Shown: piece after piece, positions 1-34,001 of the stretch
Layout: every line of letters starts with the position of its first letter
Numbering within the stretch: the stretch's first letter is position 1
Source of the DNA: a virus
Virus record (IMG/VR): IMGVR_UViG_3300032291_002455
Span: 1-34,001 of that record
Reading direction: 5' to 3' (one strand)
Length of the DNA: 34,001 bases
Program-made: the position numbers and the translations under genes
Notes under the pieces: generated by a model
What the model saw: only the letters and a program-made list of their open reading frames with translations
Database searches by the model: none
What the model was told of the DNA's origin: nothing

Positions 1-1184
1 GAGAAGGTAATCTCTCCATCGTACATACCGGGCTGTGAGCCTTGCCACCCCCAGTAAACTCCGCTCCAACCCTCTGTGGTGGTCAGTGTTGGGTTAGGTA
101 GTAGGTTTGGGATTACCTGCTCTTGAAGAGTGGTGGTTGTTGTTGGAATAAGTGTGCGAACTTCTACTTGTCTAGTATTTAGAACTGTGCGAATGTGCTC
201 TTTTTGATAAGTAGGTGGTGTCCAAGTAGGGTCAGGAATTAGGTTTGTGTCATAAGCGTTCTGGGCTACTTGGAGACTAGCCTGTGCTGTCTCTAGTTCT
301 GACTGTGCTACCTGTAAGTTGCTGTTGGCTGTGTCGTAGTTATTCTGTGCTTCTGCTTTATTAGTGCTGGCAGTAGTAAGTTCCTGCTGGGCTTGGGCTA
401 AGTTTGATTGTGCTGTTTGTAGGCTCTCTGTTGCCTGTGCTGTTAGTAGTTTGGCGTTGTTGAAAGTGATGAGTGCGTTGTTGGTGATTTCTAATTGAGT
501 AGTCAGAGATGCGTCAGCAGACGAAAGGGCTTCTCTCTTTACTAGAGTGTCCTGCTTGACGAGATTTAGAGTAGTCAGAGATGCGTCAGCAAGGGCTTTA
601 GCGTCTAGTGTTGCTTGGGCTCTCTCTGCGTAGGTGGTGGTGGCGGTAGAAAAACGGGCTTGAATTGCTACTGTCTCTTGCTGTGCTGAAGCGTAGTCAG
701 CAAGGGCTTTAGATAGGGTCTGTTTAGCCTTGTTATAGGTGGCTAAGTCTTGCTTGGCTGTGGAGATTTGGGCTTCTAGGGCTGAAATCTGGGTGTTTAG
801 GGACTGGATTGCTTGGTCTAGTTGTGGCTTTAGGGTTGGGTCTAGCAAGTCTTTTTTGGTAAGTTGTGCCAGTTTAGACTTGTATTGTGATAGAGTATTT
901 TGTAAAGCAGTAATGTCTGCTTCCGAAATGATTGGAGTTAGAGATGAGTATCTCGTTTGACGGTTTTGAAGTTGGTAGTTATGTCCTTGGGTTCCTAACA
1001 CCTTTTGCTGTTGCACTTGTGGTTGCTGTAATCCAGACAATCCGAAAGAAGTAGTCGCCAACGCAGACTGAGCCATACAAAATGGCGTAGAGAAAATAAG
1101 CACTGTCAGAGCAATCTGCGGTGCTTTTCTTCTTTTATTATATTTCTTTGAATGCTCTCCCTCACCCTTTTTGGGGTGTAGCAC
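1..1184 (-). CDS. Exported coiled-coil protein, possible adhesin or tail-fibre-like (partial, cut by window edge)
   Basis: Read on the minus strand, an open frame of 394 codons runs off the window. The GTG start at 1184 is preceded by AGGA about six bases upstream and lies just after the stop of the 78-aa gene, so the two are probably co-transcribed. The N-terminus has a basic stretch (KKYNKRRK, residues 13-20), a hydrophobic core (24-38) and an ALA site at 41-43, a typical signal peptide. Residues 60-320 are rich in A, Q, L, T and N with heptad-like repeats, suggesting a long coiled coil; the motif DASLTT occurs twice. The last visible part (about 355-394) contains NLLPNPT and EGWSGVYWG, which resembles the start of carbohydrate-binding modules in phage tail proteins. 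A signal peptide is unusual for a virion protein, so a secreted or surface protein is the alternative. The function is inferred. Confidence 0.75.
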   Translation of the reverse strand, partial: MLHPKKGEGEHSKKYNKRRKAPQIALTVLIFSTPFCMAQSALATTSFGLSGLQQPQVQQQKVLGTQGHNYQLQNRQTRYSSLTPIISEADITALQNTLSQYKSKLAQLTKKDLLDPTLKPQLDQAIQSLNTQISALEAQISTAKQDLATYNKAKQTLSKALADYASAQQETVAIQARFSTATTTYAERAQATLDAKALADASLTTLNLVKQDTLVKREALSSADASLTTQLEITNNALITFNNAKLLTAQATESLQTAQSNLAQAQQELTTASTNKAEAQNNYDTANSNLQVAQSELETAQASLQVAQNAYDTNLIPDPTWTPPTYQKEHIRTVLNTRQVEVRTLIPTTTTTLQEQVIPNLLPNPTLTTTEGWSGVYWGWQGSQPGMYDGEITF

Positions 1185-1192
1185 GCAATTTC

Positions 1193-1429
1193 CTAACTAT
1201 CTGGTGATGGATTTCCTAGTTGATTTGCCCACACAATCTCCCTAACTTCTTCCATCAAATTGAAAGATGCTTCTAAAAGAGCCTCAGTTTGAAGGAGTAA
1301 ATCAGCCTTTGAGTGTGGGTAAATAGGGTCGAGTATCTGTTCGTGGACTTCGTTTACAACGGCAGTGGCTAATCTAATTCTTCTCAGATTGGCTTCTACT
1401 GCGAGTTGATAATCATCTAATCCAGACAT
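1193..1429 (-). CDS. Small helical hypothetical protein (78 aa)
   Basis: Starts with MSGLDDYQLAVEANLRRI and is predicted to be mostly helical (A, E and L rich), with no cysteines or membrane segment. It ends eight bases before the GTG of the downstream exported protein, so the two form a minus-strand operon. A TATAGTATAA stretch about 35-45 bases upstream could be a -10 element. I do not recognise the family. Confidence 0.7.
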   Translation of the reverse strand: MSGLDDYQLAVEANLRRIRLATAVVNEVHEQILDPIYPHSKADLLLQTEALLEASFNLMEEVREIVWANQLGNPSPDS

Positions 1430-1526
1430 AATTCATTTTACCGCACATTTGAGGAGTGTATTTATACTATACAAGTTTGGTAAATGTGTATAGAAAATGG
1501 CAAAAACTATACAGGTTTAGTGTGGA

Positions 1527-1720
1527 GATACTAGCAAGAAATGACAAAAGAAAATGCGTGAAACTGGATAGTATCTAATGTATCGTTTTTTCTTAGGTTG
1601 GTTAGATACTAGCAAGATTTACAGATTATTATTTGCGTTTCTTGCTAGTATGCCAAAAAGGGAAATTTAGGGATACTAGCAAAGAAATACAAAAGTTATT
1701 TGTAGTTTCGTGATAGTATC
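1527..1720. repeat. Three tandem stem-loops with GATACTAGCAAG arms
   Basis: Direct copies of GATACTAGCAAG begin at 1527 and 1605, with a near copy at 1672. Each is followed by an inverted partner: GATAGTATC at 1566-1574, CTTGCTAGTAT at 1641-1651 (11-bp perfect arms with 1606-1616), and TTTCGTGATAGTATC at 1706-1720. This gives three inverted repeats of roughly 50 bases each. Such arrays suit operator sites or iterons; the binding protein is unknown. Confidence 0.75.
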
Positions 1721-1734
1721 CTATATCTAATAGT

Positions 1735-1848
1735 ATCTAACTATCTAATAGATTGAATTCCCTATACGCGTTAAGAGAGCGTTCCATGGGTAACGGGAAA
1801 CTCAATCTATTAGATAATTAGGTCTGTTAGATAGTTAGATGTTTTTTT
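1735..1848 (+). promoter_or_regulatory. Long inverted repeat with alternative pairing; possible attenuator
   Basis: The left arm (1737-1762, starting CTAACTATCTAATAGATTGA) pairs with 1795-1821. The same left segment (1735-1751) can pair instead with 1824-1840, which is followed at once by seven T residues. The two pairings exclude each other and the outer one resembles an intrinsic terminator, so this could be an attenuator for the operon starting at 1913. No upstream + strand promoter or leader peptide was found to support it further. Confidence 0.5.
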
Positions 1849-1912
1849 GGACACTTCTAGGGAAAAATAGAAATCTGTGCTAGAGTGAGAGAAATTGAAA
1901 GTTGAGGGACAT

Positions 1913-2359
1913 ATGTCTTTTTATGGTTTAGACATGACGCAAGAAGAAGCACTTGCTGATTTGGAAAAAGTAAAGAAGTTTGGTAGTCGAGATGGTCGTG
2001 TCTGTGTTTGTGGACACGGACTTGGTTATCACGCTTTTATCGATGGTCGTGGGGTTTACAAATGTAATGCTCAAAAGCAAACTTGCCCTTGTAAAAATCC
2101 AAGACCAGTTTTGACTACTGACAATGTGAAAGCGTTTTTGTTCAAGACACACGGAAGTGCTGGTCTACACGCTTTGGGTCAAGGTATCGCTAACGCTAGC
2201 AAACTTGATAACTCAGTTGAGTGGATTATTGACTTGGTATGCGACAGATGTGGGGCAGAAAATGTTGTCCCTTGTCCAGTAAATCAAAATGGTATAGTAA
2301 TGTTCAAAGCGACTGGCTATGATAAGTTGCTGTGTAGAGACTGCCGTTTGGTAAAGTAA
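1913..2359 (+). CDS. Cysteine-rich zinc-binding hypothetical protein (148 aa)
   Basis: First gene of the plus-strand operon. The ATG at 1913 is chosen over an in-frame TTG at 1895 because GAGGGA (1904-1909) sits just upstream. Two Cys/His clusters are visible: CVCGH (residues 31-35) with H40, C51, C58 and C60, and a C-terminal CDRC (110-113) with CRDC (141-144). The protein probably binds two zinc ions. The middle part is A, G and L rich. The family is not recognised. It is co-directional with the next gene, 16 bases downstream. Confidence 0.8.
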   Translation: MSFYGLDMTQEEALADLEKVKKFGSRDGRVCVCGHGLGYHAFIDGRGVYKCNAQKQTCPCKNPRPVLTTDNVKAFLFKTHGSAGLHALGQGIANASKLDNSVEWIIDLVCDRCGAENVVPCPVNQNGIVMFKATGYDKLLCRDCRLVK

Positions 2360-2375
2360 GAAACAAGGAGACGAA

Positions 2376-2906
2376 ATGAGAAGAATAGTTATGAATAACT
2401 TTAGGTGGACCGACGCTGAGTTGGCTGAAGAGTTTGAGCCAATCCTAAAAGAGCAAGCGAAGTTGTACGACGCTGACCGTGAATGGAACCAAGGTTGGCA
2501 TTTACCTCCTAACCATCGTGGCGAATATCGTCTAGTGATTTCGTTTGACTCTAACTACAAAGCACGAAGCGACCAAATGCTAGAGGTTGACCCAAGACCT
2601 AGATGTTGGACAGTTGTCTACAAAAACAAATCTGGTAAGACTGGGTTGGTTTATGGCTACAGTTCTAGAAACTTCTTTGAGACTTTAGAAGAAGCCAGAG
2701 TAGAACTTGTAAAGACTGCTACAGAAATTCAAAGAAATTTTCGTGAGAAAGAGATTACTAAACTCACGCCACGCAAAGCCCAATGCCTTAGTTGTAATAA
2801 ACTTCACGATTGGGATGAAGAGAAGCAAGCCTATTACGGGATGTGGGAGTTTCAACCACACCGTGAGTTTGACTCTACCTATGACGGTTGTAAAGGTTGG
2901 GACTAA
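2376..2906 (+). CDS. Hypothetical protein with C-terminal CxxC zinc site (176 aa)
   Basis: AAGGAG at 2365-2370 supports this start. The body is charged and soluble with many aromatic residues. Near the C-terminus CLSCNKLH (137-144) and a later cysteine (about 172) could form a zinc site. Its stop overlaps the ATG of the next gene (TAATG), which indicates translational coupling. No known domain is recognised. Confidence 0.8.
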   Translation: MRRIVMNNFRWTDAELAEEFEPILKEQAKLYDADREWNQGWHLPPNHRGEYRLVISFDSNYKARSDQMLEVDPRPRCWTVVYKNKSGKTGLVYGYSSRNFFETLEEARVELVKTATEIQRNFREKEITKLTPRKAQCLSCNKLHDWDEEKQAYYGMWEFQPHREFDSTYDGCKGWD

Positions 2907-3232
2907 TGGAAGAGAAAGATATCTTTCAGCAAATTGATGAAGTCTTTGAAGATGTTGTAACTGTCTTCACTATTGAAGTAGGTGGAGAGAGTTTTAAGAT
3001 AACCTCAATGGCAGAAATTCCAACTGAGAAAATGATGGAGTTCTTTGTAGGTCCAACGGATGTACATTTGAAGTTCAAAGATATGCTTGACCTAATCGCT
3101 ATGTGTTTGATAAACCCAGAAGATATAGTAAGAATCAAACAGATGAAAATGAAAAGAATGATGGAGTTTGTATCTAAATGGGTAGAGCAAAGTTCAGATG
3201 CGTCAATGGGAGATGGAGAAGAAATTGACTAA
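2906..3232 (+). CDS. Possible tail assembly chaperone-like protein (108 aa)
   Basis: The ATG at 2906 overlaps the preceding stop; a TTG nine bases earlier in frame is less likely. The protein has an acidic N-terminus, a short beta region (FTIEVGGESFKITSM) and a helical C-terminal half (LIAMCLINPEDIVRIKQMKM). This arrangement resembles small tail assembly chaperones of siphophages, which typically carry a gene-product-specific beta part followed by a helical part. However, the downstream gene is a glycosyltransferase rather than a tape measure, and I see no slippery site, so the assignment is tentative. It overlaps the next reading frame by a few bases. Confidence 0.5.
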   Translation: MEEKDIFQQIDEVFEDVVTVFTIEVGGESFKITSMAEIPTEKMMEFFVGPTDVHLKFKDMLDLIAMCLINPEDIVRIKQMKMKRMMEFVSKWVEQSSDASMGDGEEID

Positions 3233-3893
3233 GCCCCACTACAACATCGTGTTTGCCACACCTGGCAGACTAATCCACAACGCTTATGTAAAGTCTTTGG
3301 TTGAAACTACCGACTGGCTAACTGCTCGTGGTCTAACTTACAAGTTCATCAACTCGGCTTCTTCACTCGTTGCTCACGCTAGAGAAATGACAGCCATCGA
3401 TGCAGAGCACGCTAACTGGGATACTCACGAAATTGGTTCAGGTAAGTACACCTACGACAGAGTCGTTTGGATTGATTCAGATATCTCTTGGAGCATTGAA
3501 GCATTCGAGAAACTAATCACAAGTGAGCACGAAATCATTAGCGGTATGTATTACACACAGATTGGCGATATGTCAGTTTCTGTTTCTATGTTTGCCCCTG
3601 ATGGCGTTAGCCCTATCAACTGTAAAGAACTAGATTTCTTTATGGTGGATGAACCTATCGAAGTCTTCGGAGTTGGGTTCGGATTTATCTCAATGAAGTC
3701 TGGTGTCTTTGAGCGTATGCAAAGACCTTGGTTCAGGATTGAGCGTATTGACCACCCCGAAAAAAGAATTACCTTAGATATCGGTGAAGACTACTCGTGG
3801 TGTATGAACGCAAGACGAGCAGGTATGAAGATTATGTTTGACCCATCCATCAAGGTTGACCACCACAAGGAAATCGTATGGCACCTGAGGTAA
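3225..3893 (+). CDS. GT-A fold glycosyltransferase, family 2-like
   Basis: Likely transfers a sugar from a nucleotide-sugar donor. The opening PHYNIVFATPGRLIH fits the first strand of a GT-A fold, WIDSDIS (82-88) carries the DxD metal-binding motif (84-86), and GEDYSWCMNARRAG (187-200) matches the ED-containing acceptor-site helix of GT2-like enzymes. HH at 213-214 follows. I prefer a TTG start at 3225 because GGAGAAG (3215-3221) is well placed; ATG codons at 3213 and 3198 are in-frame alternatives. It stands two genes before the Mom-like DNA modification protein, so it could decorate DNA, but virion or host-surface glycosylation is equally possible. At 222 aa it is a compact single-domain enzyme. 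Confidence 0.8.
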   Translation: MTKPHYNIVFATPGRLIHNAYVKSLVETTDWLTARGLTYKFINSASSLVAHAREMTAIDAEHANWDTHEIGSGKYTYDRVVWIDSDISWSIEAFEKLITSEHEIISGMYYTQIGDMSVSVSMFAPDGVSPINCKELDFFMVDEPIEVFGVGFGFISMKSGVFERMQRPWFRIERIDHPEKRITLDIGEDYSWCMNARRAGMKIMFDPSIKVDHHKEIVWHLR

Positions 3894-4027
3894 TTGGCAG
3901 ACCTAAGTGTGGGTTCTGTATGACAGGACACCACCAAGACTGTAAAAAAGAAATCAAGTACTACGACAAAACTTGGGTGTGTGAATGTGCCCACGAAGTA
4001 AAAGAGCAAGATAAACTCATTGAGTGA
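3878..4027 (+). CDS. Small zinc-ribbon protein (49 aa)
   Basis: The ATG at 3878 lies inside the end of the glycosyltransferase gene, with AGGA just upstream. The protein begins MAPEVIGRPKCGFCMTGHH and has C11, C14, H18/H19 and C22, followed by CEC and H near residues 36-40, enough ligands for one or two zinc ions. Its TGA overlaps the GTG start of the Mom-like gene (GTGA). The tight overlap on both sides supports a real gene. Function unknown. Confidence 0.7.
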   Translation: MAPEVIGRPKCGFCMTGHHQDCKKEIKYYDKTWVCECAHEVKEQDKLIE

Positions 4028-4689
4028 TTGATTACACCATAAGACCTGTTGCGTCAAAAGACGCTAACCTGATGGTTATAGAAAATCACTATCTCCACCG
4101 AAGAGCCAGCACTATGTTTGCTTATGGTTTATTCGATGGCGAAGAAATGATTGGTTGCGTAATTTACGGAAAGCCAGCATCCCCCTCAGTTTGTGTTGGA
4201 GTTTGTGGCAAAGAAGAATCTTCTAATGTTTTAGAACTCACTCGCTTATGGATAAAAGATGGCACTCCTAAAAACACAGAGTCATATCTGATTGGCCGTA
4301 GCCTAAGACTTTTGCCTAAGGAAAAAGATATAGTAATCTCTTACGCTGAAATTGGTGCTGGTCATATCGGAATTGTTTACCAAGCGACTAACTGGATTTA
4401 CACTGGAATGTCCGACCGCCATGTTGAGTGGAGACTGGATGGAAAATCTGGGTCGCACTCTCGTCATATCTTTGATGCTCACGGTGGAGTGAATGGTGCG
4501 AAAGCATACTATGGTGATAGGCTTGAAAGACACGAGCGACCACGAAAGCATCGCTATGTGTATTTCAACTCTTCTTCTAAACAGAGGAAGAAAGAACTGC
4601 TGGATAAGTTGAAATATAAAATCCAGCCTTACCCAAAGAAAGATACAAAAGATGAGTTGGATAACAAATCTATTCAAGAAGAAGCCTAA
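4024..4689 (+). CDS. Mom-like DNA base modification protein (GNAT-related)
   Basis: Resembles phage Mu Mom and its relatives, which change adenine in DNA to a carbamoylmethyl form and so protect phage DNA from restriction. The diagnostic parts are ELTRLWIKDG (71-80), GRSLRLL and SYAEIGAGHIGIVYQ (106-120) followed by ATNWIYTG (121-128), the conserved core of this GNAT-like family. The C-terminus is long and basic (KHRYVYF, then many K and R), which could help DNA binding. It starts at a GTG overlapping the previous stop. The small lysine-rich gene overlaps its end by 38 bases. Mom alone has not been shown to need the neighbouring glycosyltransferase, but the close linkage suggests a DNA hypermodification module. 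The family call is firm; the chemistry is inferred. Confidence 0.85.
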   Translation: MIDYTIRPVASKDANLMVIENHYLHRRASTMFAYGLFDGEEMIGCVIYGKPASPSVCVGVCGKEESSNVLELTRLWIKDGTPKNTESYLIGRSLRLLPKEKDIVISYAEIGAGHIGIVYQATNWIYTGMSDRHVEWRLDGKSGSHSRHIFDAHGGVNGAKAYYGDRLERHERPRKHRYVYFNSSSKQRKKELLDKLKYKIQPYPKKDTKDELDNKSIQEEA

Positions 4690-4966
4690 GCGTCTTCCAG
4701 CACGAGACCACATTGGTCGCTTCCTAGCCGACGACAACGGCAATGTTCTTTACACTGATGCACCTGCCGAACTAATTGAAAAGGCAAAAGCAAAAGCGTT
4801 GAAGAGAGACAAAGAATTGGTAAAGCAATTCAATTCCATTCACAATGTCCCTAAGACAAAGCCACCAGTTGCTAAGAAGCCAGCACCTAAAACTGATGCT
4901 AAGAAGGCAGTTGCTAAGAAAACAACTTCAACAACTGCTAAGAAAGCAACACCAAAAAAGAAGTAA
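4652..4966 (+). CDS. Lysine-rich protein with histone H1-like tail (104 aa)
   Basis: The N-terminal half (MSWITNLFKKKPKRLPARDH...) contains a short folded-looking part with a GRFLADDNGNVLY strand pair. From about residue 65 onward the tail is made of K, A, P and T repeats (PVAKKPAPK, DAKKAVAKK), like histone H1 or bacterial Hc1-type tails. It probably binds DNA or RNA without specificity, for instance during DNA condensation or packaging. It is the last gene of the operon and is followed at once by an intrinsic terminator. Ribosome binding site is weak. Confidence 0.75.
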   Translation: MSWITNLFKKKPKRLPARDHIGRFLADDNGNVLYTDAPAELIEKAKAKALKRDKELVKQFNSIHNVPKTKPPVAKKPAPKTDAKKAVAKKTTSTTAKKATPKKK

Positions 4967-4990
4967 TTTCAAAACACTTTTTAGAATTAG

Positions 4991-5029
4991 CCCCGAAAAA
5001 ATCTAATCCTTGATTTTTCGGGGTTTTTT
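4991..5029 (+). terminator. Intrinsic terminator of the 1913-4966 operon
   Basis: CCCCGAAAAA pairs with TTTTTCGGGG across a loop of about 18 bases and is followed by TTTTTT. It lies 25 bases after the stop of the lysine-rich gene. Confidence 0.9.
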
Positions 5030-5050
5030 CTATGTTTGTAAATGAAAAAG

Positions 5051-5230
5051 GTACCCCGGTCCCTCACCAGGGGCAAAATTTCGCCCAAAGCAGATTTCGC
5101 TAATAGCGTATAGTGGGAACTGTCGGGGTCTAGCCTCGATGGGTAGAGGCGTTCTTTGAATTGCGTAATCGCAAACAGAATGGGTTGAGTGGTCAGCAGC
5201 CTCTCCCCCGTCTGGCCACTCAACTCTTAG
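5051..5230 (+). promoter_or_regulatory. Highly structured leader upstream of the small-terminase candidate (possible ncRNA or packaging site)
   Basis: No gene fits in this 220-base gap, but at least five stems occur in a row: CCCCGGT/ACC-GGGG (5054-5073), GGGC/GCCC (5071-5086), GCCTC/GAGGC (5133-5150), TTGCG/CGCAA (5161-5174) and GTTGAGTGGTCAG with CTGGCCACTCAAC (5184-5225). It is more GC-rich than its surroundings. A cos or pac site is often placed beside the small terminase gene; a structured RNA is the alternative. Confidence 0.5.
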
Positions 5231-5246
5231 TGTTAGGTAATTACTT

Positions 5247-6176
5247 ATGACAGACGCAATTGAGAGAGACCCGTTTGCCAAACCTGAGTTGGAACAGCCA
5301 GATGTCCAAATCGACACCCCTGTAAATCTCAGACCCGACCTCAGTCTCCACGGAATCGAAGAGACGGACCGTGGCGTATGTCTGGACACATTTGAAAATA
5401 GACAAGCGTTGCGTAGGGCGAAGTTCAATTGGCTTCCTGTCTACGCTGTAAACGGAGTTCCGACTGGGCTAATCCAAGCACTCTCACCAGAGATGCAAAC
5501 ACAGCAACGGCTGATGTCGCTTGAAGAAAAGTTAGCAATTCTGTCCGACCCTACCGATAAAAATTCTGATTATATAACTGGCTATGACTTATTAGCCGAG
5601 TCTGCTTCAGACTACATTGCCCCGCCTTGGGTACTTGGAGCAACACGGGCTTGGGCTAAGCAACAGAATTCAGGCGACCTCCTGCATGGAAAAAAGGAAC
5701 TCCCTATTCCTCGACGCTGTAAAGCAATCAAGGATGATGGCATCAGATGTCAACTCTGGTCTGGTGGTCGAGGAGCGGATGATGGCTTGTGCCGCGTTCA
5801 TTTGGGCTCCTTACGCAATAAACCTACCGACTCAGTTGAGCGTGCCCGACAGAGACTTACTCAAGCAACTCCATCGGCCGTCGATGTTCTCGAACAACTG
5901 ATGGACTCCGCCGAGTCTGAACCCGTCAAACTCAAGGCGGCCACCGAAATCCTAGACCGTGCTGGCATTCGTGCTGGCATTGACATCAATACCGATGTCA
6001 CTATTGATGTCCGCCCCGCAGCATCCATCATCTCCGAACGGTTGGAGCGTTTAGCAAACAACGCCATAGAAGCACAACGGCGTTTGGTTTCAGCCCAGAG
6101 CGAACAAGAGACTATAATAGATGCAGAAGTCGTAGAAGACGACAAGAAAACCGAGACCGATGTCAAACCTGAATAG
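5247..6176 (+). CDS. Terminase small subunit candidate with zinc motif (309 aa)
   Basis: The small terminase recognises the packaging site and loads the large subunit. Two features support the call: RARQRLTQATPSAVDVLEQL followed by KAATEILDRAG (230-240), a helical segment common in small terminases of actinophages, and a Cys/His set C158-x9-C168...C182-x2-H185 (CKAIKDDGIRC, then LCRVH). A long N-terminal region (1-150) has no recognised domain, and the C-terminus is acidic. It is longer than most small terminases. The large subunit lies 25 kb away, which is unusual, so another DNA-binding role is possible. Its 3' end overlaps the next gene by 17 bases. Confidence 0.6.
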   Translation: MTDAIERDPFAKPELEQPDVQIDTPVNLRPDLSLHGIEETDRGVCLDTFENRQALRRAKFNWLPVYAVNGVPTGLIQALSPEMQTQQRLMSLEEKLAILSDPTDKNSDYITGYDLLAESASDYIAPPWVLGATRAWAKQQNSGDLLHGKKELPIPRRCKAIKDDGIRCQLWSGGRGADDGLCRVHLGSLRNKPTDSVERARQRLTQATPSAVDVLEQLMDSAESEPVKLKAATEILDRAGIRAGIDINTDVTIDVRPAASIISERLERLANNAIEAQRRLVSAQSEQETIIDAEVVEDDKKTETDVKPE

Positions 6177-6354
6177 TATAGTAGAACAACTAGCGGCGTT
6201 GACGGAGGGGCTTCACGAAGATGTCAAACTAGCGTCGACCAGACTTGAGCACATCAGGCTGACGGCACGGGCAAACGAAGCGGTCAACATTCTTCACGAC
6301 CTTATGCTTCTCCAGGATGCGGAAGGCCAAGATGCCAACACCAACGGCGAGTGA
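6160..6354 (+). CDS. Small helical hypothetical protein (64 aa)
   Basis: Overlaps the small-terminase candidate by 17 bases and the lysin by 23 bases, in another frame. It starts MSNLNSIVEQLAALTEGLHED and is probably all helical, with a heptad pattern of L and A suggesting a coiled coil. Position and length suit a small lysis or packaging accessory, but nothing identifies it. Confidence 0.6.
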   Translation: MSNLNSIVEQLAALTEGLHEDVKLASTRLEHIRLTARANEAVNILHDLMLLQDAEGQDANTNGE

Positions 6355-7096
6355 ATTACGGGAACGCTTCATATCTAAAGCATTAGAGTATGTCGGTTAT
6401 GAAACACTCAACGGCTTGGAGAATGTCTTTGGTCAACGGCGAGGTCTAGACGGCAAGCCATGGAACGGATTGTTTATTGATGTCGTCGCCGCGGAAGCGG
6501 GTGTCCGCTTACCAGTAGCACACACGGTGTCGACGGTAGCACTTGCCCATTACCTGGGTAGGGGTTTTTTCCATGTAAGACCACGGCGTGGAGATATCGT
6601 CTTCTTCCAAACCTCAACGGCAAGCGAATTCGGTATGCCACACATAGGTATAGTACTAAATACTAAACGGCACGCCACTGACGGTATTATACAAACGGTG
6701 GAAGCAATGACGGCAAGCGGATTGCCTAAAAAAGCACAAACACCTAACGGTGTCTACATACGCACCCGTCATCAAACGGAGGTCATTGGATACGCCAGAC
6801 CAAAATATAAGACGGCTAGCCCTTTGACCCCAAACGAGAACGCACCTGAAGTAGCACCCGCTCAGGTCCGAAGCGGAATAAAGCATAAGAGCGTTGTCCA
6901 TGTACAACTGGCGTTGTCCAAGGTGACTGGCATCACAGGCTTGCCACGAGGACATTTTGACGCAAAGACCAAACTTGCTTACGCAAAGTTCCAAAGGGAC
7001 ATTGGTTATGTTGGCAAGTCTGCGTCTGGAGACGCTGACTATAACTCCTTGAAACTACTGGGCGAACTGACTGGATTCTTCAACGCAATTCCCTAG
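6332..7096 (+). CDS. Lysin-like protein: CHAP/NlpC-like domain plus peptidoglycan-binding domain
   Basis: Probably degrades or binds the host cell wall. GGAAGG at 6321-6326 favours the ATG at 6332 over one at 6317. Residues 10-155 look like a CHAP/NlpC-type fold: KPWNGLFIDVVAAEAGV (42-58), RRGDIVFF (85-92) and GMPHIGIVL (101-109) with the expected histidine H104. The nucleophile position after PW, normally cysteine, is N45, so the usual Cys-His mechanism seems absent. Residues 184-246 (VVHVQLALSKVTG, FDAKTKLAYAKFQRDIG) match a type 1 peptidoglycan-binding domain. The gene contains several ACGGCNNGC repeats within its reading frame. A non-catalytic wall-binding protein is the alternative. Confidence 0.75.
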   Translation: MPTPTASELRERFISKALEYVGYETLNGLENVFGQRRGLDGKPWNGLFIDVVAAEAGVRLPVAHTVSTVALAHYLGRGFFHVRPRRGDIVFFQTSTASEFGMPHIGIVLNTKRHATDGIIQTVEAMTASGLPKKAQTPNGVYIRTRHQTEVIGYARPKYKTASPLTPNENAPEVAPAQVRSGIKHKSVVHVQLALSKVTGITGLPRGHFDAKTKLAYAKFQRDIGYVGKSASGDADYNSLKLLGELTGFFNAIP

Positions 7097-7222
7097 CACA
7101 GACCACTGACATTTTGTTAGCGGGAACAAATCCTTATGCTATTCCGGGATGACGCGGCGAAGGCGGGATACCCCAACGGCGGCGGGCCTGGAAAAATAAT
7201 TACATAACTTATGCGTTTCGAC

Positions 7223-7269
7223 TTGACAAATCCCAAAAATCGCTTTAGGATATGTTCCATATCCTAAAG
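7223..7269 (+). promoter_or_regulatory. Sigma-70-type promoter with a 27-bp palindrome over the -10
   Basis: TTGACA (7223-7228), a 17-base spacer and TAGGAT (7246-7251). A perfect inverted repeat with 12-base arms, CTTTAGGATATG / CATATCCTAAAG around TTC (7243-7269), covers the -10 and start site, as expected for a repressor operator. The next gene is 310 bases downstream. Confidence 0.75.
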
Positions 7270-7442
7270 TTACTTTGAATATAATTCGCCCGGAACCCCA
7301 GTAAACAAGCGGGAGGCGAATCCCGGCCTAAATAAAAACATAAGACGGCAAGCCCTTATGCTACACATTTCAAACGGTGGCGGGTGACTCAACGAAACGG
7401 CAAGCGTAAACGGGAACAACGGCAAGCGAAAAGACGGCAAGC

Positions 7443-7483
7443 CTGGGTGCCCACTTTTTCCATGCAGACGGTGTGCATGGAAG
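7443..7483. repeat. CCATGC hairpin family, copy 1
   Basis: CCACTTTTTCCATGC on the left pairs with GCATGGAA on the right. Shares its left arm (TGGGTG-CCACTTTTTCCATGC) with copies at 12.7, 16.9 and 23.5 kb. Confidence 0.7.
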
Positions 7484-7582
7484 AACGGCTAGCCTGGCGA
7501 ACGGCTTGCGTCTAACGGGTATAAGATAAATACATAACGGCGAGCGTAAACGGCGTGCCATAGGTATAGAAAGATAACGGAT

Positions 7583-7831
7583 ATGACATTTGACGACTGG
7601 GTAAAAATAGGATTTGATAACGGGTGGGTTGGTGCTCCTATATGCGAGACGCATGACGGCTTGCCTACAACAGAGGCTGAAGACAAAGAGTTTGACGAGG
7701 GTGGAGACCCTTGCATTCATATCTTGCGTTTGTATGACACTGTTGAGCAGAAATTAGAAATTGAAGAGAATCATTCGCCATCTGTGTGGCGTGCAACAAA
7801 CTCTGGACTGGGCGTTTCTGATTTAGGCTAA
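7583..7831 (+). CDS. Conserved phage hypothetical protein (82 aa)
   Basis: Starts MTFDDWVKIGFDNGWVG and contains CETHDGLPTTEAEDKEFDEG and CIHILRLYD. This combination recalls a small family seen in many actinobacteriophages, whose function is not known. Two cysteines and two histidines could bind a metal. An ACGGCTTGCC repeat falls inside the gene (at DGLP). No strong ribosome binding site is visible. Confidence 0.75.
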   Translation: MTFDDWVKIGFDNGWVGAPICETHDGLPTTEAEDKEFDEGGDPCIHILRLYDTVEQKLEIEENHSPSVWRATNSGLGVSDLG

Positions 7832-7840
7832 ATCCTAAAA

Positions 7841-7876
7841 TCATAGGTTTTGTAATGTTTTATGATAAACCTATGA
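7841..7876 (+). promoter_or_regulatory. Hairpin enclosing the start of the 77-aa gene
   Basis: TCATAGGTTT (7841-7850) and AAACCTATGA (7867-7876) are perfect 10-base inverted arms. The loop contains the ATG at 7855 and the right arm contains a second in-frame ATG (7873). It could hide the ribosome binding site and control translation. Confidence 0.55.
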
Positions 7877-8088
7877 GACACATAGAACTACACACAATCG
7901 AATCCTCTAAGGATGTCGCCATTGCTAATGAAGTTGGCCTGGAAATTTCTGGGGCGGAAACTTGCGAAGAATGCTTTGAGCAAGTTGGTGAAAGTCCAAT
8001 GAGTAAGAAGTTCGCCCCCTTTGTTCTTGCCCTAGATGACGAGGCAGAGTGGGTCGTTTGCTTCGAGTGTGCGTCTCCCATCCTCTAA
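7855..8088 (+). CDS. Small hypothetical protein with CxxC (77 aa)
   Basis: Starts at 7855 with AGG seven bases upstream; an ATG at 7873 (MRHIELH) is a possible alternative. The protein contains CEECFEQVGESP and a later CFEC, so one zinc site of the CxxC...CxxC type is likely. The fold would be zinc-ribbon-like. A long hairpin terminator follows directly. Confidence 0.7.
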   Translation: MFYDKPMRHIELHTIESSKDVAIANEVGLEISGAETCEECFEQVGESPMSKKFAPFVLALDDEAEWVVCFECASPIL

Positions 8089-8100
8089 CATCCATCTAGC

Positions 8101-8176
8101 AACCAGGTTACCCTTTTTTCCATGCACGCATGGTTTCCATGCTGACGCATGGAAAAACAGGGGACCTGGTTTTTTG
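8101..8176 (+). terminator. Long palindrome with T-tail: CCATGC hairpin family, copy 2
   Basis: AACCAGGT-CCCTTTTTTCCATGC pairs with GCATGGAAAAACAGGGG-ACCTGGTT, arms of about 26 bases with few mismatches, followed by TTTTT. This is the most complete member of the dispersed hairpin family and should work as a terminator after the 77-aa gene. Confidence 0.8.
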
Positions 8177-8233
8177 CTTCCTCCCGGCTTCGCCCCTCTC
8201 TTTCTTATGCTTTTCCAGGGGACACCCTGAAGC

Positions 8234-8297
8234 GTTCGCTCACAGCGAACAAGATAATCTTGACATCTGGGAATAAATCTGGAATGATTTAGTTATA
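8234..8297 (+). promoter_or_regulatory. ClgR-box-like palindrome plus sigma-R/H-type promoter P1
   Basis: GTTCGCT-CAC-AGCGAAC (8234-8250) is a perfect palindrome that contains CGCTCACAGCG, matching the CGCYNANRGCG core of ClgR sites as I recall it. GGGAAT (8269-8274), 17 bases and GTTATA (8292-8297) follow. The palindrome centre is 50 bases before the GTT. TTGACA at 8260 precedes the GGGAAT. Confidence 0.8.
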
Positions 8298-8303
8298 GAT
8301 AGT

Positions 8304-8354
8304 ATGAACCAAATAGAAACACCCCAGAAAAAAGATTTCCAAAACCAGGAATAA
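8304..8354 (+). CDS. Possible leaderless 16-aa peptide
   Basis: The ATG lies 12 bases after the GTT of promoter P1, where the transcript should begin, so it would be a leaderless ORF of 16 codons (MNQIETPQKKDFQNQE). It runs into the second GGAAT element. It may be a leader peptide or chance. Confidence 0.3.
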   Translation: MNQIETPQKKDFQNQE

Positions 8355-8376
8355 ATCTGGAAGAAGTTTGGTTCTA
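8347..8376 (+). promoter_or_regulatory. Degenerate sigma-R/H-type promoter P1b
   Basis: AGGAAT, 18 bases, GTTCTA. The stretch CAGGAATAAATCTGGAA repeats the P1 -35 area (GGGAATAAATCTGGAA), suggesting a local duplication. Confidence 0.45.
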
Positions 8377-8433
8377 CTTATTACAACTGAATAAAAAGTC
8401 AAGGACACGCCAAAAAAAGTTTTTGAAATGAAC

Positions 8434-8463
8434 TTGACAAGTGTAAGACCCTGTGCTTATACT
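8434..8463 (+). promoter_or_regulatory. Sigma-70-type promoter for the AAA/VWA operon
   Basis: TTGACA (8434-8439), 18 bases, TATACT (8458-8463). Start site about 8470, roughly 36 bases before the GTG at 8506. Confidence 0.85.
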
Positions 8464-8505
8464 TTCTAATACCAAATACAAATGCGTAAATTACAAGGAG
8501 ACCAA

Positions 8506-9033
8506 GTGAACGCAAAGACAGAAAAAGACTGTGCTGGCAAAGCACTTTACCTAGAGTTCCGTAAAGAGAACTACACCTACCAAATGATTGCCACTCCACC
8601 TGCAATAGATGTGGATGGCAACTTCATCCCTGCGTGTGCTATGGAGAGAAGACTCTCTTCTTATCACCCACGCAAGAACTGGAACTTTACCAGCGTTCCT
8701 GTGAACGACTCATTCAAGATTGAGCGTGATGCAAGTGGCGATTTCTCACAGATAGATTTGACATCTGCTGGCGAGATTGGTGCTCTTCACATTCAGCGTT
8801 TGTTCGCTCGCACCATTGACTCTCTATTCCACAGAGGTTGGACTTTGTTCAAGCAACCTGTGGCAGTAGAAGTAACTTACAAGGACTTGGCAACAATCAA
8901 GTCTGGTAAGACATCCAATGACCTTGTTAGGCGTATCGAGCGTTCTCGCAAGCACTTTGGATTCCCGGAAGAACTCTTCGACCAACCAGTCGTTGAGCCA
9001 AGTCCAACAATCATACTGACACCAGTAGTCTAA
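8506..9033 (+). CDS. Conserved-looking hypothetical protein upstream of AAA+/VWA pair (175 aa)
   Basis: The GTG at 8506 follows AAGGAG (8495-8500), so it is preferred to an upstream in-frame ATG at 8482. The protein is soluble and mixed alpha/beta, with a single cysteine cluster neither dense nor paired. I do not recognise a domain. It ends 15 bases before the AAA+ ATPase and shares its promoter, so it probably acts with the ATPase and the VWA protein, perhaps as a substrate or adaptor. This link is inferred from the operon only. Confidence 0.75.
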   Translation: MNAKTEKDCAGKALYLEFRKENYTYQMIATPPAIDVDGNFIPACAMERRLSSYHPRKNWNFTSVPVNDSFKIERDASGDFSQIDLTSAGEIGALHIQRLFARTIDSLFHRGWTLFKQPVAVEVTYKDLATIKSGKTSNDLVRRIERSRKHFGFPEELFDQPVVEPSPTIILTPVV

Positions 9034-9048
9034 GAATAGGAGACCATT

Positions 9049-10080
9049 ATGACTACAATCAACCCAACACCAATCCAGCAAGCAGTTGCTTGGACACGAG
9101 ACCAAGTTAGACTGCACCCAAATCTGCCAGAACTATTAAACGCAGTCGTGGGTCAAACTCTAAACTCGGTTTCTGCATCAGACCTTAACCTTGTATTTGA
9201 CGAGGCAACTGGTAAAGCAGTTATTCGTAATCGTGATGCAAATCCAGTTAGGAAAATTATGAACGCAGTCGATGCTCTCGCTGGCGAAAGTTTTTACCTG
9301 CGACCAAATGGTCACAAGTATTACACTCGCTCGTGGGGTCAGCACACTGATGTTGAAGTTGTTCGCAACCAAAGAACCAGTGAGCGTGGAAAGTCAATCC
9401 TGCTCTATGGTGCTCCGGGAACTGGCAAGACTGCTATGTTCGAGGGTGCGTTTGGTGACGACCTAATCACAGTTCTTGGAACTGGCGACACCGAAGTTGG
9501 CGACCTAGTTGGTGGCTATGTTCAGACTGTCTCTGGTGGTTTCGAGTGGGTGGATGGGCCGCTAGTTCAGGCAGCAGAACAAGGTAAGGTCTTACTAATC
9601 GACGAGATTGGTCTGATTGACCCTAAGGTTCTTTCAGTTGTCTATGGACTTATGGATGGTCGTAAAGAACTCAAAGTAACTGCAAACCCTGAACGAGCAA
9701 TCGTTAAGGCTCAACCCGGTTTCTTTGTGGTTGCTGCGACTAACCCTAACGCTCCCGGTGTAAATCTTTCAGAGGCACTTCTATCTCGCTTTGGTATTCA
9801 AGCAGAAATGACTACTGATTGGTCACTAGCCAAGAAGTTAGGCGTTCCAGCACAAGCAGTAACTTGTGCACAGAACCTGTTCAAAAAGCAACAGTCTGAT
9901 GAGGTCAACTGGTCTCCACAGATGCGTGAACTTTTGGACTTCCGTGACATCGCAGAAGACTTGGGAACTGAATGGGCTGTAAGCAATCTAATTGCTCAAG
10001 CACCATTCGAGGACAGAGCGATTGTCGCAGATGTATTTACTCGTGTCTTTGGCACAGAGTTCAAGCCAGCCAAAATCTAG
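9049..10080 (+). CDS. AAA+ ATPase of the MoxR/CobS-like type
   Basis: Hydrolyses ATP to remodel a partner, usually together with a VWA protein. Walker A is GAPGTGKT (121-128), Walker B VLLIDE (181-186), sensor 1 is the asparagine in ATNPN (near 232), and EALLSRF (242-248) provides the arginine finger. This order and the ATNPNAPG motif fit MoxR, CbbQ and CobS relatives. The first 100 residues are specific to this protein. In cells CobS works with CobT in cobalt insertion, and similar pairs occur in phages under the name cobaltochelatase, without proof of that activity. The next gene encodes the VWA partner. RBS AGGAGA lies upstream. Confidence 0.9.
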   Translation: MTTINPTPIQQAVAWTRDQVRLHPNLPELLNAVVGQTLNSVSASDLNLVFDEATGKAVIRNRDANPVRKIMNAVDALAGESFYLRPNGHKYYTRSWGQHTDVEVVRNQRTSERGKSILLYGAPGTGKTAMFEGAFGDDLITVLGTGDTEVGDLVGGYVQTVSGGFEWVDGPLVQAAEQGKVLLIDEIGLIDPKVLSVVYGLMDGRKELKVTANPERAIVKAQPGFFVVAATNPNAPGVNLSEALLSRFGIQAEMTTDWSLAKKLGVPAQAVTCAQNLFKKQQSDEVNWSPQMRELLDFRDIAEDLGTEWAVSNLIAQAPFEDRAIVADVFTRVFGTEFKPAKI

Positions 10081-10167
10081 GTCTCCCAAACAGAGATTTT
10101 GGCTAAAGGGAGGGAGTGGGTCGACACAATCCCCACTCTCTCCACCCCAAAACTTTTTCAGAAACTT

Positions 10168-10197
10168 GGGAATAAATGTTGACTATTCGCAGTTATA
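10168..10197 (+). promoter_or_regulatory. Sigma-R/H-type promoter P2
   Basis: GGGAAT, 18 bases, GTTATA, about 37 bases before the VWA gene. A sigma-70-like TTGACT-N16-TATACA overlaps it (about 10179-10206), so the promoter may be read by two sigma factors. No ClgR-like palindrome lies upstream. Confidence 0.7.
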
Positions 10198-10234
10198 CCC
10201 TATACAATAGATACATAACCCCGAAAGGACTCAA

Positions 10235-12112
10235 ATGAGCCACTACAAATTAGATACTAAGCCAGTAGGTCGCACGCACTATGACTGGCTAGGCGTTGGT
10301 GCTAGCGTTGGAAAACTGGTCAACCAGTGGTCGCTACGCAACGACCTAGTTGTTGGTCTGGTCGAAGAGACCACCATTGGTGCACCTGCTTGTTTCAACC
10401 CTGCCAGTGCCGAGATTGAAGTTTGCATCAGCAAAGCATTTGGCGTTGGCGTTACTGCTAAAGAAGTTGGTGAACTTACCCAGCGTAAGAACCAACTAAA
10501 GAACGCTGTTGCTACTGGTGCGATTTACCACGAGGCACTTCACGCTCGTGTTTCACGCTGGTCATTAGAGCAAGCAGCCAAAGACCTAACTCCAAGAGAG
10601 TTGCGTTTCATGCACTCTATGGAAGAGTCTCGCATTGAGTTCTGGGGTTGCAAGTATGTTCCACAGAACAGAACCCTACTTCGTGCTTGTGCGATTGAGA
10701 TTGTTATGGGCGACCTAGAATCTCACATTGAAAATGTTTCTAAGGTTGATGCCGCTGCGAACCTTGCGTTGCTAACTTTGGCTCGTGTTGATGCTGGCGT
10801 TCTTGACGAGAGAGACATTGTTGACTCTGTTCAAAAAATCCTTACCGAAGTTTTGAGCGAAGAAGTTATTTCTAAGTTGCGTGCTATCTGGAAAGATTTC
10901 CAGAACCACCAAGACCACGCTAACGCTCTTCCACTTTACGACCTAACTCGTGAGTTCCTAAAAGTTCTAGACGAGCGTAAAGAAGAGACTGGCGAAGAGT
11001 CTGGCGAAGAGCCGGGCGAGGGCGATTGCTCAAAGCCGGGTGGAGAGCCGGGAACTCCTAATGGTTCTGGCAAGGGCAACCCAACACCAGAACAGATTAA
11101 AGAGTTCAAGGACTTTATCGAAAAGGTCAAGGATGCTATCCAAGACATTAAAGAGCAAGTTCAGATTGCGAACCAGACTGACCTAGATGATGAAATCGAT
11201 TCAGAAGAACGCAAAGAAGAAGTTGCTGCTCGTGAGCAAAAAGCAAATCAGCAGAAAGAAAACAAAAAAGAATCTAACAAGGTTTTTGAAAACACTGGAA
11301 CTGATTCTCACATCACTACTGCTGGAACTCGTTCACACCTAGTTGAGTCTCGCAACCCAACTGGCGATGAAGTTGCTAGTGCGAATCGAATCGCTAACGC
11401 TCTGCGTAAAGCAAAGTATCGTGAGCGTTCACAGACTCGCATTGGTAGCGTTGTTCCACCGGGGCGTTTGCGTTCTCGTGCTGTTGTTCAAGGTCAAGCA
11501 CAAAAGGCTCGTGGTATCTTTACACCAGTCGAGGCTTGGAGAACTACTAAGCGTAAGACCACAGAAGACCCAACGCTGAATGTTGGCATTATGGTTGACA
11601 TCTCTGGTTCTATGCGACCAGCAATGACACCAATGGCGATTACTGCTTGGGTTATGAGTGAGGCTGTTCACAGAGTTCAAGGTAAATCAGCAATGGTTTA
11701 CTACGGTCAGGATGTATTCGCACCACTAAAGCCGGGACAGCGTTTGAGCAAGGTCAACACTTTCACTGCGAACGATTCTACGGAAGAGTTTGACAGAGCG
11801 TTAAAGGCTCTAGACGGTGGCTTGGGTATCACTCACGCTGACGGTGCTAAGTTGCTTGTAATCGTGTCTGACGGTCATTACCGAGCAGACCAGAAAGCAA
11901 AGGCACGCAAGATGCTGAAAGAGGCTGACCGTAATGGCGTGGCTATCTTGTGGCTAACCTTTGACGGTAAAGTCGCTGAACCGACTGAACTGTTGAGTGG
12001 AACTGCTGGCAAGGTTGTATCGCTGGCGAGCAACGAATCACCGACCAGAGCATCACAGGTTATCGGCGAGACCGCAGCCAAAGTTCTATCGGCTATCGGT
12101 TCAAGGGTCTAA
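10235..12112 (+). CDS. CobT-like protein: HExxH metallopeptidase-like domain plus VWA domain (625 aa)
   Basis: Partner of the upstream AAA+ ATPase. Residues 96-107 read GAIYHEALHARV, containing HEALH, an HExxH zinc motif, followed by a conserved-looking MEESRIE (129-135) that could give the third ligand. An acidic and G/P-rich linker spans about 246-345 (EETGEESGEEPGEG). The C-terminal VWA domain has an intact MIDAS motif DISGSM (455-460) and VIVSDGHYR further on. This layout, peptidase-like domain then acidic linker then VWA, is known in CobT and DUF2201-type proteins. The start is supported by GAAAGGA. Its biological target in the phage cycle is unknown; true cobalt chelation is doubtful without other cobalamin genes. 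Confidence 0.9.
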   Translation: MSHYKLDTKPVGRTHYDWLGVGASVGKLVNQWSLRNDLVVGLVEETTIGAPACFNPASAEIEVCISKAFGVGVTAKEVGELTQRKNQLKNAVATGAIYHEALHARVSRWSLEQAAKDLTPRELRFMHSMEESRIEFWGCKYVPQNRTLLRACAIEIVMGDLESHIENVSKVDAAANLALLTLARVDAGVLDERDIVDSVQKILTEVLSEEVISKLRAIWKDFQNHQDHANALPLYDLTREFLKVLDERKEETGEESGEEPGEGDCSKPGGEPGTPNGSGKGNPTPEQIKEFKDFIEKVKDAIQDIKEQVQIANQTDLDDEIDSEERKEEVAAREQKANQQKENKKESNKVFENTGTDSHITTAGTRSHLVESRNPTGDEVASANRIANALRKAKYRERSQTRIGSVVPPGRLRSRAVVQGQAQKARGIFTPVEAWRTTKRKTTEDPTLNVGIMVDISGSMRPAMTPMAITAWVMSEAVHRVQGKSAMVYYGQDVFAPLKPGQRLSKVNTFTANDSTEEFDRALKALDGGLGITHADGAKLLVIVSDGHYRADQKAKARKMLKEADRNGVAILWLTFDGKVAEPTELLSGTAGKVVSLASNESPTRASQVIGETAAKVLSAIGSRV

Positions 12113-12220
12113 CGGCTCGTGTAGGGGTCGGCTTGCTAAACGGCAAGCCTATCCCTATAATAAATAACGGCAAGCCTAACGGCTCGCCTAAACGACAAAG
12201 AGACGGCAAGCGTAATAGCG
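12112..12220 (+). repeat. ACGGCNNGC repeat island 2
   Basis: Five to six copies in 110 bases, near 12112, 12138, 12167, 12179 and 12203, all in the same orientation (AACGGCAAGCC, AACGGCTCGCC, GACGGCAAGCG). They fill the gap between the VWA gene and the next gene. Confidence 0.85.
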
Positions 12221-12241
12221 TGCCAGATAAGGAGACTCACG

Positions 12242-12652
12242 GTGGGTCAGTATCACAGATTAGTAAACATAGATAAGCAAGAGGTCGTAGACCCTCACGG
12301 CTTGGGTCTAGGCTCAAAGCAATGGGAGAACCAAGTTGGATGCGAGGGCTCGTTAGCAGATGCTATGTATGTCCTCACAATGACAAGTGCCAGTGCTGGT
12401 GGTGGAGATTTGCCACTCACAGACATCTCTGGTCGTTGGTGTGGAGATAGAGTTCTGATTGTAGGAGACTACACAGAGGCAGATGCAGTTCCAGGATTCA
12501 CTGGGGCTGATGCGATTTATCAACTCTCCACGACTCCACAATACAAAGACATTACTGGCGAAGTGCGTGAGGCGTTCTCCAAAATCTTTGAGATTGCTTA
12601 TGTCCAAGAGAACATTGGCAGTCATACATTCTGGAACAGAACCCTCGTCTAG
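12242..12652 (+). CDS. Conserved hypothetical protein, GQYHRLVN family (136 aa)
   Basis: GTG start with AAGGAG upstream. It begins MGQYHRLVNIDKQEVVDPHGLG, which recalls a small family seen in phages and actinobacterial genomes with GQYHR at the N-terminus and no known function. CGDRVLIVGDYTEAD and HTFWNRTLV are further landmarks. Terminated 15 bases downstream. It may be read from the VWA operon through the repeat island, as no promoter is seen in between. Confidence 0.8.
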   Translation: MGQYHRLVNIDKQEVVDPHGLGLGSKQWENQVGCEGSLADAMYVLTMTSASAGGGDLPLTDISGRWCGDRVLIVGDYTEADAVPGFTGADAIYQLSTTPQYKDITGEVREAFSKIFEIAYVQENIGSHTFWNRTLV

Positions 12653-12666
12653 CCTCTAAATAAAAT

Positions 12667-12694
12667 AATCCCCTGCAAGTCAGGGGATTTTTTA
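12667..12694 (+). terminator. Intrinsic terminator
   Basis: AATCCCCTG, five-base loop, CAGGGGATT, then TTTT. Directly follows the 136-aa gene. Confidence 0.9.
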
Positions 12695-12707
12695 TGCCCG
12701 AAAAATA

Positions 12708-12772
12708 GGGTGTCCACTTTTTCCATGCACGAATGTTTGTTCCATGCTTCGCATGGAAAAACATAAGACCTG
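12708..12772. repeat. CCATGC hairpin family, copy 3
   Basis: Left arm GGGTGTCCACTTTTTCCATGC, right arm GCATGGAAAAAC followed by ATAAGACCTG. An inner CCATGCTTCGCATGG hairpin is also present. It is placed between a terminator and the ClgR-box promoter P3. Confidence 0.8.
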
Positions 12773-12807
12773 CCAGCCCCTTATGCTTTTTCTTCCCTCT
12801 CGCCTTC

Positions 12808-12871
12808 GTTCGCTAGGGGCGAACAAGAAATCTTGACAATCAGGAATGAAATGCCATACGCTTAGGTTATA
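12808..12871 (+). promoter_or_regulatory. ClgR-box-like palindrome plus sigma-R/H-type promoter P3
   Basis: GTTCGCTAGGGGCGAAC (12808-12824), then AGGAAT (12842-12847), 18 bases, GTTATA (12866-12871). Palindrome centre to GTT is 50 bases. TTGACA at 12833. Confidence 0.75.
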
Positions 12872-12904
12872 GTTAGAGTAATGACAAAACGATTGGAGAC
12901 CAAA

Positions 12905-13186
12905 ATGGAATACTCAACACTTTTCCCAACAGTAGTTCTAGTTGCTCGCTCTCAGGGCGAGCGTGGGCAGTATGGTGGCAGAAAGGCTTACAAGATTTAT
13001 GTAAGAGCAGTATCAGAAAATAGTTGGTGCGTTTTTATGTCTTGGGGCAAAGAAGAAATGCCTAACTCTTGGATGGGCAGTGAAAAGATTTTTGCCACAG
13101 AGCAGAAAGCAGTTCAGTTTGCTTGGGACAAGTTCTACGAGAAGATTGACAAAGGCTACACAGAACGAGTGTTCGAAACTAATTAA
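12905..13186 (+). CDS. WGR-like domain protein (93 aa)
   Basis: I choose the ATG at 12905, with TTGGAGA at 12893-12899; an ATG at 12881, 15 bases after the promoter GTT, would give eight more residues from a nearly leaderless message. The pattern YKIYVRAVSENSW, FMSWGKEE and then AVQFAWDKFYEKIDKGY resembles a WGR domain, in which a W-G-R/K motif is followed by a helix ending in K-x-x-KGY. WGR domains bind nucleic acid in PARP-type proteins and occur alone in bacteria and phages. The match is by eye and partial. Confidence 0.65.
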   Translation: MEYSTLFPTVVLVARSQGERGQYGGRKAYKIYVRAVSENSWCVFMSWGKEEMPNSWMGSEKIFATEQKAVQFAWDKFYEKIDKGYTERVFETN

Positions 13187-13194
13187 AAATAAAC

Positions 13195-13233
13195 TTGACA
13201 TTCGGGAATAAATCCTGAACAATAGTAGTTATA
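13195..13233 (+). promoter_or_regulatory. Sigma-R/H-type promoter P4
   Basis: TTGACA (13195-13200), then GGGAAT (13204-13209), 18 bases, GTTATA (13228-13233). No palindrome of the ClgR type upstream. Confidence 0.8.
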
Positions 13234-13267
13234 GTTATTATAGAAGTTCTTTTGAAAGGAGAACAAA

Positions 13268-13504
13268 ATGGCTGAACAAATCATCACTCAGTTAATCAAG
13301 GTAAGCGAGCACCCAGATAATCTGGCTGGCTGGATTGCCGAAGATGGCTCTTATGGTATGTGCGACATACTCGTATTCAACGAGAGCGACCTACAAGAAG
13401 AGCACTGGCAGATTTTCAATGAACTCGGAGACAACGAGAGATTTGCTTTTGTCAAAGCAGTAATAAACAAAGAAGACCTATCACAATGGGAAGAGCAGGT
13501 ATAA
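13268..13504 (+). CDS. Acidic hypothetical protein (78 aa)
   Basis: GAAAGGAGAACAAA precedes the ATG. The protein starts MAEQIITQLIKVSEHPDNLAGW, is acidic and helical toward its end, and has no recognised domain. It is followed at once by a zinc-ribbon gene, and both are read from promoter P4. Confidence 0.75.
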   Translation: MAEQIITQLIKVSEHPDNLAGWIAEDGSYGMCDILVFNESDLQEEHWQIFNELGDNERFAFVKAVINKEDLSQWEEQV

Positions 13505-13506
13505 AA

Positions 13507-13797
13507 ATGAGCGAACAGTTCAAGTGCCCTACTTGTAGTGGCTACATCCCTAACAACGAAAACATTGGTGCTTACGCTGGTGCTATCTCACGCAAGGACA
13601 ACAAGACAGAAATCTGTTCTGCGTGTGGCACTAAGGAGGCTATGGAAGATTTCTTCGGAGTTCAGGAAGAAGTAGTCTGCCCTCAGTGCGACGAGCCAAC
13701 TTCAAAAGAGGCTCTTGCTCAGTGGGAGATGTGCCACGACTGCGACAATCAAATGTGTGTCAAGTGTGGAGAAATCGACTGCGACCACGAAGTTTAA
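13507..13797 (+). CDS. Multi-CxxC zinc-ribbon protein (96 aa)
   Basis: Starts MSEQFKCPTCSGYIP. Five CxxC pairs are present (CPTC, CSAC, CPQC, CHDC, CVKC) plus CDHE at the end, enough for two or three zinc ions. ICSACGTKEAMEDFFG matches a motif common in small phage zinc proteins, where CxxC is followed by a G-x-x-EA segment. A role in binding nucleic acid or protein is likely but not shown. The alternative start at 13486 overlaps the previous gene and is less well supported. Confidence 0.8.
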   Translation: MSEQFKCPTCSGYIPNNENIGAYAGAISRKDNKTEICSACGTKEAMEDFFGVQEEVVCPQCDEPTSKEALAQWEMCHDCDNQMCVKCGEIDCDHEV

Positions 13798-13816
13798 AAA
13801 CTTAGGCGTGTTGGGC

Positions 13817-13846
13817 TTGACAAATGTCAGCCCAGCACCCTATACT
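13817..13846 (+). promoter_or_regulatory. Sigma-70-type promoter
   Basis: TTGACA, 18 bases, TATACT, about 43 bases before the next gene. The extended string CTTGACAAATGTCAG is repeated at the 24.4 kb promoter. Confidence 0.9.
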
Positions 13847-13888
13847 AAATAAGTAATAATAAAGTTCTCTTGAAAGGAGACCTGCCAA

Positions 13889-14296
13889 ATGGCAACTTAC
13901 TACGAATCAGCAAGAACCAACACTTTCTTGGTCAAGGACATGGAGGCGTTCAAAAACGAACTCGAAATGTTCAAGGCTCTTGAAGTGATTACCAGCGAGC
14001 ACGAAGACAAGACTTATGTTTGCTTGCTCAACAAAAACGAAAATGGATTTCCGTTCGAGGCGTATGACGACATTCTTGGAGAGTATGTCGAAATCGACTG
14101 GGAGGCAATCTTCGCTAAGCACTTACAGGATGATTCAGTAGCAATCATTATGGGTGCTGGTGCTGAGAAACTTCGCTACATTCATGGCTACGCCATTGCG
14201 TTCAACAACAAAGGTGAGACCAGAATGATTCACCTTACTGACATTTATAAGATTGCCGAAGAACTTGGCAAAGATGTAAAGAAAGCAGAATACTAA
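13889..14296 (+). CDS. Conserved phage hypothetical protein, MATYYESARTN type (135 aa)
   Basis: AAGGAG precedes the ATG. The N-terminus MATYYESARTNTFLVKD resembles a family that is widespread in phages and mobile elements and is thought to be a small globular alpha/beta protein; no biochemical role is established. EIDWEAIFAKHLQDDSVAIIMGAGAEKLRYIHGYA is the core. Separated by a single base from the next gene. Confidence 0.8.
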   Translation: MATYYESARTNTFLVKDMEAFKNELEMFKALEVITSEHEDKTYVCLLNKNENGFPFEAYDDILGEYVEIDWEAIFAKHLQDDSVAIIMGAGAEKLRYIHGYAIAFNNKGETRMIHLTDIYKIAEELGKDVKKAEY

Positions 14297-14297
14297 A

Positions 14298-14831
14298 ATG
14301 GAAACTAAAATCACTAAGCACACTTTCTATCCAGATGGAGAGAATGGTTTCATTCCTGATGTTCGCTTAGTTAGCGTTTCAGGAGACGACAGAGACATGG
14401 GAGTTCACTTCCTATGGCGTGGCACTAGGCAATGGCTCGCTATGAGCAAGGACAACCCTTATGGCGATAACCAATGGCTAGTAGTCGAGACTGACTACTC
14501 CGAAGAGTTCCAAGAGTGGCTTGACGAAGAGTTAAGTGGCTACGACAGTTTGGAAACTATGTTCGGAACTCTCCAAGAAAACACTAACTACAACATTGTT
14601 GTGGAAAGTAAGTTCAAAGTATCTTGGTCGTTTGAACACGAAGTTACAGGGTCAGAGATTCTTATCGTTATGAAAGATGTAACTGCCAAAGATGAATACG
14701 AGGCTGAGGTCATTGGTCAAGACATACTTGAAAAGAGTGGCTTGGACATTTACAAGGCTGAGTTAATCTTCCACGAAAGTTGGATTGACGAAATCGTTGA
14801 GACCAAAGTTGGAGGTGAAGAGAATGAGTAA
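14298..14831 (+). CDS. Acidic hypothetical protein (177 aa)
   Basis: Begins one base after the previous stop. It has an aromatic-rich central region (VHFLWRGTRQWLAMSKDNPYGDNQW) and an acidic C-terminal half. No cysteine motif or membrane segment is visible and no family is recognised. It overlaps the next gene by eight bases, indicating coupling. Confidence 0.75.
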   Translation: METKITKHTFYPDGENGFIPDVRLVSVSGDDRDMGVHFLWRGTRQWLAMSKDNPYGDNQWLVVETDYSEEFQEWLDEELSGYDSLETMFGTLQENTNYNIVVESKFKVSWSFEHEVTGSEILIVMKDVTAKDEYEAEVIGQDILEKSGLDIYKAELIFHESWIDEIVETKVGGEENE

Positions 14832-15027
14832 GCAAGTTTATTTCGTAGTTTATTACGACACCGAAGATAAGCAACTTTACCAAGACACTGGGACTTTATT
14901 GGCTCGCTTTGGTGAGGGTTCTATCTGGGACAGCGAAGAAGAAGAGTGGAATCACGAAACAGAAATCTCTGTCTTAGCAGAGGCTCAGAACGCAATGGAC
15001 ACTGTAATCAGTAATACAGCAGTCTAA
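14824..15027 (+). CDS. Acidic hypothetical protein (67 aa)
   Basis: The ATG at 14824 follows GGAGGTGAAGAG, a strong ribosome binding site lying in the end of the preceding gene; an ATG at 14785 is in frame but lacks one. MSKQVYFVVYYDTEDKQ could be a beta strand pair. Highly acidic middle (DSEEEEWNHETE). Function unknown. Confidence 0.75.
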   Translation: MSKQVYFVVYYDTEDKQLYQDTGTLLARFGEGSIWDSEEEEWNHETEISVLAEAQNAMDTVISNTAV

Positions 15028-15030
15028 GCA

Positions 15031-15059
15031 TTGACAGCGAGAGCCACTTACCCTATACT
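15031..15059 (+). promoter_or_regulatory. Sigma-70-type promoter
   Basis: TTGACA, 17 bases, TATACT, directly after the 67-aa gene and about 67 bases before the next start. Confidence 0.9.
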
Positions 15060-15126
15060 TGTAGGGTAGGTGGCAATCGCCATTTCCAAAAAGAAGTAAA
15101 ATGATTTAGAAAAGAAAGTTGGACTT

Positions 15127-15393
15127 ATGAAAAAGTTTAAAGTAATCGCAGAAATAAACTTCGAGGTTTATGACACTGACGAGTTTTCGGCTGAGCGTCA
15201 AGGGCGTATTGCCCTAGCACGATTCGTTGGAGACCCTGATGCAAATGGCTACAAAGACGAATACGCAGACCTGCCTACTCCGTCTATCCACCCAATCAGA
15301 GTTAGAGTCGCAGACGAGAATGGAAAGTTCTTGGCTGGCTGGAATCCAGCAGACTTAGAAGAGGCTGAACAGCCAGAAAAAGACGCAGAGTAA
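15127..15393 (+). CDS. Small hypothetical protein (88 aa)
   Basis: Starts MKKFKVIAEINFEVYDTDEFSAERQGRIALARFVGD, a likely beta-alpha unit, with an acidic tail. The ribosome binding site is weak (AAAGAAAG). It stands first in the transcript that includes the ClgR-like regulator. Family unknown. Confidence 0.75.
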   Translation: MKKFKVIAEINFEVYDTDEFSAERQGRIALARFVGDPDANGYKDEYADLPTPSIHPIRVRVADENGKFLAGWNPADLEEAEQPEKDAE

Positions 15394-15422
15394 TCTGCCC
15401 CGAATAGAAAGACAAAACGACA

Positions 15423-15707
15423 ATGAACCTAGCACAAGCACTTGGCTACACGATTAGAAAGATTCGTATTGCCAATGGTATGACACTCAGAGACCTGAGC
15501 GTAAAGTCAAACACTTCACTTGGCTACTTGTCTGAGATTGAACGAGGAACGAAAGAAGTTTCTTCCACAGTCTTGGAGAGTATCGCTAAGGGATTGAACA
15601 CGCCACTTTATTCCATTGTTTCAAGTTCGGCTTTGGAGATGATGTATTCATCTACCGAAATCTTTGAAAAGCCAAGCGAGAGCATGGAAAATCTAGTAAC
15701 CCTATAA
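15423..15707 (+). CDS. ClgR-like XRE-family transcription regulator (94 aa)
   Basis: An HTH_XRE protein. The helix-turn-helix region (about 21-42: TLRDLSVKSNTSLGYLSEIE then RGTKEVSST) closely resembles actinobacterial ClgR, in which TLRE-VS-SLGYLSE-ERG-KEASSELL is the hallmark. ClgR activates clpP1P2, clpC and related stress genes in Corynebacterium, Mycobacterium and Streptomyces, often beside sigma-H or sigma-R promoters. The phage protein lacks the usual long C-terminal part and ends with LVTL. The same window holds five ClgR-box-like palindromes, so it probably controls phage promoters and perhaps host Clp genes. Its own promoter (15031) is sigma-70-like. The family call is strong; targets are inferred. 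Confidence 0.85.
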   Translation: MNLAQALGYTIRKIRIANGMTLRDLSVKSNTSLGYLSEIERGTKEVSSTVLESIAKGLNTPLYSIVSSSALEMMYSSTEIFEKPSESMENLVTL

Positions 15708-15727
15708 AAAGCATAAGAAAGACAAAG

Positions 15728-15865
15728 ATGAATACTCTAATGATGTTGTCGAACGAATCGACTGTTGATGTGAACCTACTCGCTGAGAGTCAGGAACTAT
15801 TCGACCTAATCAAAAAGAACACCCCTTACAACGAACTTTTGGAGTGGGTCAACGAGAACTTCTAG
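15728..15865 (+). CDS. Small acidic protein (45 aa)
   Basis: MNTLMMLSNESTVDVNLLAESQ... is a 45-codon frame 20 bases after the ClgR-like gene, with only a weak purine-rich site upstream. The sequence is helical with an acidic C-terminus (LLEWVNENF). Its stop lies at the edge of the palindrome of promoter P5. Probably real given the spacing, but no function can be given. Confidence 0.55.
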   Translation: MNTLMMLSNESTVDVNLLAESQELFDLIKKNTPYNELLEWVNENF

Positions 15866-15928
15866 TTCTCTGTGGGCGAACAAAAAACTTTGGCATTTCG
15901 GAATAAAATGTCGTTGTATCGTGTTATA
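15865..15928 (+). promoter_or_regulatory. Half-degenerate ClgR-box-like palindrome plus sigma-R/H-type promoter P5
   Basis: GTTCTCT-GTG-GGCGAAC (15865-15881), then CGGAAT (15899-15904), 18 bases, GTTATA (15923-15928). Centre-to-GTT distance is again 50 bases. TTGGCA replaces TTGACA. Confidence 0.7.
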
Positions 15929-16015
15929 CTAAGTGTAGCAAGAAAGCGAAAGCCAGATTGCCACCCCAGACCAAAAGGCTCTGGGAAATTACGAAGAGAC
16001 GAAGGATGTGGTCAA

Positions 16016-16339
16016 GTGGCTAAAACCCTTACCCCAACTGTAAAAGGCAAGACTGTTGAACTTGGTTGGTCAGCAGAAGTTAGACAAGCGTTAGAGATGT
16101 ATCGTAACGCTCTCGAAGCGAAGAAAGAGGCAGACAAGGCTAAGGCTGAGGCTGAGGTCATTCTTCGTGAGAAACTCGGTGACGCTGAGTTCGCTACCAT
16201 TGGTGGCTCTAAGGCATTCAAGATGTCTCAGGTCATTATGGAAAGAGTGGACAACGCAAAGTTGTTAGCCGAGTTCCCAGCAGTCCACGCAGAAGTTCTG
16301 GTTGACGGTTCTTACGAGTTCATCAAGACCGTAAACTAG
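16016..16339 (+). CDS. Coiled-coil protein resembling a YqaJ-recombinase C-terminal region (107 aa)
   Basis: GTG start with GAAGGA at 16001-16006. ALEMYRNALEAKKEADKAKAEAEVI forms a helix, then ILREKLGDAEFATIGGSKAFKMS follows. This helix-plus-LGDAE-GG pattern is seen at the C-terminus of YqaJ-type phage recombinases and in stand-alone phage proteins. No nuclease residues are present, so it would not be a recombinase by itself. The 85-base leader after promoter P5 contains a CCCAGA/TCTGGG stem (15965-15985). Confidence 0.65.
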   Translation: MAKTLTPTVKGKTVELGWSAEVRQALEMYRNALEAKKEADKAKAEAEVILREKLGDAEFATIGGSKAFKMSQVIMERVDNAKLLAEFPAVHAEVLVDGSYEFIKTVN

Positions 16340-16341
16340 CA

Positions 16342-16615
16342 ACGGCTTGGCGAGCAGTGGTTTCCCCATTGCTCGCCAAACGGCTAGCCGTATCACCTGA
16401 TACCTTAGTGCCTAAGATACACGGCTAGTCAAAACGGCAAGCCCCCTAATCTCCCCCTGTGAAGTCAGCAGGGATAACGGATAAAGGTTAGGGGGTTTTG
16501 TCATACCCTAACGGCTCGCCCTATACGGACAGCACGGCAAGCACAAACGGCAAGCCCCTTACAAGATAAACGGCTAGCCCCTAACGGCAAGCCTTTACGC
16601 ACATAACGGCAAGCC
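16342..16615 (+). repeat. ACGGCNNGC repeat island 3
   Basis: About ten copies in 270 bases, near 16342, 16380, 16420, 16434, 16510, 16533, 16545, 16569, 16582 and 16604, all oriented alike (CAAGCC, CTAGCC and CTCGCC endings). A strong stem (TTGGCGAGCA / TTGCTCGCCAA, 16347-16380) is built partly from repeat sequence. Confidence 0.85.
16443..16500 (+). terminator. Intrinsic terminator within repeat island 3
   Basis: CCCCCTAA pairs with TTAGGGGG across a structured loop (CCCTG/CAGGG inside) and is followed by TTTTGT. Confidence 0.75.
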
Positions 16616-16874
16616 TTTTGTGTTCTTATGTAATAAGCCCCCGTAGAACTCAACGGGTCGTCTTTTTGACGCTCTATGTATAGAGCGAACACAAACCCTA
16701 ACGGGTCGTCTTTTTTAAGAAATAGAAATGAGGGAGAAGCAGAAGCCCAGAGGAGATGACGCATGGAGAAAAAGCATAAGACCTTATGGAATAAAGCCAG
16801 ATGGAAGGGAGATGGAAGCGAAGGGGGGAAAGTAAAAGCATAAGAAGTGCTGAAGAGAGGAAGCAAAAAAATGT

Positions 16875-16945
16875 GGGTATCCAGTTTTTCCTTGCGAGCC
16901 TCAGATTTTTTATCCATGCCTCGCATGGAAAAACAAGGGACTTGA
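16875..16945. repeat. CCATGC hairpin family, copy 4
   Basis: GGGTATCCAGTTTTTCCTTGC on the left, CCATGCCTCGCATGGAAAAACAAGGGACT on the right. The left arm has CCTTGC instead of CCATGC. Confidence 0.7.
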
Positions 16946-17112
16946 CTTTTTTTGGATTTTGTTTTTTTTGTTTTCTTTTTTTTATTTTGGATTTGATTTT
17001 GATTTTGATTTTGATTTTGGATTTTTATTTTTAATCTTTTTTCGTTCCCAGTTATTTTATTTTGTTCCCAGTTATTTTGTTCCCAGTTATCTCATTTTGT
17101 TCCCATTTATCC
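16945..17112 (+). repeat. T-rich tract with tandem GATTTT and GTTCCCAGTTAT repeats
   Basis: A poly-T region changes into GATTTT repeats (about 16991-17022), then four imperfect copies of TTTTGTTCCCAGTTAT (about 17042-17112) lead straight into the ClgR-box-like palindrome. Low-complexity, strongly strand-skewed DNA. Confidence 0.75.
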
Positions 17113-17113
17113 T

Positions 17114-17177
17114 GTTCGCTCTGAGCAAACAAAAAAGATTGGCACTTGGGAATAAAAACCTTGCTTATCGTGTTATC
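17114..17177 (+). promoter_or_regulatory. ClgR-box-like palindrome plus sigma-R/H-type promoter P6
   Basis: GTTCGCT-CTG-AGCAAAC (17114-17130), then GGGAAT (17148-17153), 18 bases, GTTATC (17172-17177), centre-to-GTT 50 bases. The leader GGCACTAAGGAGGTGA that follows pairs fully with the 16S rRNA end. Confidence 0.75.
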
Positions 17178-17206
17178 TTATGTATAGGCACTAAGGAGGT
17201 GATTTT

Positions 17207-17362
17207 ATGAAGTGTAAAGTTTGGTTATTCACCAAGTATGACAACTCTATTCCTGCGACCTGCGTGGAGTTTGAGTGGGCAGATTTGGCTGTTGCGACTG
17301 CTTTTGTTCAATGGTTCAACCTGAACAATAGCGACAGACACGCCTCAATAGAGGCAGAGTAG
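17207..17362 (+). CDS. Small hypothetical protein (51 aa)
   Basis: MKCKVWLFTKYDNSIPATCVE... follows AAGGAGGTGA by five bases, the strongest Shine-Dalgarno type in the window. The first half is probably beta, the second helical (ADLAVATAFVQWFNL). It is the first gene behind P6. Nothing identifies its function. Confidence 0.7.
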   Translation: MKCKVWLFTKYDNSIPATCVEFEWADLAVATAFVQWFNLNNSDRHASIEAE

Positions 17363-17369
17363 TCCTGAG

Positions 17370-17396
17370 ACCTGAGCAAGTCCTAAAAAGGCTCAT
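17370..17396 (+). repeat. CCTGAGCAAG-AAAAAGGCTCA element, copy 1
   Basis: ACCTGAGCAAGT-TAAAAAGGCTCA contains a GAGC/GCTC stem. A close copy follows the gene ending at 18309. Both lie directly after a gene, as a weak terminator or processing site would. Confidence 0.6.
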
Positions 17397-17403
17397 ACAT
17401 ACA

Positions 17404-17421
17404 TTTCCTGGGTCCAGGAAA
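17404..17421. promoter_or_regulatory. Perfect palindrome TTTCCTGG-GT-CCAGGAAA
   Basis: Eight-base arms 17 bases before a GTG start; could be an operator or a hairpin controlling translation of the 79-aa gene. Confidence 0.5.
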
Positions 17422-17437
17422 CTACATAGGAGACAAA

Positions 17438-17677
17438 GTGAAAAGAAAACTAGAACTGGAAGTCAAAACTGTTGATACCATTTTGGACATTTTAAGTGGC
17501 TTGCTTCACGCTGGAATTGAAATGGAAAAGTTTTTGGAAAATGAGGGGCAACCTGTTCCTAAAAAACTTAGAAAACAAAATGCTAGAACTTTGATGGCTC
17601 ACATGGAACTGGCAATGGCACTTCGTTCAGTTGAGATTGCTGAACTGGAAGAAGTGTTCGCTCTCGAACAAAACTAA
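17438..17677 (+). CDS. Helical hypothetical protein (79 aa)
   Basis: GTG start with ATAGGAGAC upstream. MKRKLELEVKTVDTILDILSGLLHAG... is almost all helix with a leucine-rich pattern and basic middle (KKLRKQN). Probably read together with the 51-aa gene. A terminator follows directly. Family unknown. Confidence 0.75.
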   Translation: MKRKLELEVKTVDTILDILSGLLHAGIEMEKFLENEGQPVPKKLRKQNARTLMAHMELAMALRSVEIAELEEVFALEQN

Positions 17678-17685
17678 ATAAAAAG

Positions 17686-17716
17686 ATTCCACCTCGAAAG
17701 AGGTGGGATTTTTTTG
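17686..17716 (+). terminator. Intrinsic terminator
   Basis: ATTCCACCTC, GAAA loop, GAGGTGGGAT, then seven T. Very strong. Confidence 0.95.
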
Positions 17717-17726
17717 CCAAAAAATA

Positions 17727-17780
17727 GGGTCACCAATTTTTCCGTGCTTCAAGACTCGCATGGAAAAAGCGACCACCTGG
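17727..17780. repeat. CCATGC hairpin family, copy 5
   Basis: GGGTCACCAATTTTTCCGTGC, then GCATGGAAAAAGCGACCACCTGG. It sits 10 bases after the terminator, the same order as at 12.7 kb. Confidence 0.7.
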
Positions 17781-17848
17781 CTTCGCTTCGCTTCGCTCGC
17801 TTCTTCAGGTTCTTATGCTTTATCTGGTTTGATGAGTTGCCTCTGGCT

Positions 17849-17912
17849 GTTCGCCCTGAGCATACAAAAAAGATTGCTGTATGGGAAGAAAAAGCGAGGT
17901 TATTGTGTTATC
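17849..17912 (+). promoter_or_regulatory. Degenerate ClgR-box-like palindrome plus sigma-R/H-type promoter P7
   Basis: GTTCGCC-CTG-AGCATAC (17849-17865), GGGAAG (17883-17888), 18 bases, GTTATC (17907-17912), centre-to-GTT 50 bases. The 3' part and leader (GTTATCTTATGTATAGGCAC then TAAGGAGGTGA) are identical to P6, so these two arose by duplication. Confidence 0.75.
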
Positions 17913-17940
17913 TTATGTATAGGCACTAAGGAGGTGAAAA

Positions 17941-18309
17941 ATGGAAAACTTACAGACAACAGAGGTGACGCTTACAAGCGACTGCACTTGCGTTGATGAG
18001 GATGGTAACTACATTGAAGAATGTTTTGGTTGCTGGGATGACTCTAAGTATGACTTAGGGGAGTTAGTATCAACTGTTCAGACTGAAAAAGGCTGGACTC
18101 AGGTTGCTGTCGAATACAAGGGAGTTTCTTGGCGTAGAGTTTCTGGCGAGTTCTTTATGGACTTCGATACCGAAAACTTGATTCAAGTATTCTCTCTCAA
18201 TGGCGACTTCAAGTTAGTGTTCACTTACACTGATGGCGAGTTATCGCTAGTTCGCTATTCGCATGATGAGCCAACTGGCACTGGCAAGATTACCTTTAAG
18301 GCAATCTAG
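17941..18309 (+). CDS. Hypothetical protein with N-terminal cysteine cluster (122 aa)
   Basis: Driven by P7 with AAGGAGGTGAAAA before the ATG. The N-terminus has SDCTCVDEDGNYIEECFGCW, four cysteines that may bind zinc. The rest is rich in beta-prone stretches (WTQVAVEYKGVSWRRVSG, FKLVFTYTDGELSLVRY). The family is not recognised. A second copy of the CCTGAGCAAG element follows its stop. Confidence 0.75.
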   Translation: MENLQTTEVTLTSDCTCVDEDGNYIEECFGCWDDSKYDLGELVSTVQTEKGWTQVAVEYKGVSWRRVSGEFFMDFDTENLIQVFSLNGDFKLVFTYTDGELSLVRYSHDEPTGTGKITFKAI

Positions 18310-18317
18310 TCTCCCTA

Positions 18318-18343
18318 ACCTGAGCAAGTTATAAAAAGGCTCA
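18318..18343 (+). repeat. CCTGAGCAAG-AAAAAGGCTCA element, copy 2
   Basis: Near copy of the element at 17370 (AACCTGAGCAAGTTATAAAA, then AGGCTCA), here followed by a run of A. Confidence 0.6.
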
Positions 18344-18361
18344 AAAAAAGTTTTACAAAAT

Positions 18362-18391
18362 GGGAATAAAAAGTTAGTTCCTAGTGTTATA
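18362..18391 (+). promoter_or_regulatory. Sigma-R/H-type promoter P8
   Basis: GGGAAT, 18 bases, GTTATA, 40 bases before the ATG at 18431. TTTACA lies just upstream in place of TTGACA. Confidence 0.8.
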
Positions 18392-18430
18392 GTTATTGTG
18401 TTCAAATAAAGTTTCTTGAAAGGAGACACC

Positions 18431-18895
18431 ATGAACAACACCCTAACCCCGGCGAGCGAGCGTCAAATCTCGTTCCTTAACTCTCTACTTGCTGAGCGTG
18501 AGAACACGCTAGTCGTGGAGTTCGCTGGCTTGACTTCTAAGCAAGCCTCAGAGTTCATTGGAACTCTAATCAACGCCCCTAAGCGTGTTGCTGGTGTTCG
18601 TGCCGACTTCCCGGTTTTAGAGGGTATGTATCGCAACAACGCTGGCGTTATCTACAAGGTTCAGGCTAGTCGTGAGACTGGTCGCCTTTACGCCAAGTTC
18701 CTAGATGTTGCTATGCGTAAGTTCGAGTTCGAGGCTGGTGCAATGCGTCACCTCAACGCCGAAATGCGTATGAGCGTTGAGGAGGCTAAGGCGTTCGGCG
18801 TGGAATACGGTTTCTGCGTAGTTTGTGGAAAGTTCCTTACCGACCCTGTATCCGTTGCTCAGGGTATCGGCCCGGTCTGTATCACTAAGGTCTAA
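18431..18895 (+). CDS. DUF6011-like zinc protein (154 aa)
   Basis: AAAGGAGACACC precedes the ATG. The N-terminal part (PASERQISFLNSLLAERE, then SKQASEFIGTLINAPKR) is a short helical domain seen in many phage proteins. The C-terminal FCVVCGKFLTDPVSVAQGIG then PVC is the signature of DUF6011-type zinc sites (CxxC...GIGPxC). The gene is richer in GC and CGT/CGC codons than its neighbours, which suggests a different origin. Function is unknown; these proteins often accompany phage replication genes. Confidence 0.8.
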   Translation: MNNTLTPASERQISFLNSLLAERENTLVVEFAGLTSKQASEFIGTLINAPKRVAGVRADFPVLEGMYRNNAGVIYKVQASRETGRLYAKFLDVAMRKFEFEAGAMRHLNAEMRMSVEEAKAFGVEYGFCVVCGKFLTDPVSVAQGIGPVCITKV

Positions 18896-18920
18896 GCCGA
18901 TACGGTTCGCCCCTAGAAAG

Positions 18921-18948
18921 CCCTTGCTGGAAACGGCAAGGGTTTTTT
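18921..18948 (+). terminator. Intrinsic terminator using a repeat unit as its right arm
   Basis: CCCTTGC pairs with GCAAGGG, followed by TTTTTT. The right arm lies in AACGGCAAGGG, a member of the ACGGCNNGC family. Confidence 0.9.
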
Positions 18949-18956
18949 AGTATCTG

Positions 18957-19335
18957 GCACGGCTCGCCCTTGAACACGGCTGGCAAGGCTAACGGCTGGC
19001 TTGCTTGACGGCTCGCCTTATGAACACCGTTAGGCGTTCCAACGGCTCGCCTTTGACGGCTAGCCCCTGTGGACTAACGGCTAGCCCTGTATAAGCCAAC
19101 GGCTCGCCTTTGACGGCTCGCCCTATAAAGAATGACGGTAAGGCTTGACGGCTAGCCCTGTGGGAGTTTGACGGCTTGCTTTAACGGCTAGCCTGTAAAA
19201 AGATTGACGGCAAGCCTTTTTGACGGCAAGCGTGTAAATAATCAACGGCAAGCCTTATAAGACTTAAAAAGCCAACGGTGAGCCTTTTTTGGACTTGTAT
19301 GTATGTAGGCGTGAAAAATGCTAACGGTAAGCGTT
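18957..19335 (+). repeat. ACGGCNNGC repeat island 4 (densest)
   Basis: About 16-18 copies in 380 bases, all in the same orientation: ACGGCTCGCC, ACGGCTAGCC, ACGGCAAGCC and variants with TG or TT in the middle; the last two have ACGGT. Spacing varies, typically 15-35 bases, so they are not tandem copies. No reading frame is conserved across them. Confidence 0.9.
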
Positions 19336-19744
19336 TTTAATGAAAAATACAAAAATAGAAATAAAAATAAAAAAGTCGCAAGAAGCCTTGCGAAGAAAAG
19401 CATAAGAAATGCGAAAAAAGCATAAAAAGGCGAAAAATAGCCAAAAATGAGCGAAGAAGCAAAAAATAAGAAAATAAATAAAAGCAAAAAGAGGCGAAGG
19501 CGAAGAAAAATAAAAGCATAAGAAGCATAGAAAAAATGGACACCTGCAAAAAAAAGTTTCATGGGAAATAAAAAAGTTTCACAAAAGAAAGAAGTTTCAG
19601 CAAAAGAAAGAAGTTTCAGGCTGGCTGAGGCTGGAAAAGTGCGTCTAGATAGGCTTTGGGAAGCCTGTTCAGGCGTGAAAGTGGGAAAAGTGGGGGGAGG
19701 TGCGTAGTTTCAGGAAAAAGCGAAGGAGAGGGAGTTTTAAAAAA

Positions 19745-19808
19745 GGGTGAGGGGTTTTTCCATGCAAGTTTTTAGTCCATGCTTCGCATGGAAAACTAGA
19801 TGACCTGG
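19745..19808. repeat. CCATGC hairpin family, copy 6
   Basis: GGGTGAGGGGTTTTTCCATGC, then CCATGCTTCGCATGGAAAAC and GATGACCTGG. The inner stem is CCATGC/GCATGG. Confidence 0.75.
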
Positions 19809-19849
19809 CTTGCTTCCAGGCTGGGCTTCTTGGGCCTGGTGCATTAAAA

Positions 19850-20243
19850 GCATAAGAAAAAGTAAAAATGCAGAGGAAAGTCAAAACCATGTTGCAAAAA
19901 ATAAAGAAATAAGAAAGAAAAAGAAATGAAAAAGAAAGAAGAAAGAGAAAAAAGCAAAAAGTATAAAAGTTTTGGAAGAAAAAATCAAGCGAGTCAGGAA
20001 AAATGATGCATGGGACTAAAAAACAAAAAAAAGTTTCGCATCTTGCATGGAAAATTTGATGACCTAGCCTCGCTTCAGGAGGAAAATAAAAAAAGAAGCG
20101 AAGGTGTTGGTGCGAAAAAGCATAAGAAAAAGAAAAAAGCGAAGGAAGCGTCAGCCATGCTGAAGAAAAAGCAAAAAGTATAGAAGTTGTTGAGAAGAAA
20201 GTCAAGCGAGTCGAAAAAAGTTTCGCATCTTGCATGGAAAAAA
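19850..20243 (+). repeat. Imperfect direct duplication in the purine-rich tract
   Basis: The order CATAAGAAAAAG ... GCAAAAAGTATA-AAGTT ... TCAAGCGAGTC ... AAAGTTTCGCATCTTGCATGG occurs at about 19850-20052 and again at about 20121-20239, with internal differences. Both copies end in the right arm of the CCATGC hairpin family. Confidence 0.65.
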
Positions 20244-20470
20244 AAGGCAGCGTGCTTCAGTTTGCGGCACTAAGTTCATGTATCCTCAGTGCGAGGAAGA
20301 AAAAGTATAAATAAAGTTTTATGTTTGTCAAGTCGATTTGTAAAAAAGTTTGATGAGTCCCATGCGTTTTTCCTCTGGGAAAATAGGGTCGCCGCATTTT
20401 CCATGTGCCGCAGTTTCCATTTTTCTTCAGCCTTCATCTTTTTCTATTTCATAAAGTTTTTCTCTGCTTC

Positions 20471-20500
20471 GGGAATAAATGTCCTGCTCCATGAGTTATA
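20471..20500 (+). promoter_or_regulatory. Sigma-R/H-type promoter P9
   Basis: GGGAAT, 18 bases, GTTATA, then the leader TATTATGTAGGCACTAAGGG and AGGTGA, related to those of P6 and P7. Confidence 0.8.
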
Positions 20501-20531
20501 TATTATGTAGGCACTAAGGGAGGTGAATACT

Positions 20532-20657
20532 ATGGAACTAACAGATAAAGAAGCAACAGCAATCAAGGCAATCTTTACCGATTGGCAAGAGGGAGCAACA
20601 ACAGCAGAAGAAGCCCTCTTTGATTTGGAGCAACTCATCAATGGTGAAGAGGACTAA
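20532..20657 (+). CDS. Small acidic helical protein (41 aa)
   Basis: MELTDKEATAIKAIFTDWQEG... is acidic and helical. It follows AAGGGAGGTGAATACT and is flanked by promoter P9 and a terminator, which supports a real single-gene transcript. Function unknown. Confidence 0.65.
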   Translation: MELTDKEATAIKAIFTDWQEGATTAEEALFDLEQLINGEED

Positions 20658-20680
20658 TACACCGACTCATCTCAACAAGA

Positions 20681-20712
20681 CCCTCGAACAGAAATGTTCG
20701 GGGGTTTTGTTT
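20681..20712 (+). terminator. Intrinsic terminator
   Basis: CCCTCGAAC pairs with GTTCGGGGG, followed by TTTTGTTTT. Confidence 0.8.
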
Positions 20713-20816
20713 TACGCCGAGGAAGGCTGAGCCGCTTCCATCGTGCATGGAATTTAAGGCCGCCTGTTTCTGCCTCCAAGTTCTACGCCGACTCATCAAA
20801 AAACTTACGCCGATTG

Positions 20817-20846
20817 GGGAATAAATTGGAAGCAGATGTGGTTACA
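20817..20846 (+). promoter_or_regulatory. Sigma-R/H-type promoter P10
   Basis: GGGAAT, 18 bases, GTTACA, about 30 bases before the 64-aa gene. No terminator or ClgR-like palindrome directly upstream; a fragment of the CCATGC family (GTGCATGGAA) is near 20742. Confidence 0.7.
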
Positions 20847-20875
20847 TTATGTAGGAAGAAAGATTGGAGAAAGAA

Positions 20876-21070
20876 ATGTTTGTAGAAAAGAAAGGTGATG
20901 CCGAGCAAGCAGAACTATTTGCTATGGGACTAATCACCGAACCTGAAGACAATGGAACGCTGGTGCTTGTGCCGTGTAAATCACCTGTGCTGTGTAAGAT
21001 ACACGGAACTTACTGGGTCAAGAAAAGAATAAAAGCATCTAGAAAAAAACTATTGACACCGACTAAGTAA
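20876..21070 (+). CDS. Small hypothetical protein (64 aa)
   Basis: The ATG at 20876 follows GGAGAAAG. MFVEKKGDAEQAELFAMGLI... has an acidic N-terminal half, then LVLVPCKSPVLCKIHGTYWVKK, a beta-rich basic part with two cysteines. The start of the next promoter overlaps its end. No family recognised. Confidence 0.7.
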   Translation: MFVEKKGDAEQAELFAMGLITEPEDNGTLVLVPCKSPVLCKIHGTYWVKKRIKASRKKLLTPTK

Positions 21071-21081
21071 AGTTGTATAGT
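21053..21081 (+). promoter_or_regulatory. Sigma-70-type promoter
   Basis: TTGACA, 17 bases, TATAGT. It overlaps the last codons of the 64-aa gene and serves the gene at 21112. Confidence 0.85.
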
Positions 21082-21111
21082 AGTGGTATGTCAATGGAAA
21101 GGACACCGATA

Positions 21112-21330
21112 ATGAACCAAGAAAAACTAATCGCCGTTTGCGAGAAACTCTACGACAAGCGTGGTGCTAGTGCTATTTACGACTACATCAACGCTAATCA
21201 CCGAGAACTAGATTGGTATTACTGCCAACCCTGCGACACCGAAACACCTGCGACTAACCAACTAAAATGTTTAGTTTGTGGGAGTGCCGTGTTTTTTGGG
21301 TATCAAGATAAGTTCGCCGACTTTATCTAA
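21112..21330 (+). CDS. Small zinc-ribbon protein (72 aa)
   Basis: The start at 21112 lies after the promoter and behind GGAAAGGA; earlier in-frame codons overlap the -10. MNQEKLIAVCEKLYDKRG is helical; the C-terminal part has CQPC and CLVC, a four-cysteine zinc ribbon. A likely but weak terminator follows. Confidence 0.7.
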   Translation: MNQEKLIAVCEKLYDKRGASAIYDYINANHRELDWYYCQPCDTETPATNQLKCLVCGSAVFFGYQDKFADFI

Positions 21331-21345
21331 AATCCAAATCCAACC

Positions 21346-21382
21346 CCGACCTCGTGCTGAAGAGTGCGAGGTTTGGTTTTTG
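21346..21382 (+). terminator. Probable intrinsic terminator
   Basis: CCTCG/CGAGG stem, extended by CCAACC with GGTTTGG, followed by TTTTTGG. Confidence 0.5.
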
Positions 21383-21386
21383 GCAA

Positions 21387-21420
21387 TCATGGTGCACGGA
21401 AAAACAGAATACCTGGTGAC
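21387..21420. repeat. CCATGC hairpin family, right-arm fragment
   Basis: CATGGTGCACGGAAAAACAGAATACCTGGTG matches the right half of the family (GCATGGAAAAAC...ACCTGG) without a clear left half. Confidence 0.55.
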
Positions 21421-21476
21421 TTGACAAAAATAGTTTTACCGACAACAATAGAAATACAACACCGAAAGGAAACAAA

Positions 21477-21608
21477 ATGAACTACGAGTTCTTATTTACA
21501 ATGTGGGAGTGTATTGGTTGCCGTTTGCTTTACAACGACGAGCAAGACAGATGCACCAACTGCAAAAACAAGTGCGAGCCAATTAAAATCAAGGGCGTAA
21601 GGGCATAA
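21477..21608 (+). CDS. Zinc-finger microprotein (43 aa)
   Basis: MNYEFLFTMWECIGCRLLYN... with CIGC and CTNC, then another cysteine, giving a single zinc site. GAAAGGAAAC upstream is a good ribosome binding site, and TTGACA at 21421 could start a weak promoter (-10 unclear). Function unknown. Confidence 0.65.
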   Translation: MNYEFLFTMWECIGCRLLYNDEQDRCTNCKNKCEPIKIKGVRA

Positions 21609-21639
21609 ACTCCGTTATCAAAAAGTTATACGGAAATGC

Positions 21640-21667
21640 TTGACAATGCCGTTCATTACAATAAACT
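21640..21667 (+). promoter_or_regulatory. Sigma-70-type promoter (weak -10)
   Basis: TTGACA, 16 bases, TAAACT, before the small membrane protein gene. Confidence 0.6.
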
Positions 21668-21702
21668 AGAAGTGTAGTGGAACAACTAACAAGGAGATAA
21701 AA

Positions 21703-21882
21703 ATGAAGATTCTTATTGGATTACTCGGTATCTGGTGCTTTTGGAACGCTATGCGTCTAACTGGTCAAATCAGCCACGCAATAGTTTTTGGTGAAGACCA
21801 AACTCTCTACTGGGCTGGATTAGTCCTGTTCTTATCTGCAACTTTCGGCTGTGTCATCGCCGTCTTCAGCGAAAAGAAGTAG
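21703..21882 (+). CDS. Small membrane protein with two transmembrane segments (59 aa)
   Basis: MKILIGLLGIWCFWNAMRL and YWAGLVLFLSATFGCVIAVF are two hydrophobic stretches separated by a short loop (SHAIVFGEDQT), with KK at the end. The ribosome binding site is AAGGAG. Holins can look like this, but it is far from the lysin and has its own promoter and terminator, so an early membrane-acting protein is as likely. Confidence 0.7.
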   Translation: MKILIGLLGIWCFWNAMRLTGQISHAIVFGEDQTLYWAGLVLFLSATFGCVIAVFSEKK

Positions 21883-21893
21883 CAACACCGAAA

Positions 21894-21925
21894 AGTCCCC
21901 TCATCTCTGGTGGGGGGATTTTTTC
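21894..21925 (+). terminator. Intrinsic terminator
   Basis: TCCCCTCA and TGGGGGGA arms, followed by TTTTTT. Confidence 0.85.
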
Positions 21926-21940
21926 TGTGCGTGCCGTTCT

Positions 21941-21975
21941 AGAGGGCGGCAGGTTTTTCCATGCTCCCGTGGTTG
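21941..21975. repeat. CCATGC hairpin family, left-arm fragment
   Basis: GCAGGTTTTTCCATGCTCCCGTGG retains the TTTTTCCATGC left arm only. Confidence 0.5.
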
Positions 21976-21993
21976 GATTTTTTTTTCGGATAC

Positions 21994-22023
21994 GGGAATA
22001 AATTGCTCTGCATCTCGGTTATA
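21994..22023 (+). promoter_or_regulatory. Sigma-R/H-type promoter P11
   Basis: GGGAAT, 18 bases, GTTATA; an ATG begins 12 bases after the first base of GTT, so the message is likely leaderless. Confidence 0.8.
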
Positions 22024-22029
22024 TAGAGT

Positions 22030-22212
22030 ATGAATACAGAAAGTAGAAATCCAATGGATAAAGAAAATAAGAAAGACCCCCTGAACCCACAGTTTGGGCT
22101 GAACACCGATACACCCGACATCAAGGGTTTCTTGGAGTGGCTTTACGACCCCGAAGTTGATAAAGCCTTTGAGCAATTCCTTAGAGAAAATGGAGAAACA
22201 GATGAGAACTAA
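22030..22212 (+). CDS. Small acidic protein, probably leaderless (60 aa)
   Basis: MNTESRNPMDKENKKDPLNPQ... The ATG lies at the expected transcript start of P11 and has no ribosome binding site; an ATG at 22054 is a less likely internal start. The second half is helical and acidic (FLEWLYDPEVDKAFEQFL). It overlaps the next gene by 11 bases. Confidence 0.65.
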   Translation: MNTESRNPMDKENKKDPLNPQFGLNTDTPDIKGFLEWLYDPEVDKAFEQFLRENGETDEN

Positions 22213-22363
22213 ACTAACTGCCGAAAGAATCGCCGAACTGGACAAGTTTGCTATTCGTAAAGAATACGAATTCGTTTGGACAGGTATGGCGATGAAACTA
22301 ATTCCGTTTGACCCTAACTTTAGAGTCAGGCGTATGGTCAGAGTAAAGAAGTCTGGCAACTAA
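22202..22363 (+). CDS. Small basic protein (53 aa)
   Basis: GGAG at 22192 favours the ATG at 22202. The protein starts MRTKLTAERIAELDKFAIRK and ends with a very basic tail (RVRRMVRVKKSG), suggesting nucleic acid binding. Overlapping starts and stops couple it to the upstream gene. No family known. Confidence 0.65.
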   Translation: MRTKLTAERIAELDKFAIRKEYEFVWTGMAMKLIPFDPNFRVRRMVRVKKSGN

Positions 22364-22390
22364 AAACACCGAAAACATTTTTTACCAAAT

Positions 22391-22420
22391 GGGAATAAAA
22401 TGTCGGACTAATGTGTTATT
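22391..22420 (+). promoter_or_regulatory. Sigma-R/H-type promoter P12
   Basis: GGGAAT, 18 bases, GTTATT. At the position of other leaderless starts (12 bases from GTT) there is ATG followed by TGA. Confidence 0.8.
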
Positions 22421-22465
22421 ATCAGTATGTGAGTAATCACAAAGACAAAAGACAAAGGAGATAAA

Positions 22466-22663
22466 GTGGCTTCATCAGCAACTTATACCGTAACGCTAAC
22501 AACAGCATCAACTGGTTACACAACTACCGTTACAACAGCATCTAGCGACAATGACTTTATCATTGACCTAGCGATAGAACGCATCAAGGAAGAAGATGGG
22601 TTTGACTTATCACAACACCGTTTCGTAAATACCGATGTTGAGGTATTGGAGGTCTGGGACTAA
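22466..22663 (+). CDS. Threonine/serine-rich small protein (65 aa)
   Basis: GTG start with AAAGGAG. The N-terminal half is made of T, S, A and Y (TYTVTLTTASTGYTTTVTT), probably beta strands; the second half is acidic. It is the first gene of a four-gene cluster coupled by TAATG overlaps. Function unknown. Confidence 0.7.
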   Translation: MASSATYTVTLTTASTGYTTTVTTASSDNDFIIDLAIERIKEEDGFDLSQHRFVNTDVEVLEVWD

Positions 22664-22803
22664 TGAGTAATTTTCCTTATTGCGAGAAGTGCCTAGAGCA
22701 ACCGACTACCGATACTAAAGAGTTTTACGACTACCGATTTGATTACCCTGTGTGTATCAGTTGCGTGGAGAAGTATGACTTAGAACCTGAAGGAGATAAC
22801 TAA
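22663..22803 (+). CDS. Zinc-finger microprotein (46 aa)
   Basis: TAATG overlap with the gene before. MSNFPYCEKCLEQ... and CISC give a CxxC...CxxC zinc site. Ends in an overlap with the next ATG. Translational coupling supports it as real. Function unknown. Confidence 0.7.
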   Translation: MSNFPYCEKCLEQPTTDTKEFYDYRFDYPVCISCVEKYDLEPEGDN

Positions 22804-23081
22804 TGAGTGCTACCGATTACAACGACCTGAGCCGACACATAGGACACGATGTAGTAGTTGTGACCTATGCCGATACTAATGTCGCCATTGAGTGCGAAGA
22901 GTGTAGTGAAGTGCTACTGGACTTTGATAAAGAAGTTGAGTGCGAGAACCACACTTGGGTTTTACAAATGAATCTACCGAACATACCAATTCGCAACTAC
23001 TGCGAAGAGTGTGGTGCGATAGGAGAAGCCGACCCCGATGATGTGCTAGAACAAATCCGACTATTAGGAGAGAACGAATAA
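22803..23081 (+). CDS. Zinc-binding hypothetical protein (92 aa)
   Basis: VTYADTNVAIECEECSEVLLDFD (near 21-43) is a motif found in many actinophage small proteins, where a CxxC sits in an acidic beta region; a second CEECG lies near residue 67. GGAGATAAC precedes the start. Both ends overlap neighbours by one base. Probably a two-CxxC zinc ribbon with unknown partner. Confidence 0.75.
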   Translation: MSATDYNDLSRHIGHDVVVVTYADTNVAIECEECSEVLLDFDKEVECENHTWVLQMNLPNIPIRNYCEECGAIGEADPDDVLEQIRLLGENE

Positions 23082-23464
23082 TGTCTGAAATCAACACCGA
23101 TAAGTTAGCCCCTGAGTTTTATGTCTGGGAGAACGAACACGAAGAAGTCTGGGCAGTAAAAGAGAATCCTTTCTTCGTAGTGCGAAATGGCGAGATGCGA
23201 ATCATCGTCAAGAGTGCCGATGAATCACAAGAGATAATCAGATACACCGATGCTCTGGAGAAGTTTGGCATCACTACCGATAAAGAACTAGAAGAGTGGG
23301 CTGGGAAGAGTGAAGAACTATTCTCAGTTGGTATGAATCCTTGGTTTGAGGTTTGGTCTGTGAAAGACACCGAGTTTTTCTCAGAACCTTTCTTTGACCT
23401 AAAGGAAGCCATCGCCCATGCCGAAGTAATGCTGGAAGAGTATCCAACTGGCATCGCCGAATAA
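23081..23464 (+). CDS. Acidic hypothetical protein with internal repeat (127 aa)
   Basis: Starts at a TAATG overlap. It seems to contain two similar halves: FYVWENEHEEVWAVKENPFF (13-32) and LFSVGMNPWFEVWSVKDTEF, each with an F/W-E-VW-VK pattern. This suggests an internal duplication. Strongly acidic, no cysteines. It ends the cluster and is followed by a good terminator. Confidence 0.75.
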   Translation: MSEINTDKLAPEFYVWENEHEEVWAVKENPFFVVRNGEMRIIVKSADESQEIIRYTDALEKFGITTDKELEEWAGKSEELFSVGMNPWFEVWSVKDTEFFSEPFFDLKEAIAHAEVMLEEYPTGIAE

Positions 23465-23481
23465 CCTGAACTAAAAGAGAA

Positions 23482-23509
23482 GCCCATGCTGAAGAGCATG
23501 GGTTTTTTC
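23482..23509 (+). terminator. Intrinsic terminator
   Basis: GCCCATGCT, GAAG loop, AGCATGGGT, then TTTTTT. Confidence 0.9.
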
Positions 23510-23524
23510 TTATGCTATTCCGAA

Positions 23525-23556
23525 ACACCTGGGTATCCACTTTTTCCGTGTGCCGT
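23525..23556. repeat. CCATGC hairpin family, left-arm fragment
   Basis: ACCTGGGTATCCACTTTTTCCGTG keeps the left arm found at 7.4, 12.7 and 16.9 kb. No right arm follows. Confidence 0.6.
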
Positions 23557-23587
23557 TATTGCTTCCTCTGTCTGCTAAGTTATTCCC

Positions 23588-23878
23588 ATGTCAGTATTTC
23601 ATCAAGCAACTCCCGTAAAACTCGTAAATGCAGACGAAGAACGCATTTCCTTCATCTATTTCTTATCTGGTGGGGACTACGACAGCAAGTTTGTGCTGAT
23701 TTCTTCCGTTATTACGCCGAACTATCAGGAAACAGCAGTATTCATCTGCAACGACTCAACTGGCGAAGAGGCTGAGTGGGGCGAAACTCTGGCGAAAATC
23801 TACCATGTGGATACCGAAGAAGTGCTGAACAAGATGGGATACACGACAAAAGTCAAACTTGACAAGGAAAAACAATAG
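23588..23878 (+). CDS. Hypothetical protein (96 aa)
   Basis: MSVFHQATPVKLVNADEER... has no clear ribosome binding site (GTTATTCCC just upstream). The protein has beta-rich middle parts (FIYFLSGGDYDSKFVLIS) and an acidic end. The start may be leaderless or wrong. Its last codons contain the TTGACA of the next promoter. No family recognised. Confidence 0.6.
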   Translation: MSVFHQATPVKLVNADEERISFIYFLSGGDYDSKFVLISSVITPNYQETAVFICNDSTGEEAEWGETLAKIYHVDTEEVLNKMGYTTKVKLDKEKQ

Positions 23879-23888
23879 ACCCTATTAT
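23859..23888 (+). promoter_or_regulatory. Sigma-70-type promoter
   Basis: TTGACA, 18 bases, TATTAT, overlapping the end of the 96-aa gene. Confidence 0.75.
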
Positions 23889-23921
23889 TGAGTCAGAAGA
23901 CAAACGACGAAAGGAACTCAG

Positions 23922-24422
23922 ATGGGCACAAATGTTCATGGTCTGAAGCCGAAGCACCCCGTGGGTGAGCAGTTTGGTAGAAATGTGTGGGGCTGGACTC
24001 CGTTGATGGGCTACATCTCAGCACAGCACAAGAAGTTTGAGAAGTTGTTTGAGAAAAACCGACTCACAGAACTCCAAGCCAACAAAATTGCCGATGCTTT
24101 GTTTGACGACATCGCATCTGGCAAGGCCGAAGCATACGCCGATAAGTTTATGAAGGAAATCGCTGGCCTCCCTGAAGTGGAGTGCGACCTGTGTGCAGGA
24201 ACAGGCATCAGAAAAGATGAGGTAGGCATGGAAAAAGGTATGACCGACCTAGTGCTTGACCCCCGCCTCGCTCAGCAACTTAGAAGAGCCAGAGGCTGGT
24301 GCAATGGATGCTTTGGTTGGGGGAAGAAAAAGAGTTCCGATAGTGCTTACTATCTAGAACTGACTGACCTGATGGAGTTTGCCGAGTTCTTACGCAACTC
24401 TGGTGGAGCAAAAATATCTTAA
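23922..24422 (+). CDS. Conserved phage protein with DnaJ-like zinc motifs, paralog A (166 aa)
   Basis: GAAAGGAACTCAG precedes the ATG. MGTNVHGLKPKHPVGEQFGR and NVWGWTPLMGYI open the protein, a signature I associate with a family common in actinophages and some bacterial genomes. CDLCAGTGIR (near 93) and CNGCFGWGK (near 127) resemble DnaJ-type zinc repeats (CxxCxGxG). The C-terminus (LMEFAEFLRNSGGAKI) matches that of the second paralog. Function unknown. Confidence 0.8.
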   Translation: MGTNVHGLKPKHPVGEQFGRNVWGWTPLMGYISAQHKKFEKLFEKNRLTELQANKIADALFDDIASGKAEAYADKFMKEIAGLPEVECDLCAGTGIRKDEVGMEKGMTDLVLDPRLAQQLRRARGWCNGCFGWGKKKSSDSAYYLELTDLMEFAEFLRNSGGAKIS

Positions 24423-24441
24423 AAAATCTTTTGCGACACGC

Positions 24442-24471
24442 TTGACAAATGTCAGATGTGTTGTGTAGATT
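24442..24471 (+). promoter_or_regulatory. Sigma-70-type promoter
   Basis: TTGACA, 18 bases, TAGATT. The string CTTGACAAATGTCAG is shared with 13.8 kb. Confidence 0.75.
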
Positions 24472-24508
24472 ATCTATGTATCCACTCGACAACGAAAGGC
24501 AGATACAA

Positions 24509-24709
24509 ATGTACGAAGACTACGAAGACGAAAAACAGTATGTCAGAGAACTTTACTGGGAGTCAAAAGGTTTGAGCGGTCACGACAGAGTTGCCGTAGA
24601 GCCGATTGTTTTAGCAGGAGAAGAAATCTCTTGCCCTAAGTGCAACAGGATAAGAGACAAAGCAATAATCGAACAACACTTGCCTAAGTGCAGTGGGACT
24701 GGAGAATAA
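24509..24709 (+). CDS. Small zinc-finger protein (66 aa)
   Basis: I choose the ATG at 24509, behind CGAAAGGCAG; earlier in-frame ATG codons lie within the promoter. MYEDYEDEKQYVRELYWES is acidic, and CPKCNRIRDKAIIEQHLPKC forms a C2HC zinc finger. It lies between the two paralogs and is co-transcribed with the second. Function unknown. Confidence 0.7.
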   Translation: MYEDYEDEKQYVRELYWESKGLSGHDRVAVEPIVLAGEEISCPKCNRIRDKAIIEQHLPKCSGTGE

Positions 24710-24711
24710 AA

Positions 24712-25224
24712 ATGGGTATGGATGTTTATGGCACTAAGCCGAAGAACGAAACTGGAGAATACTTCCGCCGTAATGTTTGGGGCTGGAGACCACTCTGGGA
24801 TTACTGTGTAGATACCTTTGAAATCGTAGGCGATGTAAATGGTCACGACAACGATGGAGATGGACTGAACGCAGAGAAGAGCAGAATACTTGCTGAGCAA
24901 ATGAAAGCCGACATAGCAAGTGGTGCCGCTCAGGATTACATCACAGCACGCAATCACAAACTGGCTAAGTTGGAAAGACCAGAATGTACCACCTGTGCTG
25001 GTACTGGTATTCGCACCGATGAAGTTGGTGTGTTCCACGATATGCCGACAAGAGAACTGTCCCCTGAGATGGCATCACTGACTGGTCGCACACACGGATT
25101 TTGTAATGCTTGCTCTGGTGAGGGTAAGACAGACGATTGGGAAACCAATTATGGACTTGACATAGATGACATAAAAGAGTTCGCCGAGTTCCTTGAGAAC
25201 TGTGGTGGATTTAAGATTTGCTAA
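24712..25224 (+). CDS. Conserved phage protein with DnaJ-like zinc motifs, paralog B (170 aa)
   Basis: GGAGAATAAAA precedes the ATG. MGMDVYGTKPKNETGEYFRR and NVWGWRPLWDY are parallel to paralog A, as are CTTCAGTGIRTDEVGV, CNACSGEGK and the end IKEFAEFLENCGGFKI. Both therefore descend from one duplication. The region between the N-terminal motif and the first CxxC differs (VNGHDNDGDGLNAEK). No enzyme motif is visible. Confidence 0.85.
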   Translation: MGMDVYGTKPKNETGEYFRRNVWGWRPLWDYCVDTFEIVGDVNGHDNDGDGLNAEKSRILAEQMKADIASGAAQDYITARNHKLAKLERPECTTCAGTGIRTDEVGVFHDMPTRELSPEMASLTGRTHGFCNACSGEGKTDDWETNYGLDIDDIKEFAEFLENCGGFKIC

Positions 25225-25239
25225 AAGATGGAGAATAAA

Positions 25240-25488
25240 ATGAAAGCAAATACAAAAACAGAAACAAAAATGAATACCGTTGCTTGGGACTGGTTTATCG
25301 CAAGATATACCAAGATGGGCTACAAATCACTCAACCAGTTTGCTATCGCAACTGGATTACAAAAGAGTAGCCTAAGTCGCTACTTTCATCGCCAACGCCA
25401 GATGCCGTCAGGTATGATGGCAACACTTTGCCGAGAACTCAAAGTAACTCCTAACGAGTTGATGCGAGCCCTTGGTGAGTGGCAATAA
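25240..25488 (+). CDS. XRE-like helix-turn-helix regulator (82 aa)
   Basis: SLNQFAIATGLQKSSLSRYF then HRQRQMPSGMMATLCRELKV and TPNELMRALG form a helix-turn-helix of the Cro/XRE type. The ATG at 25240 is preferred because GGAG lies eight bases upstream; 25228 is in frame. It is probably a phage repressor or activator of modest size. Followed by a terminator. Confidence 0.75.
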   Translation: MKANTKTETKMNTVAWDWFIARYTKMGYKSLNQFAIATGLQKSSLSRYFHRQRQMPSGMMATLCRELKVTPNELMRALGEWQ

Positions 25489-25513
25489 GACCCCGCTATA
25501 AATAGCAAACACC

Positions 25514-25563
25514 TGAGGTATGTGTCTAAAATGCCTCTTTTTATCCATAAACACCGATTTATG
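25514..25563 (+). terminator. Terminator hairpin and following palindrome
   Basis: GAGGTAT pairs with ATGCCTC and is followed by TTTTTA (25514-25542). A second perfect hairpin CCATAAA/TTTATGG lies at 25543-25563. Confidence 0.6.
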
Positions 25564-25650
25564 GGGTAAAATAAATCTCACAACTGAATAAAGTGTCACT
25601 TCGACAATAAACGACCCCAGTACTAAAGAAATGAAAGGTAAGGTCGCTAA

Positions 25651-26211
25651 ATGAAAAAGTATGTACTAACTGTCAGCGTAATTCTAACTCTCGCTGGTTG
25701 CACTGCATCTGCATCAATAGCAGATATGCAAAAAGTATCAGCACCGCCTAGCAGTGCCGTAAAAGAAATAAAAGTATCTAAAAGTAAATCGTTTAGTGCA
25801 CAGTCTCTAATCAAAGAGGCTAAAACTAAAAGAAACACCGTTAAGATGCAAAAACTAATAAAGTATCTGAAAACTCGTGTAGGAAGAACTTCTTATGTGT
25901 TCTCAGGTTCCAGTCCATATGGCTGGGACTGCTCAGGTATGGTCAAATGGACCTACAAGCAATTTGGCTTAGAACTACCGCACTCTGCTAACAAGCAGGG
26001 GCATATTGGAAATAGAGTATCTAAGCCTAAAGTTGGCGACATCGTCGTAATGGCGTATGCGGGTGGCACCAACTTCTACCACTCCGCTATTTATATTGGA
26101 GATGGCAAGATAGTTCACGCTAACCAAGCACGCAAGACAACTGTTATCGAACCCCTAACTGCCTACAAGAAAAGCCAGATAAGGTTTGTGAGGGTGGTAC
26201 CCACCGCCTAA
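25651..26211 (+). CDS. NlpC/P60 lipoprotein, putative cell wall hydrolase (186 aa)
   Basis: Probably exported, lipid-anchored and able to cut peptidoglycan stems. The N-terminus MKKYVLTVSVILTLAGC has a basic start, hydrophobic core and a lipobox LAGC with the lipid cysteine at C17. Residues 60-186 form an NlpC/P60 domain: GWDCSGMVKWTYKQFGLELPH with catalytic C94, VGDIVVMAYAG, and NFYHSAIYIGDGKIVHA with H144 and H156. All three expected residues are present, so activity is plausible. A membrane-anchored hydrolase is unusual for a phage and may act in superinfection exclusion or lysis, or be captured from the host. AAAGGTAAGG provides the ribosome binding site. Confidence 0.85.
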   Translation: MKKYVLTVSVILTLAGCTASASIADMQKVSAPPSSAVKEIKVSKSKSFSAQSLIKEAKTKRNTVKMQKLIKYLKTRVGRTSYVFSGSSPYGWDCSGMVKWTYKQFGLELPHSANKQGHIGNRVSKPKVGDIVVMAYAGGTNFYHSAIYIGDGKIVHANQARKTTVIEPLTAYKKSQIRFVRVVPTA

Positions 26212-26215
26212 AGAG

Positions 26216-26252
26216 ATTCCCCGTCAGAGATGGCGGGGATTTTCTTTTGTAA
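26216..26252 (+). terminator. Intrinsic terminator
   Basis: ATTCCCCGTCA and TGGCGGGGAT arms around GAGA, followed by TTTCTTTT. Confidence 0.8.
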
Positions 26253-26267
26253 AATGTGCTTGACAAC

Positions 26268-26297
26268 GGGAATATTTTGCTATAACTTATAGTTATT
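26268..26297 (+). promoter_or_regulatory. Sigma-R/H-type promoter P13
   Basis: TTGACA (26260-26265), GGGAAT, 18 bases, GTTATT. An ATG 10 bases after GTT opens a six-codon ORF that overlaps the next gene's start (ATGA). Confidence 0.75.
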
Positions 26298-26318
26298 ACA
26301 TATGACGAAAGGTTCCAA

Positions 26319-26531
26319 ATGAAAACAATGTTTATTTCCATCCCTGTTGGTGCTCTACTTGTATTGCTAGCGTTTAGCATCGATGCTGGGCTAATCAACC
26401 TAACTGCCGTTCAGGTGGCTGGAATTTTGGGTGGCATTGCTCTCCTAATTGGTGGTGCCGTCGGTATCGTTGATGCTTGGCAGAACAGACCTGCTCAGTT
26501 CCGCCGTATGAGGAAAGGTCGTAGAGGCTAA
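26319..26531 (+). CDS. Small membrane protein with two transmembrane segments (70 aa)
   Basis: MKTMFISIPVGALLVLLAF and AGILGGIALLIGGAVGIVDA are membrane segments; the end RRMRKGRRG is very basic and cytoplasmic. GAAAGGTTCCAA serves as ribosome binding site. Holin-like in shape, but expressed from a stress-type promoter and linked to a DUF4314-like gene. It overlaps the next gene by one base. Confidence 0.7.
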   Translation: MKTMFISIPVGALLVLLAFSIDAGLINLTAVQVAGILGGIALLIGGAVGIVDAWQNRPAQFRRMRKGRRG

Positions 26532-26722
26532 TGCGTATCAGACTTATATCAACTACCGACCCTCACACCGACCTAAAGGCTGGAGACGAAGGAGAAGTTC
26601 TATCAACTAAGCAGAGCAAATGGCTTGGTTTTATTGACTACAGACTAGAAGTCCAATGGGACAATGGCTCAACCTTGGCTCTCTACGAATCTCAGGATAA
26701 GTGGGAAGTAATCTCAGAGTAG
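26531..26722 (+). CDS. DUF4314-like protein (63 aa)
   Basis: MRIRLISTTDPHTDLKAGDE, then GEVLST and VQWDNGSTLALYESQDKWEVI match the DUF4314 pattern, a compact SH3-like beta fold often found in phages, plasmids and conjugative elements. Its role is not known. TAATG overlap with the gene before. Confidence 0.75.
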   Translation: MRIRLISTTDPHTDLKAGDEGEVLSTKQSKWLGFIDYRLEVQWDNGSTLALYESQDKWEVISE

Positions 26723-26728
26723 AGATGC

Positions 26729-26757
26729 TTGACAATAATACCGATTGACTGTATCCT
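26729..26757 (+). promoter_or_regulatory. Sigma-70-type promoter
   Basis: TTGACA, 17 bases, TATCCT, 31 bases before the 274-aa gene. Confidence 0.8.
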
Positions 26758-26787
26758 TATAGCAACACAAACGACAGAAAGACCCTA

Positions 26788-27612
26788 ATGACAACACCAG
26801 TAATTATTGACACCGAGATAGCAGAAGTTATGAAGGCTATCGACACAAAGCGTAGTCGCATCTATCTACTGAATGAGCGTATTGCTTACAACAAAAAGCA
26901 CGCTTGGCTATCAAGAGATACAGAGACTAAAGAAATAGAGCGAGACAAACTCGATAAAGAGGTTGCCGAACTCGTAGAGAAACTTAGAACCTTAGAAAGT
27001 TTCTACACTGGCTGGTCTCGTGCGTTTTTAGTGCGGAATAGTAATGGACACATTCACAAGAGTCGTGAGTGCGGTACTTGCTTTGACACAACTCAGTATG
27101 TTTGGCTTACCGATATGTCTGGTCGTGATGAACTAGAGATTGCGTTCCTTGCTGGTGAAAAGGCTTGTACTGTTTGCTACTCTCACGCCCCGTCTTCTTA
27201 CTTTCTTCGTGAGAGCGGATTAGAGGACCCAGAAGTTACTGAGGCTCGTTTGGCTCGTCAGGCTCGTAAAGCCGAGATTGAAGCAAAGCGTCAGAAGACT
27301 GGTATCTGGAATCCAGATGGCACACCGTTAGTGGTGCTTGAATACGCATTTAGTAGATACAAGACTGAAGTCAAGGCAGAGCGAACTGCTCAGTCGATTG
27401 CGGTCAATATGCTAGTTGGTATTCAGAGTATGCACCGAGAGCCAAAAGAGATTGAGCGTAGCAAAGATGCTATTGAGACTATCTTGATTGCTTTGGCCCA
27501 CAAGCGTGGTACATCAGTTGAAGAACAGCGTGCTCTAATTCAGACTAAAGCCGATGCTATGATAAAAAAGAACAAGCGTGATTACCCAGATGTGAATTGG
27601 TCTACGAGATAA
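26788..27612 (+). CDS. Conserved actinophage zinc protein, GWSRAFLV family (274 aa)
   Basis: N-terminal coiled coil (residues about 10-68) followed by FYTGWSRAFLVRNSNGHIHK (71-90), CGTC and KACTVCYSHAP. The cysteines and the NGHIH motif probably bind zinc. I associate this arrangement with a family that recurs in actinobacteriophages without known function. The C-terminal half is helical and basic. The gene starts at ATG after GACAGAAAG. A role in binding DNA or host proteins is possible. Confidence 0.8.
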   Translation: MTTPVIIDTEIAEVMKAIDTKRSRIYLLNERIAYNKKHAWLSRDTETKEIERDKLDKEVAELVEKLRTLESFYTGWSRAFLVRNSNGHIHKSRECGTCFDTTQYVWLTDMSGRDELEIAFLAGEKACTVCYSHAPSSYFLRESGLEDPEVTEARLARQARKAEIEAKRQKTGIWNPDGTPLVVLEYAFSRYKTEVKAERTAQSIAVNMLVGIQSMHREPKEIERSKDAIETILIALAHKRGTSVEEQRALIQTKADAMIKKNKRDYPDVNWSTR

Positions 27613-27657
27613 GCATCTTGTTTTGGGCTATAATTAGAATACTTACAGCAAAGGATT

Positions 27658-27993
27658 ATGATGGCAGAAGAAAAGGCAGTGCCTACACCAAAAGACTTCA
27701 CCGAAATGAGTGCCGAAGAGATGAACTCTCTTATCAAAAAAGAAGTCGATAACTTTATTACTCAGACTAAAGACGGGGATATATCTATAAACGATTATCT
27801 ATCATCAGAAGGATTCGACCTTGCTCGATTGATGAACTTGTTCTTTGCTTTTGAGTATTTTGAGCGTGCGGAAATGGCAGAAGAGAAGAGTTATGATGCC
27901 CAATCTGCTACATTGTATGAAATTGTGTATACCGAAATGACTAAGTTGCTTGGCAACGACCTATACGGACCTGAATATGTGATAGGTCTATAG
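27658..27993 (+). CDS. Acidic helical hypothetical protein (111 aa)
   Basis: AAAGGA precedes two consecutive ATG codons. Strongly acidic with helical parts (MSAEEMNSLIKKEVDNFITQ; RLMNLFFAFEYFERAEMAEE). A TATAAT about 23 bases upstream could be a -10 without a clear -35. No family known. Confidence 0.7.
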   Translation: MMAEEKAVPTPKDFTEMSAEEMNSLIKKEVDNFITQTKDGDISINDYLSSEGFDLARLMNLFFAFEYFERAEMAEEKSYDAQSATLYEIVYTEMTKLLGNDLYGPEYVIGL

Positions 27994-28026
27994 ACCTAAC
28001 ATCAACAAAGAAAGACAAAAAGACAA

Positions 28027-28209
28027 ATGTACCGATTACTAAAATTCATAAGTGGTGTTGGGTTCAGACTTGGGCATTGGGCTCAGTGGCAATCAACTAA
28101 GTTCCACAGCAAAACACGCAAAAAGAAGTACTTGACAAATGTCCTAGGTTATGCCTATGATTATCTAGTTGGGAAAATCCAACAACTAAAAGCCGAAAGG
28201 AAAAAGTAA
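28027..28209 (+). CDS. Small basic protein (60 aa)
   Basis: MYRLLKFISGVGFRLGHWAQ... is basic, with an amphipathic N-terminal helix and a lysine-rich end (KAERKK). It could associate with membranes or nucleic acid. It contains a good internal promoter for the next gene and overlaps that gene by one base. Confidence 0.6.
   Translation: MYRLLKFISGVGFRLGHWAQWQSTKFHSKTRKKKYLTNVLGYAYDYLVGKIQQLKAERKK
28132..28161 (+). promoter_or_regulatory. Internal sigma-70-type promoter
   Basis: TTGACA, 18 bases, TATGAT, inside the 60-aa gene, 48 bases before the next start. Shares CTTGACAAATGTC with other promoters of this window. Confidence 0.75.
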
Positions 28210-28451
28210 TGTCAGAAAAACTAATTGGATTTACCGATGAAGAAATTGGCTTCGCTATCTCAATTACCAAGTATGCTCTGAAGAAACTAGACGAGCAACA
28301 CGGAGAGACTCACTCTGGTGTAGACAGACTACTGCTCTCTGGATGGATGGTTGAGACTGAGGACCTAATCAACAAGTTTGAGGCAGTCAATCCAGTAAAG
28401 CCAGAGCCTTCAGTTGCCGATGAAGAACTTTTAGAGGTGCCAGAGGCATAA
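28209..28451 (+). CDS. Acidic hypothetical protein (80 aa)
   Basis: AAAGGAAAAAG precedes the TAATG overlap start. MSEKLIGFTDEEIGFAISIT... has two helices and a proline-rich acidic tail (VKPEPSVADEELLEVPEA). No family recognised. A strong terminator follows. Confidence 0.7.
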   Translation: MSEKLIGFTDEEIGFAISITKYALKKLDEQHGETHSGVDRLLLSGWMVETEDLINKFEAVNPVKPEPSVADEELLEVPEA

Positions 28452-28472
28452 TTTATGCTCTTAGATAGAAAA

Positions 28473-28505
28473 GCCCCCCTAGCAGTCGCTAAGGGGGTTT
28501 TTTAT
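28473..28505 (+). terminator. Intrinsic terminator
   Basis: GCCCCCCTAGC pairs with GCTAAGGGGGT, followed by TTTTTT. Confidence 0.95.
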
Positions 28506-28563
28506 TGACTTATTTATCACAAAATGATAACATAGGGTTATGAATAATACGGAAGGACAAAAT

Positions 28564-29532
28564 ATGTCTAAGAAACTAACAGTCGCATATAGCGACGACT
28601 ACCTGAACTGGAAACTAGGTTCGGGTGATGGAAATCACCCTACAAAGCCTATACGGGCAAAGATTGCTACTGGACATCTTCTAGAAGAACTTGGCTTGGA
28701 CAATGTAGAAATCATTGAGCCCGAGTTCAGAGATGGAGACAGAGCCAAGATTGAATCTATCCACGACCCCGTCTATGTGTCTCAGGTAATCGATGATGGA
28801 ATATCTTTTGACTGGACACAGCAAAGACCAGAGATGGGACATACCGCTGCTCAGATGTTCTCTGGCACAGTACGCCTAGTGGAGAAGATGCTGGCTGGCG
28901 AAACTCAGGTGGGGTTCAATCCTCAAGGTGCTAAGCATCACGCACAAGAGGGTTGGAGTGAAGGCTTCTGTGTCTTCAATGACTTTGCTTGGGCTGCCAA
29001 GGAGTTTGTGAAGAATGGGCTCAAGGTTGTTTACATTGACTGGGATGTCAATGCGGGCGATGGTGTTCAGAATCTGCTTGCGGATACTGACATCCCAACT
29101 TTCAGTATCCACGGACACGGAATCTATCCAACTCACTCGGACACTTGGCTTAGAGAAGCAGGTACTACCGAGAACTATGTCTATCAGAATGACGAGCAAC
29201 ACTGGTACAACTATTGCTTACAGCGAGGGCAAGGCGATGAGGCATTCAAGTGGGCTATTGATGAGATTGCCAAGAAGGTTGCCGAGTACAAGCCTGATGT
29301 GATTCTGCTAGCAACTGGGGCAGATGGACACGAAGGCGAGAGTTGGGGCCTAAAGTACACCTATGCTGGCTACGACTATGCTTCTGGTGTAGTGGCAGAA
29401 CTAGCAAACAAGTATGCGGATGGTCGTGTACTGATTGGTGGTGCGGGTGGATACCAACCACTCACTCACACACCGAGAGTATGGGCAAATGTGGTAGAGA
29501 ATATCTATCAGCAAACTCAAAAATCAGAGTAA
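28564..29532 (+). CDS. Histone deacetylase superfamily protein with altered zinc site (322 aa)
   Basis: Belongs by motif order to the HDAC/AcuC/acetylpolyamine amidohydrolase superfamily, which removes acetyl groups with a catalytic zinc. Seen: GAKHHAQEGWSEGFCVFNDF with the paired histidines H125 and H126; VYIDWDVNAGDGVQ (156-169); ATGADGHEG with D254; and GGAGGYQPLTH with Y297. In most members the second motif reads D-x-D-x-H; here the metal-binding histidine is N163. D161 and D254 are intact, so zinc may bind weakly or the protein may act on another substrate. Length fits the family. Start chosen at 28564 behind GGAAGGAC. Possible substrates are acetylated host proteins or polyamines. Confidence 0.85.
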   Translation: MSKKLTVAYSDDYLNWKLGSGDGNHPTKPIRAKIATGHLLEELGLDNVEIIEPEFRDGDRAKIESIHDPVYVSQVIDDGISFDWTQQRPEMGHTAAQMFSGTVRLVEKMLAGETQVGFNPQGAKHHAQEGWSEGFCVFNDFAWAAKEFVKNGLKVVYIDWDVNAGDGVQNLLADTDIPTFSIHGHGIYPTHSDTWLREAGTTENYVYQNDEQHWYNYCLQRGQGDEAFKWAIDEIAKKVAEYKPDVILLATGADGHEGESWGLKYTYAGYDYASGVVAELANKYADGRVLIGGAGGYQPLTHTPRVWANVVENIYQQTQKSE

Positions 29533-29552
29533 GTGATAGGATTGCGATGCGG

Positions 29553-29578
29553 GGAGATGTAAATCTCCTCCTGCATCG
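29553..29578 (+). terminator. Hairpin after the HDAC-like gene
   Basis: GATGC-GGGAGAT, loop TAAA-like, ATCTCC-GCATC. There is no T-tail, and a right-arm-like GCACGAAAAACAGGGG of the CCATGC family follows, so termination is uncertain. Confidence 0.5.
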
Positions 29579-29623
29579 TGATTTGCACGAAAAACAGGGG
29601 TGACCCAGGACAAGGAGTAGTAA

Positions 29624-29794
29624 ATGTTTGAATTTTGGAGCATAGTTGTCGTCATAGTTGGCATCCCGTTGCTCGCATGGCTATCTTGGGCTATCGACAA
29701 CAGGTCAGAGTTCCTCGATAACGAGGATGAAGACGAAATTAAGCCACTTTTGGGTGTAGTAGCACCTAAAACTAAAGAAAAAGAGGAAAAGTAA
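29624..29794 (+). CDS. Single-pass membrane protein with charged tail (56 aa)
   Basis: MFEFWSIVVVIVGIPLLAWL is a transmembrane segment, followed by an acidic then lysine-rich cytoplasmic tail (KTKEKEEK). AAGGAG upstream. Shape and coupling (TAATG) with another membrane gene recall two-gene holin sets, but without a lysin beside them this is speculative. Confidence 0.7.
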   Translation: MFEFWSIVVVIVGIPLLAWLSWAIDNRSEFLDNEDEDEIKPLLGVVAPKTKEKEEK

Positions 29795-29964
29795 TGCCGA
29801 ATTGGTGGATTATCGTGAGAGATATCGTTTGGGCTTCAGTTTTTGCCGTTTTAGCAATAATTTTGACTGTTTTAGTCGCTATTTTCGCTCCAACTAGCCT
29901 TGGACTCATCGGGGGGCTTGGATTGTCAGCAATTGCGTTGTCAATCTTGTCCTTACGAGAGTAA
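29794..29964 (+). CDS. Two-pass membrane protein (56 aa)
   Basis: MPNWWIIVRDIVWASVFAVL... and the stretch around ILTVLVAIFAP and GLIGGLGLSAIALSIL give two membrane segments with short ends. The start overlaps the preceding stop. Candidate holin or membrane-acting protein. No further clue. Confidence 0.7.
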   Translation: MPNWWIIVRDIVWASVFAVLAIILTVLVAIFAPTSLGLIGGLGLSAIALSILSLRE

Positions 29965-30119
29965 TTTAGCCTAAATTGCTATTTTTTTATTGTAAGCGAT
30001 AAGAAATAACAATTCCACCAGTAGCAAACACTACTTGCTTAGTTTTGTCTACCGATATAACCTTTTATTAGGAACAACTGACCCACTTGGGTCTCAATAA
30101 CAGAAAGAAAAATGACACA

Positions 30120-30668
30120 ATGAGTAAAATCAAAAAGGCAAACCAGAGTTTGCCATCCAACATAAAGCGGATGCTTGATGATTCTCTAACCTCTGCCGAT
30201 AGAGATAACCTGATTCGTTCACTGAACTTAGTTGGATGGACACAGAGTAGTATCGCTCGCTCAGTTGAGATAACCAGAGAGCGTATTCGTCAGATATGTA
30301 TAACACCGATGGATGAATCTGCTAAGACAGACTTCACATTGCCACTGCCACCACAGCACCAAGTAAAAGAAAAGCGAGAGTTCATTGAGCCTGACCCACA
30401 ATCATTGGCTCGCTTGCTTGAACTACAGCCAATGGCACAGCAGGTTCGCTCTAATGCTATGCGGTTTAGGGCAGAGGCAGAAGAGTACAGTGCTCTAGTC
30501 GCTAAACTACACAATGAAGATGGTGTTACGCTATACCGATTGGCTCTTCGCCTAGGGGTGACTCACTCAGCGTTGAGATTTAGATTGGCTCGCTACGGAT
30601 ATAAGACATCAGACAAGGGCGAGAGCAAAGTATATAAACCAATCAAGTCCAAGAACCGAATTCGCTAA
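30120..30668 (+). CDS. Regulator with two helix-turn-helix motifs, one sigma-4-like (182 aa)
   Basis: The first motif (39-60: GWTQSSIARSVEITRERIRQ) resembles region 4.2 of sigma factors, where T-RERIRQIE contacts the -35 element; the second (136-162: VTLYRLALRLGVTHSALRFR) is a separate HTH. Between them lies a helical linker. No region 2 is present, so it is not a complete sigma factor, but it could guide host RNA polymerase or act as a repressor. The ATG at 30120 is chosen over an upstream TTG (30087). A terminator follows, and the large terminase gene is close downstream, so late-gene control is possible. Confidence 0.7.
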   Translation: MSKIKKANQSLPSNIKRMLDDSLTSADRDNLIRSLNLVGWTQSSIARSVEITRERIRQICITPMDESAKTDFTLPLPPQHQVKEKREFIEPDPQSLARLLELQPMAQQVRSNAMRFRAEAEEYSALVAKLHNEDGVTLYRLALRLGVTHSALRFRLARYGYKTSDKGESKVYKPIKSKNRIR

Positions 30669-30673
30669 TAGAG

Positions 30674-30703
30674 AAACCCACAGCAAATGTTGTGGGTTTT
30701 TCT
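30674..30703 (+). terminator. Intrinsic terminator
   Basis: AACCCACA pairs with TGTGGGTT, followed by TTTCTTT. Confidence 0.85.
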
Positions 30704-30713
30704 TTATTTGTGA

Positions 30714-30719
30714 TACATT
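30714..30719 (+). promoter_or_regulatory. Probable -10 of a leaderless transcript
   Basis: TACATT ends six bases before the ATG at 30726. GTTTTTCTTT lies upstream, as it does before the large terminase. Confidence 0.5.
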
Positions 30720-30725
30720 AGGTGT

Positions 30726-30995
30726 ATGAGTAATTTAGATAAAGTGACACAGAGAATGTATGACAAGTACCACAGCCAACTGCCGTGGGAAACCCTCACC
30801 ACCGAGCAGAAGTGTGCTTCGATGGCGATATCAATAACCAGAGTACTGAATGACCTTATGGAAGTCAGAGACTCAGGCGAGACACTACCAGCACCTGTTA
30901 GGGGTATGAACAAGGCAAAGATAGATGCTCTTGTTATGTTGTCTGCCGATGTAGCAGTGCGTGGCCTTGAGTGTATGTTGAGGAACAGGGTATAA
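30726..30995 (+). CDS. Hypothetical protein before the large terminase (89 aa)
   Basis: MSNLDKVTQRMYDKYHSQLP... is mostly helical, with the C-terminal half (KIDALVMLSADVAVRGLECM) amphipathic. It has no ribosome binding site and starts right after a -10-like hexamer. Position next to the large terminase could mean a packaging role, even a second small-terminase candidate, but the sequence gives no motif for this. Confidence 0.7.
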   Translation: MSNLDKVTQRMYDKYHSQLPWETLTTEQKCASMAISITRVLNDLMEVRDSGETLPAPVRGMNKAKIDALVMLSADVAVRGLECMLRNRV

Positions 30996-31035
30996 CCTAA
31001 GCCGTTTAGCCTGGGTTGCCAGTTTTTCTTTGCAT

Positions 31036-31041
31036 TATAAT
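31036..31041 (+). promoter_or_regulatory. Probable -10 of the large terminase transcript
   Basis: TATAAT ends six bases before the ATG at 31048, so the message would start at or near the A of ATG. The best -35 (TTGCCA, 31016-31021) has a short 14-base spacer. Confidence 0.55.
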
Positions 31042-31047
31042 AATGGT

Positions 31048-32436
31048 ATGGCTAAATCTATTATGGAACAGTTGGCTGAACTACCAGAAGCCGAGCGTGC
31101 TCTAGCACTTGCTGGCATGGACCCAGAGACTTTGCTTTGGGACTGGTCAGTTTGGGGGAGACCTGAGCAACAAGCACCTGAAGGTGATTGGAATATCTGG
31201 ATGTATCTTGCTGGCCGTGGTGCTGGTAAGACTAGGAGTGCTGCCGAGTGGGTAAGAGAGCAAGCCAAGCACACTAACACGGGTCAAAGGCGTTTCGCTC
31301 TTGTTGCTCGTACTGCTGCCGATGTGCGAGATGTAATTGTTGAAGGTGAGTCTGGGATTATCAATGTGTCGCCTCCAAGCGAGAGACCATTGTATGAGCC
31401 ATCAAAGCGAAGACTGACTTGGCCTAATGGCAATACGGCTACTTGCTTTACAGCAGATGAGCCAGACTCTTTGCGTGGACCTCAGTTCACTCACGCTTGG
31501 GGGGATGAGGTTGCTGCTTGGAGGCAAACACCTGACGCAGCAGGTATGACTGCGTTTGATAACTTACGAGTGGGTACTCGTCTTGGCCAGCAACCAAAGA
31601 TTATGATTACCACCACGCCTAAGCGTGTGCCGTTGCTCTACAAACTTATAGAAGAAGCAAAAGGTGGTCGTGTAGTAATCAGTCGTGGTTCTACAATGGA
31701 CAACTCAGGTAATTTGTCTGGTGCTTATCTAGATGCTATTACTGGAGTGTACGCTGGTACTCGCCTTGCTCAACAAGAACTTTATGGTGAGATGCTTGAC
31801 AGCGTTGAAGGTGCTCTTTGGACAGACGAGTTGATTGAACTCAATAGACAAAATGCTTTGCCATTGAATACACCACTTCGTTGTATTGGCGTTGACCCTA
31901 GCGTTGCCGAGAACCCTAGAGATGAATGTGGGATTGTTGTAGTCGCATCCACTGGCGAGAGAGATTTGTATAAGCGTCAGGCTTGGGTACTTGAAGATGC
32001 TTCAGTACATGGCTCGCCTGAAGTGTGGGCTAACCGAGTAGTCGCTATGGCTCGTAAGTGGGGATGTCCAGTTATTGCTGAAGTAAACCAAGGTGGTGCT
32101 TTAGTTCGTAATGCTATCAATGCTATTGACCCCAACATCAAAGTATTAGAAGTACACAGCAAGTACGGTAAGCAACTTAGAGCAGAGCCAGTGGTGCTTG
32201 GTTATGAACAGGGTCGTGTACATCACATCGGGTTCTTAGCCGAACTTGAATCACAGATGCTTAGTTGGATTCCAGGTGAAGGTAAATCTCCAGACAGAGT
32301 AGATGCTTTAGTCCACGCTCTTACGGCTCTTATGATTAAGCCACCTGCTGGATTTGTTGGTGGCAAACTAACTGCCAAATCAATGGCTAGTCGTAGGATG
32401 CCAGATGCTAGAAGTAGTTTGTTTCGATTGAGATAA
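31048..32436 (+). CDS. Terminase large subunit
   Basis: Motor and nuclease that packages DNA into the prohead. Walker A is GRGAGKT (56-62), Walker B HAWGDE (149-154) with the catalytic glutamate, and the coupling motif is ITTTPK (187-192). The C-terminal RNase H-like nuclease has D283 in IGVDPSVAE, E345 in VIAEVNQGG and a late D in SPDRVDALVHAL. Length (462 aa) is normal for the Terminase_6 type. The upstream TTG at 31030 would overlap the -10, so ATG 31048 is used. It sits with only a small gene before it and not beside the small-terminase candidate. It converges with the phosphatase gene on a shared terminator. Confidence 0.95.
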   Translation: MAKSIMEQLAELPEAERALALAGMDPETLLWDWSVWGRPEQQAPEGDWNIWMYLAGRGAGKTRSAAEWVREQAKHTNTGQRRFALVARTAADVRDVIVEGESGIINVSPPSERPLYEPSKRRLTWPNGNTATCFTADEPDSLRGPQFTHAWGDEVAAWRQTPDAAGMTAFDNLRVGTRLGQQPKIMITTTPKRVPLLYKLIEEAKGGRVVISRGSTMDNSGNLSGAYLDAITGVYAGTRLAQQELYGEMLDSVEGALWTDELIELNRQNALPLNTPLRCIGVDPSVAENPRDECGIVVVASTGERDLYKRQAWVLEDASVHGSPEVWANRVVAMARKWGCPVIAEVNQGGALVRNAINAIDPNIKVLEVHSKYGKQLRAEPVVLGYEQGRVHHIGFLAELESQMLSWIPGEGKSPDRVDALVHALTALMIKPPAGFVGGKLTAKSMASRRMPDARSSLFRLR

Positions 32437-32439
32437 AAG

Positions 32440-32475
32440 AAATCCCCCTGCCAATTGATAGGGGGGTTCTTTTTG
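32440..32475. terminator. Terminator between convergent genes
   Basis: AATCCCCCT pairs with AGGGGGGTT, followed by CTTTTT. The A-rich left flank (AAAAGAAA) gives T residues on the other strand, so it can serve both genes. Confidence 0.85.
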
Positions 32476-32479
32476 TATC

Positions 32480-33067
32480 TTAGTTTCTCCACTTCCAGAG
32501 TGCTACCTTGTCTTCGTTGAGACCAAGTAGATAATCTACAAAGTGTTTATTACATAAGACTGCTTCTGAACGCTTCTCACGCATTACGGTGATTGCTTCC
32601 TCAGGAGAGTAGCCTTCACGGATAAGCACAAGTGCCATCACAATACCACTGCGATTGAGACCTGCTTGGCATCTGATTAGCACACGCTTACCAGACTTCC
32701 AATCCTTGTGAGCCATCTTGACTACATCTTCTAGTTCAGTCTCTGGGTTGAAGTCTCCCATATCACTGTCATAGAAACCTAGTCGTACTTCTTTGACAAA
32801 CCAATCAACAGGTTCAGCATCTGCGTAGAGAGTGAATACAGAATCAAAGTGCTCTGGCGTTATCTTAGTGCCGTTGGTAGCCGCTTGGTCAAACCATTCT
32901 TGGTCAGCCCATCTATCTAGAGTTCCACCTTGCCATAGGTTAGGTACCGTCTCAGTCCACAGTTGATTAGGCATCACTGGATGTACGGGTCGTCTTAGTT
33001 CTTCTAGACTTAGAGCAGTTATGTTTAGTCGCTCGTTGGCATCTGTTGTTTTACTTTGAGATGTCAT
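32480..33067 (-). CDS. Dual-specificity phosphatase-like protein (195 aa)
   Basis: Protein phosphatase of the Cys-based type. VLIRCQAGLNRSG (129-141) is the CX5R active-site loop with nucleophile C133 and R139; SLEE, NLWQGGTLDRW and FDSVFTLYADAEP match the upstream beta-sheet of dual-specificity phosphatases; D100 or D102 in FYDSDMGD is the likely general acid. The helices after the P-loop (ALVLIREGYSPEEAITVMRE) are typical. It is one of few minus-strand genes and has its own promoters. It may act on host phosphoproteins or nucleotides. AAGGA lies upstream of the ATG. Confidence 0.85.
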   Translation of the reverse strand: MTSQSKTTDANERLNITALSLEELRRPVHPVMPNQLWTETVPNLWQGGTLDRWADQEWFDQAATNGTKITPEHFDSVFTLYADAEPVDWFVKEVRLGFYDSDMGDFNPETELEDVVKMAHKDWKSGKRVLIRCQAGLNRSGIVMALVLIREGYSPEEAITVMREKRSEAVLCNKHFVDYLLGLNEDKVALWKWRN

Positions 33068-33106
33068 AAGTTATCAATCCTTTCGTCTTTATGTATTGAT
33101 ATACCT

Positions 33107-33135
33107 ATTATCAGTCATCTATACCTATTTGTCAA
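33107..33135 (-). promoter_or_regulatory. Sigma-70-type promoter of the phosphatase gene
   Basis: On the minus strand TTGACA (33135-33130), 17 bases, GATAAT (33112-33107). It lies next to the palindrome GTCAAGTCCTACTTGAC (33131-33147), whose other arm gives a plus-strand TTGACT. Confidence 0.8.
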
Positions 33136-33179
33136 GTCCTACTTGACTTGCGGTCAGGTAATAGATATCCCTATTACTA

Positions 33180-33208
33180 ATCTTACTGCTTACGGCTATT
33201 GTTGTCAA
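33180..33208 (-). promoter_or_regulatory. Second upstream sigma-70-type promoter
   Basis: Minus-strand TTGACA (33208-33203), 17 bases, TAAGAT (33185-33180). Between the two promoters lies GTAATAG/CTATTAC, a further inverted repeat (about 33158-33177). Confidence 0.5.
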
Positions 33209-33613
33209 GTCCTAAGGCTACACGGCTATTCCCCAAACATATACGGATACACGGCTCATACGCCGATGCTTGGCCAAAATATTATTGTGCTTCTACACCA
33301 AGTTGGCTATTTTTCTATTCATAATGTCCAAGATGGGGCTCACTCATCAGTAAGCAGATGTTCCTTATGTAATAACTTCACTCTTGGCCTAGTTCTTCAG
33401 CACTCATCTCACGGAAAGATGATGCGGTCAGCCCTAAAACTAATGGCATATTTATTGGCTTGCTTGGGGCCCACTCGGGGGGGTTGCTGATGTCCGCATC
33501 AAGGCCCCGCATCAAAGTCGGCATCAAAATGACCTAAAGCACACATATCTAGTTAGGTAAGCCTAACTTGTCCTAGAAGTAGGCACTTAGGCGGCCTCTA
33601 GTAGCACATCAAT

Positions 33614-33742
33614 AAGTCTTGTAGAGCACATAGTTTGACTAAACAAGTATATAATAAGTATCTACAAGTGCTCACATGTGCTCAATAAGTGTTTGATAAG
33701 TCTAAACAAGTCTAAACAAGTCTAAAATAAGTGCCTGGAAGT
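33614..33742 (+). repeat. Helically phased AAGT array
   Basis: AAGT starts at 33645, 33656, 33666, 33687, 33698, 33708, 33718, 33729 and 33739, with ATGT at 33676; steps are 10 or 11 bases, mean about 10.4. One more AAGT at 33614 is three turns away. The centre is AAGTCTAAAC in tandem. All copies thus face the same side of the helix. Confidence 0.85.
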
Positions 33743-33945
33743 CGCTAAATCGGCAAAAAATCGGCACTTTTTTGGCATTTTTTTCTCGAAACAATTTTCG
33801 AAGAGGCGAAAAACAAGCGTAGCCATCTCACCCGCCAAAGCCTAAAAACGATAATGTATCTTTTTTCTCCGTCAGTAATAAGTATTTATCGCATAAGGGC
33901 CGCTCCCGGAATTTTCAAAAAAATCGTTCCTAGTACAGATGCTAA

Positions 33946-33951
33946 TATAAA
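33946..33951 (+). promoter_or_regulatory. Probable -10 of a leaderless transcript
   Basis: TATAAA ends six bases before the ATG at 33958, the same spacing as at 30726 and 31048. Confidence 0.5.
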
Positions 33952-33957
33952 TACATT

Positions 33958-34001
33958 ATGAGTGAAGACAGAGAATACGCCCGTGAACGCCCTCTCCCCC
34001 A
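33958..34001 (+). CDS. Start of a gene cut by the window edge (possible portal protein)
   Basis: Fourteen codons are visible: MSEDREYARERPLP. No ribosome binding site, but a -10-like TATAAA six bases before. In many phages the portal gene follows the large terminase, which makes this a candidate, but the residues seen cannot confirm it. Confidence 0.5.
   Translation, partial: MSEDREYARERPLP

Follow-up and report, generated by a model that had tools for sequence, protein, structure and literature searches.

Boxes, promoters and genes of the locus

As shown in Table 1, the window, which is the whole stretch of 34,001 nucleotides analysed here, contains a gene for a ClgR-like transcription regulator, five palindromes resembling ClgR boxes and a series of SigH-type promoters. 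All five palindromes of the original prediction were found where it had placed them, with 0, 1, 2, 1 and 3 mismatches to GTTCGCT-N3-AGCGAAC for boxes 1 to 5, respectively. With up to 3 mismatches allowed, the whole window held 8 matches against 1.25 expected, and 8 were reached in 0 of 100 shuffles; the three remaining matches (5095, 9361 and 30660) had no GGAAT/GTT promoter nearby. Boxes 1 and 2 were perfect at the 12 arm positions of the ClgR operator (WNNWMGCYNNNRGCGWWS / GTTCGC-N5-GCGAAC), and the arms of boxes 3–5 had 1–2 mismatches each. The operator core given in the original prediction is correct: the published consensus is WNNWMGCYNNNRGCGWWS, and GTTCGCCGCCAGCGAAC is part of the clpC1 probe from M. 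tuberculosis that ClgR binds (PMC2905415).

Table 1. Coordinates of the genes, promoters and putative boxes in the window.
Feature	Position	Strand	Remarks
ClgR box 1 (putative)	8234..8250	+	GTTCGCTCACAGCGAAC, perfect dyad; centre 50 bp 5′ of promoter 1 GTT
SigH-type promoter 1	8270..8296	+	GGAATA...GTTAT; spacer 1 base shorter than in other four
sigma70-like promoter	8434–8463		ahead of gene for 183-aa protein
183-aa protein	8482..9033	+	no assigned function; 3′ of promoter 1
AAA+ ATPase (AAA_5, MoxR/CobS-like)	9049..10080	+	3′ of promoter 1
SigH-type promoter without box	10169..10196	+	5′ of vWA/CobT-like gene
vWA/CobT-like gene	10235–12112		3′ of unboxed SigH-type promoter
ClgR box 2 (putative)	12808..12824	+	GTTCGCTAGGGGCGAAC
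SigH-type promoter 2	12843..12870	+	predicted to drive the small gene
small gene	in 12881–13186		weak WGR similarity; 3′ of promoter 2
SigH-type promoter without box	13205..13232	+	by pattern
sigma70-like promoter	15031..15059	+	TTGACA-17-TATACT; ~390 bp 5′ of clgR-like gene
ClgR-like transcription regulator gene	15423..15707	+	94 aa; C-terminus MENLVTL
small ORF, 45 aa	15728..15865	+	between clgR-like gene and box 3; stop codon abuts box 3
ClgR box 3 (putative)	15865..15881	+	GTTCTCTGTGGGCGAAC
SigH-type promoter 3	15900..15927	+	by pattern, with box 3
protein	16016..16339	+	3′ of promoter 3
ClgR box 4 (putative)	17114..17130	+	GTTCGCTCTGAGCAAAC
SigH-type promoter 4	17149..17176	+	by pattern, with box 4
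small ORF, 51 aa	17207–17362		3′ of promoter 4
ClgR box 5 (putative)	17849..17865	+	GTTCGCCCTGAGCATAC; most degenerate of five
SigH-type promoter 5	17884..17911	+	91-nt cassette 86% identical to that of promoter 4
122-aa protein	17941..18309	+	no assigned function; 3′ of promoter 5

By pattern, 12–13 SigH-type promoters were counted in the window, 5 with a box and at least 7 without. They agreed with the SigH/SigR-type pattern GGGAAT-N16-(C/G/T)GTT and are predicted to depend on SigH. The SigH/SigE promoters of C. glutamicum read GGAACN-N16-CGTT (PMC10012870), and their −35 to −10 spacing equals that of the phage promoters, which also share the GGAAT/GGAA −35 and the GTT −10 of SigH/SigR (ECF12-type) promoters. 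However, in the phage GTT is preceded by A, G or T, the −10 extends to GTTAT, and the promoters lie in a phage with no recognisable sigma factor. A phage-encoded ECF sigma factor was rejected as the reader of these promoters after no match to Pfam Sigma70_r2 was found in four related contigs, so the proposed use of SigH is drawn solely from the promoter sequence.

Measured from the middle of each palindrome to the first base of GTT, the distance, predicted to be 50 bp, was 50 at 5/5 sites. It also held, as claimed, despite a shorter −35/−10 spacer: at site 1 (8234), the −35 lies 19 nt past the box and 22 nt ahead of GTT, whereas at boxes 2–5 it lies 18 nt past the box and 23 nt ahead of GTT, so what stays constant is the spacing between box and −10. 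Among offsets of 20 to 150 before the promoters, only 50 was occupied by boxes, and 2000 dinucleotide shuffles never placed more than 1 promoter at any single offset. A chance origin was ruled out by the shuffles for both palindrome count and promoter offset. The five constant spacings are far beyond chance, as the original prediction implied, but the five sites do not represent separate events: the cassettes of promoters 3, 4 and 5 are 65–86% alike over 91 nt and partly duplicated, so the constancy is partly due to common descent.

The boxed promoters precede phage genes, namely those of the AAA+ ATPase and of small proteins without assigned function. A longer ORF from 15872 for the protein at 16016..16339 had weak RecE-like PHROG similarity. 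With clpP and clpC considered as targets, no ClpP or ClpC match was found among the scanned proteins.

The ClgR-like protein

Family, PDB sequence and predicted fold all confirmed the gene as ClgR-like. ClgR (NF041677) was the best NCBIfam match of the protein, with 64 bits (E 1.2e-17) against an equivalog cut-off of 170 bits, of which it falls short, and ClgR was also the best match among PDB sequences (phmmer, 1e-11). The modelled fold was of the XRE-type HTH, with a best ClgR match at TM 0.84 and rmsd 0.9, and the top ten PDB fold matches of the model were the ClgR entries 5woq, 3f51 and 3f52 (TM 0.74–0.84). The XRE HTH fold and C-terminal helix would be shared with the ClgRs of Actinobacteria, for example those of C. 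glutamicum (3f51/3f52), M. smegmatis (5woq) and M. tuberculosis (Rv2745c). The likeness extends to the DNA-contact residues: mutating L24, R25 and R43 of Rv2745c abolishes DNA binding (PMC2905415), and the equivalent L22, R23 and R41 of the phage protein were invariant in phage and host sequences.

The phage protein differs from actinobacterial ClgR in its low family score, its C-terminus and its position in the tree. The C-terminal Clp degron (Ala-Ala or similar) was absent from it: 0/21 phage proteins ended in AA, compared with 86/110 host ClgRs. Microbacteriaceae ClgRs likewise end without Ala-Ala, which weakened degron loss as a phage-specific stabilisation. In an unrooted tree built on few columns, 15/16 phage proteins grouped apart from the 110 host ClgRs (support 95/87), placing the protein, as judged from sequence, in an old phage-specific branch; a recent capture of host clgR was unsupported by this tree. 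The ClgR-like nature proposed for the protein stands, but the protein lies on a separate phage branch, scores under the NCBIfam cut-off and is not a recent copy of host ClgR.

The phage gene also differs from actinobacterial clgR in lying behind a sigma70-like promoter. This promoter was kept in six related phages with 10–11/12 matches, and a SigH-type promoter within 700 bp 5′ of the clgR-like gene was found in 0/6 of them.

Boxes in related phages

At orthologous sites, the box arms were mostly 89–96% identical, the lowest value being 77% for one right arm between the window and L179, the most diverged pair. Outside the arms, identity was 25–67% in the 3-nt centre, 40–56% upstream and 42–55% in the −35/−10 spacer. 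It is highly improbable that the palindromes were simply carried along when a promoter cassette was duplicated and have no function for the regulator. The likeness of cassettes 3–5 and a hairpin module 5′ of boxes 1, 2, 4 and 5 fit such an origin, but between lineages the arms are kept far better than the flanks and spacer (40–56%), and L177 retains two boxes although the GGAAT −35 is gone. The latter case also counts against the explanation that we prefer, activation of SigH-type promoters from these boxes.

The box-to-GTT distance among related phages was mostly 50 or 51. At site 2 of L177/L175 it was 61/62, a shift of about one helical turn; at site 1 of L175 it was 45, which is off the helical phase and again counts against our preferred explanation. 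Between the window and L173, the −35 of site 1 was 1 base apart and the distance to the −10 was 50 in both. These natural spacing changes fit a dependence on the helix face, and the variants of 45, 50/51 and 61/62 bp may offer a ready means of studying how an XRE protein placed upstream activates an ECF-sigma promoter.

Among 80 phage relatives, box and promoter were found only with a close (at least 59%) ClgR-like gene or in two fragments ending before the gene. The original prediction had named the same palindromes in related phages lacking the gene as evidence against it; the relatives without the gene were without boxes. In the 135-kb relatives, all boxes with up to 2 mismatches to GTTCGCT-N3-AGCGAAC lay within ~10 kb around the clgR-like gene, and in one contig, of which ~119 kb was scanned, all SigH-type promoters found sat in one 15-kb block. 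Boxes were not enriched in 62 more distant phage ClgR carriers (45 versus 39 in the control), and no shared palindrome family was seen there by eye, which counts against our preferred explanation and argues that the ClgR-like family is older than the regulon and would use other sites in those phages. In the metagenome-assembled phage DSL-LC01 (PMC10611076), no GGAATAA promoters or close boxes were found in 1–45000, nor was a ClgR-like match. When viral sequences were scanned broadly for a box together with a promoter, scattered single matches were returned in unrelated contigs.

We consider it unlikely that the boxes are read mainly by host ClgR, with phage genes following the host protein-quality/oxidative stress response and the phage protein having another job or a modulating one. 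Host ClgR is widespread (35/39 small actinobacterial genomes), its operator has the same sequence as the phage boxes, and distant phage ClgR-like proteins occur without such boxes. Nevertheless, all phages found with the boxes have a close ClgR-like gene, the boxes grouping within ~10 kb of it, and a perfect box was found in 0/39 of the small genomes, which may not be those of hosts. This last result weighs against our preferred explanation as well.

Host layout and proposed regulation

The joint ClgR and SigH layout claimed for host genes was recovered, with box and SigH-type promoter found together at host clpC and clgR. In host clpC upstream regions, a box was present in 23/30, and in 15/30 it lay 40–56 bp ahead of a SigH-type GTT (shuffled mean 0.0). 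The phage resembles actinobacterial ClgR systems in operator sequence and in this layout; its sites, however, precede phage genes and not clp genes. Judged by these features, a lake phage family of actinobacteria carries a predicted ClgR-like activator and repeated putative sites, in the layout seen at bacterial protease genes.

The phage protein probably activates SigH-class phage promoters via the upstream boxes and is itself sigma70-driven. It would be made from the sigma70-type promoter, which would uncouple phage clgR from the stress sigma factor, unlike host clgR. The protein would then bind, in dimeric form, GTTCGC-N5-GCGAAC boxes whose centres lie 50 bp 5′ of the −10 GTT, ~60 bp before the predicted start site, and act as a class I-type activator of the five SigH-type (GGAAT-N16-GTT) promoters, which would be read by the RNA polymerase of the host together with one of its ECF sigma factors. 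Presumably the protein controls phage genes, that of the AAA+ ATPase among them, in a block of ~10 kb that surrounds the clgR-like gene. We infer the binding of protein to box, activation by that binding and the identity of the sigma factor as host SigH.

Repression or timing of the promoters by the phage protein, or competition with host ClgR for sites, in place of activation appears improbable. Phage XRE/Cro-type proteins are frequently repressors, and the PHROG matches of the phage protein were mainly repressors or regulators. But the box lies well 5′ of the −35, at the same position as at host clpC promoters, overlapping neither −35 nor −10, and at clp genes ClgR acts as an activator (PMC2905415).

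Beyond activation of the phage promoters, it is conceivable, if doubtful, that the phage protein also binds host clp promoters, so that takeover is helped by more Clp protease and phage genes are turned on by the same signal. This would involve early sigma70 expression, removal of the degron/feedback brake and copying of the regulator with its operator–promoter grammar.

No report of a phage-encoded ClgR was found in the literature searched. A phage in which a host-type stress activator is accompanied by its operator, placed at a fixed interval from ECF-sigma-type promoters, looks unusual, and the boxes would define a small predicted regulon. If the proposed activation is true, infection of abundant freshwater actinobacteria would be wired to their proteostasis stress response. 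The ClgR-like protein resembles the phage-borne WhiB and Lsr2 types in being a host-type transcription factor retained in actinophage genomes, but the phage carrying it also has putative cognate operators and the stress-promoter layout. A WhiB homologue occurs in the same phage group too (PMC10611076). Terminase relatives point to Microbacterium phages. A weak Sigma70_r4 HTH was observed at 30087–30668, 5′ of the terminase gene.

Spacing between boxes and promoters

All five ClgR-box palindromes (GTTCGCT-N3-AGCGAAC) of the original prediction were present in the window, and the distance of 50 bp from the palindrome centre to the G of GTT in the GGAAT/GTT promoter was true for 5/5. It stayed constant at box 1 too, where a one-base shift of the -35 leaves 50 bp to the -10. 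A pattern search of the window placed boxes (at most 3/12 mismatches) on 5 of 13 promoters of the GGAAT/GTT class. An offset of 50 was the only one occupied in the range 20-150 (5/5 boxed promoters), and no offset held more than one promoter in any of 2000 dinucleotide-preserving shuffles. The five sites are not five independent events, because cassettes (box plus promoter) 3, 4 and 5 are 65-86% alike across 91 nt. An AAA+ ATPase was among the genes behind boxed promoters. The hairpin-like module upstream of boxes 1, 2, 4 and 5 may be a terminator or else a cassette that spreads.

Features of the window and related phage contigs
Feature	Contig	Position	Remark
Boxes 1-5 (start)	window	8234, 12808, 15865, 17114, 17849	
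Hairpin-like module CGCATGGAAAAACA...ACCTGG	window	8146-8175, 12750-12779, 16922-16951, 17757-17786	
Noncoding arrays of ACGGCAAGCC / ACGGCTCGCC-like repeats	window	12120-12240, 16340-16620	similar repeats in relatives L184, L187, L248
clgR-like gene	window	15423-15707 (+)	94 aa
HTH protein gene	window	30087-30668	weak Sigma70_r4 similarity (6.3e-05, below cut-off)
Terminase large subunit gene	window	31030	downstream of the HTH gene
Histone-deacetylase-family protein, phage-borne	window	28540-29532	6.6e-46
Mom-family protein	window	4024-4689	5.4e-44
Extra ClgR box	L178	2977-2993	upstream of sigma70-like promoter TTGCCA-18-TATAAT
Two more boxes	L177	14126, 15450	
tmRNA gene and tRNA-Gly	L127 (related 135-kb phage G755)	1991-2336	tag AESRSAFALAA
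HslV-annotated gene	L010 (phage DSL-LC01)	37959-38648	weak Pfam Proteasome match only (0.0023)

Conservation and co-occurrence in related phages

The window, a 34-kb virus fragment, shares gene order, boxes and the ClgR-like gene (50-88% identity) with the contigs L001/L172, L007/L173, L002-L006/L178-L182, L175/L176 and L177; L001/L172 and L002-L006/L178-L182 are 135 kb in size. At orthologous sites, box arms were mostly 89-96% identical (lowest 77%, right arm, window vs L179), and identity outside the arms was 40-56% in the upstream 30 bp, 42-55% in the -35/-10 spacer and 25-67% in the three central bases. Box-to-GTT distances were 50 (five times) in L172 and L173, 51, 51, 50, 50 and 50 in L179, 45, 62, 50 and 51 in L175, and 50 and 61 in L177. 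The 61- and 62-bp sites are displaced by about one helical turn; the 45-bp site is out of helical phase. The two more boxes of L177 were kept while a recognisable GGAAT -35 was lost. In two 135-kb contigs, all boxes with ≤2 mismatches to the palindrome fell within ~10 kb around the clgR-like gene, and in one of these two (~119 kb scanned) 12/12 GGAAT/GTT-class promoters shared a strand and a single 15-kb block.

One of the cases named as contradicting the prediction, the same palindromes in related phages lacking a ClgR-like gene and the fixed spacing, was not encountered in a set of 80 phage contigs linked by the AAA+ ATPase. The combination of box and promoter was restricted there to contigs with a close ClgR-like gene and to L174 and L181, fragments ending before its position, and never occurred in contigs without the gene, a co-occurrence confounded by the clade's shared ancestry. 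ClgR-like genes were found in 72 viral contigs; the 62 more distant carriers showed no box enrichment (45 vs 39 for the reversed pattern).

Phage and host ClgR

The palindrome matches the known ClgR operator, as proposed: the M. tuberculosis clpC1 probe contains the same sequence, GTTCGCCGCCAGCGAAC. In hosts, a box and SigH-type promoter likewise stood upstream of clpC (51 bp, twice) and of clgR itself (53 bp), and SigH/SigE control clgR and clpC in C. glutamicum (PMC10012870). Among 30 clpC upstream regions, 23 had a box, which in 15 stood 40-56 bp ahead of a SigH-type GTT, vs 1.0 and 0.0 after shuffling. Host distances differ by lineage (40-42, 47, 51-52, 56), with 56 bp in two promoter families recurring in a Brevibacterium-like group; the constant 50 therefore belongs to the phage. 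The main rival to a phage ClgR acting at these boxes is that host ClgR reads them. A perfect box was found in 0/39 small actinobacterial genomes, a set that may not include the host. The terminase has its relatives among Microbacterium phages, and the phage tmRNA tag is of actinobacterial type.

The gene product was ClgR-like as predicted, with ClgR the best match by NCBIfam (1.2e-17, 64 bits, under the 170-bit cut-off), PDB sequence search and predicted fold (pLDDT 87.6; modelled TM 0.84 and rmsd 0.9 vs 5woq). M. tuberculosis ClgR no longer binds once L24, R25 or R43 is mutated (PMC2905415); the equivalents, L22, R23 and R41, are invariant in the phage and host sequences. In an unrooted 126-sequence tree of few columns, 15/16 phage proteins formed one group (support 95/87), which argues for an old phage branch and against a fresh host gene. 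The Ala-Ala C-terminus, the Clp degradation signal of ClgR in mycobacteria and Streptomyces (PMC5352834, PMC2905415), ended no phage protein vs 86/110 host proteins, and is likewise missing from Microbacteriaceae ClgRs.

A sigma70-like promoter ~400 bp before the clgR-like gene was conserved in six phages, and in none of the six did the 700 bp upstream of that gene hold a SigH-type promoter, which suggests a feed-forward order of regulation. Housekeeping polymerase would first produce phage ClgR, which would then bind the boxes and help a SigH-type holoenzyme at the boxed promoters.

Clp substrates include tmRNA tags, and the phage tmRNA may fit a Clp-linked theme. No homologue of the gene carrying the HslV protease subunit annotation was found in the window or related contigs searched. 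The window also encodes a histone-deacetylase-family protein and a protein of Mom, a DNA-modification family.
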